From contig CASDPB010000128.1 in NCBI GenBank assembly GCA_949282305.1, positions 1-51,884 on the forward strand: a stretch of DNA of 51,884 nucleotides, in the 5' to 3' direction. Source of the DNA: an uncultured Lentisphaeria bacterium (GTDB lineage: Bacteria; Verrucomicrobiota; Lentisphaeria; Victivallales; UBA1829). Below are positions 1-51,884 of this stretch, one piece after another. The position numbers and the translations under genes are program-made. The notes beneath the pieces are model-generated. The model searched no databases. It was not told the origin of the DNA and saw only the letters and a program-made list of their open reading frames with translations. Each line of letters opens with the position of its first letter. Positions within the stretch are counted from its first letter, which is position 1.

Positions 1-58
1 GACGACTCAACTCCAGAAGTCCCAGTTTCGGTTTAATGATTTTTGTCTCGAGATTCAT
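1..58 (-). CDS. IS481-family transposase, N-terminal fragment (continues beyond window)
   Basis: Nineteen codons are visible from an ATG at 58-56, preceded on the minus strand by the ribosome binding site AAAGGAAGATC. The peptide begins MNLETKIIKPKLGLLELSR. That closely matches the conserved start of IS481-family transposases (KIIKPKLGLLELAKQLGNVS in the family as I remember it). These are DDE transposases with an N-terminal helix-turn-helix. The catalytic core lies outside the window, so intactness cannot be judged. The match is from memory of the family, not a search. Confidence 0.65.
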   Translation of the reverse strand, partial: MNLETKIIKPKLGLLELSR

Positions 59-140
59 CTGATCTTCCTTTCTCTTTTTGATGCCCTCTTAAATATAGCA
101 TCTTTTTCTTGTTTTGTCAGATGAAGTCTTATCTTTTACA
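1..140 (-). mobile_element. End of an IS481-type insertion sequence (truncated by window edge)
   Basis: The element runs leftward out of the window. It contains the first codons of a transposase on the minus strand (start at 58) and ends, by inference, at position 140. Read on the plus strand, the outer end at 115-140 starts TGTCAGATGAAG and finishes CTTTTACA, which fits the TGT...ACA tips of IS481 elements. Without the other end I cannot prove the boundary or find a target duplication. Confidence rests mainly on the transposase N-terminus. Confidence 0.55.
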
Positions 141-196
141 GATCATATCGCCAAATTATTTCATGCAGAAAGCGTATTATATGCAAGCTAACTTAA

Positions 197-335
197 TTGC
201 CGATGCAATATATTTTTCACGTGTTTTCCGCTTATGCTGTTTCGGTGTCCGGCTGTGCAGGAAGCGGCAGTGCCGCTCCGTTCCTGTCCCGGAACACAGA
301 AAAAATGTTGCAATTGCAACAAAATGGATTATATT
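197..335 (+). promoter_or_regulatory. Promoter of the HlyD-DUF2955-MarR operon with two TTGC-N4-GCAA operator sites
   Basis: A sigma-70 style promoter is visible as TTGCAA (308-313), a 16-bp spacer and TATATT (330-335). The -35 box lies inside a perfect 16-bp palindrome, TGTTGCAATTGCAACA (306-321). A second copy of the core TTGC-N4-GCAA occurs at 197-208 (TTGCCGATGCAA). The palindrome over the -35 box fits repression by the MarR-family protein encoded as the last gene of the operon; that is inference. Confidence 0.6.
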
Positions 336-377
336 ACCGCTTCCTGAAATGTCAAGATAGTGTGGAGAATGAATCGC

Positions 378-1445
378 ATGAAGATGAAGCTGTCGCTGAG
401 ATGGATTTATTTGATCCTTCTGATTCTTTTCGTTGTCGTCTTTGCCGTGGCTGTCAGTATGTCGTATCATGTGCCATATTCCGGGCGCGCTTATGTTGAA
501 TGCGGAATGGCGCCGGTCTACAGCAAGGTTGCGGGGGAGATAGAGGAGATTTACCGCAAGGACGGAGATCACGTTGAAAAAGGGGATCCTCTGTTCAAGA
601 TTGACGATCGCAATTATCGCGCGGAAGTGGAACGTCTGGAGGCATCCTATGAGACGACCTGGAACCGGCTTGCCGCTCTGGATCTTCAGATCGGGGAGGA
701 GCAGGAGAACCGCGTCCGGCTGGAGAAGACCCTTCGGAAAAATACGATGGACTACAGACGTGACACGCAGCTGCTGGCAAAGAAAATCATCTCGGTAAAG
801 GATTTTGAGACGACTCAGCTGAACTATGACATTGCGGTCCAGGAGCTTGCCGCGCTCAGGAGACACATCGAATCCCTTAAGCTGGAGCGGGGCGCACCGG
901 GAAAGGAGAACAGTGAGCTGAAAACACTGGCAGCTCAGCTGGAGATTGCCCGGAACAATCTCAGCGATACCGTAGTCCGCGCTCCGCTCTCCGACATCTT
1001 AAGCTGTCACCAGCTGTATCGCGGACAGACCATTGTCACCAATGAGAAATACTGCATCATTCATTGTCAGGATGACATCACCGTCAACGCAGATATGATG
1101 GAGAAAAGCGTCAGCCGGCTCCAACCCGGGCAGAATGCGCTGATTGTCTTTGACGCGCTGCCCGGGCGCATTTATCATGGCACGCTGAAGGGGATTGTCC
1201 GCGAGCTGCGTTCCGGATATGTGGCGCCGAATGAATTCCATCAGATAGAGGAAGACACCCGCTGGATCCGTTCTGTCGGCAGGAACCGCATTCAGCTGCG
1301 CCTGACGGAATCTCTTCCGCAGGGAATGTTCCTCGTGTCGGGCGCAAAAGCCGCGGTGACACTGCTCGACGAGCGGCATCCGCTGCTCAACTGGCTTGCA
1401 ATCCGCTGGATCAGGCTTATCAGCTTGTTGAACTATATCTATTAA
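378..1445 (+). CDS. HlyD/EmrA-type membrane fusion protein (efflux adaptor)
   Basis: A 355-residue periplasmic adaptor of a drug or aromatic-acid efflux pump. One N-terminal membrane anchor (about residues 7-27) is followed by a split lipoyl-like domain (PVYSKVAGEIEEI ... KDGDHVEKGDPLFKID), a long coiled-coil hairpin and a C-terminal beta-barrel. I chose the ATG at 378 because GGAG at 364-367 sits about ten bases upstream; earlier in-frame GTG (360) and ATG (369) codons have no suitably placed site. It is followed 16 bp later by a DUF2955 membrane protein and then a MarR gene, the usual layout of AaeAB/EmrAB-like pumps that lack an ABC ATPase. The substrate is unknown. Confidence 0.88.
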   Translation: MKMKLSLRWIYLILLILFVVVFAVAVSMSYHVPYSGRAYVECGMAPVYSKVAGEIEEIYRKDGDHVEKGDPLFKIDDRNYRAEVERLEASYETTWNRLAALDLQIGEEQENRVRLEKTLRKNTMDYRRDTQLLAKKIISVKDFETTQLNYDIAVQELAALRRHIESLKLERGAPGKENSELKTLAAQLEIARNNLSDTVVRAPLSDILSCHQLYRGQTIVTNEKYCIIHCQDDITVNADMMEKSVSRLQPGQNALIVFDALPGRIYHGTLKGIVRELRSGYVAPNEFHQIEEDTRWIRSVGRNRIQLRLTESLPQGMFLVSGAKAAVTLLDERHPLLNWLAIRWIRLISLLNYIY

Positions 1446-1461
1446 ACGGAGAACGGAAGAC

Positions 1462-2595
1462 ATGCTGCATTATGACAGGGAGATGCAGAAATTTCTGCGG
1501 GACAAGTTCCGCAGGATGCTGCTTGCCGCCGTGGTCGGCGTGCTGCTGGCGCACTGGCTTCCGTTTACGGCGAGCCCCGCTTTCATCGGCGTGTATCCGA
1601 CCCTGATCCTGATGTCGCTGGATCATTTTTCCCTGTGGGCGCTCCTGAAACGCTGTCTGTTCCTTCTGATCGGGATGATTATCGGATCCATTGCATTTGA
1701 GCTGTTTGCGAATCTTCCCTTTCTGGCGGTGTTCATCACATACGCCCTTTTCATCGGGGTATTGAAAATGTTTGCCGTCCGGAAAGAGGTGGCGAACTCC
1801 TTCTGTTTCCTGTTTACTTATTCCATGGGATTCATCTACAGCAGTTATCCGGATTCTGTGATGGAGCTGTCGATCTGCCAGGACTACCTGATTCAGTTTT
1901 TCCTGCTTTTTTTCTTTGTCTGGGGATGTTATGCGCTGTTTCCTTCGGAAAAGCCGCCGCCGTTTCGCAGCCGGGCGCTGCCGCCGGAAGTTGTAATTCA
2001 GGATGCCGAACTTGCCCTCTACGCCCTGATCTGGCTGGGGATCTGGCTTGTTTTTCTGCTTTTCGAGTGGCACTTCGCTCTTTTTGCCTTCCTCAGTTTT
2101 GTAGGGGCGTTCCGTTTTTTCGAGCGGCGGACCATGAAGAGAATTGCAGGAGAAAACATATTTGCACATGTTCTGTGCTGTACGGTATCATCTCTGTTCA
2201 GTCTGTTGATGCTGGGACTTCTGGATCATGTCCTGCTCCTGATTCTGGGGCTTCTGCTGCTTTTGATTCCTTTTGTCCGATTTGCCGTCTGTCCGCCGTG
2301 CGAAGAAGTCAGATACCGCAGTGCAACCATGCTTTCCGGTATTCTGGTTCCGCTGGTGCTGTATCTGTCGCCGGACCATGCCGCCGTTTACCAGAGCATG
2401 TTGCGCGCGATGCTGATTGTCTCTCTGATGCTGATTTTATGGATTGTGGTTGAATATTTGTATTATGGCGGTAATGTAATCAGGAAAATGAAGGATCATG
2501 CGCCGCCTTTGGGAAGAGGGCGCTTTCTGATTCGCAGCCATTGGGACTGGAAAAAACATTTTCCGCGGAAAGGGCGGGGGATTTTCAATGCATAA
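1462..2595 (+). CDS. DUF2955/FUSC-like inner membrane efflux protein
   Basis: A 377-residue polytopic membrane protein with roughly ten hydrophobic segments in two blocks (about residues 17-145 and 180-345), separated by a proline-rich cytoplasmic link (SEKPPPFRSRALPPE). Its size, two-block topology and position directly after an HlyD adaptor match the DUF2955/FUSC-like partners of such adaptors, which are believed to export organic acids or toxic small molecules by secondary transport. Start ATG has GGAGAACGGAAG upstream. The last codons overlap the start of the MarR gene by 8 bp, implying translational coupling. The DUF2955 assignment is from overall pattern, not from a motif I can point to. 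Confidence 0.72.
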   Translation: MLHYDREMQKFLRDKFRRMLLAAVVGVLLAHWLPFTASPAFIGVYPTLILMSLDHFSLWALLKRCLFLLIGMIIGSIAFELFANLPFLAVFITYALFIGVLKMFAVRKEVANSFCFLFTYSMGFIYSSYPDSVMELSICQDYLIQFFLLFFFVWGCYALFPSEKPPPFRSRALPPEVVIQDAELALYALIWLGIWLVFLLFEWHFALFAFLSFVGAFRFFERRTMKRIAGENIFAHVLCCTVSSLFSLLMLGLLDHVLLLILGLLLLLIPFVRFAVCPPCEEVRYRSATMLSGILVPLVLYLSPDHAAVYQSMLRAMLIVSLMLILWIVVEYLYYGGNVIRKMKDHAPPLGRGRFLIRSHWDWKKHFPRKGRGIFNA

Positions 2596-3055
2596 GACGA
2601 ATATGTTGACGAGGCTGGTTTCCGCGGTTTACCGTCACCAGCTCGCATATCTGTGCCGCAAATTGACTCCATACAATATCGGGGGCGGTTCCTACATTTT
2701 TCTGGTTTATATCCATGAATACCCCGGCATTACACAGATGGAACTGAGTTCGCTTCTCATGATCGACCGGGCGACGGTCAGCAAAATGCTGGCTCATCTT
2801 GAAAAAGAGGGACTGATCCGGCGGTTCCCGAATCCCGAAGACGGCCGTGCCGTGCTTCTGGAAATCACTGCCCGGGGGGAGGAACTCAGCAAACATCTGT
2901 TCGAGATCATGGAAAATTACCGCTCCCTGGCGCTGGACGGTATTTCTCCGGAGGATTACAGGGTTGCCATCACCGTTCTGGAAAAGGTGCTTGCCAATAT
3001 CCGGAAGCATACCCATGAAAAGGAAAAGCGGAAAGCCACCCTTCGGAAAAACTGA
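2588..3055 (+). CDS. MarR-family transcriptional regulator
   Basis: A 155-residue winged-helix repressor. The recognition segment is visible as ITQMELSSLLMIDRATVSKM followed by the wing (KEGLIRRFPNPEDGRAVLLEITARG), the hallmark MarR layout with flanking helices for dimerisation. The gene begins inside the end of the membrane-protein gene, so it is the third gene of the operon. MarR proteins commonly repress their own efflux operon and release DNA on binding a small phenolic or antibiotic ligand. The palindrome at 306-321 over the operon's -35 box is the obvious candidate operator. Confidence 0.9.
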   Translation: MHKTNMLTRLVSAVYRHQLAYLCRKLTPYNIGGGSYIFLVYIHEYPGITQMELSSLLMIDRATVSKMLAHLEKEGLIRRFPNPEDGRAVLLEITARGEELSKHLFEIMENYRSLALDGISPEDYRVAITVLEKVLANIRKHTHEKEKRKATLRKN

Positions 3056-3146
3056 TTTCAAGCCGCCGCGGCGGGTGAATACTCTGAACGGGCGTTGAAT
3101 GAACTGCTTTTCACGCGGAATGCGGGATATGAAGCTGAATGTTTGC

Positions 3147-4145
3147 CTACTTCTTCCGGATGCGTTCCGAGAAATCAGGAGGAATTTCGGAAAGTCCGTC
3201 CACTTTGGGGTTGACGTAGGAGCGCTGTTTCAGATGCTGAAAACTTTCATTCTTTTCCGCAACCAGCGTGCCGCTTTCAAAGGCGCGGAGGTCGGAATAG
3301 CCGTTGAACAGCAGACGCAGATCTCCGATAAAAGAGGGATTCAGTTCCTTGACTGATGGAATCAGGGCCGTCAGGCAGTTTTTCGTGATCGTGTTGTAGA
3401 ATTCGGGGTGCTCTTTCAGGCGGTTCATGCGGGACAGCAGACTGCGGAACAGAGTCTGCGCATCCTCCGCCGAAAGCGTGGTGCGATAGAGATAAACATC
3501 TTCGTGACGGTAATTCGTACGAAGCCCGATCAAATCTTCTTCCGTTCCGGCAATGAAGATCAGTTCAAACTGTTTGTAGAGCCCCGGCAACGCGCCGAAC
3601 TGGTCTTTCCTGTCCGTCCGCGTCTCAATGGAGAATGTGAGATGGCGCCTGTCATTGAATTCAAAGCTGAGCATGGAATGCGCAATGGCTTCCATCCCGT
3701 CCCAATGAACCACCATGTAGTCCATGTGGCGGATTGCCGCTATCTCATACTCCATGTCCAGATAACGGACATCGAAATCCGTTTCCGTCCGATAACGGAA
3801 ATCCCGGATATCATGGATTTTCACCCGGTCCGGAGTCAGGAACTCCGCGTAAGGAGGACGTGCGCAGGACGGATTCCAGTCCCGGTCATTGGACGGTGCC
3901 CGCAGGAGAAACTGGATCATGAGAACCAGGATCAGACCGAGAGACGCCGGAAGCAGATATTTCCGCTTCCAGAAATACGCCGTGCCTGCGAGAACGACGA
4001 AAAAAAGGACTGCCGGAATGCGCAGTGCATCCGGCAGTCCCAGGTAATAAACGGCTCCAGCCGCCCAGATTGCCGAGAAGAAGTAGACGCATGCGAAAAC
4101 AGCCCGCAATATCCGAAATCTCATTTTCGGCATATCATTGGACAT
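3147..4145 (-). CDS. DUF4105 (Lnb N-terminal domain-like) membrane-anchored protein
   Basis: A 332-residue protein with three hydrophobic segments in the first ~85 residues and a periplasmic DUF4105 domain thereafter. Conserved features include the NDRDW start of the domain, VKIHDIRDFRYRTETDF, a late histidine in EAIAHSMLSFEF, and FYNTITKNCLTALI with the conserved Asn-Cys. DUF4105 has a papain/NlpC-like fold pattern with a Cys and a His, but its reaction is not established, so I do not assign one. It lies 29 bp after a META-domain lipoprotein gene on the same strand and probably shares its transcript. Confidence 0.8.
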   Translation of the reverse strand: MSNDMPKMRFRILRAVFACVYFFSAIWAAGAVYYLGLPDALRIPAVLFFVVLAGTAYFWKRKYLLPASLGLILVLMIQFLLRAPSNDRDWNPSCARPPYAEFLTPDRVKIHDIRDFRYRTETDFDVRYLDMEYEIAAIRHMDYMVVHWDGMEAIAHSMLSFEFNDRRHLTFSIETRTDRKDQFGALPGLYKQFELIFIAGTEEDLIGLRTNYRHEDVYLYRTTLSAEDAQTLFRSLLSRMNRLKEHPEFYNTITKNCLTALIPSVKELNPSFIGDLRLLFNGYSDLRAFESGTLVAEKNESFQHLKQRSYVNPKVDGLSEIPPDFSERIRKK

Positions 4146-4174
4146 GTTGCACTTCTTCTCCCTATTACTTTCAG

Positions 4175-4828
4175 TTATTTCGTAGCCTTAACCCCGGTCA
4201 TGAAGACTGCGACAACGTCGGAACCGGACTTCAGCATCAGCTTCCCGTCTTTGACAACATAGGAATCCACTTTGGAAAGGACATTCAGGAAGAGATTTTC
4301 ATACTGCATCCCGGGACCAGCCATTCTTGTGGCTCCGAGTGCACCGACTTTGAATGTCCCTTTGGACTCGTCGATCGCCGCGGGACCGAAGTAACGGTTG
4401 ACTCCGGCGCACCCCGCAATCTGTTTCTTCTGCGGATCATAAATCAAGGTGATGTTTTTGGAGGGTTCCTCCCAGGACTTTTCCGCACCCTTCAGTGTAT
4501 TCAGCTCAAGAGTCCAGACGGAAGAAATGGTCGGCGCGATCTCCGACACTTTATTTTTCGTCTCTTTTCCGAGTTCTTCCTTCTTTGTCTCCACTGCCTT
4601 TTTCACGGATTCCTCCGTCTTTTTTACAGTCTTCTCCGCCTCTTTCTTTTCCGGCAGCTGCTTCGGACAGACCTTCTTTTCCTGTTCGGGCGTCACTGGA
4701 ACCGCCGGCGTTTCCGTTTCGGTCGGTTCACAGGGAAGGAAACAGGAACATCCATTCGTAAACACGGCGAGGGCAACAGAGAGAAAACCCATACTCAGTG
4801 TTGCGATCGTTGAACGTGTTTTTTTCAT
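4175..4828 (-). CDS. META/HslJ-domain lipoprotein
   Basis: A 217-residue predicted lipoprotein. The signal peptide ends in VFTNGC, with Cys27 as the lipidated residue. A Lys/Glu-rich coiled-coil-like linker (about residues 50-95) leads into a C-terminal META domain: WTLELNTLKG, NITLIYDPQKKQIAGCAGVNRYFG and the closing GDVVAVF-like strand. META domains occur in HslJ and related envelope or heat-stress proteins; their ligand is unknown. I chose the ATG at 4828 because GGAGGTAGAGGTT precedes it. It is the first gene of a two-gene leftward unit with the DUF4105 protein. Confidence 0.82.
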   Translation of the reverse strand: MKKTRSTIATLSMGFLSVALAVFTNGCSCFLPCEPTETETPAVPVTPEQEKKVCPKQLPEKKEAEKTVKKTEESVKKAVETKKEELGKETKNKVSEIAPTISSVWTLELNTLKGAEKSWEEPSKNITLIYDPQKKQIAGCAGVNRYFGPAAIDESKGTFKVGALGATRMAGPGMQYENLFLNVLSKVDSYVVKDGKLMLKSGSDVVAVFMTGVKATK

Positions 4829-4863
4829 AACCTCTACCTCCATTAATTTTTGAGTGGTCATTT

Positions 4864-4891
4864 ACAATACAGCCGGATGCCGATAGTTCAA
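4864..4891 (-). promoter_or_regulatory. Promoter of the META lipoprotein/DUF4105 unit
   Basis: On the minus strand TTGAAC (4891-4886), a 16-bp spacer and TATTGT (4869-4864) lie about 40 bp upstream of the chosen ATG. It is a reasonable sigma-70 match with no flanking palindrome. Confidence 0.45.
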
Positions 4892-4940
4892 GCTGAAAAA
4901 GGAAAAAACGACAGACTTTCTTTCAGGGAAGATGCCGCCC

Positions 4941-4974
4941 GGACCAAAAGACCCCGCACCGGGAAGGTGCGGGG
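4941..4974 (-). terminator. Rho-independent terminator of the mannosidase/LacI operon
   Basis: A perfect 9-bp stem CCCCGCACC/GGTGCGGGG with a GGGAA loop (4952-4974) is followed, in the leftward direction, by TCTTTT (4951-4946). It lies about 145 bp past the LacI stop codon, on the strand of that operon. Confidence 0.65.
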
Positions 4975-5118
4975 AACAACAAAGGAGAGAGTTGTCTATG
5001 AAGCATCATATCGGGTTTATGAGCTCCATGTTATCATAGACATGGGCGGAACGGAAAGGTTCTGCCGGAAAATCAATTTCATGAAAAATAATTTTGATTT
5101 TTCCGACTGCGTTTCACG

Positions 5119-6087
5119 TCAATGCCGTCTTCCCCGGATTTCCATGATTTCCGTGGGGGGGATCTCCATAAGGTGTTTTTCCGGCTGTTTCCCGCGGAGC
5201 ATATTGAGGATGACGTGTGCGCTTTTTCTGCCGATTTCCGGGAAGTCCTGAAGACAGAGAAAAATCTTGTCATAGAAATCCGGCGGATAGTTGTCCCACG
5301 GGTCGAACATTGCACCGATGTAACGTTCCGGCTGTCTGTCGGCAAGGAGCGACGGCACTTTGACCGGAGTCCACGGAGAGTCGGCGAACACAGCCAGCGT
5401 TTTGATTTTGTGGCGCGTGACAAGGGATTGAAGGCTGCCCGGATCATCCGTCCACGGGATGTTCCGTTCCGAAAGCAGACGGCTTTCCCACAGGAAGCGG
5501 GCGCGGCCTACCGTGTTGTATGCGGATTGAAAGAGGAATGCGCCGTCCGCCTTTTCCCGCATTACTTTGTCCACAAGCCCCCGGATGGAAAGTTCGACGT
5601 CCGTTGTGACCGCCGGATAACCGGTTGCCTCCAGCCAGCGGTCTATGAAGCAGACCGGCATTTTCAGCAGATTCAGGCGTGCAACCAGCTGCGGGGAAAA
5701 CAGGCGTTCCTCCGGGGGAATCATGACGGCTGCGTCGCAGATTTTCTGCTCAAGTTTGGAAATGCAGGTCGCCAGCGACTGCTTTGTTCCGCTGTGGAGC
5801 AGGATCATCAGCGTATAGTCTTTTTCGATCAGCACCTCATTCATGGCGGACGCCGGAATGGACTGGTGACGGCTTGCCAGTGAATCCATAATCAGCGCCA
5901 CGAGGCGTGTTTTCCCCGCGGCAAGATTGCGTGCCGCGAGATTCATGACATAACCCAGCTTGTCGGCTGTCCGCAGCACTCTTTGCCTTGTCTCCGGCGA
6001 AATGCGCGGATCATGGCGCAGAGCACGGGACACCGTTGAGGCATTGAGCCCTGTCAGCTTTGCTATATCATGAATCGTGACGCTCAT
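5119..6087 (-). CDS. LacI-family transcriptional regulator
   Basis: A 322-residue repressor. The N-terminal helix-turn-helix is explicit (VTIHDIAKLTGLNASTVSRAL, then the hinge region LGYVMNLAARNLAAGKT), followed by a periplasmic-binding-protein-like sensor. The start lies three bases after the stop of the alpha-mannosidase gene and has almost no ribosome binding site of its own, so translation is probably coupled. It very likely controls the mannosidase operon through the palindrome at 9199-9216, which is inference from position and sequence type. The inducer would be a mannoside or mannose derivative. Confidence 0.9.
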   Translation of the reverse strand: MSVTIHDIAKLTGLNASTVSRALRHDPRISPETRQRVLRTADKLGYVMNLAARNLAAGKTRLVALIMDSLASRHQSIPASAMNEVLIEKDYTLMILLHSGTKQSLATCISKLEQKICDAAVMIPPEERLFSPQLVARLNLLKMPVCFIDRWLEATGYPAVTTDVELSIRGLVDKVMREKADGAFLFQSAYNTVGRARFLWESRLLSERNIPWTDDPGSLQSLVTRHKIKTLAVFADSPWTPVKVPSLLADRQPERYIGAMFDPWDNYPPDFYDKIFLCLQDFPEIGRKSAHVILNMLRGKQPEKHLMEIPPTEIMEIRGRRH

Positions 6088-6090
6088 TCG

Positions 6091-9000
6091 TCAGCGTATT
6101 TTATAGGTTTTGATTTCAAACGGCTTCAGACTCAACGGATACCTGCCGTCTTTGCCTTTCTGCTCCGCGCCTTCCTCCCATTCGATGAGGTTGGTTTCGC
6201 AAAGCCGGGCATTTTTCTCGCGCAGGACAAGGACACCGTGTGAATTTTCTCCCTTCGTTTCGACAACGCGGACGACGAGGCAATTCTCCTTTTCCGCTTT
6301 TTTCACGACTTCCAGAGAGAGCCCTTCCGCCTCCAGACGACAGACCGGAGTCATTTTTTCCGCGCTGTATCCGGCAAAGACGAGAGGCGCGCGGTTGAGC
6401 GCCGCCGCTTCGGATTGAACCGTGGATTCCGCAAGACTGCCTGTGTGCGGCAGGAAGCTGTAGGTGAACTCATGATGTCCAAGATCGGCATCGAAGTCCG
6501 GATACTTCGGGGAACGGAGCAGGGCAAGATCAATGACGTTGCCCTTGACTTTGTAACCGTATTTGCAGTCGTTGAGGAGTGCCGCGCCGTAATGGGCTTC
6601 GGACAAATCCGCATAACGCTGCCCCGCGACTTCAAACATGGCGGCATCCCAGCTGGTATTGTCGTGAGTCGGGCGCCTGATTGCACCATACTGAATGTCA
6701 AATGTCGCTTCCTGTGCCCTGACATCGACCGGGAATGCAACCCGGAGAAGTTTTCTGGCTTCGTGCCATTCCACTGTCGTGACAAAGTCCAGCCGCTTGC
6801 TGTCATGCGTCAGGATGACCTTCTGGCACATGACGGAATCATCGTGGCGGTAGGAGAATTCCAGTCCGGAACAGATACCGCCGTCTGTTGTCCTGACCGC
6901 CTTTTCCGCCTGGAGAACTTCGATGAACTCCTTTTCATAATAGAGGTCAATATCCCATGCCTCATAGTCGTTGGGATGGTCGTGATACAGCGAGAAGATG
7001 TTGGCGGGGGCGGATAAGACTTCGCGTCCCGCCTCCTTGTCGAAGGCTTTCAGCAGAGTGCCGTTCCGGGAGAACTCATACCTGATTAGCTGGTTTTCGA
7101 GCACCAGGGAACGACCGGGCTTTTCTGTCTTTTCCTTGATTTTTCCGCCTTTGCGGAGTGTTGAAAACGAACTTCCCGGCAGGTTGACGGAGGCGAAGAT
7201 TCTGCCGTTCTCTGTCTGAGTCGCGATTTCTTTTCCTATTTCATCCAATACCCGGCAGGACGCCCATTTTTCCGGCAGTTCAACCAGTCCGCGGTAGTTG
7301 CAGGACAGCGTATTGACGAGCACCAGCGAATCCGCCTTTGCCCGGAACAGTTTTTTTGCCGTCTGCTCCAGCAGTTTCAGACAGGATTCGTGGATTTGCC
7401 CGTGTTCCTTTTCTGTGGTTTCATAAACCAGGCGGATTGAGGAACCCGGAATAATGTCATGGAACTGATTCAGGAGCAGCGTCTTCCAGTCGCGGTCAAG
7501 TTCCGCGGACGGATACTCTTTCAGCGGGAGATGCGATGCCAGGAATTCCACCGCGGTCAGCATCTGTTCGTTTTTCCTGTTCCACCGTTTGGTGCGCGCC
7601 TGAGTCGTCAGAGTGCCGCGATGGTATTCCAGATAGAGTTCTCCGTCCCATTTTGCCAGCTTGTCTTTCTGCTCTTCCAGTTCCCGGAAGAAATCATCCG
7701 CCCGTTTGCAGACGACTTTGGGAGAGAATTCCAGATTCTTCTGCCGTTCGAGGCGTTCCAGATGCTCCGGTGTCGGACCGCCGCCGCCGTCGCCGATCCC
7801 GAAGAGACATAAGAACTTGTCAAGAAAGCCATTTTCCTTGAAACGGTTTTGCGCGGGAAGCAGCCCGTTGGGCAGAACCTCGGAGTTGTAGGTGTTTTCC
7901 GGGGGGAAGTGGGTCAGGACTTCGGTGCCGTCGATGCCGATCCAGCGGAAGGTGTTGTGCGGGAAGGTGTTGATCTGGCTCCATGAGAGCTTCTGCGTCA
8001 GAAAGCTGTCGCAGCCCGCCCGCTTGATGATCTGAGGCATGGCGGCGGAGTAGCCGAATACATCCGGCAGCCAGAGATTTCTGACATCCACACCGAACTC
8101 TTCCATGAAGAAATTCTTGCCGTGGAGGAACTGCCGGACCATGGATTCGCCGCTGATGAGATTGCAGTCCGCCTCGACCCACATGCCGCCCTGAAGTTCC
8201 CAGCGTCCCGCCTTGACCTGCTTTTTGATTTTTGCGTAGAGCTCGGGATAGTGGTCTTTGACAAACTGGTAGAGCTGAGGCTGGGAGGCTCCGAAGATAT
8301 AATCCGGATACAGATCCATCAGGCGCAGCTGGTTTGCGAATGTGCGCGCCGCTTTCCGGACGGTTTCCCTTACGGGCCAGAGCCAGCCCACGTCAATGTG
8401 TGCGTGTCCCACGGCGTAGACGCTGAGTGCGGACGCCGCGGCGGGAAGCGCGAGAATTTCCTTGAGTTTTCCGCGCGCCCTGGAAGCGTTTTCCGGATTT
8501 TCATGATAGATGCAGACGGCGTCATTGAGTGCATGGAGAAGTTTCATGGCGCGATAGTCGTTTTCCGGAAGCGTGCAGAGTGTCTGATACAGGACTTCTA
8601 CATCGTTCTGGAGCTGCCACACTTCCCGGTTGAATACCGCCAGGCGCATGGTGCGTGCAATCCCTTCATAATGCCCATACGGATGCGGCGTGTCCAGACG
8701 CGGTTCCGTATCCAGCAGAACGCCGAACAGACAGTTGGCGGCGGCTTCAATCCACAAATCCAGTTTTTCGCCGCCTTTTGCCGCTTTCGGGAAGACATAC
8801 CGTTCTCTTATGAAAAGGTTGGAAAATACGGAGCCGGAGGAAAACGCGCAGACCGGAACACCCTTGCCGTCGAACAGCATCGACTCGCCGGAAAGATTGA
8901 GGTTGAGAGCGATTTCTCTGCCTTTCCATGATTTCGGGACAATCGCTTGCATACGGAACCACGCGCTGTCCCAGGTCTTTCCCCAGGATTCGCCTTCTTT

Positions 9001-9165
9001 TATTGTCTTATACTTGAGTTTCAGGCGATCTTTGAATTTGACAGGCGCTTTGCTTGCTCCATATTCCGCCTGAAGCGGAATTGTCTCCTGATAAATATCG
9101 CCTTTGATTCTGTTTAAAAACATTTCGATGTGTTTCTTATGAATTCCGAATACGTTCTCGTGCAT
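6091..9165 (-). CDS. GH38 alpha-mannosidase (cytoplasmic type)
   Basis: A 1024-residue retaining alpha-mannosidase. The zinc motif GHAHIDVGWLWP lies near residue 255, and the nucleophile segment MWVEADCNLISGESMVRQF near residue 330 carries the catalytic Asp. Downstream LWLPDVFGYSAAMPQI and the WHEA/C-terminal beta domains match the long cytosolic GH38 group; there is no signal peptide. It should release mannose from alpha-mannosides imported into the cell, with substrate linkage unknown. I start at the ATG at 9165 because an upstream in-frame extension would run through the operator and promoter. It forms an operon with the following LacI gene. Confidence 0.93.
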   Translation of the reverse strand: MHENVFGIHKKHIEMFLNRIKGDIYQETIPLQAEYGASKAPVKFKDRLKLKYKTIKEGESWGKTWDSAWFRMQAIVPKSWKGREIALNLNLSGESMLFDGKGVPVCAFSSGSVFSNLFIRERYVFPKAAKGGEKLDLWIEAAANCLFGVLLDTEPRLDTPHPYGHYEGIARTMRLAVFNREVWQLQNDVEVLYQTLCTLPENDYRAMKLLHALNDAVCIYHENPENASRARGKLKEILALPAAASALSVYAVGHAHIDVGWLWPVRETVRKAARTFANQLRLMDLYPDYIFGASQPQLYQFVKDHYPELYAKIKKQVKAGRWELQGGMWVEADCNLISGESMVRQFLHGKNFFMEEFGVDVRNLWLPDVFGYSAAMPQIIKRAGCDSFLTQKLSWSQINTFPHNTFRWIGIDGTEVLTHFPPENTYNSEVLPNGLLPAQNRFKENGFLDKFLCLFGIGDGGGGPTPEHLERLERQKNLEFSPKVVCKRADDFFRELEEQKDKLAKWDGELYLEYHRGTLTTQARTKRWNRKNEQMLTAVEFLASHLPLKEYPSAELDRDWKTLLLNQFHDIIPGSSIRLVYETTEKEHGQIHESCLKLLEQTAKKLFRAKADSLVLVNTLSCNYRGLVELPEKWASCRVLDEIGKEIATQTENGRIFASVNLPGSSFSTLRKGGKIKEKTEKPGRSLVLENQLIRYEFSRNGTLLKAFDKEAGREVLSAPANIFSLYHDHPNDYEAWDIDLYYEKEFIEVLQAEKAVRTTDGGICSGLEFSYRHDDSVMCQKVILTHDSKRLDFVTTVEWHEARKLLRVAFPVDVRAQEATFDIQYGAIRRPTHDNTSWDAAMFEVAGQRYADLSEAHYGAALLNDCKYGYKVKGNVIDLALLRSPKYPDFDADLGHHEFTYSFLPHTGSLAESTVQSEAAALNRAPLVFAGYSAEKMTPVCRLEAEGLSLEVVKKAEKENCLVVRVVETKGENSHGVLVLREKNARLCETNLIEWEEGAEQKGKDGRYPLSLKPFEIKTYKIR

Positions 9166-9198
9166 GGAAAACGCCCTTTCCTGATATGTTTTTTTATT

Positions 9199-9249
9199 AA
9201 TGCAACCGATTGCATTATGATAATATGATCTGAAAAAAAGGAAATGCAA
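9199..9249 (-). promoter_or_regulatory. Mannosidase promoter with LacI-type operator
   Basis: On the minus strand TTGCAT (9249-9244), an 18-bp spacer and TATTAT (9225-9220) form a promoter. Immediately downstream, 9199-9216 reads AATGCAACCGATTGCATT, a near-perfect dyad with the central CG and TGCAA half-sites typical of LacI-family operators. Its place over the transcription start fits direct repression by the LacI protein of the same operon. Confidence 0.72.
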
Positions 9250-9445
9250 CTGTATTTCTGCTGAAATCCCCGATTTTTTTCAAAAGTTTTTGCCGGGTCT
9301 GTGAAATGCGCACTCCATTCAAAACGCCGATTTGATGTCCCGTGCCGCAAAAAGCCCCTTGTGCGGGATTTCCTGCTCTGCCGCGATTCCGCAGGGAAAA
9401 TTCCCCCGGAACCGGATAAGATTTCCTTTTGGACTGGACAGGGGG

Positions 9446-9473
9446 TTGTTTTTTGCGATTTGAGCTGTATATT
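9446..9473 (+). promoter_or_regulatory. Possible promoter of the beta-lactamase gene
   Basis: TTGTTT (9446-9451), a 16-bp spacer and TATATT (9468-9473) lie about 45 bp before the start codon. The -35 match is modest. The rest of the 9250-9445 gap shows nothing clear. Confidence 0.35.
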
Positions 9474-9519
9474 CTCATACCGGGAGAACGCGGGAAAGCA
9501 AAAACAGAAGGAGTGTGGA

Positions 9520-10383
9520 ATGAGAATGTTTTACAGGAAAATATTGACTTTGACTTTTGCCGCGTGCGCGGTGTTTTTCTGCGGCTGCCGGAGCATGGAG
9601 ATACAGCATATCCCGCCTGTGGAGAATTTTGCCGTGTCTGACGGCTGCATTCTGTTGTTTGATGTTCCCGCGGCGGGAAAGATGCTTGCTTACGGAAACG
9701 CGGATCTGGCGGACTGCCGTTTCCCACCCTGTTCCACCTTCAAGATTGTTTCCACTCTGATGGGGCTTGACCGCGGGATTCTGGCAGGGCTGGATACCCG
9801 TCTCGGCTATGACGGGACAAAGTATGAATACGATACGTGGAACAGGGATCTCACGCTTCTGGAGGCTTTCCGTTTTTCCTGTGTGCCGTATTACAAAAAA
9901 CTGACGGGGAGGCTTGACAAGGCGTATGTTCAGGACGTGCTGGAAAGGCTCGGCTACGGAAACAGAGACATCTCCGTATGGAACAGGAACGGGCATAATG
10001 TATTCTGGATTGAATCCAGCCTGATGATTTCTCCCCGGGAACAGCTTGCCGTGCTGAAAAGGATTTTTTCCGGGAAATCCGGTTTTTCCCCGTCCCATGT
10101 CGCCTTGCTGAAGGAGTGCATGCGCTATGGGAATATCGGGCAGGTCGAGTTTTACGGAAAGACCGGCACCGGACGCAATCATAACACCAACCGTCTGGAG
10201 GCATGGTGCGTTGGTTTTCTGGAGTATCCGGACGGCGGCATTGTCTATTACGCGGCTCATAAAGCGGATTGCCGCCGCGATATTGCCGGCGGAGAGGTTC
10301 GCGACGCCGTGCGGGAATTTATTTCGGGAAACGGGAAGATTTTCGCGGAACGCGGGGAGGGGGAAAATCGTTTCCGCAATTAA
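9520..10383 (+). CDS. Class D (OXA-type) beta-lactamase, predicted lipoprotein
   Basis: A 287-residue serine beta-lactamase. All class D landmarks are present: S72-T-F-K75 (catalytic serine and the lysine that is carboxylated in the family), S120-C-V, Y146-G-N, W163 in FWIESSLMISPREQ, and K214-T-G. The N-terminal hydrophobic stretch ends in FFCGC, so Cys23 (or Cys21) could be lipidated and the enzyme anchored to a membrane. The ATG at 9520 has AGAAGGAG six bases upstream. Typical OXA enzymes are about 265-275 residues, so length fits. Spectrum cannot be read from sequence; a role in a penicillin-sensing system instead of resistance is possible but no partner sensor gene is nearby. Confidence 0.9.
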   Translation: MRMFYRKILTLTFAACAVFFCGCRSMEIQHIPPVENFAVSDGCILLFDVPAAGKMLAYGNADLADCRFPPCSTFKIVSTLMGLDRGILAGLDTRLGYDGTKYEYDTWNRDLTLLEAFRFSCVPYYKKLTGRLDKAYVQDVLERLGYGNRDISVWNRNGHNVFWIESSLMISPREQLAVLKRIFSGKSGFSPSHVALLKECMRYGNIGQVEFYGKTGTGRNHNTNRLEAWCVGFLEYPDGGIVYYAAHKADCRRDIAGGEVRDAVREFISGNGKIFAERGEGENRFRN

Positions 10384-10436
10384 ACGGTGTATTGGGTCTT
10401 CAAACATGTGCAAGGACTGGCAAAGGAGGTTTCGGC

Positions 10437-11039
10437 ATGAACAGAATTATTACGATTGGACGCGAGTTCGGCAGCGGCGGGCGTGAACTGGGCATGAAGC
10501 TGGCGGAGAAGCTGCAGGTCGCCTATTATGACAAGGAAATCATTACGGAGATTGCGAAAAAGACCTCGCTGGCGGAGCAGTATGTGCAGCAGGTTGTGGA
10601 GCGTCGCCCGTCGCAGTGGTTTCCGCTTACCGTCGGGCACAGCTTTTTCCTGAATGTGGACCCGCTGCAGGAGCAGAATCTCTCCATCTACCAGGAACAG
10701 TGCCGGATTGTGAAGGAGATGGCGGAGAAATCGGACTGTGTGCTTGTCGGACGCTGCGCGGATTTTATCCTGCAGGATAAAAAGCCGTTCCGCATTTTTG
10801 TATATGCGGATCTGGAGGAGCGTCTTGCCCGTTGCAGAAAAAGGCTCTCTCCGCAGGAACAGCTGTCGGACAGGGATCTGAAGCAGCGTATTCTGGACAT
10901 TGACAGAAACCGGGCTGCCTATTATCGTTTTTACACCGGTCAGGTATGGGGAGACAAGGCATGTTATGACCTGTGCATCAATACCGGATGCCGTCCCATG
11001 GATAAACTGGTTTCCGCAATCGAGGAAATTCTTTCCTGA
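10437..11039 (+). CDS. Cytidylate kinase-like protein
   Basis: A 200-residue P-loop kinase of the cytidylate-kinase-like group (Cytidylate_kin2). The start MNRIITIGREFGSGGRELG contains the nucleotide-binding loop, followed by YYDKEIITEIAKK and SDCVLVGRCADFIL, segments characteristic of this group, and a lid-like Arg-rich part (RLARCRKRL). An AAAGGAGGT sequence is placed perfectly before the ATG at 10437, 53 bp after the beta-lactamase gene, so the two may be cotranscribed. The true substrate is unknown; many members are stand-alone proteins in anaerobes. Confidence 0.85.
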   Translation: MNRIITIGREFGSGGRELGMKLAEKLQVAYYDKEIITEIAKKTSLAEQYVQQVVERRPSQWFPLTVGHSFFLNVDPLQEQNLSIYQEQCRIVKEMAEKSDCVLVGRCADFILQDKKPFRIFVYADLEERLARCRKRLSPQEQLSDRDLKQRILDIDRNRAAYYRFYTGQVWGDKACYDLCINTGCRPMDKLVSAIEEILS

Positions 11040-11200
11040 CGCCCCCGACTGCATTTGTGCCGTCCGCATGGAGCACATGGGAAAACGGCGGGTGTGCCGG
11101 TCTTTGCATTTCCGCCGATGCCCGGAGACTCCGCCGAATCCGTCTCTTTTTCCCTGCGCTCTACTGCAGAGCTGTTTCAGGAAAACGGAGCGTCCGGATT

Positions 11201-11758
11201 TCACTTGAAGTTTTCAAATGTGAGATCATCCTCTTTGACGTCAATGAAGAAGAATCCCAGAACCGCATCCAGGATGTCAATCGGATGAAGCGAGACTTTT
11301 GCTTCGATCAGCCCCAGCCCCAATGCTCCTCCGATTTCCCAGTAATCCCGTGCGCCGTCCCGGATGTCGTAAATCGGATCCGCCGGATTTGGAAAGCCTT
11401 CCATGTTCACCCAGTATTCCTGAACCAGAGCGGATGTGGGGCGCCGTTCCGTGTCTTCCGCTGCGATACCGGGCAGCAGACCGCTCCAGCCGTTCTGCAT
11501 GGCATAGCCGTACTGGCGGTTGGTGTCTTTCACCAGATTTGCCGTGTAGCCGAAACCGCCTCCGGCTTGAACCGCATGAGTGAAGCGCAGTTCCGCGCGG
11601 GCTGTCGGGCCTCCGCCGACGTCAAGGCTGAACACATCCAGCAAATCCAGAATCCTGTTCGGCACATACAGCGTTACTTTGTCCACCCACTGCGCCCTCG
11701 CTTCCATACCGGCAAAAAGCAGAAGCGCAAACATGATTCCCGTCAGACATTGTTTCAT
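11201..11758 (-). CDS. Exported protein of unknown function
   Basis: A 185-residue protein with a clear Sec signal peptide (hydrophobic GIMFALLLFAGM, likely cleavage after ARA at about residue 23). The mature part is mostly beta-like, with a glycine-rich repeat feel (DVGGGPTARAELRFTHAVQAGGGFG) and paired phrases NRILDLLDVFSL near the start and HPIDILDAVLGFFFIDV near the end. I do not recognise the family. The gene stands alone between rightward transcription units. The ATG at 11758 is preceded by GGAAGAGGAGACG. Confidence 0.7.
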   Translation of the reverse strand: MKQCLTGIMFALLLFAGMEARAQWVDKVTLYVPNRILDLLDVFSLDVGGGPTARAELRFTHAVQAGGGFGYTANLVKDTNRQYGYAMQNGWSGLLPGIAAEDTERRPTSALVQEYWVNMEGFPNPADPIYDIRDGARDYWEIGGALGLGLIEAKVSLHPIDILDAVLGFFFIDVKEDDLTFENFK

Positions 11759-11791
11759 GAATCGTCTCCTCTTCCAAAATTGTTCTTCCAT

Positions 11792-12130
11792 TTCTTGGTT
11801 TCTGAAATAATAATCTGCTTTTCTTTCTTCTGCAAATTGATTTCCGGAAAAAATGCGTTCTTTATGGTTCCGGGTTGAGTGCAGCGGCGATTTTTTTCCG
11901 GTTCCCGGATTCTTTTTCCCGTATTTTTACGTTTTCGGGGCGTGTCAAGGGGAAAAATCCGCGAAAAAAATAATTTTTTTTACTTATTTGTCTTGTATTT
12001 GGAATGCAGGGCGTACATAGTAGCGCTGTAAATGTGTATCAGACATATTTTTTTGAGTATGTTTCATGCTGTTTTCAAAATTGGTTGGATTAATGTTAAC
12101 TTATACATATTAGAGATTTAGGAGATGCGA
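11792..12130. other. Gene-free region upstream of the TolC/giant-protein operon
   Basis: About 340 bp, A/T-rich, with T and A runs around 11950-11985. Several weak promoter-like hexamer pairs can be drawn, for example TTGGTT at 12081-12086 with TATACA at 12102-12107 and a 15-bp spacer, but none is convincing. It must contain the promoter of the following operon and of the leftward exported-protein gene. Confidence 0.4.
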
Positions 12131-13786
12131 ATGCGGAAAGTCAATTCGTTGCTTATCATGATTTCAGCCACAGTGTTTCTGTCTGTAGCGAATGGTTGCA
12201 AGTCATCACAGGAGTATACGGAGGAGCGTGGAAAGAAAGCGGTCACTCAATATGAGATGGCGAAATACCGCGAGATTCAGAACGGCAAGCCTCTTTCCCT
12301 GGAGCAGTGTATTGAAATCGCATTGCAGAACAGTCTTGACGTCCGTGTTTATGAATTGGAACAGGAGGTCGCCAAAGAGTTCCGGACTGCGGAAGCGCTT
12401 GGAATGCTGCCGGATCTGACTCTCACCAACAACTTCACCGCCCGCAGCAATACGCCCGCGTCCAGCAGCAAGAAGCTGGTTTCCTCCGGTGAAACATACG
12501 GCGCCAGCGTTGCGGAAGACCGCAATGTCAACTATCTGAACATTGACCTTGTGCTCAGCGTCCTGGATTTCGGGCTGGCGTATTTCAACACGCAGCAGGC
12601 GCAGGACAGAGTTTACATCCGGAAGCAGAGAACCGAACGCGCGATTCAGAATCTCACCTTTGATGTGGTGCGCGCCTATTTCAAGGTCGCCGCCGCCCAG
12701 CGCGCCATCAAGATGACTACGACTCTGCTGGAACAGTGCCGTTCCCGCTATGAACTGATCGACCAGGCGCGTCAGAAAAAGCAGATTACGGTTCCCTTTG
12801 CCTATGAACAGGCAACCCGTTTCATTGACATGGAAAAGAGACTGACGCAGTTCGTGCGGAGCTACGAGAACTCCTGCGTGGAACTGAGAACGCTGCTCGG
12901 TTATTATCCGAATTCCAATATTTTCGTGGATGAGTCCGTTCTGGACCGCATGCCGAAGTTCAAGCTGCCGGAAATTGCCACGATGGAGCAGATCGCGCTG
13001 GTCCGCCGCCCGGAACTTTACGAGGTCGATATGCAGAAGCATGTCAATATTGTGGAATGCTATAAGACGATTGCCCTGATGTTCCCGAACGTGAAACTGT
13101 TTGTCGACTGGTCGAACAGCAACAATTCCTACCTTTACAATCAGAGCTGGTGGGAGCTCGGCGTCCGCGCCGCATACAATCTCCTGAAACTTCCGCAGAA
13201 TATTCAGCGTTATCGCGGCTACCGGGCGCAGGTGGAGACCGAGGAAATGCGTTCCTATGCACAGGCGGTGGCTGTCATGGCGCAGGTCAGAATCGCCTAC
13301 GGAAACCTGCTGTCCGCCAAGGAGCGTTATGATCTTGACCGCAAAGTTTACAGTGCCTATGATGAAAATCTTCAGGCGGCGTTGAAAAATCAGGCGGTCG
13401 GGCGCGCCACGCAGCAGTTGGAACTTGATCACATGCGTCTTGTCACGACGGAAACCAGCATTGCCGCTTTGATGTCGCTGGGCGATTATTATGTGGCATA
13501 TTACCGACTTCTGAACATGATGGGATTGCGCAGTCTGGACGATCGTTCGACGGATGAGGCGCTGGAGGAGATCATGGATGCCGACAGCCGCATGAAGGAG
13601 GAGATTGCAAGCGCCCGCAGGGCATTTGATGAGCAGAGAGCCGCCGCGATGAAGGAGGCTCTGGAGAAACAGAAGGAGTTTGAGGCGAAAGCCGCCGCGG
13701 ATGCCGCCGCGGAGAGACGCGCCAAGGTAAACGCGCAGATTGACAAACGGATTGAAGCCGAAGCCGCAAACTCGTTGGGAAAGTAA
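12131..13786 (+). CDS. TolC-family outer membrane lipoprotein (first paralogue)
   Basis: A 551-residue outer membrane efflux/export duct protein. A signal peptide ends in SVANGC with Cys23 as lipidation site. TolC-family repeats follow: LSLEQCIEIALQNSLDVRVYELE with a later helical-hairpin half, and the beta-strand phrase SNNSYLYNQSWWELGVRAAYN. The C-terminus (from about residue 485) is an Ala/Glu/Lys/Arg-rich coiled coil. The ATG at 12131 is preferred over 12125 because TAGGAG lies six bases before it and abuts the earlier ATG. It aligns in long gap-free stretches with the protein at 21754, and a giant surface protein lies between them. No adaptor or ABC gene is adjacent. Confidence 0.88.
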   Translation: MRKVNSLLIMISATVFLSVANGCKSSQEYTEERGKKAVTQYEMAKYREIQNGKPLSLEQCIEIALQNSLDVRVYELEQEVAKEFRTAEALGMLPDLTLTNNFTARSNTPASSSKKLVSSGETYGASVAEDRNVNYLNIDLVLSVLDFGLAYFNTQQAQDRVYIRKQRTERAIQNLTFDVVRAYFKVAAAQRAIKMTTTLLEQCRSRYELIDQARQKKQITVPFAYEQATRFIDMEKRLTQFVRSYENSCVELRTLLGYYPNSNIFVDESVLDRMPKFKLPEIATMEQIALVRRPELYEVDMQKHVNIVECYKTIALMFPNVKLFVDWSNSNNSYLYNQSWWELGVRAAYNLLKLPQNIQRYRGYRAQVETEEMRSYAQAVAVMAQVRIAYGNLLSAKERYDLDRKVYSAYDENLQAALKNQAVGRATQQLELDHMRLVTTETSIAALMSLGDYYVAYYRLLNMMGLRSLDDRSTDEALEEIMDADSRMKEEIASARRAFDEQRAAAMKEALEKQKEFEAKAAADAAAERRAKVNAQIDKRIEAEAANSLGK

Positions 13787-13828
13787 GGAACATCTGGTAA
13801 TTACATAGTCAGAGAAGGAAGAAGGATC

Positions 13829-16800
13829 ATGAGAAAGCAGAGAAGACAAAGCAAGATTGAGATCTTCAAACTTGAGGACCGCGTATTATTTGAAGCCGCC
13901 GGAGCTGCGGAGGCTGTCGAGGCAGTGGATAATGCGAACAGTCCGAATCCTGACCAGCAGCGTGACGTTTCGGAATCTGAACGCCAGGAAAAGGAGGCCC
14001 AGTCTGCCGCGAAGCATGCGGGTCCCGACGGCGCGGCGGTTCGGGAACCCGGCGCGCCGGTGCAGGAGCAGGGGGCGGGACTGGCTCAGCCGGGAACGGC
14101 GCAGCAGGATCCCGTCCAGAAACTGGTGGAAGGTTCCGCCGATTTCTCTGACGTTCCCGATGTCGCGGAGCAGCCCGCGTCCGATGTTTCCAATTTCCTG
14201 AATGCGGATTTCTCCGAACACTCCGTTTCCAAACTTTCCTTCTCCGATTCTCTCTCCGCCGACGGACATGACCTGATTATTGTTGATGCCGAAACCGCAA
14301 AAAAACTGGATGCCGATGCGCTTCCGGACAATACCGAAGTGCTTGTCCTTGACCGCGACAGCGACGCCATGGAACAGATCAATGCGTATCTGGACTCCCG
14401 TGACGGCAAGTTCGACTCGATCAAGTTTGTTGTTGATGCGGAACATTCCGAAGCGAATTCCGGTCAGGAGCAGCTTGAACTGAACGGAGAGGAGATTTCT
14501 TCGGCTGATTTGAATGCGATCCGCGAGCATATCGCGGATCACGGCGATCTTTCCGTCCAGCTCTCTCCGGATGATTCCGCGCCTTCCTATTCCCTGAATC
14601 CGGACGGTGATTTTGAGTCCCGCATTGACAGTGATCCGCATGATACCGTGATTCATCCTGAAATAGACGGGGACATCACCGTGGATTCCGATCTGGGGGA
14701 ACAGCTTGATTCCGCTCTCGCAAATTCGGTGGAAGAAGGCAGAAACGAGCTTGTAATCATCAACGGCAACATGGCGGACAAGGATACGGTTCTTTCCCAG
14801 CTCGGCGACGGCTATGAAGTTCTTGAAATTGATCCGAGTCAGGACGCCATGAGCCAGATTCAGGATTACCTTGACGCCCATTCCGACACGAAATACGACG
14901 CTGTCCATATTCTGACTCATGGCAATGACCAGGGATTCTACCTCGGCAGCACAAAAGTTACCAGTGCGGATCAGATGGCTGTGTTCAACGGGCACATGGC
15001 GGACAACGGCGACTTCATGCTCTACGGCTGTAATCTTGCTTCCACGGAACACGGACAGTCTCTGGTGCAGGACATTGCCGATTTCACCGGCTGTGATGTT
15101 GCCGCGTCCTCTGACATTACCGGTATTTCCGGCGACTGGGCGCTTGAATACAATGTGGGCGTCGTTGATACGGCAAATATCTCTGTTCGCGGCTGGAACC
15201 ATGATTTAGCCACCATTACGGTGAACAATCAGTCGGACTGGGAGAATTATGTATTGAATGGCAATCTGAGTGATAGCGATACTATTGAATTCAACGCATC
15301 CGGAAATTATCAGATCAATCAGGACTTTTCTATTGATGCGGATATTACTATTAGTGTGAGCAACAATGCGGATGTCACAATTACAGTGGCTGATGGCGTT
15401 ACTTTTGATGTCAATGGCAGTGTCTCTGTAACGGATGTCACTTTTGTCAATCACGGGACATTCAATATCAATGCCGGTGGTGCTTTGAACATAAGTAATA
15501 CCGCGGCTTCCGGTGATGTCCATGTGATTGAAAATACGGGGACACTTTCCATTGCGGGGGTATTGACGGTTAACGGAAATCCCGCCGGTTCCGGAGGGAC
15601 TCTGACCGCCGTTTACAACAATGGCTCGGGCGCTTTGGTGACTGTCGCGGAGACCGGCAGTTTGACCATGAACGCGGATTCCCGCGTCGCCTATGGGCTC
15701 TGGAATCATGTCGGCTCGGTAAATGTGACAGGCGGAACTGTTTCTCTGACAAATGCTTCCGGTGCAAATTCCGCGACAATCCGCAACGACTATACCGGTT
15801 CCAATTCCGTTGAGATTTCGAACGCCTCCCGCATTGCAATGACGGCAAATGCCGGTGTGAATGCGTATGCCATATCCAACAACGACCGTCTGGATATTGA
15901 GAACAGCTTCGTTGCCGCGTCAGGAAGTGATTCCATCGGACTTTTCAACAATACAAACGGAAACGCCACGTTTACCGTCTCCGAAAATCCGGACGGCGCC
16001 ATCACTGCGAGTGATCTGGCTGGATATGGAGCACAGGTTTACGGCATTATCGGCGGCGCGTATTCCGTCTACAATTACAGCGCTTTCACCATGACCACAA
16101 CGTTGGATTCCGCACGTTATACCGGCGGAAATCTGAACAATGCTCCGGTCATGTATCTTGGCGGAAATGTATATACCGAAGCACAGGGCGGCAGCAGAAA
16201 GACCACGACGATTTTGAACGGCGCGACTGTGAACGGCGATATTACCAATGTTTCCAGCACGACCCTTGTCCTGAATGATGTCTATCTGAACGGCAACATC
16301 AGTAATATGGGCGGCAATGTTTATGTGACGGGCGATTTCTTCTCTCCGACCTTTACTGTCGGCGGGAACACCATCGCCGGGACCAGCCGTATCACTGTCG
16401 AGAACACGGTATACGCTCCCACCCGCAGCTACGGCAATATTTACTTCGGCACAGCGCTTGCCTCCTCCGGATACGGGGACAACAGTGTCACTTTCCGCGC
16501 TGACCAGGGGTATTCTTTTGAGAATTACGGCGGTCAGATGAGGATTGTCAATTTTGCCTCCCTTTCCAGCGTGTCGAATCCGATCAGCATTTTCAACAGC
16601 GGTGAATTTTATCTGGATGCCACCAATGCGCAGGGGCTGGCGTCCAACGGCGCGTATGATCTCTACGTGTCTTATTACGGCTCTGAGTCCGTTGAAAACG
16701 GGTTGAATATAAGTGACGCAGGTATTTACAATTACAACCAGAATGCTTTCAATCCCCTGTATTTTGTTCCGAACGCCATGGAACTGACCAATCTGAACAT

Positions 16801-19800
16801 CCGCAACACTCAGGCGAATTCCGTGGCGGTTACAAATAACAGCGGCACTCTGACAGTCACCGGCGGTTCCCTGCAGGGAACTTATTCGGGTCTGGATGCC
16901 TTATCGGACTTTATCATTTCCGGTTCCTGGCAGACTCACGACATCGTTATAACGGTATATACACCTGTCACGACTCTGACGGATGTTGAAAAGATTGCGG
17001 GACAGGCATATTCCATCCGGAATACGGGAGACCTGACGCTGACCGGAGAAAACACCGCATTCGGCTATACTGTCCTGACCAATGATCTTGATTTCTCGGC
17101 ACAGGGCTACAGCGGTGATTACATGGCAGTCTTCAATGCGTCCACCACGGTTTATCTGATTGAACAGTATACCAGTGAAGGAGATGCTGTAAACGAGCTT
17201 GCCGCTTACGTGGTGAATCCTGTGCAGTCTGTGCTCTCCCGCACATGGGCATGGTCGGACAAAAGCGCTGCGAGCATGACGTCCGGCAACGTTACTGTTG
17301 GCTATGTTTCCGCGGAGAATGTGTATGCCAGAACCACTTTTACCATCACACCCTCTTCCACTTATTCAAGATCCGCCGGAAATATTACATTGACTGACTG
17401 GCATTTCGGTAATTATCAGGTCATGGCGAACATGAATCTGGATTATGTGGCTTTCCAGGCGGATGGCACCACTGCAACGACGACGGCGCTTGGCAACTGG
17501 GGCAATCTGATCGTTAGCAATATCAACAATGATCCCGCCTATCAGCTTTCCGGATTTACGGTGTCGCTGAATAATGGTCATTACTCTTCTGGCGGCAACA
17601 TGTATTTCTGGGCGAGTGATTATGCCGCCGGACGTAGCGACGCTCTTCGCAATCCTCTGTGGGAAACCGGTCAGAATTATACTAGCGGACTTTACTCCAG
17701 TGCTTCCGTTTCGGCGGATCTTACGGTTGATTTCGACCTGCAGGCAGGTAAGCTGTGGACTGTCAATGACACTCTTGTGGGGTCAATTACCTTGCGCGGA
17801 GTCAAGGCTTCTGCTGATTCCGCCGACTATGAATATAACGGGCGCCTGATTATTTCCGGTGCGGCATTTACGATTGACTACGGCAAGACACTGAATTTGG
17901 AAAACTTCTCTGTTCTGGGCGTTGACGGAAACGGACTTGTCAATTACGGCAAGCTGGGAGTTTACAACGGCGAGTCGCTTGGCAACGGCGGCTGGAGAGG
18001 CGGCAGCAATGCCTATATTGAGGCGACCAACGGAATTGCGATCGAAAACCATGGAACAGTCCGTCTGATCAACGGCGCGGTTCTGAACAGCCGGATCGGC
18101 ATCTACAATGAAGCGGACGCCGGCATCCTGACCATTATAAATTCCACGCTGTCCGGCAACTCGGAATGGGCGATTGTCTCCAACCGGAGCGGTGACACGG
18201 CGGAAAACGGCGTCAATTTCGTCGTCGCCGATACAACGATTGCAAACAATGGAAATGGAATTCAGGTCAATAATGGCGGTCTTTTGCATCTGGTGAACTC
18301 CATTGTCCTGAATCACGGAGGGACGGATATTGCGCTGAACGGCGGTTCAAGCCTTTATTCCGCAACGGCGGCTTCCAATATTTACGGCGGCAAGGACGGC
18401 AAGGACACCGATACATGGTCGAACGAGGTTTTCGGAACGACCAATCCGACTTTGTCCAACGGGAATGTTTTTGTGCTGGCTGAGAATTCCGCCGCATTGA
18501 CGGGCGGAATTGCATTCAGTTATACTGTCGGATCGGATGGTCTGTATACCTATTCGTTCGGAAGCACAGACGGCGAGATCAACGTGACCTGGGACAAACT
18601 GGGGAATGACAGAACGACCGAAATCGGTTCGTATGTCTTGACGGGGACTCCCACGCCTCCGACTCCGACCGGCGAGATTATCGTCAACACGACGGAGGAC
18701 TATACCGGCACGATTACCGTGGATTCCATCGTGGCGAAGCTGAAGGACGCCGATTCGGAATATTCATTGCGCGAGGTGATCTGGGCGATCCAGCATCAGG
18801 CGGAAATCGGCGAGGCATTGGGTTATGAGTTCGTGCTGGACAATACGGTTGAGTTTGCGGATTCGCTTGGAACGGATTTCTCATTGACTGTCACCGCGGG
18901 AACCATTGACATAAGCGGCAATATCACCATCAACATCGATATTCCCGCCGGTTATACCGTGACGATTGACGCATCCGCCAATCAGGGAGAAAGCGCATTT
19001 ACCGTATCCGGCAACGGCGAGCTGAATCTCGGAAACCTGACAATTCAAGGCGATGCGACCGGCAATGCGGAGCGTGGGGCGGCAATCAGTATCCTTGGCG
19101 GAGAAGTCACGCTGAAAGACGTGGCTGTTCTCAACGGCATAGCCGCTTCCGGCGGTGCGATTTATGTTGCGAATGGCGGCACTCTGAATGTAGAGGGCGG
19201 CAGATTTGAGAAGAACCGGGCGACAGACAACGGCGGCGCGATCTATGTGGCTTCCGGCGGCTCCTTGAATATCTCCGCATCCGTGGAGTTTGAGGGGAAT
19301 ACGGCGGCAGGCAACGGCGGCGCGATTTACAATGACGGCGTGGTTGTCTTGAATGGTGAAACGACGTTCTCCGGAAATGAAGCCGCTTCCGGCGGCGCGG
19401 TTTACAATCATAACACCGTTCAGGTAAACGGCGATGTGACCTTTACCGGAAATCATGCAGTAAACGGCAGCGGCGGCGCGATTTACAATGACGGCGGCTC
19501 TCTGAACATTGCCGGGGGCGGCACGTTTGACTCGAATACTGCCACGGAAAACGGCGGGTCAATCTACAACAGCGGCGATCTGACTGTTTCAAACAGCAGT
19601 TTCACTGGAACCGGCAGCGGAGATGCCCTGAACGGCGGCGCGATTTACTCCACCGGTGATCTGACGCTGGAAAATTCGAGCTTCTCTGGTTTCCATGCGG
19701 AAGGCGACGGCGGCGCGGTTTACGCTGCCGGTGATCTTACGATCAATGGCGATTCCAATGTCTTTGCCGATAACAGTGCGGAAGGTGACGGCGGCGCAAT

Positions 19801-21709
19801 TTACGCCGGAGGAAATCTGAGTCTGACCGGCAATGCGGAATTCACCTCCAATGTTGCCGGCGGTGACGGCGGTGCGGTTTACGCCGGAGGAAATCTGAGT
19901 CTGACCGGCAATGCGGAATTCGCCTCCAATGCAGCGGGCGGCGACGGCGGCGCGATTTATTCCGTGGCAAATGTCATGCTTGACGGCGGCGCGGTATTCA
20001 CAAACAACCGTTCGGAAGGTGACGGCGGCGCAGTTTATGCGGAAGGAAGCGTAACTCTTGACGGAAGTTCGGTGTTTACCTCCAACACAGCGGGCGGCGA
20101 CGGCGGTGCGATTTATGCCGTGGACGGCATTTCTCTGACCGGCAATGCAGAATTCACGAACAACCGTGCAGAAGGCGATGGCGGCGCGATTGTGTCCGGG
20201 GCGGATATTGAACTCTCCGGCGCCCTGGTGCTCAATAACAACAGTGCGGGCGGCAACGGCGGCGCGGTCTATGTTGATGGAAATGTCACGGTGTCCGGGC
20301 TTGACTTCACCGGCAATGAGGCGGGCGGAGAAGGCGCGGCGATCTATGCCACGGGAAATCTGACATTGACGGACAGCAGTTTCAGCGGCAATGGCAACGC
20401 TTCCGCGAAATCAATTGTCTATGCCGGAGGCGGGAAGGCCGTGCTGAACAATGTAAAGATGTTCGGGAATATGACCGATACTGCGGACGGCGTGATTCTG
20501 AATGTGCAGAATGCCGATGTGAAAGTGGAGAACAGCGCATTCTACAACAACACGGCAGCCAATGTGCTGAGTGTCGGCGCTTCTCTTTACCTGATTTCCA
20601 GTACCGTGGCGCAGGGAACCGGCACCATCAGCCGCAGCCTGATTTCCGGCAAGGGCGATATGACGATTCTGAGTTCAACACTTACGGGGAACAGTTCTGA
20701 TGCTCTTGTCCTCGGCAACGGCAGCGGCGAGCTCCGGATTGTGAACAGCATCCTTGTCGGAGAGAGCGCGGGGCAGAGGGTTGCCGACGGATTTGCCACG
20801 GTCGGCGCGGCATATTCGATCTTCAGCGGTTCCGCCTCGCAACTGAACGGGGTGAACGATCAGAATTCGTTCAACACTTCGTATGCGGAAATGTTCGGAA
20901 ACAACGGCGTGAGTGCGGACGGCACGATCAAACTGGTCGACAACTCGAAAGCACAGATCGGCGTGTGGGTCGGTTACAATGACAACGGCGATCTCTGGTA
21001 TTCCGTCCGTCCGGATCAGCTGTATCCCCGTTACAGCATGGACACCGTAAGCTGGAAACAGTTCGGTTCCAGCGGCATTTCGCAGGGCAGACCCGGCGGA
21101 ATGACGATTGTTTCAAAAGGTCTGAACGGCGGAACGCTTCCGAGCATCGGTTCCTACTGGGCACCGCAGAGTGTTCCGACGCTGGGCATCGGACCGGGCG
21201 TCAACAATACATTCATTGACCCGTCTTACAACGGCATCGGCTGGAATAACAACGATATTTACAATGTCGTGGCGGACAGTCTGCTCATGAATCCGGGCTT
21301 CTTTGTGAATTTCCGGAATGAAATGCCTGCCGGCGGACGCTGGTATTATGACTTCACCCATGCGTTTGACGACCGTTACAGCACGATGAATCAGTTCGGC
21401 GTGACACTGGGACGCTTTGACCTCGGTTTCGTGCCGAGCGGTGAAAATTATATTTCCATCAATGTCAACGGCGATGTTTCCGATGACTTCACGAGATATA
21501 CGACGACGCCGTATTTCTCGGACGGCACGCCGCTGATTCCGGAAGAACTCGAATCCATGAATTCCGAAACGACCGCTCCGGCGACGGATGGATCGTTCGA
21601 TTTGCCGGAAGGCCTGGAGGAAAAGGTCATTTCCTATCTGGGACGCGCGGAAATCTTCAAGAATGATTTCGACAAGGCATTGGATCAGTTGCTGGCAGTG
21701 AATGTTTGA
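13829..21709 (+). CDS. Giant secreted surface protein: LEDRVLFEAAG leader, DUF4347, beta-helix and Pmp-like repeats
   Basis: A 2626-residue protein without a Sec signal. Residues 15-25 (LEDRVLFEAAG) match the LEPR-xLL type leader of giant secreted proteins. Residues 147-245 look like a worn first copy, and 305-461 a full copy, of DUF4347 (VHILTHGNDQGFYLG, DFMLYGCNLAST, DVAASSDITGISGDWALEY). Residues 462-1600 are Asn/Gly/Thr-rich beta-helix. Near 1610-1645 a SLREVIW segment resembles the CSLREA motif. Residues 1774-2197 hold GGAIY...FxxN repeats like chlamydial Pmp proteins, then a unique C-terminal region of about 400 residues. There is no autotransporter barrel, so export through the flanking TolC proteins is likely but unproven. 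RBS GAAGAAGG. Confidence 0.85.
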   Translation: MRKQRRQSKIEIFKLEDRVLFEAAGAAEAVEAVDNANSPNPDQQRDVSESERQEKEAQSAAKHAGPDGAAVREPGAPVQEQGAGLAQPGTAQQDPVQKLVEGSADFSDVPDVAEQPASDVSNFLNADFSEHSVSKLSFSDSLSADGHDLIIVDAETAKKLDADALPDNTEVLVLDRDSDAMEQINAYLDSRDGKFDSIKFVVDAEHSEANSGQEQLELNGEEISSADLNAIREHIADHGDLSVQLSPDDSAPSYSLNPDGDFESRIDSDPHDTVIHPEIDGDITVDSDLGEQLDSALANSVEEGRNELVIINGNMADKDTVLSQLGDGYEVLEIDPSQDAMSQIQDYLDAHSDTKYDAVHILTHGNDQGFYLGSTKVTSADQMAVFNGHMADNGDFMLYGCNLASTEHGQSLVQDIADFTGCDVAASSDITGISGDWALEYNVGVVDTANISVRGWNHDLATITVNNQSDWENYVLNGNLSDSDTIEFNASGNYQINQDFSIDADITISVSNNADVTITVADGVTFDVNGSVSVTDVTFVNHGTFNINAGGALNISNTAASGDVHVIENTGTLSIAGVLTVNGNPAGSGGTLTAVYNNGSGALVTVAETGSLTMNADSRVAYGLWNHVGSVNVTGGTVSLTNASGANSATIRNDYTGSNSVEISNASRIAMTANAGVNAYAISNNDRLDIENSFVAASGSDSIGLFNNTNGNATFTVSENPDGAITASDLAGYGAQVYGIIGGAYSVYNYSAFTMTTTLDSARYTGGNLNNAPVMYLGGNVYTEAQGGSRKTTTILNGATVNGDITNVSSTTLVLNDVYLNGNISNMGGNVYVTGDFFSPTFTVGGNTIAGTSRITVENTVYAPTRSYGNIYFGTALASSGYGDNSVTFRADQGYSFENYGGQMRIVNFASLSSVSNPISIFNSGEFYLDATNAQGLASNGAYDLYVSYYGSESVENGLNISDAGIYNYNQNAFNPLYFVPNAMELTNLNIRNTQANSVAVTNNSGTLTVTGGSLQGTYSGLDALSDFIISGSWQTHDIVITVYTPVTTLTDVEKIAGQAYSIRNTGDLTLTGENTAFGYTVLTNDLDFSAQGYSGDYMAVFNASTTVYLIEQYTSEGDAVNELAAYVVNPVQSVLSRTWAWSDKSAASMTSGNVTVGYVSAENVYARTTFTITPSSTYSRSAGNITLTDWHFGNYQVMANMNLDYVAFQADGTTATTTALGNWGNLIVSNINNDPAYQLSGFTVSLNNGHYSSGGNMYFWASDYAAGRSDALRNPLWETGQNYTSGLYSSASVSADLTVDFDLQAGKLWTVNDTLVGSITLRGVKASADSADYEYNGRLIISGAAFTIDYGKTLNLENFSVLGVDGNGLVNYGKLGVYNGESLGNGGWRGGSNAYIEATNGIAIENHGTVRLINGAVLNSRIGIYNEADAGILTIINSTLSGNSEWAIVSNRSGDTAENGVNFVVADTTIANNGNGIQVNNGGLLHLVNSIVLNHGGTDIALNGGSSLYSATAASNIYGGKDGKDTDTWSNEVFGTTNPTLSNGNVFVLAENSAALTGGIAFSYTVGSDGLYTYSFGSTDGEINVTWDKLGNDRTTEIGSYVLTGTPTPPTPTGEIIVNTTEDYTGTITVDSIVAKLKDADSEYSLREVIWAIQHQAEIGEALGYEFVLDNTVEFADSLGTDFSLTVTAGTIDISGNITINIDIPAGYTVTIDASANQGESAFTVSGNGELNLGNLTIQGDATGNAERGAAISILGGEVTLKDVAVLNGIAASGGAIYVANGGTLNVEGGRFEKNRATDNGGAIYVASGGSLNISASVEFEGNTAAGNGGAIYNDGVVVLNGETTFSGNEAASGGAVYNHNTVQVNGDVTFTGNHAVNGSGGAIYNDGGSLNIAGGGTFDSNTATENGGSIYNSGDLTVSNSSFTGTGSGDALNGGAIYSTGDLTLENSSFSGFHAEGDGGAVYAAGDLTINGDSNVFADNSAEGDGGAIYAGGNLSLTGNAEFTSNVAGGDGGAVYAGGNLSLTGNAEFASNAAGGDGGAIYSVANVMLDGGAVFTNNRSEGDGGAVYAEGSVTLDGSSVFTSNTAGGDGGAIYAVDGISLTGNAEFTNNRAEGDGGAIVSGADIELSGALVLNNNSAGGNGGAVYVDGNVTVSGLDFTGNEAGGEGAAIYATGNLTLTDSSFSGNGNASAKSIVYAGGGKAVLNNVKMFGNMTDTADGVILNVQNADVKVENSAFYNNTAANVLSVGASLYLISSTVAQGTGTISRSLISGKGDMTILSSTLTGNSSDALVLGNGSGELRIVNSILVGESAGQRVADGFATVGAAYSIFSGSASQLNGVNDQNSFNTSYAEMFGNNGVSADGTIKLVDNSKAQIGVWVGYNDNGDLWYSVRPDQLYPRYSMDTVSWKQFGSSGISQGRPGGMTIVSKGLNGGTLPSIGSYWAPQSVPTLGIGPGVNNTFIDPSYNGIGWNNNDIYNVVADSLLMNPGFFVNFRNEMPAGGRWYYDFTHAFDDRYSTMNQFGVTLGRFDLGFVPSGENYISINVNGDVSDDFTRYTTTPYFSDGTPLIPEELESMNSETTAPATDGSFDLPEGLEEKVISYLGRAEIFKNDFDKALDQLLAVNV
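19150..20420 (+). repeat. In-frame Pmp-like repeat tract with exact 44-bp direct repeats
   Basis: About sixteen units of the form GGAIY-(about 12 residues)-FxxN-(about 6) follow one another, with a period near 26 residues (78 bp). Two neighbouring units share an exact 44-bp stretch, 19800-19843 and 19878-19921, 78 bp apart, so the tract can expand or contract in frame. Confidence 0.8.
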
Positions 21710-21753
21710 AAGGGAGACGACTTATGAAAGTATATGGAACAAAGGAGGAGAAA

Positions 21754-23916
21754 ATGCGGCACGGCTCGCATGGAATAGTGCTTGGAGTTGTGGCGGTTCT
21801 GGTTCTTGCCGGAGGGTGCAAGACTGCGGATGACTACCGTAAGGAGCGGGTCAAAAACGCCGTGGAACAGTTCAACCAGTCGAAGAAGACGGAACTTGCC
21901 AAAGACAAAAGCGTATTGACGCTGCATGACTGCATGGCACTTGCCACGAAGCATAATCTTGACCTGAAGGTTCAGAATCTGGAGAAGGATGCCGCCAGGA
22001 ATATTATGATGGCGGAACTGCTCGGCATGCTTCCCGATCTTACGATTTCAAACAGCTTCACAGGACGTTCCAACGACCCGGGTTCCAGCAGCAAGGCCGT
22101 TGCAAGTGACGGTGACACCTACGGCTACAGCACGAGTTCGGACCGCAATGTGAACAACTTGAGCGTGGATCTCGCATTCAGTCTTCTGGATTTCGGACTT
22201 GCCTTCTTCAATACGCAGCAGAATCACGACCGCATGCTTGCGAAAGAGAAGCAGATCGAAAGAGCCGCCCAGAATCTTTCGCTGGAAGTCGTGAGGGTTT
22301 ACTTCAAAGTCGCCGCCGCCCAGCGCGCAATCAAGGTCACGACAAAACTTCTGGAAGACTGCAAGAGCCGTTATGAACTGATCAGGAAACTTGCCGCCCA
22401 GAACAAAATCACGCCTTTCCGCGCAACGGACGAGACAACCCGTTTTCTTGCCATGGAAAAGCGTTTGACGAATTATACGCGCGGGTATGAAAGCGCATGT
22501 GTGGAGCTTCGCTCTCTGCTCGGCGTCTATCCTTCTTCCAAGATTGTTGTGGATGAGAGTCCGCTGGACACTGTTCCGGAATTCGATTTCCCGGACATTG
22601 AGCTGCTGGAGCAGATGGCGATTCTGAAACGTCCGGAACTTTATGAGATCGACATTCAGAAACACATTAATATTCTGGAATGCCGCAAGACTCTGCTGAT
22701 GATGCTTCCGAACGTGAGAATGTATGTTGACTTTGTGAATAACAACAACTCTTTCCTCTATCATCAGAGCTGGTGGGAGCTTGCCGTGAGAGCCGCCTAC
22801 AACGCGTTGAAGACTCCGCAGTATATCTCCCGTTATATGGCATACAGCGACCAGGCTGACCTGGAGGAGATGCGGAGTTTTGCCCAGGCGATTGCCGTCA
22901 TGTCGCAGGTGCGCATTGCAAAGGCGGATATTGTATCCAGCCGGGAAAGATTCGAGATCAGCCGCAAGGAGCATGAGGAATACAGCAAATATTTGAAGGC
23001 GGCTCTTGCCACCAGCCGTGTCGACGGCTCGGTTTCCCAGCTTGACATCGACCATCAGCGTCTGCGGACCGCCGAGACCGAAATTGAGCGTCTGATGTCT
23101 CTCGGCGCATATTATATTGCGCATTATCGTCTTCTGAACGCAATCGGCGTCAAGAATCTGGATGCGAAAACGCAAAGCGAGGTCAAGGCGGAACTGGCGG
23201 CAGCACGCGAAAGTGCGAAAGCCGAACTTGAAAAGGCGCGCGCTGAATATGCGGCGAAACAGACTGCGGCGGAAGATGCACGTATCGCAAGAATTCTTGT
23301 CGATGACGGTTTGAAGCTCAGAAAGGACAAACCGGAGGATGCGGCTGTATATTTTGAACGTGCCGCGGAAAAAGGAAATGCCACCGCCATGTTCTGTCTC
23401 GGCAAGATGTATTTGTCCGGTGAAGGCGTGGACAAAGATCCGAAGAAAGCGTCTGAACTGTTTGTGAAAGCCGCCGACAACGGAAATATGGAAGCAATGA
23501 TCCTGACAGCATGGCTGTATTACAAAGGCAATATTCTGCCTGAGGATCGTGAACAGGCATTCAAGTATTATCAGATGGCCGCCGACAACGGCGATGAGAA
23601 ATCGCTTTACTGGCTTGGTGTTATTGCTTATGAAGACGGCGATTACAAGGATGCCCTGGAGTATTTCAAGAAATCTGCGCGCGGTGGTGAAGTCGCTTCC
23701 ATGGTATGGGTCGGCAGTCTTTACCGCAACGGAAAAGGGTGCGAAAAGGATTACGGGAAGGCGATGGATTGGTACAAGCGCGCCGCGGCTAAGGGCAATC
23801 CGGAGGCAATGAACAATATCTCCATGATGTATGCCGCCGGAGATGGCGTTCCCCAGGATCAGAAAGAGGCCGCGGAGTGGTTCAAAAAGGCGGAAGCCGC
23901 TTTTGCGAAACGCTGA
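21754..23916 (+). CDS. TolC-family outer membrane lipoprotein fused to C-terminal Sel1 repeats (second paralogue)
   Basis: A 720-residue fusion. A signal peptide ends LAGGC (Cys22, lipidation). Residues to about 475 are a TolC-family duct closely parallel to the protein at 12131 (ALATKHNLDLKVQNLEKDAA, VVRVYFKVAAAQRAIK, NNSFLYHQSWWELAVRAAYN). A charged coiled coil (about 478-515) leads into roughly five Sel1-like helical repeats (about 520-715, for example AMFCLGKMYLSGEGVDKDPK and AMNNISMMYAAGDGVPQD). I prefer the ATG at 21754 because AAAGGAGGAG precedes it closely and it gives a clean signal peptide; an ATG at 21724 is possible. The Sel1 part lies on the side that would face the periplasm and may bind a partner protein. 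Confidence 0.87.
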   Translation: MRHGSHGIVLGVVAVLVLAGGCKTADDYRKERVKNAVEQFNQSKKTELAKDKSVLTLHDCMALATKHNLDLKVQNLEKDAARNIMMAELLGMLPDLTISNSFTGRSNDPGSSSKAVASDGDTYGYSTSSDRNVNNLSVDLAFSLLDFGLAFFNTQQNHDRMLAKEKQIERAAQNLSLEVVRVYFKVAAAQRAIKVTTKLLEDCKSRYELIRKLAAQNKITPFRATDETTRFLAMEKRLTNYTRGYESACVELRSLLGVYPSSKIVVDESPLDTVPEFDFPDIELLEQMAILKRPELYEIDIQKHINILECRKTLLMMLPNVRMYVDFVNNNNSFLYHQSWWELAVRAAYNALKTPQYISRYMAYSDQADLEEMRSFAQAIAVMSQVRIAKADIVSSRERFEISRKEHEEYSKYLKAALATSRVDGSVSQLDIDHQRLRTAETEIERLMSLGAYYIAHYRLLNAIGVKNLDAKTQSEVKAELAAARESAKAELEKARAEYAAKQTAAEDARIARILVDDGLKLRKDKPEDAAVYFERAAEKGNATAMFCLGKMYLSGEGVDKDPKKASELFVKAADNGNMEAMILTAWLYYKGNILPEDREQAFKYYQMAADNGDEKSLYWLGVIAYEDGDYKDALEYFKKSARGGEVASMVWVGSLYRNGKGCEKDYGKAMDWYKRAAAKGNPEAMNNISMMYAAGDGVPQDQKEAAEWFKKAEAAFAKR

Positions 23917-23937
23917 TATTTGTTGACAGATAAAATC

Positions 23938-23976
23938 AAACCTCTGTCGTCGTTTTATGATGACAGAGGTTTTTTG
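23938..23976 (+). terminator. Rho-independent terminator of the TolC/giant-protein operon
   Basis: A 14-bp stem (23938-23951 pairing with 23959-23972, one G-T pair) around a 7-nt loop, followed by a T run, 21 bp after the last stop codon. It is strong and marks the end of a three-gene transcript. Confidence 0.85.
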
Positions 23977-24300
23977 TTTCCCCGGGATAATAAAACTGCC
24001 GGCTTTGCCGGTATGTTCCGTCAGTCTTCAGATTCAAACTGCAAGGCAGAGCCAGAGCTTCTATCTTGTATCAGAGTTTGGCACACCAGCCGGTCTGACA
24101 GGGCAGGGACAAGTCCGACGGCTGAGCTGATGATTTTCGCAGGACAATGAAACTGCCGGGCTGGAACTGGAAACAGAAAGCCTCCTGTTCTGTATCGGAG
24201 TTTGGTTCACGATCCGAACTCCGCATGGAACAGGAGGCTGTCATGATTTGTCCCTGAATCCGAAGCGATTCTGAAACTTTATCCTTCCTTCAGATGCCCG
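23977..24300. other. Intergenic region with a 59-nt hairpin and degenerate direct repeats
   Basis: No gene is supported here. Two weakly similar segments repeat: AAACTGCC at 23993 and 24150, and GTATCAGAGTTTGG (24068-24081) versus GTATCGGAGTTTGG (24192-24205). The second lies within a long stem 24180-24238: GCCTCCTGTTC pairs with GAACAGGAGGC, and inside it CGGAGTTTGG pairs with CCGAACTCCG. Read leftward, CTTTCTGTTT follows the stem, so it probably terminates the leftward glycosidase operon. Confidence 0.55.
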
Positions 24301-26367
24301 TCATCCGTCAATGCCTGCGTCAAGCAGCATCCAGTAGGTGCCAGTCCATTTGAATGCCGTTAACGCATAGTCATTGTTCCAGTTGCCGAAGTCGGTAGTC
24401 CAGAAGTGATTCTGAGGACAACTGCCGCGGGTGGAGACCGGACTGTTTTCCACTTCGTTGAGGAATTGGAAATAAGTCTGCCAGTTGGCAAATGCCCGCA
24501 GGTGTTCCAGATCCCTGGGATTTCCGGTGATTTTCCAGGCGTGATACATTCCGTCAGCGATTTCATTGCGGTTCATCAGCAGGTGGAACCGTCCGCCGAA
24601 TCCGCGGCGGTAAACCGGCATCCAGTTGCCGTGAGTGACCCCTCCCGCCAAACGAATGTCGGCGCCATAAGGTTCCAGACTGGTTTTCTGCGGGGGACGC
24701 AGCCGTTTTTCATCACAATCCCAGTGAACGGCAAAGGAGCAGAGAATATCCATGTAGCGGCGGATGAGAGGCGGTATGCGCAAATCACCGTTTTCGGCAC
24801 AGCCCTCCGCCAGTCCCCGCAGGATATATGCAATCCCGGTGGGATCAATACTTCGTGCCCGGTATACCAGATAGTCAAGTTCTCCGCCCCCGAATTGTGC
24901 CAGCGGCACTTCCAATTTTGGAATGGCCCAGTCGAGCAGACGTTGCGCGGCCTCCTTCCAGCGGGAGGCTTTTTCCGTATCCGCCTGTGCCAGATGCCGG
25001 AATGCGGAACTCAGGAAGAGTGCCGTTACCGGACAGGGGTCGACCAGCACTTCCGCCTGATGTCCCGAGCGCGTGCATCGCGAGAAATTCGGGCGCCACC
25101 CGAATCCCAGTTCCGGGGCGTATTCCACGGGGAACTGCCAAACGGATGGGATTGCGCCGTCGGAATCCATGCGTGACAATGTCCATTCAGCGATTTTGCG
25201 GGCTTCCGGCAAGCATTCCTCCCATGCAGTAATCCGGTGAATGTCAGCCAGCCGCATCATCAGATCCGCCTGAGCCGTTGTCCAGATGCAATCGGGAAAC
25301 CAGCCGGTTCCGATATAGGCCTGATCCAAATCCCCGGGCTGTTTGATGTATACTTGAGGGGGAACCCGAAACCGCGGATTGTTGATCCATCCGGCGAGCA
25401 TCCGGCGCGCATGTGCCAGCAGGGGATCGCGGCGCTCCGGAATATGTTGTGCACATAAGACCAGATTCCAGGCGTTTTCAGCATCGCAGGCTCCGCCCCA
25501 GCTGGGACCTTCAGTCCAATATTGAATTTTGGGGTTGGAAACATCACCGTCCACAGCGCTGTGGTAGAGAATGCCGCTGCCGCAGGGATAATATTTGCGA
25601 CTGTCCAGGAAATTCTCCAGTGTGAGCTCGATGTATTTCCTGTAGGAGTGGCGCGGGGGGTGAATCTCCATTCCTGTCGCATTCAGATTTGACTCAATAT
25701 GCTGATAAAACGCTCCTGGGCGGAGTGCAAGGGCGCCGCGAATTTCAACGGATTCTCCCGGATTCAGTGCATAGTCTTTCGTCGCCGGTGCACAATAACC
25801 GGGAGGGAGCCGCAGATGAAATTCAAGAGTGGTCCAGTCGGGATTTTCCGCCACCAGTCCCTGACAGCCGGCGAACCGTGGATTGTCTTTATTTTCCGGC
25901 GGCAGACTCAGCAGCCAGAGTGTCTGCCCGGCATCGGGCCAGGTATACCCCATCTGCGTCATACTTTGCGCAAAGGCATAACGTGAGAAATCCGGTTCCA
26001 CCATCAATTTCATGCCCCAGCTTATGTGAGGCTGCCGGATATGCCGTGCCGCCGTCAGACGGCTGACAACTTCGACCGTTTCGTCATCAATCCGCTGCCA
26101 TGTCTGCGTTACGACGGCCCCGTATTCCGGATAGGCGCGTTCCCAGCTCCATCCGTTGGAATGCCGCTTGATCCTGCCGCGTTCATCCCATGCGGGCTCG
26201 GCGCGCCAGACATCATCGCCGGCACGCAGGTGCAGACCTGCATCATAACTTTCAACGGCAAGAACGCGGCCTTCTTCATCCTCGATTTGCAGACGGACGC
26301 TGTCGTCATATTCGCAACGCCAGACGAGGCGTCCGGAAGCCAAAGGCAGAGTCAGTTCGTCATACAT
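24301..26367 (-). CDS. Uncharacterised 688-residue protein of the glycosidase operon
   Basis: I do not recognise a named family. There is no signal peptide. The first ~230 residues look beta-rich (GRLVWRCEYDDSVRLQIEDE and similar strands); the rest, from about 240, is helical with aromatic/acidic clusters typical of alpha/alpha-barrel glycosidases (YWTEGPSWGGACDAENAWNL, GTGWFPDCIWTTAQADLMMR, DSDGAIPSVWQFPVEY, FGNWNNDYALTAF). That layout, beta-sandwich then six-hairpin barrel, would suit a glycoside hydrolase or lyase, but this is inference only. It begins 4 bp after a secreted GH42-like gene and is the last gene of the leftward operon. Confidence 0.75.
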   Translation of the reverse strand: MYDELTLPLASGRLVWRCEYDDSVRLQIEDEEGRVLAVESYDAGLHLRAGDDVWRAEPAWDERGRIKRHSNGWSWERAYPEYGAVVTQTWQRIDDETVEVVSRLTAARHIRQPHISWGMKLMVEPDFSRYAFAQSMTQMGYTWPDAGQTLWLLSLPPENKDNPRFAGCQGLVAENPDWTTLEFHLRLPPGYCAPATKDYALNPGESVEIRGALALRPGAFYQHIESNLNATGMEIHPPRHSYRKYIELTLENFLDSRKYYPCGSGILYHSAVDGDVSNPKIQYWTEGPSWGGACDAENAWNLVLCAQHIPERRDPLLAHARRMLAGWINNPRFRVPPQVYIKQPGDLDQAYIGTGWFPDCIWTTAQADLMMRLADIHRITAWEECLPEARKIAEWTLSRMDSDGAIPSVWQFPVEYAPELGFGWRPNFSRCTRSGHQAEVLVDPCPVTALFLSSAFRHLAQADTEKASRWKEAAQRLLDWAIPKLEVPLAQFGGGELDYLVYRARSIDPTGIAYILRGLAEGCAENGDLRIPPLIRRYMDILCSFAVHWDCDEKRLRPPQKTSLEPYGADIRLAGGVTHGNWMPVYRRGFGGRFHLLMNRNEIADGMYHAWKITGNPRDLEHLRAFANWQTYFQFLNEVENSPVSTRGSCPQNHFWTTDFGNWNNDYALTAFKWTGTYWMLLDAGIDG

Positions 26368-26371
26368 GATG

Positions 26372-29290
26372 TCATTTTTCCCCGGTTACAGAAAATATTG
26401 CCACATCGCCGAACGTTTCGGCAGTTGCCAGATTCACGCATATACATCCGTTTTCGATACGATATTTCTGGCCGGTCAGACACTTTTCAACCCGGACTCC
26501 TTCGGGCAGTTCTATCCGCTCTTCACCTCCGCGAGGTGTTCCCACGACGCCAAGAAGTCCGGCTCCGTAGAACAATCCGGAGCGTCCTTTGATCATCGGT
26601 TTCAAACCGGCTTCTTTTGCCATGTTCCTGAGCATCGGGATATTCAGCGCTCCCGGTGCGCCGATCCAGACTTTGGTGCGTTCCTTGTTCCGGTCCACCA
26701 GCATTCCCGCCAGTTCGGTGCCGTGATAACGTGCGATGACCTGTCCGGGAGAATCCGGGGCAGCCACCGGGGAGGTGCTCCACTCCATCCCGCTCCAGAT
26801 ATTGTAGAGTCCCAGCTGGCTTTTCGGCTGAAGTCCAGCAAACAGGGGATCGTCGGCGCAGATCTGCAGAACCTTGTTGGAAGTTCCCGGCATATCCGGC
26901 TTGATTTTGAATCCGGTGATTTTTGAAGGATTCTCCGGTGTTCCCGGTGCCGCCAGACCGGGTGACGTCATGTAGACCACCACACGGCCACCGCGCTCAA
27001 AACGATCCCGAATGGCGGCTCCCTGTTCCAGTGTCATCGTCAAAGGATTGAGGAAGATTGCGACACGGGGGAGTTCCAGATTCGGATTCAGAGCATCCTG
27101 TTGCAGGAAGAAGCGGACCGGAATGCCGACGAATTCCCATGCCGACGCCCAGTTCCATCCGAATTTCAGGAACAGACTTTCCACCGCGACGGAATTGAAA
27201 CTCCAGCCCAGCGTGTTCAACTGATTTGCGGCATCTTCATCAATGAATACGCCGATGTAATTTTCACCCAATGCGGGATAGTTTTTGACCGCCTTGGTCA
27301 GGGCCTGCCCTTCGGTCAGGATTTTCCGGGTGGAAGGATGGAAGAACCAGCCGCCGCCCATGTCCCAGAGGTGATAGCCGCCGCCGACGGCGAGCTGCGA
27401 GCCGAAACCGAGAAGAACCTGCCGGCGGAATTCCGCCTGACTCTTTGCATGGAAGGGATGATCGTAATCCAGCCATGCGTCAAGACCGGAACGCACGTTG
27501 CGCAGATCGAATTCCGCGACAGTGATTTTCCCATGGAAGATTGCTCCCGGCAGACCGCCGCGGGAGATGAAGTCGATGTCCGGCGAATTCAGCATCTCGA
27601 TAAAGCCGGTATGCTGGAGAGGATAGGATGCCGGCAGAGTCGGCCAGTAGGTTCCCGCCAGCAGACGTCCCCCGGATCCTTTTTTGAATGCCCGGGAGAA
27701 TGCGATCTGACGCCGTGTGTTGGCGACGGAAAGAAACTCATTGTAGTCGGCCGCCTGCGCATTGCGTCCATTGTACTCCATCAGCGGCGAGCGGGGGAGG
27801 TTCGGATCCGGACCGAACTGCCGCCGCCGCGAGGCATAGGACGGGAACTGCACTGTTTCAAATGTCACAGGGAATCCCCATGCCGCGGAAAGTGCCTTGG
27901 AATCCGAATGATACTTCAGGCGCAGGTAATTGCGGAACGCCTTCAGAGAGCCGGGGCTGTAATCGGCATACTCCGACTCCATGGAGAAAAACCATTGCGT
28001 ATCCGCCCCGCCGTGGATGTAGGCTCCGATCACAGCCTTTCCTTCCGGAGCGGTGGAAAGCCAGCGTCCGATTTCATACAGTGCCTTGCTTGCTCCGTCG
28101 CGGAAAACTTCGGAAGTGTTGCATGCTTCGTAAAATTCGCGTTCTCCCTGGGGTTCCTTGCCTCCGTACCGGTTGACCCGGCTCCACTCCGACACTGCCC
28201 GGTTGCCTTTTGCATCCGTATGAATGGCATCGGGATTGGCCTTCGCCCAGGCGGTCGGCAATGTGACGCGCAGATAGAGCATGATGTAGGCATTCGGCAC
28301 CCGGCGCAGGACTTCGCGAATTCCTTTTGCCAGGCGGTCAAAATCATATTTGTCTTCATCAATCCAGATGTTGAACGGCCAGCCGGAGGTATCGGCACGG
28401 GGGCCGAGGCAGACCGGAACATTGAAGATACGGAATCCCATCTCCTCCATGTTCTGCAGGTAGGAGCCGCTCAGGTTGAACGGTCCCCAGGCAAGAGTGA
28501 ACGGTTCTTCCTTGCCGTTGATGGTCAGTTTGATACGGTCGCCCGTCTTTTCGAGCTTCGGAACCGCCAGGGGGCGACGTTCCAGCAGCCGGATGACTTC
28601 CTCATCGGAAAGTTTCGGGACATCCGGTTCCGGGTTTGCGTTATTGATGCCGTAGGGAATATCCGGGCGTTTGGCGTTCACCCAGCGTTTTTCCACATTC
28701 CATTTCGGCTTCGGGTGTGCCGGCGATAATCCGGCGCGCACAATGCGGGCTTTCAGGGCATTTCCTCTGCATTCAAAAATCACGCGGAGCCCGACTGCCT
28801 GTTCCGGGACTGTGAAGGTGCGGTCCAGGCGGCGCGGACGGTCGGGCGCGGTGATGGAATTCACGTACATCTGATAATCCGGCGGATAAATATCCCACTG
28901 CGTGATGGTGTTTTTGTTTGCATCAAGCAGCTGGATGACCGGCATCATTTCCGCATCCGGAGCCAGTTCATCAATGAGGACGTCTATTGTCAGTCTCACC
29001 CGGTTGTCCGCACCGCGCTTCAGGGGAAGCGGCATGGTGTGGGATACTTGTCCGAAGAGCGGTTTCGGTCCGGAGTAGTTGCTTTGTCCGTTCCAGTTCA
29101 GATGCAGTCCTCCGGCATCGGCATGCCAGTCCACTTTCGGATACCCCGGAGTGTCCGCCCACTCCTTTGGAGAGTTGACAGGCAGCAGTTGTTCTGTGAC
29201 CGGTGCCGGCGGTTCCAGCCGTTGTTCCAGATTCTCCGCGGCAAACAGAGTTCCGCAGGACAGAAATAAGAGCGGAAGCAGTTTTTTCAT
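26372..29290 (-). CDS. Secreted GH42-like glycosidase homologue
   Basis: A 972-residue protein with a Sec signal (KKLLPLLFLSCGTLFAAE; ATG at 29290 with GGAGAC upstream). An N-terminal beta-sandwich (about 20-250) precedes a barrel-like part (FRIFNVPVCLGPRAD, NAYIMLYLRVTLPTAWAKAN, AVIGAYIHGGADTQWFF, ADYNEFLSVANTRRQIAFS) and a GH42-like trimerisation/GATase-like domain (VPRVAIFLNPLTM... plus GGRVVVYMTSPG in order). I do not see the Asn-Glu-Pro acid/base motif of classical GH42 at the expected strand, where HGGADTQW occurs instead. The enzyme is exported and probably acts on a galactose-containing glycan, with low certainty about specificity or even activity. Confidence 0.75.
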   Translation of the reverse strand: MKKLLPLLFLSCGTLFAAENLEQRLEPPAPVTEQLLPVNSPKEWADTPGYPKVDWHADAGGLHLNWNGQSNYSGPKPLFGQVSHTMPLPLKRGADNRVRLTIDVLIDELAPDAEMMPVIQLLDANKNTITQWDIYPPDYQMYVNSITAPDRPRRLDRTFTVPEQAVGLRVIFECRGNALKARIVRAGLSPAHPKPKWNVEKRWVNAKRPDIPYGINNANPEPDVPKLSDEEVIRLLERRPLAVPKLEKTGDRIKLTINGKEEPFTLAWGPFNLSGSYLQNMEEMGFRIFNVPVCLGPRADTSGWPFNIWIDEDKYDFDRLAKGIREVLRRVPNAYIMLYLRVTLPTAWAKANPDAIHTDAKGNRAVSEWSRVNRYGGKEPQGEREFYEACNTSEVFRDGASKALYEIGRWLSTAPEGKAVIGAYIHGGADTQWFFSMESEYADYSPGSLKAFRNYLRLKYHSDSKALSAAWGFPVTFETVQFPSYASRRRQFGPDPNLPRSPLMEYNGRNAQAADYNEFLSVANTRRQIAFSRAFKKGSGGRLLAGTYWPTLPASYPLQHTGFIEMLNSPDIDFISRGGLPGAIFHGKITVAEFDLRNVRSGLDAWLDYDHPFHAKSQAEFRRQVLLGFGSQLAVGGGYHLWDMGGGWFFHPSTRKILTEGQALTKAVKNYPALGENYIGVFIDEDAANQLNTLGWSFNSVAVESLFLKFGWNWASAWEFVGIPVRFFLQQDALNPNLELPRVAIFLNPLTMTLEQGAAIRDRFERGGRVVVYMTSPGLAAPGTPENPSKITGFKIKPDMPGTSNKVLQICADDPLFAGLQPKSQLGLYNIWSGMEWSTSPVAAPDSPGQVIARYHGTELAGMLVDRNKERTKVWIGAPGALNIPMLRNMAKEAGLKPMIKGRSGLFYGAGLLGVVGTPRGGEERIELPEGVRVEKCLTGQKYRIENGCICVNLATAETFGDVAIFSVTGEK

Positions 29291-29320
29291 TGTTGTCTCC
29301 ATAGATTTGTTAAACTTGAA

Positions 29321-30019
29321 TTACATACCGTAAAAGGCGTAGATGGTGTCTCCGTAGAGGATGTTGTACAAACCCGCGACAGTTGTTCTTTGCGTCGGGT
29401 CCGCATGAGTGTCCGCCCAGAGGACGTTCATTGAATGCAGGCGGTGAACGTGCAGTCCGCTGGAAGCGTCGCTGTTGTCCCCGACCAGGAAGACTTTGCA
29501 GCATGCGGTCAGAAAGGTCTTGCTCGGCTGCTTCAAATCAGAAAAGCCTTTGTAATAGGACGGTTTATTGTTGTTGGTCGTCCACAGATAGCGGTTGATG
29601 CCGTAACTGTTTCCCCAGGCTGTCTCTGCTTTGCTCCAGCTGATCGGGCATTGAAAACTTTTTATGCTGTGATCCGGGAAGTCGACCTGATTCGGAGACC
29701 AGTCACCCGGAAAATAGGTGAAGTCTTCAATCGGTCTTTTATTGCCAAGATATTGTGCCAGCTGCCCTTGCCAGTAGTTGGTGCGGTTCGACCACGGATT
29801 CCAGTCGATTGTCGGATACCGGTCATAGTCGGCGGCATAAACTGAAAAAGCGTTTCCCTGCTGTTTGAGATTGTTCATGCAGGCAACCGACTGAGCCGAA
29901 TTGCGGGCTTTGGCAAAGGCAGGAAGCAGCATACTGGCGAGAACTGCAATAATTGCAATCACGACGAGAAGCTCGATCAAGGTGAAAGTCTTTCCATACT
30001 TGTTTGTTTTTGTTTGCAT
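29321..30019 (-). CDS. Type II secretion/type IV pseudopilin-like protein
   Basis: A 232-residue protein with the prepilin N-terminal methylation segment [19 protein letters not shown], then a long amphipathic helix ([24 protein letters not shown]) and a soluble domain containing the common CPIS...GINRYLW and VLWADTHAD phrases of this Lentisphaerota/Planctomycete pilin group. The residue before the Phe is Thr, not the usual Gly. The ATG at 30019 starts 3 bp after the stop of the preceding GH42 gene. Its place inside a glycosidase operon suggests a surface role in glycan binding or enzyme export, which is inference. Confidence 0.88.
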
Positions 30020-30021
30020 GG

Positions 30022-32175
30022 TTATTGCCTTTCGTTCTTTGTTGTTCTTTTGTTTGTTTTCCATATCCTGACATCGGAAAAAGCGGCCATGAGCTCAGCA
30101 TCCGGTAAATCGAGCGAGTTCCATGTGCTGTCGTCCGGACGACAGGCACCATCGAACCGCCGGAATGCAAAGCGCAGTTCCGCGCCGTTCCGATCCAGCA
30201 TAATCCGTTCGGCAATCCCCGGATGGTTCCAGTGACCGATGGCGCGGCACCCGGACTGCTGCAGCAGCCGATCCAGCAACGTCCGCCATCCGGTCGGATC
30301 ATCCCGGTCTTCCGGAACGCCCTGCGCCTGGAAAATATCGTTCCAGATGCTTTCCCGGTCTTTCCAGGCCCCTAAGCCGATGGAGGCGCCGACTGCAATG
30401 ATCCGGCCTTGCCCGAACTGCCGTCTGACGGCGGCCGGAGCCTGGTTGTCGCACCATCTGCCGATCACTTCGACGTCGGGAGTGACTTCATATTCGAGGC
30501 GTTCAAAGTGTGCGCGCAAATGAGGAATTCCGTCGATTTCCAGCTCCCATGTGCGGTCGTTCAGCTGGAGACACCGGCGTTCCCGAAAACCGAACTTTTC
30601 TGCCAGTCCCCCGCCGGGTTTGACGGGATGCAGCATGGTATTGTCCTGGCGCCGTCCGAATCCGGCATCGACAATCAGCGTGCCGCCCCGGCGCACATAC
30701 TCGGAAAGGAGCTGCGCACGTTCCGCATTCACAATGGAAAAGCCGGGAAGAATGACCGCGGAATACTTGAAAATGTCATTTTCCCACCGTGCGGGCGACA
30801 GGAAGTCCACGGCGTAATTTGACTGCCAGACCAGATTGTAAGTGCCCTGCAGATCCCCTTTGAACGGATAGCCGCCGGCGACACGGGAACGCAGCATGTA
30901 GCGTCCGGTGTAATCCGCATTGTAAGGAAGTGTGAACTCCAGCCTGTTGACAAGGTCTCCTTCCAGATCGTAGACGACCGCAACGTCCGCGGCAGGCACC
31001 CGCCATGTCGGGATTTCCGATTCCCATTCGCGTATTTTGCGCAGCGATTCGGCTACACTCTGTGTGGTTTCATTGGGAGAGCCGTCCAGTTCGACGAGTC
31101 CGGCGTCGTTGATTTCCACTCCCAGGCGCTCTTTTTTGTATTGCCAGAAGCACAAACCGTCGGCGCCGCCCGCCACCGTGAGCCAGATCCATTGCTGCAC
31201 CAGTCCGGGGGGGACTTCAGGTAAAAACTGTCCCATGCTCGGATACAATTCATAAACCGAGAACTGACCGCGGCCGACAAAGCGCATCCAGTCGATCAGC
31301 ATGAACGCCTGATATTCCGGCATTGCCCGGAGCGGGAAACTGGTGCCGTACAAATCCGTTACGTCATTCATCATGACGTCGTCGCTAATGTCCGTCACAG
31401 GATCCTGGAAGATTCCGGCATTTCCCACATGGCTGATGACCGCGCGTTCCGGATCCAGCCGCCGCAGCAGCGCGGTGACTTGCGCCACTCTGTCGCGAAC
31501 CCGGTCGGCTCCCCACTGACGCCAGAGAAACATTTCCGCAAAATCGCTGGTGTCGCGCGCCGCATCCACCTGCTCAAAATCCCCCCAGCACTTTCCGAAC
31601 TTCCGGTTCAGATTGTCAATCGTGCCGAAACGCTCCTTCAACCATTTCCGGTAGGAGACTACGGAGTGTTCGCAGGCACACTCTCCCATGGGACGACAGC
31701 GCGGTTCATTCCAGGCATGGTAAAAAGCCAGTGCCGGATGATTCCGGTACCGTTTCACCAGAGTTTCAGTGAAACGCAGTCCGGCGCGCATGACTTCCGG
31801 ATGGTCGAAGCAGGGAATCCAGCCGCCGACGAAAAACGCGGCATTGGCGATCGGCCAGATACGGTTGCCGCGGATGTCAATCCGGTAGCCTTTGTAGCGC
31901 TGAAAAATATATTCCGGAGCGCATTCCAGGCAGAGTTGCAGGATGACCTGGCAACCGGCACTCTGCGCTTCCTCCATGAAAGCATCCAGGTCTTCCCAGA
32001 AATATTCGTTTTCATGCCGTTCATGCCAGCGCCAGAAAACCCGTACCTGGAGAAGGTGCAGACCGATTTCCCTGCAGCGGCGCAGATCTTCTTTCCACTC
32101 CTCCTGAGGCGGACTGGGCGCCCGGTAATAGTGGACGGCAGTCCAGAAATGATTTTGCAGTTCTTTCTTGTTCAT
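30022..32175 (-). CDS. GH42-family beta-galactosidase-like enzyme
   Basis: A 717-residue enzyme without signal peptide, so probably cytoplasmic. The barrel opens with [22 protein letters not shown]; the acid/base motif is N156-E157-P158 in [10 protein letters not shown], and a later [15 protein letters not shown] with [22 protein letters not shown] carries the candidate nucleophile region. The central GATase-like trimerisation domain is visible ([33 protein letters not shown]). Its ATG overlaps the stop of the upstream GntR gene (ATGTATGA region; 4 bp), so translation is coupled. It should release beta-linked galactose or a related sugar. Exact substrate is unknown. Confidence 0.87.
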
Positions 32176-33326
32176 ACATGAATTCCTTTTGTGAGATAGT
32201 TGATTCTGCACAGCATCTGGGGTGGAAGAAACACAGCTTTGGGGATAAAGGTGGACGCGGTGATCAGTTCGACGGCGCACTGCCCCATTTTCCTGAAATT
32301 GATGTCAATGGTGCTGAAATGGCGGTCCCTGCTGATCTCCGGAAAAATGTTGTCATACCCGAACAGCAGAAGAGATTCCAGCCTGTCCGCCTCCCGGAAA
32401 CGTTCCCATACGCCTTCGGCAATTACGTCGTTGAGGACGAACACCGCGGAGAGCGGCGCTGCCGCCTTCAGCAGTCTGCCGGCTGTCTGATATCCGATTC
32501 CGCGCAGGTCGTTCAGTGTCCGGATCGGACCGTTTTCCCAGTATTCAGACAATTGAACTTCGGGGTCATAGCCGTTTTCCGTCAGCGCCATCCGGAAACC
32601 TGCCGCGCGTTTGCGGTAGGTTTCAATAGGCAGCTTGACTCCGATCAGGGTGAAGGAAGACGGCCGGAGCGCCGTCATTTGAATCCCCGCCTGATAGCCG
32701 CCGGAAAAATCATCATGAAAAATTCCATAAACATTCCGCGGTGTTTTTTCAAACGAGAAAGCATAGTCGTTGAAGTAAATGAACCGCAGCTGCGGATAGA
32801 TTTGCGCCACGCGGATGTCCTCTTCAAAGCCGGACGCCTCAAGCATCAACACTCCGGTGATCTCAATGCGGTCGTTGTTCCGGTATATTTCAATGGTTTC
32901 CACCGGGTCCCCGGAGAAAAACAGGAGATCGACGCCATGTTCCCGGCATCCGGTCTGTATGCCCTGCAGCAAATGGACTCGAACATCGTCATGGTTGAGG
33001 ACGTTTGCCGGATTCCTGTGATAAAGCATGCAGACTTTTTTTCTCCGGCACTGCTGTGCGGGGGAGGGGCCACCGGCTACGAACGTCCCCTTTTTGGGGT
33101 GACGGACGCAGACCCGCTCACGCAACAGTTCGTTTAAACCGGAATTGGCTGTTTTGACACTGACTCCCGCGAGACGTGCAAGCGTTTTTATGTCTGGCAG
33201 ACGTGAACCCGGAGGCAGTTTCTGACTGCAGATATGAGCTTTCAGCTGCTCCTTGAACTGGAGATATAAAGACTCCGGGGCGTTGCTGTTGATATGAAAC
33301 GGAATTTTAGCGGAAGACCTGTCCAT
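32172..33326 (-). CDS. GntR-family regulator with LacI-type ligand domain
   Basis: A 384-residue regulator. The N-terminal GntR winged helix (LYLQFKEQLKAHICSQKLPP... DIKTLARLAGVSVKTANSG, then the wing HPKKGTFVAGG) is followed by a periplasmic-binding-protein-like sensor (VCMLYHRNPANVL ... GVLMLEASGF ... AVFVLNDVIAEGVWER). I chose the ATG at 33326 because the consensus promoter just upstream places the transcription start near 33354, making an ATG at 33353 essentially leaderless. First gene of a five-gene leftward operon that ends with the 688-residue protein. It probably senses a sugar from its glycan. Confidence 0.9.
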   Translation of the reverse strand: MDRSSAKIPFHINSNAPESLYLQFKEQLKAHICSQKLPPGSRLPDIKTLARLAGVSVKTANSGLNELLRERVCVRHPKKGTFVAGGPSPAQQCRRKKVCMLYHRNPANVLNHDDVRVHLLQGIQTGCREHGVDLLFFSGDPVETIEIYRNNDRIEITGVLMLEASGFEEDIRVAQIYPQLRFIYFNDYAFSFEKTPRNVYGIFHDDFSGGYQAGIQMTALRPSSFTLIGVKLPIETYRKRAAGFRMALTENGYDPEVQLSEYWENGPIRTLNDLRGIGYQTAGRLLKAAAPLSAVFVLNDVIAEGVWERFREADRLESLLLFGYDNIFPEISRDRHFSTIDINFRKMGQCAVELITASTFIPKAVFLPPQMLCRINYLTKGIHV

Positions 33327-33360
33327 GTTATATCCGGGTTTGAAAGTTTTCATACTTTTA

Positions 33361-33388
33361 ATTATATGCAATTTTATTTCAATGTCAA
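33361..33388 (-). promoter_or_regulatory. Consensus promoter of the leftward glycosidase operon
   Basis: On the minus strand TTGACA (33388-33383), a 16-bp spacer and TATAAT (33366-33361) match both sigma-70 hexamers perfectly. A promoter this strong normally needs repression, which fits autoregulation by the GntR protein it drives. Confidence 0.75.
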
Positions 33389-33404
33389 TATCCCCGCGAG
33401 GTGA

Positions 33405-33431
33405 AAAATCAGGAAAATCAGGAAAATCAGA
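33405..33431. repeat. Three 9-bp tandem repeats between divergent operons
   Basis: AAAATCAGG occurs three times head to tail (33405-33413, 33414-33422, and 33423-33431 ending in A). It lies between the two divergent promoters; a regulatory role is possible but nothing beyond the repeat itself is seen. Confidence 0.6.
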
Positions 33432-33536
33432 GCCCGGAAGTTGTATGTAATTCAGCTCAAATTCCGGAGCCGGCGTATTCCCCGCAAATCGGGAATGTCA
33501 TCCGGAGATTTTCCTTTTTGCGCACCATGATCCGCC

Positions 33537-33628
33537 TTGACCGGATAAAATCCGGAGATTCAGAAAGAAAAATGAAAAAATGTGGAAATGCTCTTGTTTT
33601 TGAATCAAGTGGTATTATATTGTATAAC
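33537..33628 (+). promoter_or_regulatory. Promoter region of the kinase/glycyl-radical-enzyme operon
   Basis: TTGAAT (33600-33605), a 17-bp spacer and TATAAC (33623-33628) form a plausible promoter 38 bp before the kinase start; TTGTTT/TATATT at 33594/33616 is an alternative. Upstream at 33537-33558 is an inverted repeat, TTGACCGGATAAAATCCGG then AGA, whose close relative occurs at 35006-35026 before the activase gene. Confidence 0.45.
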
Positions 33629-33666
33629 CAGATGAAAAGAAAAACAAGTTTACGGGAGAGGTGAAA

Positions 33667-34989
33667 ATGGCTCTGCTGCTGGGCATTGACATGGGAACAA
33701 CCAAAAGTGCCTGTGTGATTGTCGATTCGGATCGGCGCACCCTGCTGGCATGTGAAAGTATGGCGCATCAGGCTGCCGCGGGCGGTGGAATTCAGGATGC
33801 TCGTCGCCATGTCGAGGTTGTCCGTCGGCTGATCGGCAGACTGCCGGAATCGCTGCGCGGGGAGGTGAAGTGTGTCGGGGTTGCGGGACAGATGCACGGA
33901 GTCGTTTTATGGTCGCGTCATGCGGTGTCACCGCTCTTCACCTGGCAAAGTGTGACGCGGGACCTGGAACATTTTCAAACGGTTGCTCCGGATTTGCGGC
34001 ACGGTTTTGGCGTCGCGACCTTGGCGCAGCTGGCGTCGGAGCGGAAACTTGACGCTTACGAGTATGCGGGAACGATTCATGATTACCTTGTCTGGCAGCT
34101 GACCGGATGCCCGGGGAAGCCTGTCATGGACTACAGTGACGCGGCGAGCTGGGGGACGTATCGTCTGCGGGAGAATTGCTTCGACGGGGCATCGTGGGCG
34201 CGGCTTGGCATTCCGGAGCGTCTGATGCCGCAGGTGGTGCCGGTCTGCAGCAATGCCGGAGTGGTCGCCGGTGCCTGGGGGATTCCCCGCGGGATTCCAG
34301 TGATGGCTGCTGTCGGTGACAACCAGGCAAGTGTTGCCGCGACTGCGGAAGACCCCTCGGATGAAATTTATCTGACGCTCGGCACAGGTGCGCAGCTTTC
34401 CATTGTGGCGGACCGGCTGGCGGAGCAGGTGGAGTGCCGTCCGTATCTGGATGGAAAATATCTTGCCGTGGGGACTCCTCTGTGCGGCGGCGCCGCCTGG
34501 GCATGGCTTCAGCAGCATGTGAAAGCATGGCTGAACGCGCTGGGATGTGCCCCCATTCCGGATGCGGAGCTTTACGACCGGATCGACGCGCTGGCTGCGG
34601 CGGCGCTGCAGGACGATGACTTGCCGGCAGTGCATCCTCATTTCCTCGGGGAGCGCTCTGATCCCGGAAAGCGCGGCGTCATCGAACATCTGACTCTGAC
34701 GAACTTTACTCCGGGAAAGTTTGCCGCCGCCCTGGCGATCGGAATTGTCGAAAATCTGCAGGGGATGCTGCCCCGGGAGTTATGGCAGGATCGCAAGCGT
34801 CTGCTGGTTTCCGGCAATGCCATCCGGAAAACCAGGGCTCTGCAGGCGGCATGTGTCCGGTGTTTCGGAATTGAGCCGATCCCGGTCAGCGGACGGGAGG
34901 AAGCCGCATGCGGTGCCGCGCTGTTAAGCGGAAGATTATTGAAGGAGACCTCGGACGGACGGGAGACGGAAATTACGGAAAAGAATTGA
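33667..34989 (+). CDS. FGGY-family carbohydrate kinase
   Basis: A 440-residue sugar kinase. The first phosphate loop LLGIDMGTTKSACVIVD is at residues 4-20, followed by GVAGQMHGVVLW (a phrase seen in sedoheptulokinase-like and xylulokinase-like members), the central AVGDNQASVAATAEDP...LTLGTGAQLS, and a C-terminal GGAAWAW/LVSGNAIRKT region. It should phosphorylate a pentulose, heptulose or polyol; specificity cannot be read. The ATG at 33667 has GGAGAGG six bases upstream. First gene of the rightward operon with a glycyl radical enzyme and an isomerase. Confidence 0.9.
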   Translation: MALLLGIDMGTTKSACVIVDSDRRTLLACESMAHQAAAGGGIQDARRHVEVVRRLIGRLPESLRGEVKCVGVAGQMHGVVLWSRHAVSPLFTWQSVTRDLEHFQTVAPDLRHGFGVATLAQLASERKLDAYEYAGTIHDYLVWQLTGCPGKPVMDYSDAASWGTYRLRENCFDGASWARLGIPERLMPQVVPVCSNAGVVAGAWGIPRGIPVMAAVGDNQASVAATAEDPSDEIYLTLGTGAQLSIVADRLAEQVECRPYLDGKYLAVGTPLCGGAAWAWLQQHVKAWLNALGCAPIPDAELYDRIDALAAAALQDDDLPAVHPHFLGERSDPGKRGVIEHLTLTNFTPGKFAAALAIGIVENLQGMLPRELWQDRKRLLVSGNAIRKTRALQAACVRCFGIEPIPVSGREEAACGAALLSGRLLKETSDGRETEITEKN

Positions 34990-35005
34990 AGTCGCCTGAG
35001 ATGGA

Positions 35006-35026
35006 TTGACCGGTGAACACCGGAGA
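35006..35026. promoter_or_regulatory. Inverted repeat before the activase gene, similar to one before the kinase
   Basis: TTGACCGGTGAACACCGG then AGA, with arms CCGGTG/CACCGG (35010-35023). The shared outer parts with 33537-33558 suggest a common operator for one of the two GntR proteins, but CCGGA is frequent in this DNA, so chance is a real alternative. Confidence 0.35.
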
Positions 35027-35069
35027 CTGCCGGGGAAATGTTGAACTGCATAAACACTGTGTTTGAACT

Positions 35070-35927
35070 ATGAGAATATTTGCACAAGGCTGGAGTGATA
35101 ATAAAGATGCGCCGGGACAGCGTTGGATTGTCTATCTGAAAGGATGCAATTTCCGCTGTCTGTATTGCGGCAATCCTGAGAGTATGCGTTCAGAACCGGA
35201 AGTGATGTTTTACCGCGACCGGGTAAAGGCTGTCGCCCCGGAGCAGTGCTGCAGCCATGCCATGGAGTGCGCTTCCTGCAGGACTTTCGAGTGCGTGAAG
35301 AAGTGGAGGCATCCCGCATTTGAACTGGCGGGGGAGGAGATGCCGGCAGCCGTGCTGGCGGAAAAAGCGCAGCGGATGCGACATATGATTGACGGTGTGA
35401 CTTTTGGCGGGGGCGAACCTACTTTGCAGATCCATGAGCTTCTGGAGGTGCTGACGGCGCTTCGGAACCTGGGAATCAACTCCGCGGTCGAGAGCAACGC
35501 CGGAACCGAAACATATGCAGACATCATAGGGAAGGTGGATTATCTGATTTCGGATCTGAAGGCAGGAACCTGCGGCGGATACCGGCGTCTGACCGGGTCA
35601 GGCGATGAAACCGTGCGGCGCAACTTGACTCTGGCTGCGCGGAAACAGCGGGAACTCCTGATCCGGATTCCGCTGATTCCGGGTTACAACATGCAGGATG
35701 AGGAACTGGAGGCCATGCGGGATTTTCTTGCGGGACTGCGCCGTTTCCGCGAGGAGTTGAAAGTTCAGACCTTGCGGCTTCATCATGCAGGCGCGGTAAA
35801 ATACCGGGCGTTGCGCCGTCCGTACGCATTGGAAGGTGTGGAACCGCCGTCGCCGGAGCAGCAGAAAAAGTTTGACCGGATGTTGGCGGATGCCGGGCTC
35901 ACGGTATTGGATTTTCATCAAAGTTGA
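35070..35927 (+). CDS. Radical SAM glycyl-radical-enzyme activating enzyme
   Basis: A 285-residue activase that should use a [4Fe-4S] cluster and S-adenosylmethionine to install the glycyl radical on the enzyme encoded next. The cluster motif is C26-x3-C30-x2-C33 (GCNFRCLYC). A short Cys-rich insert (residues 60-75: CCSHAMECASCRTFEC) may bind one auxiliary cluster, fewer cysteines than the eight-Cys insert of many relatives. GVTFGGGEPTLQ and ISDLKAG are the glycine-rich and DxK motifs of the family. There is little ribosome binding site before the ATG. The gene ends 33 bp before the glycyl radical enzyme. Confidence 0.92.
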   Translation: MRIFAQGWSDNKDAPGQRWIVYLKGCNFRCLYCGNPESMRSEPEVMFYRDRVKAVAPEQCCSHAMECASCRTFECVKKWRHPAFELAGEEMPAAVLAEKAQRMRHMIDGVTFGGGEPTLQIHELLEVLTALRNLGINSAVESNAGTETYADIIGKVDYLISDLKAGTCGGYRRLTGSGDETVRRNLTLAARKQRELLIRIPLIPGYNMQDEELEAMRDFLAGLRRFREELKVQTLRLHHAGAVKYRALRRPYALEGVEPPSPEQQKKFDRMLADAGLTVLDFHQS

Positions 35928-35960
35928 CATAATGAAATCTTTAAGGGAAAGAGAGGGACG

Positions 35961-38279
35961 ATGAAGAACAATATTTATCAGGCGGGCGTGGAGAAGCTGC
36001 GCCGGTACAAGCAGAACCAGAAGGTGGTCAACACCTGGTTCTATGTGCAGGAACATAAGAAACAGATCATTGAGTCAATGCGCCGCGAAGGGAAGGTTGT
36101 CGAATCTCCTGCGGGGCAGGCGGAAATTCTGTGCCGTCTGACGGAGGTCATTCCGGTTGAGATTCCTCCGGGAAGTGTTTTTGCCGGTTCACAGGATGTG
36201 GCGTTTTCTCCCTCCTATGCGTTGATTAATCCGGCGTTCAAAGTGGAGACCTTTGAAGGATATTGCGACCCGTGCGCGATCTATGATGATGTTGTGCTCA
36301 CCGGCGACCTGACGCGGGAACGGGTTGACGCGGTGCGCGTCTTTTTTGAAAATGACGGTTATACAAAAGACCTGTATGCCCATTACAGGAGATTTCAGAC
36401 GGAAACCTGCGAAGTCGCATTTTTTATGGAGCCGGTGACGGGGCATACCATTCCTGATGTCCGTCCGTTTCTGGCGAAAGGAGTCGCGGCGATTCAGGCT
36501 GAAACCCGCGGTGAATACGGCGCTTCCATGCGCTGCGCTCTGAATGCGGTTCTGATTTTAGCGGAACGTTACCGCAAATTGGCGCTGGCGCAGGCAGCCG
36601 AGGCGGAGGATGCGGAGGAAAAACAGCGTCTGACGGAGATGGCGGCACGTCTGGAACGGGTTCCGCTGGAAGGAGCCGAAACACTGCCGGAAGCAATGCA
36701 GAGCTTTATCCTGCTGTGGGAGATCATGGTGCTGGAGCAGGCGCCGAACCCCTATGCGTTTTCCGTGGGCAATATGGACCGTATCTTTGCGCCGTATCTG
36801 GGAGATACTCCGTATGAGGATGCGGTTGCCTATTTCCGGCATGTACTGGCGTTCTTTATCGTGGGCAGCCGCGGCTGGGCGATTTCCCAGAATATCATGG
36901 TGGGAGGCAGGGACACGGCGCATCATGATCTGAGCTCTCCTGCAACCGATGCCGTTCTGGATGCGTTTTTTGCCAGCAATGATCCGCAGCCGGCGCTGTC
37001 CGCCAAAATTCACGCGGACACCCCCGATGTGTTTTTCGAGAAGCTTGGCCGTTTTTTTGCGACGCCCGGGCATTCTACGCCGTCGTTGTTCAATGATGAT
37101 TCAATGTTTGCCATGCTGCGGCAATGCGGAATCGCGGAAGAAGATTTGCCGGATTATTCGATTGCCGGCTGCCAGGAGCCGCTGATTATGGGCAAGAGCT
37201 CCTTGAACACCACCAACACCTGGCTGAATTTGGGGAAGATTCTCGAATTGACCTTGAATGACGGGCATTCCCTGCTGTCTGGCAGGAAACTGGCTCCGGG
37301 ATGGAGTGAATTCGGCTATGCCGATATTACCGCGGTGTATGCCGATCTGGAAAATGCCTTTTACAAAATGCTGGATCACTTTCTCAGCCGGATGGAACAG
37401 GCGGGGAACGGCTGTACTGAAATTCTGGGCAAATACAAGCCGGTGCCGTTCACCTCGGCGATGCACGACAGTTTGTATACAAACCGTGATTTACGCGATC
37501 CGGCGCATCCGGGAGTCCGCTATAACGGCAGCGGCTGCCTGATCCACGGACTTGGAGTTGTGGCGGATTCGCTGAACGCGGTAAAAGCCGCGCTTCCGCT
37601 GTTCGGAGCCGAAAAAATACGCAAGGCACTTCAGGCGGACTTCAAAGGATACGAGGATGTGCAGGAGTTTCTGGACCAGGTGGAGAAATACGGCAATGAC
37701 ATTGCAGAAGCGGATGCCGCCGCAATCCGCATCGCTGAAACGGTCAGCGCAAAAGTCACGGCTCTGCGCAATTCCGCCGGCAATCCTTATCTGGCGGACT
37801 TTTCCACTCCCAGCACCCATCTGCTGTACGGATACTGGGTCGGTGCCACGCCGGACGGCCGCCATGCGCGTAAAATGCTGGGGTATGGAGTGGATCCGCG
37901 GCCCGAAGCAACCCGCGCTCAGCTGCAGAGCCGGATTTTGTCGGTGCGCAAACTGCCGTTCCACCGGATGACCGGAGGATATGCTTCCCATATTGGAATT
38001 CCATGTGTGGGGAGCGCTCTGTCCGACCCCGCGGTATGGATGCGCGACCGGGTGATCCGGCCGCTGTTCCACCGCGGAGACTCCGAGGAGGCGCCGTATT
38101 ATGTCTACTTCAATCTGGACAGCACCGAACATCTGCGCAAGATTTTGAAGGATCCGAAGACCTACGCCCCGAGCGGCGTTTACATCATGCGGATCCACGG
38201 CACGTTCGTAAACTTCCTGGATTTGTCCCCGGCGATTCAGGAGGATATTATTCAACGGCTGGAGGCCAGCGCCGTATGA
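35961..38279 (+). CDS. Glycyl radical enzyme of unknown substrate (PFL-like, dehydratase/lyase type)
   Basis: A 772-residue glycyl radical enzyme. The active-site loop GCQEP carries the thiyl Cys404 and a Glu406 of the kind used as general base in dehydratase-type members. The radical glycine is Gly747 in MRIHGTFVNF, 25 residues from the end as usual, but the normal RVxGY sequence is altered. The preceding C-terminal segment (DGRHARKMLGYGVDPRPE) also departs from PFL, glycerol dehydratase and choline lyase patterns. Placed between a sugar kinase and a hexose-phosphate-isomerase homologue, it probably acts on a sugar, polyol or sugar acid. I would not name a reaction. RBS AAAGAGAGGG before the ATG. 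Confidence 0.9.
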   Translation: MKNNIYQAGVEKLRRYKQNQKVVNTWFYVQEHKKQIIESMRREGKVVESPAGQAEILCRLTEVIPVEIPPGSVFAGSQDVAFSPSYALINPAFKVETFEGYCDPCAIYDDVVLTGDLTRERVDAVRVFFENDGYTKDLYAHYRRFQTETCEVAFFMEPVTGHTIPDVRPFLAKGVAAIQAETRGEYGASMRCALNAVLILAERYRKLALAQAAEAEDAEEKQRLTEMAARLERVPLEGAETLPEAMQSFILLWEIMVLEQAPNPYAFSVGNMDRIFAPYLGDTPYEDAVAYFRHVLAFFIVGSRGWAISQNIMVGGRDTAHHDLSSPATDAVLDAFFASNDPQPALSAKIHADTPDVFFEKLGRFFATPGHSTPSLFNDDSMFAMLRQCGIAEEDLPDYSIAGCQEPLIMGKSSLNTTNTWLNLGKILELTLNDGHSLLSGRKLAPGWSEFGYADITAVYADLENAFYKMLDHFLSRMEQAGNGCTEILGKYKPVPFTSAMHDSLYTNRDLRDPAHPGVRYNGSGCLIHGLGVVADSLNAVKAALPLFGAEKIRKALQADFKGYEDVQEFLDQVEKYGNDIAEADAAAIRIAETVSAKVTALRNSAGNPYLADFSTPSTHLLYGYWVGATPDGRHARKMLGYGVDPRPEATRAQLQSRILSVRKLPFHRMTGGYASHIGIPCVGSALSDPAVWMRDRVIRPLFHRGDSEEAPYYVYFNLDSTEHLRKILKDPKTYAPSGVYIMRIHGTFVNFLDLSPAIQEDIIQRLEASAV

Positions 38280-39268
38280 GGGAGGAAGACGGCAGCAAGA
38301 CTGTTGCTTTCCAAAGCCGGATTTTCAAGGAGATCCTGTACGGCAATTATGCACCCGGCGACCGTCTGCCGGGCGAGCGGGAAACCGCCGAGGCGTGCGG
38401 CATCAGCCGCATTACCGTGCGCCGCGCTTATGAAAAATTGGAAAAGAGCGGAATTCTGGAACGGCGGCAGGGCAGCGGCACTTATGTTGCGCAGCATCAT
38501 GGAGCGAATCGGAATTCCGGGAATCTGATCGCCCTGCTGAGCAGTGTCGGCGAGCTGTTTTCCCTGGACTTCATCCGTGCCATGGAAAAAGAGGTTTCCG
38601 CGCATGGCGATTTGCTGGTGCTGCGCCTGACGGATGATTCTCCGGAACTGGAAGAGGCCGCAGCGATTGAGCTGGTCGGGAATGGCGTCAACAATTTGGT
38701 GATTTGGCCTTCCGGCCGGGGATTCCGTGCGGAAACTTTTGCCCGGCTGCGGGTTCTGGGAACGAATATGGTTTTTTTCGACCGCATGATTCCGGGAGAT
38801 TATGCCGATTACGTGGGACTGGACAACCGGGACGCCTTGAAGCAGTTGTTTCTGCGGGCGGGAAATGTCCGTTCTCCGCTTTTCATCAGCCATGCGGAGG
38901 CGGCGCATGATTCGGATCACGCCAGAGAATCTGCGTTTGAGTATGAGTGCCAGCTTCGGAATATTGCCGGAACTGTGCTGCGTGTCTCTCCGGAAGAACC
39001 GCTCAGACTGCCTCCGGAGATCCTGGAAAAAGCGGACGTGATTTTCGCCGTGAATGATGCGATGGCTCTTCGGGTGCTTCCGTTTGCCGGAGAGAAAACA
39101 GTTTTTGGAATTGACGGTCTGAGCCGTGAGATTGTCAGCTACCGGCAGCCGATGCGGCTGCTGGCGCAGAAGGTAATAAAATTATTGTACAAACAGCGTG
39201 ACGGCGCGGGTGAGTGGCGCCCCGCTAAAGTGTTCATCAAAGGAGAAATCTGTGAAAAATTATCATGA
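38276..39268 (+). CDS. GntR-family regulator with LacI-like sensor domain
   Basis: A 330-residue regulator. The ATG overlaps the stop of the glycyl radical enzyme gene (ATGA), so translation is coupled. The winged helix spans about residues 8-72 (FKEILYGNYAPGDRLPGERE, ISRITVRRAYEKLEKSGILE, GSGTYV), followed by a periplasmic-binding-protein-like sensor (LIALLSSVGELFSLDFIRAM ... NMVFFDRMIPGDYADYVGLD ... VIFAVNDAMALRVLPF). Being embedded in the operon, it probably measures an internal sugar or pathway intermediate and adjusts the same transcript. It is a different lineage from the GntR protein at 32172. Confidence 0.9.
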   Translation: MREEDGSKTVAFQSRIFKEILYGNYAPGDRLPGERETAEACGISRITVRRAYEKLEKSGILERRQGSGTYVAQHHGANRNSGNLIALLSSVGELFSLDFIRAMEKEVSAHGDLLVLRLTDDSPELEEAAAIELVGNGVNNLVIWPSGRGFRAETFARLRVLGTNMVFFDRMIPGDYADYVGLDNRDALKQLFLRAGNVRSPLFISHAEAAHDSDHARESAFEYECQLRNIAGTVLRVSPEEPLRLPPEILEKADVIFAVNDAMALRVLPFAGEKTVFGIDGLSREIVSYRQPMRLLAQKVIKLLYKQRDGAGEWRPAKVFIKGEICEKLS

Positions 39269-40307
39269 CCCTCTGTTTTTCCAGCCCAATCGTGTCTGGC
39301 GCTGTTATCTGGGCGGAAGATTGCTGAGCAGGATGATGGGAGAAAAAGAAGAAGCGGATTCCCTGTTTCCGGAAAACTGGCTGGGTTCCGTGACTCCCGC
39401 CAGAAACGGCGTGCATCAGACTTCGGAGCAGGAGGGCATTTCCCGTCTGCGCTCCGGAGAACTGTTGTCCGATCTGCTGCGGAAGGATGGAAAGACGATT
39501 CTGGGCAAGGACAGGAGTGAGCTTGGCGTGTTGTGCAAATTCCTGGATTCCGCCGTCCGGCTCCCGTTTCAATGTCATCCGGACCGGGATTTTGCCCGTA
39601 AATACTGTCAAAGCGAATATGGAAAGACCGAGAGCTGGTTTATTCTTGACACGAGGCAGGTGAATGGTGAGGATCCCTACATCATGCTGGGATTCAAGCC
39701 CGGCATTGATCGCGGGGCGTTCCGGCAGGCGGTATTGGAACAGGATATTCCGCAAGTGCTGTCGATGATGCACAAAATCAAAGTCAAACCGGGGGATAAT
39801 TTTTTCATTCCCGGACGGCTGCCGCATGCAATCGGAAGCGGGGTGCTGATGCTCGAAGTGCAGGAGCCGACCGATCTGGTGGTGCAGCCGGAACGGAAAA
39901 TCGGAGATATTACGTTGAGTGATTTTGACATGTGGCAGAATTTGACTGTGGAACAGGGACTCGACTGCTTTGAATATCGCGGCCGCACATTGGAGGAGGT
40001 AATGCGGGAATTTGCCGTTCGTCCGGGAAAGAAGAACGGACCGGTTGAGACATTGGTGGATTCCGGATATACGGACTGCTTTCAGGTCGCGGTGATGAAA
40101 CTGCTGCCGGGTGAAACGTATGACTGCCGGTTCTCGTCTGATTGGCAGCTGGCGGTTGTGACAGGCGGCGGAGGAAATGTGACGGCGGCGGAAAAGCAGA
40201 CGGTGCGTCCCGGAGATTGTTTTCTGATTCCGAATCCTGTGCGCAATCTGACTTTCTCTGCCGGAGAAAAGGGACTGGTTGTCTATTTGATCAATGCGGC
40301 ACACTAG
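39252..40307 (+). CDS. Class I mannose-6-phosphate isomerase-like protein
   Basis: A 351-residue zinc cupin isomerase. All metal ligands of class I phosphomannose isomerase are in place: Gln and His in LPFQCHPD, Glu in GKTESWFIL, and the late His in FIPGRLPHAIGSG, followed by LEVQEPTDLV. The start is a GTG at 39252 with AAAGGAG upstream, inside the end of the GntR gene. The family interconverts mannose-6-phosphate and fructose-6-phosphate, but an N-terminal PENWLGSVTPARNG variant and its operon suggest it may act on another sugar phosphate made by the FGGY kinase. Last gene of the rightward operon. Confidence 0.85.
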   Translation: MKNYHDPLFFQPNRVWRCYLGGRLLSRMMGEKEEADSLFPENWLGSVTPARNGVHQTSEQEGISRLRSGELLSDLLRKDGKTILGKDRSELGVLCKFLDSAVRLPFQCHPDRDFARKYCQSEYGKTESWFILDTRQVNGEDPYIMLGFKPGIDRGAFRQAVLEQDIPQVLSMMHKIKVKPGDNFFIPGRLPHAIGSGVLMLEVQEPTDLVVQPERKIGDITLSDFDMWQNLTVEQGLDCFEYRGRTLEEVMREFAVRPGKKNGPVETLVDSGYTDCFQVAVMKLLPGETYDCRFSSDWQLAVVTGGGGNVTAAEKQTVRPGDCFLIPNPVRNLTFSAGEKGLVVYLINAAH

Positions 40308-40350
40308 TTGAGCGCGGAAACATCCGCTTTCTGCTGTGGCAGATGTCTTT

Positions 40351-41148
40351 TCAGTCTTGCGGGGTATGCCGGCGGCGGTATTGCGCCGGTGCGGCTCCGT
40401 AGAGCTTTTTGAAGCGCCGGGAAAAGTGAAAACGGTCTTTGACGCCGATCAGATCGCAGATTTCATCAATGGAGAACGCACGCGATTCCAGCAGCTGCGC
40501 GGCGTAACTGTAGCGCAGCTGGAGCAGATACTGGTATGGCGTGCTTCCGGTGATTTCGCGGAACTGCCGCAGAAAGGCATTGGGCGCCATTCTCACACGG
40601 GCGGCAAGCTGGTCGATGCTGATGTCGTTCCGCATGTTTTCACGCAGATAATCACAGATTGAAGCGATCCGTTTATCGGAATTGAGCTCGGAAAGCGCCT
40701 CCTGGGGAAGCATTGCCATGGCATTGGCGGCGAGTGCGATTGCAAGGAGTTTGACATTGGCGCGGTTGTTGTCCTCTTTGAATTCCAGCATGGGACGCAG
40801 ACGTGAAATCAGGATTTTCATGTCGTCGCTGATCCGGAGTTCGTTGCAGAGGTAGTCGGGATTTCCCGCAAGCTGCGTCATTTCAAAATGCAGATAAAGC
40901 TGAACCGGTTCCCCCGTGCACCATGTTTCAAGATCGCAGTTGGGTGGCAGCAGATAGATATGATCCGGTTTGAGTTCTACCTTGCGGCGCCCGAGATAGA
41001 CCCCCGCTCCGTAATCGTCATGATAATAGAGCCGCCAGTAATGTCCGCCGAGGATCACGGAGTTCCAGAATTTTCCCAGGCGCACGTATCCCACGGAATC
41101 CATGCGGAGCTGAGGGTATTCCAGAATTGAGACATTGGTTTTATTCAT
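40351..41148 (-). CDS. AraC-family transcriptional regulator
   Basis: A 265-residue regulator with an N-terminal cupin-like sensor (HYWRLYYHDDYGAGVYLGRR, IYLLPPNCD) and a C-terminal double helix-turn-helix (ISIDQLAARVRMAPNAFLRQ, then FSIDEICDLIGVKDRFHFSRRFKKLYG). It is divergent from the alpha-L-fucosidase gene. Two exact TTCATAAGAT repeats in the spacer (41165-41174, 41189-41198) are a good candidate binding site, so it probably activates the fucosidase in response to a sugar. The ribosome binding site before the ATG is poor. Confidence 0.9.
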   Translation of the reverse strand: MNKTNVSILEYPQLRMDSVGYVRLGKFWNSVILGGHYWRLYYHDDYGAGVYLGRRKVELKPDHIYLLPPNCDLETWCTGEPVQLYLHFEMTQLAGNPDYLCNELRISDDMKILISRLRPMLEFKEDNNRANVKLLAIALAANAMAMLPQEALSELNSDKRIASICDYLRENMRNDISIDQLAARVRMAPNAFLRQFREITGSTPYQYLLQLRYSYAAQLLESRAFSIDEICDLIGVKDRFHFSRRFKKLYGAAPAQYRRRHTPQD

Positions 41149-41164
41149 ATTTTATCGTGCTTTA

Positions 41165-41208
41165 TTCATAAGATGATTGTTGACTTAGTTCATAAGATAA
41201 CGTATACT
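41165..41208 (+). promoter_or_regulatory. Fucosidase promoter with AraC-type direct repeats
   Basis: TTGACT (41180-41185), a 17-bp spacer and TATACT (41203-41208) form a near-consensus promoter. Two exact TTCATAAGAT repeats flank and enter the -35 region (41165-41174 and 41189-41198, 24 bp apart); a partial third TTCATA lies at 41144-41149. The second repeat lies between the -35 and -10 boxes, so repression is as possible as activation. Confidence 0.65.
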
Positions 41209-41261
41209 TTCCATAGTTGCAAGCCGGAAACGTTCAAAAAACAAAAAAAGGAAAATGGGAA

Positions 41262-42551
41262 ATGGCTGATTTCGGAAAAGGCGACACTGGCTGGTTTACG
41301 CACGACAGGTTCGGGATGTTCATCCACTGGGGGCTCTATTCCATGCCCGGACGGCATGAATGGGTCCGCAATTACGAGGAAATTCCGAACGAGGACTACG
41401 AAAAATATTTTGAGCAGTTCAACCCTGATCTTTTCAATCCGAAGGAATGGGCGAAGGCCGCGCGCGAAGCGGGAATGAAATATTTTGTCGTTACGACGAA
41501 GCACCATGAAGGCTTCTGCATGTGGGATTCAAAATACACGGATTACAAAATCACGAACACGCCGTGCGGACGCGATCTGCTCCGCGAGATTGTCGATGCC
41601 TTCCGCGCCGAAGGGCTCAAGGTCGGTTTTTATCATTCGCTGATTGACTGGCATCACCCCGATTTCACCGTCGATGACGTGCATCCTCTCCGCAACAGGC
41701 CGGACCGTGCGAAACTGAACGAAGGCCGTGACATGGCGCGCTACCGCGAATATCTCCGCAATCAGGTGCACGAACTCCTGACGGAATTCGGGAAAATCAG
41801 CATCATCTGGTTTGATTTCTCGTATCCGCAGTGGGGCAAAGACGGCAAGGGGCATGCCGACTGGGATTCCGAGGGACTCGTCAGGATGATCCGGGAGCTT
41901 CAGCCGGGGATCATGATTAACAACCGTCTCGACCTCCCCGGCGGAGGCGATGTCATCACCCCGGAACAGAACACCCCGGACGAACCCGTGACGGACGAAC
42001 ACGGCTGCCCGGTCGTCTGGGAAGGCTGCCAGACATTCTCCGGTTCATGGGGATACCACCGCGATGAACTGACTTGGAAATCATCCAAGCAGTGCATTGA
42101 TATGCTGATCAATCACGTCTGCCGCAACGGAAACCTGCTGATGAACGTCGGACCGACAAGCCGCGGCTATATTGATTCCCGTGCGATGGAGCGCCTGAAA
42201 GCCTATGCCGAATGGATGAAGTATCATTCCCGTTCCATTTACGGATGCGGCATGGCGGAGGGACTGACTGAACCGCGCGACTGCCGCTATACTTACAATC
42301 GGGAGACAAACCGCCTTTACCTTCACATCATGAACTGGCCGTTCAAGCATATTCATCTGAAGGGACTCTCCGGCAAGGTGAAATACGCGCAGTTCCTCCA
42401 TGACGGCAGTGAAGTGAAAATGCGCGACAGCGCCGAAGTGCAGGTGCATTCCTCACTGAGCAGCAAGACTCCCGCAGGAGCCGTCACGGTCGATCTTCCC
42501 GTAGTGAAGCCGGCAGTGGAAGTTCCTGTGATTGAACTGATTCTGAAATAA
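41262..42551 (+). CDS. GH29 alpha-L-fucosidase, cytoplasmic
   Basis: A 429-residue fucosidase with the GH29 pattern: FTHDRFGMFIHWGLYSMPGR, YFVVTTKHHEGFCMWDS, GFYHSLIDWHHPDF and the nucleophile Asp in IIWFDFSYPQW, followed by WGYHRDE and NLLMNVGPTSRG. No signal peptide, so it should act on imported fucosylated oligosaccharides. The C-terminal beta-sandwich is short. ATG at 41262; AAGG and GGGAA precede it. It is controlled, by inference, by the divergent AraC protein. Confidence 0.94.
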   Translation: MADFGKGDTGWFTHDRFGMFIHWGLYSMPGRHEWVRNYEEIPNEDYEKYFEQFNPDLFNPKEWAKAAREAGMKYFVVTTKHHEGFCMWDSKYTDYKITNTPCGRDLLREIVDAFRAEGLKVGFYHSLIDWHHPDFTVDDVHPLRNRPDRAKLNEGRDMARYREYLRNQVHELLTEFGKISIIWFDFSYPQWGKDGKGHADWDSEGLVRMIRELQPGIMINNRLDLPGGGDVITPEQNTPDEPVTDEHGCPVVWEGCQTFSGSWGYHRDELTWKSSKQCIDMLINHVCRNGNLLMNVGPTSRGYIDSRAMERLKAYAEWMKYHSRSIYGCGMAEGLTEPRDCRYTYNRETNRLYLHIMNWPFKHIHLKGLSGKVKYAQFLHDGSEVKMRDSAEVQVHSSLSSKTPAGAVTVDLPVVKPAVEVPVIELILK

Positions 42552-42565
42552 GCTGATTCCCCCGC

Positions 42566-42595
42566 GCCCGGAAGGACAGCTTTTCCTTTCCGGGC
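42566..42595 (+). terminator. Hairpin after the fucosidase gene
   Basis: GCCCGGAAGG (42566-42575) pairs with CCTTTCCGGGC (42585-42595), one unpaired T, 15 bp past the stop codon. No T run follows on the plus strand, so termination efficiency is uncertain. Confidence 0.4.
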
Positions 42596-42634
42596 ATTGC
42601 GGCATGGAAGGTGTGGGGGACGTCGCGGAATCGC

Positions 42635-42663
42635 TTGACAATATTCTCCCGGTGTGATATAAT
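42635..42663 (+). promoter_or_regulatory. Perfect extended sigma-70 promoter of the ABC export operon
   Basis: TTGACA (42635-42640), a 17-bp spacer and TATAAT (42658-42663), with an extended TG two bases before the -10 box. It is the strongest promoter match in the window. A small inverted repeat CGGT-N5-ACCG (42675-42687) lies in the expected leader. Confidence 0.8.
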
Positions 42664-42743
42664 AACTGTAACATCGGTCATATACCGTAATTTTCCCGGA
42701 AGGTCTCGGACGGGGTGAAAAAGAACCGGAGGATGGTGTGTCT

Positions 42744-43808
42744 ATGAAGAAACTTGTGATATGGCTGGCGGCTGCCGCTGTTGCGGGAGGCGGGTATTAT
42801 TTTTACAAAACCTACAGGGATGCCGCACAGTATGACCATACCCGTTTTGCTTCCGGAAATGGCCGTCTGGAGGCTACTGAAGTCAGTATTTCCACCAAGC
42901 TGGCGGGGCGTATCGAAAAAATCATGGTCGATGAGGGCGATTTTGTCACGGAGGGACAGGAGCTTGCCTTGATGCAGACCAATGTCCTGCGGGCGCAGCT
43001 GGCACAGGCGGAGGCGCAGCGCCGTCAGGCGATTACCGCGGAAGCCAGTGCCAGGGCGATGGTCGATGTGCGGATCAGCGAAAAGGAGGCTGCCAAAGCC
43101 AGCGTTCTTCAGAAGGAAAGCAGTCTTGACGGCGTCAGAAAACGCTATGAGCGCTCCAAAGTTCTGAGCGGGGTGCAGGCGGCTTCCAAGCAGCAGTTCG
43201 ACGATGACGAGACAACATATCTTTCCGCGAAGGCGGAAGTGGCGGCGGCGCAGGCAAGCGTGAAACAGGCGGAAGCCGCCATCAATGCCGCGAAGGCGGA
43301 AGCCGCGGGCGCCGCCGCATCCATTCAGGCGGCGGAGGCGGACATCGCACGCATTCAGGCGGATATTGACGACAGTCTTCTGATTGCGCCGCGCGAGGGA
43401 CGGATTCAGTACCGGATCGCCCAGCCCGGCGAAGTCATGTCTGCGGGCGGCAGGGTGCTGAACCTGGTGGACTTGACCGATGTCTACATGACGTTTTTCC
43501 TTCCGGAGGAAGTTGCGGGAAAAGTTTCCATCGGTGCGGAAGTCCGGCTGGTTCTTGATGCGGTTCCGCATATCCCGATCCCCGCGGAGGTGTCCTACGT
43601 CGCCAGCGTTGCGCAGTTCACGCCGAAGACGGTGGAGACGCAGAGCGAACGGCAGAAGCTGATGTTCCGCGTGAAAGCCCGCATCGATCCGCGTCTTCTG
43701 AAAAAATATATCCGTCTGGTCAAAACGGGAATTCCCGGTGTGGCATGGGTAAAACTTGATCCGGAGGCAGAATGGCCCTCATTCCTGAAATTCCAGAAGA
43801 TAGACTGA
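42744..43808 (+). CDS. yhiI: HlyD-family adaptor of an RbbA-type ABC exporter (YhiI-like)
   Basis: A 354-residue membrane fusion protein. One N-terminal anchor (about residues 4-22) is followed by a lipoyl half ([20 protein letters not shown]), a very Ala/Glu-rich coiled coil (about 75-210) and a second lipoyl half/barrel ([20 protein letters not shown]). Its size and the two genes after it match the E. coli yhiI-rbbA-yhhJ cluster. The ATG at 42744 lies 11 bp past GGAGG; a GTG at 42738 five bases past it is an equally good start. It overlaps the ATPase gene by 37 bp. It probably links the ABC unit to an outer-membrane TolC. Confidence 0.85.
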
Positions 43809-46561
43809 ACTCCGCGGGTGCGGAAGTTCCCGTTGTCCGCGCGGAGAATATCAGTCTCCGCTATGGCAGGACGCTGGCGCTGGACAATGTGACAGTGGAT
43901 ATTTTCCCGCGCAGGCTGGTCGGGCTGATCGGGCCGGACGGCGTGGGGAAATCCAGTCTGCTCTCGCTGATTACCGGCGCACATGCCATGCAGGACGGGA
44001 AGCTGAATGTGCTCGGCGGGGATATGCGCGATAAACAACACCGGAACCGGATCTGCCCGCGTATTGCCTACATGCCGCAGGGGCTTGGGAAGAATCTTTA
44101 TTTTACCTTGACTGTGGAGGAGAATCTCCAGTTTTTTGCACGTCTTTTCGGTCATGACGCCGCGGAGCGCAGACGGCGCATCGATCAGCTTACCCGCAGC
44201 ACCGGGCTTTATCCGTTTCTGAACCGTCCCGCGGGCAAACTTTCCGGCGGCATGAAGCAGAAACTGGGACTCTGCTGCGCCCTGATTCATGATCCTGATC
44301 TGCTGGTGCTTGATGAGCCGACGACCGGTGTCGACCCGCTGGCGCGCCGCCAGTTCTGGGACTTGATTGCAAGCGTCAGGGCGGGACAGCCGCAGATGGG
44401 AGTCATAGTCGCCACCGCTTACATGGATGAGGCGCAGCGGTTCGACTGGCTGATTGCCATGGATGACGGCAGAATTCTGGATACCGGCGCCCCGGAGGAA
44501 CTTCTCAGAAAGACCGGATGCCGCAATCTGGACGCGGCTTTTATCCGCCTGCTGCCGGAGAGCAAGCGGGCGAATCACAAGGATCTCGTCGTCCCCCCGC
44601 TTGTCCGGGGAGAGAAGGAAGATATTGCCATTGAAGCGTGCGGACTGACAAAGCGATTCGGTGCGTTTACGGCTGTGGATCATGTCAGTTTCCGTATCCT
44701 CCGCGGTGAAATATTCGGCTTTCTCGGCTCCAACGGCTGCGGCAAGACAACCACCATGCGGATGCTGACCGGTCTGCTGCCGGCGACGGAGGGGGAGGCG
44801 TGGCTGTTCGGCAAACCTGTCGGGGAGGACGATATGGCTGTGCGCCGGCAGCTTGGCTATATGACTCAGACTTTTTCCCTTTACAGCGAATTGAGCGTAA
44901 GACAGAATCTGTTCCTGTACGCCCGTCTCTACCGGATTCCGGAGAAAGAGGTTCCCGCCCGTGTGGAGGAAATGCTGGAGCGCTTCAAGCTGCAGAGTGT
45001 TGCGGACAATTTTCCGGATGATCTGCCGCTGGGAATCAAGCAGCGGCTGTCGCTTGCCGCCGCCGTTGTGCACCGTCCGCAGATTCTGATTCTGGATGAG
45101 CCCACATCGGGAGTCGACCCCGTGGCGCGCGACGGTTTCTGGGAGCTGATTATCGAACTTTCCAGACGGGACCGCGTGACGATTTTCATTACGACGCATT
45201 TTATGAACGAGGCGGAGCGCTGCGACCGCATCTCCCTGATGCACGCGGGGAAATCCCTGGCGTGCGATACTCCCGCCGCGCTGATCGAGGAACGCCGTGC
45301 GCCGACTCTGGAAGAGGCTTTCATCGGGTATCTGCGCGATGCAGACCCTGCTTCGGGCGAGGCTGCGCCGGAACAGGTCTCCTTTGCCCCTGCCGTGAAG
45401 AAGGAGCCGAAGGGTTTTTCCCGCTTTTTCTCCTCCCGGTTCAGTTTCCAGCGCTGGTTCAGCTGCTACTGGCGGGAGAATCTTGAACTGCTCCGCGATC
45501 CCATCCGGCTGACGCTGGCGCTTTTCGGCGCGATTCTGCTGATGGTGGTGATGGGATACGGCATCAGCATGGATGTGGAAGACCTTTCCTTTGCGGTATT
45601 GGACCGCGATCAGAGCGAATTGAGTCAGGATTATGCGCTGAACATTGCCGGTTCCCGTTATTTCGTGGAAAAACCGCCTGTCCGGGACTACAGGGATCTG
45701 GATTACCGGATGCGGAGCGGCAAGCTCAGCCTGGTGGTGGAATTCCCCCCGCAGTTCGGCAAAATGGTGGAGCAGGGGGTGTCTCCTGAAATCGCATTCT
45801 GGATCGACGGCGCCATGCCGATGCGTGCGGAGACGATCGAAGGGTATGTGAAGGCGATGCATTCCGAGTGGCTTGCCAATCAGCTGAAGACCCGTTACGG
45901 AACGGATTCTTCCGCCGCGGCGTCCCTCGAGACCCGTTACCGTTACAATCCCGATGTGCTGAGTCTTCCGGCGATGGTTCCCGCCGTGATTCCGATTCTG
46001 CTGATGATGATTCCCGCAATTCTGGCTGCCCTGGCTGTTGTAAGGGAAAAGGAGATGGGATCAATCATCAATCTGTATGTGACTCCGCTGACACGTTCGG
46101 AATTCCTGCTCGGGAAGCAGCTGCCTTATATTCTGCTTTCCTCTCTCAGTTCCCTGCTGCTGCTTGTCATGGCTGTGACTGTGTTCGATGTGCCGATCAA
46201 AGGCAGTTTCCCGACGCTGATGCTTTCGCTGGTGGTGTACTGCATGGCGTCCACCGGTTTCGGGCTGCTGGCTTCTTCCGTGACCCGCAGCCAGATTGCC
46301 GTGATTTTCCTGACGATGATCGGCACCCTGCTGCCGGCGGTTCAGTTCTGCGGGCTGATTAATCCCGTTTCGACTCTGAACGGCATCGGGCGCGTCATCG
46401 GCACTTTGTATCCGACAACCCATATGCTGCTGATCAGCCGCGGCATTTTCAACAAGGCGCTCGGGTTCAGCGATCTTCATCAGCCGTTTTTCTGCATGCT
46501 GGCGGCGGTGCCGGTGGTTCTCGGAATCGGGATCGCCATTCTGAAGAAACAGGAATCATGA
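43772..46561 (+). CDS. rbbA: RbbA-like ABC transporter: two ATPase domains fused to a permease
   Basis: A 929-residue fusion. The first ATPase has [17 protein letters not shown] and [10 protein letters not shown]; the second has [10 protein letters not shown], an altered signature LPLGIKQRL and LILDEPTSG. From about residue 560 an ABC-2 type permease follows: one transmembrane helix, a large extracytoplasmic loop with [14 protein letters not shown], then five helices ([21 protein letters not shown] and onward). E. coli RbbA has the same order and a similar length of about 910. Whether it exports substrates or acts at the ribosome is disputed for RbbA; the operon with an adaptor and a permease argues for export here. 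Confidence 0.9.
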
Positions 46562-46592
46562 CGGGACGGCGGAACGGACGGAGGAGCATATT

Positions 46593-47711
46593 ATGAAACA
46601 GAAAATAAAAAACATCGTTCAGCTCGGAATCAAGGAACTGCGGGGGCTGCTCCGCGACCCGCTTCTTCTGGGACTGATTCTTTATACCTTTACGGTCGGA
46701 GTCTATATCGCGGCGACCGCAACGCCGGATTCCATTTCCAATGCCGCGCTGGCGATTGTGGATGAGGACGACTCACAGTTGTCCCGGCGCATTGCGGATG
46801 CTTTTTTCCCGCCGATGTTCCTTCCCGCGGAACGAATCAGCCGCCCGGAGATAGACCCGAACATGGATAACGGGAAGTACACCTTTGTCCTGGTGATTCC
46901 TTATGATTTCCAGAAGGATGTGCTTGCCGGAAATCAACCGGAAATTCAGCTGAACGTGGACGCCACCAGGATGTCGCAGGCGTTTACCGGAAGCGGATAT
47001 ATTCAGCAGATCGTGATGGATGAAGTCAATTCGTTTTTGAACAGGGGCGATCCCGCGTCCCCGCTTCCCGTCGAGATTGTCACGCGGAAACGCTTCAATC
47101 CCAACCTGACCCAGTCCTGGTTCGGCTCGGTCATGGAGCTGATCAACAATATCACGATGCTTGCGATTATCCTTACCGGCGCGGCGCTGATCCGCGAGCG
47201 GGAGCACGGCACGCTGGAACATCTGCTGGTGATGCCGGTTACGGCGTTTGAAATCATGGTGTCGAAGGTCTGGTCGATGGCACTGGTCGTGATGCTGGCG
47301 GCGGGGCTTTCCCTGCTGTTCGTCATTCATGGAATGCTTCAGGTTCCGGTGGAGGGATCGGTTCCGCTGTTCATGCTGGGGATGGCATTGCATTTGTTCG
47401 CCGTCACGTCCATGGGGATCTTTCTTGCGACCATTGCCCAGAACATGCCTCAGCTCGGCATGTTGCTGATCCTTGTTCTGATGCCTATGCAGATGCTTTC
47501 CGGCGGCGTGACTCCTATGGAGAGCATGCCGCAGGGGGTGCGTCTGGTGATGCAGGCGGCTCCCACGACTCATTTTGTGGAGTTCAGTCAGGCGATTCTG
47601 TATCGCGGCGCCGGGCTGGATGTGGTGTGGAAGCCCTTTTTATGGCTTCTGGCAATCGGTTCCGTATTGTTTGTCCTGACATGGTTCCGCTTCCGGAAGA
47701 CAGTGGCGTAA
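46593..47711 (+). CDS. yhhJ: ABC-2 type permease (YhhJ-like)
   Basis: A 372-residue membrane permease with the ABC-2 layout: N-terminal helix (LILYTFTVGVYIAATAT), a long periplasmic loop with VDEDDSQLSRRIADAF, and five C-terminal helices including ILTGAALIREREHGTLEHLL, the usual cytoplasmic coupling motif. It follows rbbA by 31 bp with GGAGGAGC upstream and completes the yhiI-rbbA-yhhJ type unit. It probably pairs with the RbbA permease half to form the pore. Substrate unknown. Confidence 0.9.
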   Translation: MKQKIKNIVQLGIKELRGLLRDPLLLGLILYTFTVGVYIAATATPDSISNAALAIVDEDDSQLSRRIADAFFPPMFLPAERISRPEIDPNMDNGKYTFVLVIPYDFQKDVLAGNQPEIQLNVDATRMSQAFTGSGYIQQIVMDEVNSFLNRGDPASPLPVEIVTRKRFNPNLTQSWFGSVMELINNITMLAIILTGAALIREREHGTLEHLLVMPVTAFEIMVSKVWSMALVVMLAAGLSLLFVIHGMLQVPVEGSVPLFMLGMALHLFAVTSMGIFLATIAQNMPQLGMLLILVLMPMQMLSGGVTPMESMPQGVRLVMQAAPTTHFVEFSQAILYRGAGLDVVWKPFLWLLAIGSVLFVLTWFRFRKTVA

Positions 47712-47780
47712 AGACAGTTGCATTTTTCCGGAATCCATGTGAAATAAACGGGCTCCCGCCGGACGGCGGACGAAGACCTG

Positions 47781-48353
47781 TCATTTGCGGCAGCGGTATG
47801 CGAAAGCCGGGGGAATATTGCACCAGACGATTTCCGATTTCTCCACGCTGGAAAAATATTTCTCCAGACGGTGTTTGAATTTGATTCCCGTCGGGAGCCA
47901 GGTTCCCTGAAGATAGGCGAACGTCGTGAAATAGCCGCCCTCCGGCAGTGCTTCCAGAATAGCGGCAAGAATCTCTTCCTGAAGATGATCCGGAAACGAT
48001 GCCCACGGGAGTCCCGAGAGGATGACGTCCACCTTTGAAATGGACTCTTTCCGCATGATCTGTTTCAGGTTTGCGGCGCTGTCGTTGTAGAGCTTGACCT
48101 GCGGGAAACGCCGCCTGAATGCCGGAATGATGGCGTCATTGAGTTCTACAGCGAAGAAATTGGCGTCCGGATTCATCGCTTTAAGAATTGCCTCCGTTAT
48201 GGCGCCGGTTCCCGGCCCGAGTTCCACGATGTTGCGCGCTTCCTCGATGTGGACGCATTCCGTCAGAGTTTTGGATAATTTGTGAGAGCTGGGGCAGATT
48301 GCGCCGGTTGTAAGCGGTTTCCTGAGAAATTGGACCAGAATACTGTCTTTCAT
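47781..48353 (-). CDS. SAM-dependent methyltransferase, PmtA-like (phospholipid N-methyltransferase type)
   Basis: A 190-residue Rossmann-fold methyltransferase. The S-adenosylmethionine loop is NIVELGPGTGAITEAI (residues 42-57), preceded by TTGAICPSSHKLSKT and followed by an acidic strand end FFAVELND and VDVILSGLPWASFP. The GAICPSS phrase and size match bacterial PmtA-type phosphatidylethanolamine N-methyltransferases, and more distantly KsgA-like enzymes, so membrane-lipid methylation is the best guess. It is convergent with the ABC operon and appears monocistronic. Confidence 0.8.
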   Translation of the reverse strand: MKDSILVQFLRKPLTTGAICPSSHKLSKTLTECVHIEEARNIVELGPGTGAITEAILKAMNPDANFFAVELNDAIIPAFRRRFPQVKLYNDSAANLKQIMRKESISKVDVILSGLPWASFPDHLQEEILAAILEALPEGGYFTTFAYLQGTWLPTGIKFKHRLEKYFSSVEKSEIVWCNIPPAFAYRCRK

Positions 48354-48667
48354 GCTGGTGATGCCCCGTCGTAAGTTCAGAATTTACCAAAAAAACAATG
48401 CTTTACTATATCCTGAAAACTCTTTTTTTTCAAGTCCCGGACAGTATTTTCACCGCAAAATGAAGATGGGAATGCGGCGGGGAATCTGCCTGAAAAGCTC
48501 GCAGTCCTGCGCTTTTCGTCATTTGCATGAAAAAATTCCGTTCCCCGGATAACGGACAGAATCAGAGCAAGGACGCAAATTTGGAGGAAATATAGTTCGC
48601 AGCCAAATTGACCCTGTCCGTTATCCGGGGAACGGAATGAATCAATACGGATTTCCGTTGCGGAGAA
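48354..48667. other. Intergenic region with a 104-nt perfect-armed hairpin
   Basis: Two perfect 25-bp inverted arms occur at 48535-48559 and 48614-48638 (left arm starts ATTCCGTTCCCCGG). Inside them CAAATTTGG (48576-48584) pairs with CCAAATTG (48603-48610), leaving an 18-nt loop. Read leftward the structure ends in GGAATTTTTTC, so it can serve as terminator of the pseudopilin gene, though it is several times longer than needed. The rest of the region, 48354-48534, shows no gene. Confidence 0.65.
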
Positions 48668-49444
48668 TTAATCTCCCTTGCCGCTTGTTGACTGACCACT
48701 GTCGTTGCACATGACATATCCGTCTGTCTGTGTCGGAATCACATTCGTTCCATTGTATGTGCCGCCCTCACTCATTGTAATGTTGCCGTCTGCAGGACTG
48801 CCGTAATATGCGATTGTAGTCGGCCAGTTGGCACCGACAGAAGCTCTGACAGACCCGTCGACAAAGAGGATGTTGCCGTATTTTTCATGGTTGCTTTTGT
48901 CTGACTGGGGATCGTAACCAGTGTCAAATGCAATGCCGCTGTCAGGATTTTCATTTTCCGTCATGTTGCCGATGTAACCGTATGAGAAGTTGGAATAATC
49001 ATCTGTCGCCTCAAAACGGACAGCTCCTCCACTGCCGTTTTCCGGACCTTTCCCAGCCGCTTCTGCTTCCCCGTTTTCGTTTGCTCCCCATTCTTCCAGA
49101 GTGAAGTCATTATTCAATGAGGCTGCCTCTGTTGTGGCAGACGTGCAGACATAGACCTTGAAGTCGGTCAGATAATTGGTGTTGACCAGTGCGGAGATAG
49201 ACGGTCCGTTATGGCAATAATCACCGCCCGTTTTTGTATAGGTCGGGAACTTTTCACTGTAGTCGCCGGAGTACATTTTGGCGGCGAGCCCGATCTGTTT
49301 CAGATTGCTTGTACAGGCGATCCGGCGTGCTTTTTCGCGTGCCGAGTTCAAAGCGGGAAGCAGCATTCCTGCGAGAATTGCAATGATGGCAATCACGACG
49401 AGGAGCTCGATAAGGGTGAACTTATGTTCTTTCGTGAATTTCAT
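48668..49444 (-). CDS. Type II secretion/type IV pseudopilin-like protein (second copy)
   Basis: A 258-residue pseudopilin with leader MKFTKEHK and the segment [19 protein letters not shown], then [24 protein letters not shown] and a soluble domain with the familiar [13 protein letters not shown] near the end. Two cysteines (ACTSN, YVCTS) recur. The residue at the cleavage site is Lys, not Gly. It resembles the pilin at 29321 in the first ~45 residues and diverges after. RBS TTTGGAGG fixes the ATG at 49444. It stands alone, ending in the long hairpin at 48535. Confidence 0.9.
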
Positions 49445-49631
49445 TTTTTCCTCCAAATGTGTTGTTGTTCTTATTCCGGGGAGTTTCCCGGATCATCTTT
49501 TAGAATTTCAGCATTTTTTGTCTTTCTTCTGTTGAAACCTCCTTTACATTGTTCCCTTATTTTTGTCTGATCGAAAACTTGTGCGGGATGTGTAAATATG
49601 AGGAATCCTCGCCGTTCCTGAAAAGTCGTGT

Positions 49632-49795
49632 CGCATAATAACTACTATGTTATATGGCTGAACTCAAAATATCGGAAAAAAGCAGAAAAAAAGCGGAAGA
49701 CGGACAAAATAAAAGCAGGAGAAAAGGACGAAAAAATGAGGCGGAATTATGAAATGTAAATATAAAAAAACGCATAACATAGTAGTTATTATGCG
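49632..49795. repeat. 22-bp perfect inverted-repeat pair 120 bp apart
   Basis: CGCATAATAACTACTATGTT plus AT (49632-49653) is repeated in inverse orientation at 49774-49795. The right copy is part of a shorter dyad, CGCATAA-N11-TTATGCG (49771-49795). The 120-bp interior is A-rich with no gene. No obvious target duplication flanks it. It could be a small inverted-repeat mobile element or a pair of regulator binding sites between the pseudopilin and transporter genes. The rest of 49445-50192 shows nothing clear. Confidence 0.75.
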
Positions 49796-50192
49796 TCATT
49801 ATAAAAAATCATGCTGATTCAATCTTTACACTATATATTATAATTAAAAAGCTGAAAAAAACAATAGTTGAAGGGAAAAAAATCCGAAAAAAATTGCATT
49901 GCGTTCTGTGCGGCGCTTCCGCCGGAACTCCGGAAACGGAGCAAATCGGACGAAGGGAGGGGCTGGGCAGGGGGGATTGAGCTCGATCCGGAAATTGTTT
50001 TGACTCGGGGAGGCTTTGCCGTGCACAAGGAGAATCGTGCAGGGCTTCCGGTCCTGCCGCGATTTCTGTAAGGAAATGCCGGCGCCGGCAATGAAGTTTC
50101 AATTTTGCACCGGGAAAGTTCATCTCAGGCTTTTGACAGATTTGCGCTTTCGGCTGTAAAACAAAAAAAAGAAGCAAAATCGGGAAATGGAT

Positions 50193-50220
50193 TTGCAATC
50201 CACGTTTTTTCTTTTATAGT
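50193..50220 (+). promoter_or_regulatory. Promoter of the CDF transporter gene
   Basis: TTGCAA (50193-50198), a 16-bp spacer and TATAGT (50215-50220), about 28 bp before the start codon. Confidence 0.45.
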
Positions 50221-50248
50221 TTTCAGTTTCGAATAACAGGAAGATACG

Positions 50249-51418
50249 ATGAATGAATTGCTGATCAGACTTTTTATCAAGAATCCGGACAAGATCGCGC
50301 TGCCGCAGGTAAGAACCTCTTACGGTGTCCTTTGCGGCTGGTATGGGATTCTGGTCAATCTGGTGCTGTGCATCGTCAAGGTGGCAGTCGGGATTCTTAC
50401 GGGAAGCATTGCCGTGACAGCGGATGCCGTGAACAATCTGTCGGACGCTGGTTCCTCGGTCATTACTTTATTCGGATTCAAGTTTGCCGGCAAGCCGGCG
50501 GACGACGAGCATCCGTTCGGACATGGACGGCTTGAATATGTGGCGGGGCTGATTGTGGCGGTCATCGTGATCGCAGTCGGGCTGAATTTTCTGAAACTCT
50601 CTTTCGAGCGTCTGATCCGGCCCTCTGAGATAGAAATGACTGCCGTTGCATTTGCGCTTTTGCTGGCGACCTTGCCGGTGAAGCTCTGGATGTTTTTCTT
50701 TTACCGGAAGATTTCGCGCAGAATCGCATCGAAGACCGTTCACGCGGTGGCGTTCGACAGCCTGAGCGACCTTCTGACCACGTCCCTTGTCATTCTTTCG
50801 CTTGTTGTCTCGCAGTATACCAGTTTTCCTGTGGATGGAGCTGCCGGTCTTCTTGTGGCGCTTTTCATTATTTTCGGAGGAGCGGGTGTCGTCAGGGAAA
50901 TCATCAACCCGCTTCTCGGGGAGTGCCCCGACCGCAAACTTGTGGAGGAGATCCGCAAACGTCTCCTGGAATGCCGGGACATCTGCGGGGTGCATGACAT
51001 CATTGTCCACAGTTACGGTCCGAACCGTTATTTCGCGACCGCACATGCGGAGGTGAATCCGGAAAAAAGCGACATGGTTCAGATTCATGACGCCCTGGAG
51101 GCGGCGGAGGTCGATATTGCATGTCATCTGCCGGTGCGCCTTCTTCTGCACTGCGACCCGTTTTTCAGTCTGGACCCCGAGCTGAAGCGCTGGCGGACTC
51201 TTGCGGAGGATCTGATCGGCAGTCTTGACCCGGAACTGAAGGTCTACGATTTCCGTCTTGAGAAAAACGGGGATCGTGTTCTGTTGAATTTCCAGCTTCT
51301 CGTTCCGAGAAAATTCTTCCTGACCAATCAGGAACTGATCCGGCGGATTACGAATCTGCTTCAGGAGCATGACAGGCGCGTGACAGCGCAGATAACAATT
51401 ACGCACAGTTTTGTCTGA
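50249..51418 (+). CDS. Cation diffusion facilitator (CDF) metal exporter
   Basis: A 389-residue CDF transporter with six transmembrane helices (about residues 28-205) and a long cytoplasmic C-terminus including the usual ferredoxin-like domain plus about 90 further residues. Transmembrane site residues are N-x3-D in helix 2 (NNLSDAGSS) and D-x3-D in helix 5 (DSLSDLLTTS), with the cytoplasmic motif DEHPFGHGRLEY. An Asn-Asp/Asp-Asp quartet is the pattern associated with Mn(II) exporters of the MntE kind, while Zn exporters normally show Asp-Asp/His-Asp; manganese is therefore the best guess. RBS AGGAAG precedes the ATG. Confidence 0.9.
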   Translation: MNELLIRLFIKNPDKIALPQVRTSYGVLCGWYGILVNLVLCIVKVAVGILTGSIAVTADAVNNLSDAGSSVITLFGFKFAGKPADDEHPFGHGRLEYVAGLIVAVIVIAVGLNFLKLSFERLIRPSEIEMTAVAFALLLATLPVKLWMFFFYRKISRRIASKTVHAVAFDSLSDLLTTSLVILSLVVSQYTSFPVDGAAGLLVALFIIFGGAGVVREIINPLLGECPDRKLVEEIRKRLLECRDICGVHDIIVHSYGPNRYFATAHAEVNPEKSDMVQIHDALEAAEVDIACHLPVRLLLHCDPFFSLDPELKRWRTLAEDLIGSLDPELKVYDFRLEKNGDRVLLNFQLLVPRKFFLTNQELIRRITNLLQEHDRRVTAQITITHSFV

Positions 51419-51451
51419 TCTGAAAAAATACGATAATCCGGTACGTTTCTC

Positions 51452-51480
51452 TTGAAAATGCCAACGTTGGCATTTATTGT
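51452..51480 (+). promoter_or_regulatory. CapA-gene promoter with 20-bp LacI-type palindrome
   Basis: TTGAAA (51452-51457), a 17-bp spacer and TATTGT (51475-51480) enclose a perfect 20-bp palindrome, AAATGCCAACGTTGGCATTT (51456-51475). The central CG and TGCCAA half-sites fit LacI-family operators. The regulator is not in the window. Confidence 0.65.
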
Positions 51481-51529
51481 AAGGACAGACGACTTTTTCC
51501 AGAGACAAATCAACGAAGAGAGGAATGTC

Positions 51530-51884
51530 ATGTTTCAGAACAAGATGATGAAACTTCGTGAATCCGTCGGGAGATCCTTCTCCGTGGTTCTGACCGGGGA
51601 CGTCTGCCCGAAGTTTCCTGAAGCGCAGGAACAGGCGATCCATCACAGTGAAACGCTTGTCGCGGGAGTCCGGCAGTTCATTGCTTCCGCCGACCTGAAG
51701 ATCATGCAGTGGGAGACGACCCTGACGGCTGCGGATACGCCGATCGACAAGAGCGGCCCCAACCTGAAATGTCCGCCGGAGTGCCTGAACCTCGGCAAAG
51801 CGCTTGACATTGATGTGATGCTGCTCGCCAACAACCATGTCGGCGATTTCGGTCCCGACGTCGTGAATGAGACCATTTCCCACA
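51530..51884 (+). CDS. CapA-family protein, N-terminal part (continues beyond window)
   Basis: 118 codons are visible before the right edge. The protein has the CapA/PGA_cap start: FSVVLTGDVCPKFP, LKIMQWETTLTAADTPIDKSG (read in order), then CLNLGKALDIDVMLLANNHVGDFG. These are the metallophosphatase-like motifs GD, NxE-like and NNHxxD of the family, which is named for poly-gamma-glutamate capsule export but has many uncharacterised cytoplasmic members. No signal peptide is evident. The ATG at 51530 has AGAGGAATG upstream. Function remains open. Confidence 0.85.
   Translation, partial: MFQNKMMKLRESVGRSFSVVLTGDVCPKFPEAQEQAIHHSETLVAGVRQFIASADLKIMQWETTLTAADTPIDKSGPNLKCPPECLNLGKALDIDVMLLANNHVGDFGPDVVNETISH

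Follow-up and report, generated by a model that had tools for sequence, protein, structure and literature searches.

What does a glycyl radical enzyme (GRE) do when it is encoded in one operon with an FGGY sugar kinase and an aldose-ketose isomerase? Some of the most difficult reactions in the metabolism of anaerobes are catalyzed by GREs, and time and again a new subfamily has brought to light gut chemistry that was unknown before. We analyzed a stretch of 51,884 nucleotides (the window), in which a conserved operon of a gut-type anaerobe points to an undescribed, oxygen-free form of sugar breakdown.

Operon structure and gene content

Five tightly packed genes lie on the + strand at 33667-40307, with the following features.

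33667..34989, +: FGGY-family carbohydrate kinase, 440 aa; ATG after gggagaggtgaaa; motifs DxGTT, GQMHG and GDNQAS
35070..35927, +: radical SAM glycyl-radical activating enzyme (activase), 285 aa; 80-base gap after the kinase
35961..38279, +: GRE of a new subfamily, 772 aa; 33-base gap after the activase
37170..37178, +: Cys404-Gln405-Glu406, the catalytic Cys of the GRE within a CXE motif of the kind found in eliminases; invariant in 34 homologues
38190..38204, +: glycyl radical loop R744-I-H-G747-T748, replacing the canonical RVxGY
38276..39268, +: GntR-type transcription regulator, 330 aa; its start overlaps the stop codon of the GRE in ATGA
39252..40307, +: divergent PMI-like aldose-ketose isomerase (class I mannose-6-phosphate isomerase family); GTG start, 17-base overlap

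The initial annotation had described a five-gene sugar operon with a GRE carrying Cys404, Glu406 and Gly747, and with an isomerase whose zinc ligands are complete. All five reading frames were recovered, their families were assigned by profile scores, and the GRE residues were correctly placed and invariant in the 34 homologues; the zinc ligands (Q-x-H, E and H) were likewise invariant in 15 PMI-like homologues. The leftward divergent operon had been read as encoding glycosidases, which is clear for the GH42 gene at 30022-32280 but not for the other two reading frames: 26372-29302 matched a glycosidase model marginally (20.5 bits versus a cut-off of 21), and 24301-26367 had no Pfam match. Because these leftward genes are not conserved at other loci, we treat them as weak evidence. 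The operon itself contains no dedicated transporter, scanning the window for Rfam families and tRNAs gave no match, and the divergent promoter region holds no inverted repeat of at least 7 bases with a spacer of <10.

Placement of the GRE in the superfamily

The protein matched PF02901 (PFL-like) with 305.7 bits, and its AlphaFold model (pTM 0.87) matched GREs in the PDB at Z scores of 25 to 33 over 630 to 716 residues, with Z 33 to GRE eliminases. Every curated model scored far below its cut-off: the top match was TIGR01774 (PFL2-3/glycerol dehydratase subfamily; 215 bits versus 678), and the others were HypD (179 versus 1100), HpsG (161 versus 1000), CutC (131 versus 1050), PRK09983 for PflD (124 versus 1109), indoleacetate (94 versus 1100) and TIGR01255 for pyruvate formate-lyase (PFL; 49 versus 994). 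In the tree, the group formed a separate clade (support, 100/100) on a stem of 2.66 changes per site. A search with PF01228 (Gly_radical) of the window's own genome and the window GRE gave no match to the window GRE, because its loop, RIHGT in 34/34 full-length relatives from two phyla, replaces RVxGY; all controls had RV[AS]G[YFW].

These results bear on whether the unusual operon simply houses a known GRE, such as a PFL or a B12-independent dehydratase of glycerol or 1,2-propanediol. Its top PDB sequence matches were indeed glycerol dehydratase (1r8w; 277 bits with a profile) and 1,2-propanediol dehydratase (9rco), and the structural Z scores to these dehydratases were 32 to 33; the identity, however, is 24%, the pocket residues differ from those of known dehydratases, and G403-C404 stands where PFL has its Cys-Cys motif. 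Together with the cut-offs and the separate clade, this largely refutes a known identity, which we consider very improbable.

The initial annotation had called the GRE divergent, and we can be more definite: it lies outside all curated families and is a real, conserved, new subfamily in a previously unclassified branch. The annotation had named placement within a characterized cluster as grounds for refutation, and the GRE does not fall there. A single-protein scan of the genome contigs found L033 as the only true relative, besides a CutC and a GRE of the YbiW/PflD type, and an order-level search around locus L105 yielded no additional loci. Our literature search returned no paper joining glycyl radical with FGGY and, on anhydroglucitol GREs, only a review.

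Conservation of the cassette across genomes

The cassette was found, in two arrangements, at 38 loci, which come from the class and the phylum of the window and from Clostridia. An activase lies beside the GRE in 34/38 loci and an FGGY kinase in 35/38, the gaps falling mostly at contig ends. Since the cassette recurs in this way, and since this FGGY kinase is present in 19/19 GRE genomes of the class versus 9/179 other genomes (Fisher test, P value = 5 × 10−20), its recurrence is far beyond chance. An aldose isomerase is encoded at 27 of the 38 loci, PMI-like except at four with a lyxose/mannose isomerase or an AraA-like protein, so that three unrelated families fill the slot; four Clostridia loci with room for one (L102, L103, L104 and L106) have none nearby, and the isomerase and FGGY kinase also occur as a pair without the GRE in G060 and G017. 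The GntR regulator is present at 19/38 loci, with AraC or ROK-type regulators nearby instead in Clostridia.

The substrate had been proposed to derive from a glycan. Mannosidase-type GH38 or GH2 genes at 7/38 loci and the interchangeable mannose-type isomerases are in keeping with this, and the leftward glycosidases of the window are weak evidence for it; the case for a glycan-derived sugar is circumstantial. Varied exo-glycosidases (GH38, GH2, GH42 and GH32) near different loci would also suit a two-armed pathway, in which a glycoside (e.g., a mannosyl-, galactosyl- or fructosyl-polyol) is degraded, the isomerase and sugar kinase take the hexose, and the GRE takes the other part (e.g., glycerol or another polyol). 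Locus L107, with both an FGGY kinase and a PfkB fructokinase-like gene, fits such a division. We nevertheless regard it as distinctly unlikely: the glycosidases are not conserved between loci, the GRE has no genes for aldehyde/alcohol dehydrogenases or microcompartments beside it, and the diol-binding residues H281, S282, Y339 and D447 of glycerol dehydratase appear from the alignment to be replaced by Y265, A266, S309 and T418. Of these, H281, S282 and D447 (DhaB1 numbering) contact the diol.

Partner proteins

The activase carries C26-x3-C30-x2-C33 (CX3CX2C) and further Cys residues at 60 to 75; it matched Radical_SAM with 60.3 bits and TIGR02494, the NCBIfam glycyl-radical-activating subfamily, with 160 bits versus a cut-off of 174. 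The kinase matched FGGY_N (66.7 bits versus a gathering score of 28.8), but all FGGY equivalogs fell below cut-off (XylB model, 88 versus 380 bits), and its clade is apart from E. coli XylB, LyxK, RhaB, FucK, GlpK and AraB. Members of that clade also occur without a GRE, so the sugar that the kinase phosphorylates may be an ordinary one with no link to what the GRE makes. The regulator combines a GntR winged helix (PF00392; 62.2 bits) with an unassigned effector domain. The PMI-like enzyme, whose nearest PDB entry is 1qwr, scored 59.7 bits versus 116.2 for manA (TIGR00218), and a separate ManA homologue is present in all 11 genomes tested, including the window's own.

Predicted active site

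Pocket positions were mapped by sequence alignment to characterized GREs. The CXE motif (34/34), the β-1 His, C404 and G747 are invariant in the homologues, and the motif aligns with the CXE of DhaB1, HypD, the CutC-type L035, YbiW and PflD; on the Cys loop, CXE is the defining motif of GRE eliminases (PMC8473560). Of the earlier suggestion that the enzyme removes water or cleaves a carbon bond, the motif thus supports an eliminase (water removal or C-O cleavage) but not a C-C lyase. S309 (34/34) occupies the β-3 position where eliminases pack an aromatic on the substrate (Phe340 in HypD, Phe395 in CutC and Trp374 in IslA), and W421 takes the position of CutC Tyr506 and HypD Tyr450. The anion sites of IslA (R189 and R678) and HypD (R156) are Pro/Gln and Asp here, the IslA Arg positions corresponding to P158 and D613 (sites from PMC8473560 and PMC7077986). 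So mapped, the predicted pocket shows the features of a CXE eliminase, widened and Trp-lined, with none of the known anion-binding residues. Given this pocket, we favor a neutral, hexose-derived substrate that would be handled before the kinase acts. R304, K349 and H351, invariant in the GRE relatives, could still bind an anion.

C526 (in a Y-N-x-S-G strand), H529, H620, H677 and H746 are also invariant in the 34 homologues and mostly absent from other GREs. These residues might indicate that the GRE is no eliminase, C526 and the His746 beside the radical Gly serving instead to epimerize or rearrange a sugar and so to supply the isomerase and kinase with mannose or fructose; the downstream genes are generic sugar genes that occur without the GRE too, and dedicated aldolases are mostly absent. 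The eliminase-typical CXE Glu is nevertheless invariant, we know of no GRE epimerase, and we judge this improbable. Somewhat better placed, as a tentative possibility, is the more general proposal that the re-engineered loop (His beside the radical Gly, Thr for the near-universal aromatic) and the second invariant Cys support a sugar reaction not known for GREs. This reaction could be an epimerization, a rearrangement or the radical cleavage of a C-O bond in a hexose that carries no phosphate, and it would feed a mannose-isomerase/FGGY-kinase pathway.

Proposed pathway

In the standard route for aldoses, an isomerase is paired with an FGGY kinase (XylA-XylB and RhaA-RhaB). The explanation that we favor, with somewhat less than even confidence, is an anaerobic sugar-catabolic module in which the new GRE acts on a neutral hexose-derived substrate ahead of such a pair. 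The activase would place a radical on Gly747, from which it would pass to Cys404; the residues, the fold and the matched activase are observed, and from them we infer the radical itself. Judging from the pocket, the substrate would be a neutral sugar or polyol derived from a hexose, on which the GRE would perform a CXE-type radical elimination (water loss or C-O cleavage) ahead of any phosphorylation. The product of this step, or the sugar released, would enter the mannose-type aldose-to-ketose isomerase (PMI-like, lyxose/mannose isomerase or AraA-like), and the dedicated FGGY kinase would turn the ketose into its phosphate, which could go into glycolysis or be split by an aldolase; these two steps are suggested by the order of the genes and by non-orthologous replacement. 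GntR-type control by the pathway sugar is assumed.

A deoxy product would need an aldolase, and just three loci have one (class II FBA at L045 and L047 and TalC at L105), which counts against the favored model. So do the four Clostridia loci without a nearby isomerase, the kinase relatives that occur without a GRE and the lack of a dedicated transporter in the operon. The three aldolase genes speak for a kinase-first order, in which a sugar or anhydrosugar is first phosphorylated by the FGGY kinase; the resulting sugar phosphate is then opened or dehydrated by the GRE, and the aldolase receives a deoxyketose phosphate. This is the logic of the closest known sugar GREs, E. coli YbiW and PflD, which act on 1,5-anhydroglucitol-6-P and 1,5-anhydromannitol-6-P (PMC12441222; PDB 8id7 and 8id0). 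T417 is common to YbiW and the window GRE, and PflD has Gly in place of the β-3 aromatic. Against this order, FSA/TalC proteins are missing from 22/31 GRE genomes, that of the window among them, which disfavors the E. coli route and led us to reject an FSA-dependent 1-deoxyfructose route as the main model. The L105 aldolase has Glu and Phe at the positions of FsaA Gln59 and Tyr131, presumably the marks of transaldolase versus FSA type, and its reading as an FSA was rejected. The loci showed no PTS genes, the mapped anion-binding positions appear empty, and the PflD model is far from its cut-off; phosphorylation ahead of the GRE is therefore, in our estimate, rather unlikely.

Conserved in two phyla, the subfamily belongs to a compact cassette that includes a kinase and an isomerase of its own, and its loop breaks the RVxGY rule by which glycyl-radical domains are recognized. 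Should neutral hexoses prove to be its substrates, the GRE would offer a new way into anaerobic sugar catabolism.

Comparison with known systems

YbiW/PflD share with the window GRE the fold, the CXE motif, the β-1 His and a sugar context with a phosphorylation step, and PflD likewise lacks the β-3 aromatic. They differ in identity (~20%), in the loop (RVAGY versus RIHGT) and in their partners, PTS and FSA, where the window system has an FGGY kinase and an isomerase. The B12-independent glycerol/1,2-propanediol dehydratases (1r8w, 9rco and 5i2g) are the best PDB matches in sequence and structure, and the Cys, Glu and β-1 His are kept; the window GRE, however, has its diol-contact residues replaced, forms its own clade and is without the dehydrogenase and microcompartment genes. 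CutC, HypD and IslA have the CXE motif in common with it, and a Thr at the CutC Thr502 position and an aromatic on β-6 are present, but their substrate residues have no match and all models are below cut-off. In XylAB, RhaAB, FucIK and AraAB, too, an aldose-ketose isomerase goes with a ketose kinase of the FGGY family, and an aldolase is sometimes present; in the window system, by contrast, the kinase falls in a clade apart from all six E. coli FGGY kinases, the isomerase is a PMI-like cupin, and a GRE with its activase is inserted.

A conserved five-gene cassette

The glycyl radical enzyme (GRE) is encoded third in a cassette of five genes, listed here with its neighbors.

33667-40307, + strand: FGGY kinase, radical SAM activase, GRE, GntR regulator and phosphomannose isomerase (PMI)-like isomerase, in that order
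40351-41148, - strand: AraC regulator immediately downstream of the cassette, divergent from the GH29 gene
41217-42551, + strand: GH29 alpha-L-fucosidase, directly downstream of the cassette
24301-33371, - strand: divergent operon, which encodes a GntR plus periplasmic-binding-type regulator, a GH42 enzyme, a pseudopilin (DUF1559) and two large proteins
12125-23916, + strand: protein of 2626 aa, combining DUF4347 with Chlamydia-PMP repeats and a beta-helix stretch
6091-9249, - strand: GH38 alpha-mannosidase, ~24 kb from the cassette
5119-6087, - strand: LacI regulator adjacent to the GH38 gene

The cassette genes are separated by 80 and 33 bases and then overlap by ATGA and by 17 bases, which fits a single transcript. 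Domain assignments were secure for four of them; the isomerase is a divergent class I PMI family member, with QxH/E/H ligands invariant in 15 homologues.

We found the GRE family in 19 of the 198 genomes of the class Lentisphaeria (53-70% identity; the next best other GRE there had ~32%), in four genomes from the rest of the phylum and in 14 of the 391 genomes of the class of one Clostridia MAG (47% identity). Across 38 loci, the activase (34 loci) and the FGGY kinase (35 loci) adjoined the GRE, with the exceptions mostly at contig ends. An isomerase lay alongside at 27: PMI-like at 23, D-lyxose/D-mannose isomerase at 3 (L045, L047 and L107) and AraA-like at 1 (L081). Two gene arrangements occur within Lentisphaeria, so the association has outlived rearrangement. 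Within this class, the cassette's FGGY clade was present in 19/19 GRE genomes versus 9/179 others (P = 5e-20), and the PMI-like family in 14/19 versus 25/179 (P = 9e-8); the search models derived from GRE loci and are thus somewhat biased toward GRE genomes, although they detected GRE-less matches at 1e-112 and beyond. These results establish the five-part cassette as real and conserved.

One genome (locus L143, G129:C23) has a clade FGGY kinase adjacent to an activase and no detected family GRE, which was possibly lost or has diverged. Uroporphyrinogen-decarboxylase/MtaA-like genes recur near GRE loci (L039, 12540-13781, by HMM; L097, L099 and L101 in Clostridia, by eye), as does an EamA-type transporter in Clostridia.

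A GRE subfamily with its own radical loop

The window GRE matched the Pfam model PFL-like (306 bits) and did not match the Gly_radical model PF01228. Its top curated NCBIfam model gave 215 bits (cut-off 678), and the equivalogs for glycerol/PFL2-3, HypD, CutC, HpsG, PflD, PFL and aryl decarboxylases all fell far under threshold. The predicted structure (pLDDT 80, pTM 0.87, low pLDDT at the beta-8 and Gly-loop regions) and a PDB profile search indicated a complete GRE fold, roughly equidistant (20-24% identity) from all eliminases, with propanediol and glycerol dehydratases best. Cys404, Glu406 and Gly747 were located where the initial annotation had placed them.

The radical Gly is surrounded by RIHGT in 34/34 full-length homologues and by RV[AS]G[YFW] in control GREs. 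Residues including H677, Y716, H746, T748, C526 and H529 are invariant in the family and differ from those constant in reference GREs. A maximum-likelihood tree that also included dehydratases, CutC, HypD, YbiW, PflD, PFL and GREs of the class placed the 28 family rows in one clade (support 100/100, stem 2.66 changes per site), whose branching among the remaining GREs is not fixed because long branches meet. The family constitutes a new subfamily of GREs whose radical loop is unique. Two further GREs of the window's genome (L001, G000:C96; L002, G000:C118) are shorter, have the normal RVSGF loop and likewise score under curated cut-offs.

Active site and substrate

Pocket positions were assigned by alignment to HypD, CutC and IslA residues (PMC7077986, PMC8473560). 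The family retains the CXE motif (Cys404-Gln405-Glu406), the beta-1 His (HypD His160) and a Thr at the CutC Thr502 position. The beta-3 substrate-packing aromatic is Ser309 (Gly in PflD), the beta-6 position is Trp421, and Tyr or Phe265 occupies the site of HypD Asp278/glycerol dehydratase His281; Ser282 becomes Ala266, Asp447 becomes Thr418, and known anion-binding positions hold Pro/Gln158 and Asp613. From the alignment, these replacements would suit a larger, neutral, ring-stacking substrate and fit an unphosphorylated sugar. R304, K349 and H351, invariant or nearly so, could contact an anion.

Partner enzymes and neighboring glycosidases

The cassette FGGY clade is distinct from E. coli XylB, LyxK, RhaB, FucK, GlpK and AraB. 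Among its GRE-less members, two lie beside a PMI-like gene (G060 and G017) and one immediately after a GH32 gene (L140); the two pairings indicate that isomerase and kinase form an independent module, which the GRE joined and which plausibly serves mannose or fructose. A separate ManA homologue was encoded in 11/11 genomes tested, so the PMI-like isomerase is an additional one. A second, GRE-less PMI-like paralogue group (L147-L150) lies immediately beside a 630- to 660-aa protein with an N-terminal NYWASHAA motif, possibly an uncharacterised glycosidase (one was scanned; its GH2 barrel match was only marginal).

Mannosidase-type genes adjoin other GRE loci (GH38 at four, L039, L052, L102 and L104; GH2 with PF22666 at L049, L051 and L053), as do GH32 genes (L079 and L080); these types are common throughout the genomes, so their nearness is supporting evidence only. 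The two large proteins of the divergent operon had marginal or no Pfam matches, and L041 and L043 show its regulator-pseudopilin-glycosidase arrangement as well. Two TolC/OEP-like genes, one of which carries a fusion to Sel1 repeats, lie on either side of the gene for the 2626-aa protein, which resembles a giant secreted surface protein with a dedicated export channel.

Proposed pathway and comparison with YbiW and PflD

The GRE would act by radical elimination on a neutral sugar derived from a hexose, and the product would pass to the isomerase and then to the FGGY kinase. There is a small chance that the cassette carries out new chemistry.

Ma et al. 2024 reportedly found that the aldolase FSA cleaves 1-deoxyfructose-6-P. 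No FSA/TalC protein was present in 22 of the 31 genomes that carry the GRE, among them the genome of the window (96% complete), and the FSA/TalC-type protein at L105 has transaldolase-type residues. E. coli YbiW and PflD open 1,5-anhydrohexitol-6-phosphates to 1-deoxyfructose-6-P (PMC12441222); given this aldolase distribution, the cassette is unlikely to be a direct copy of their route.
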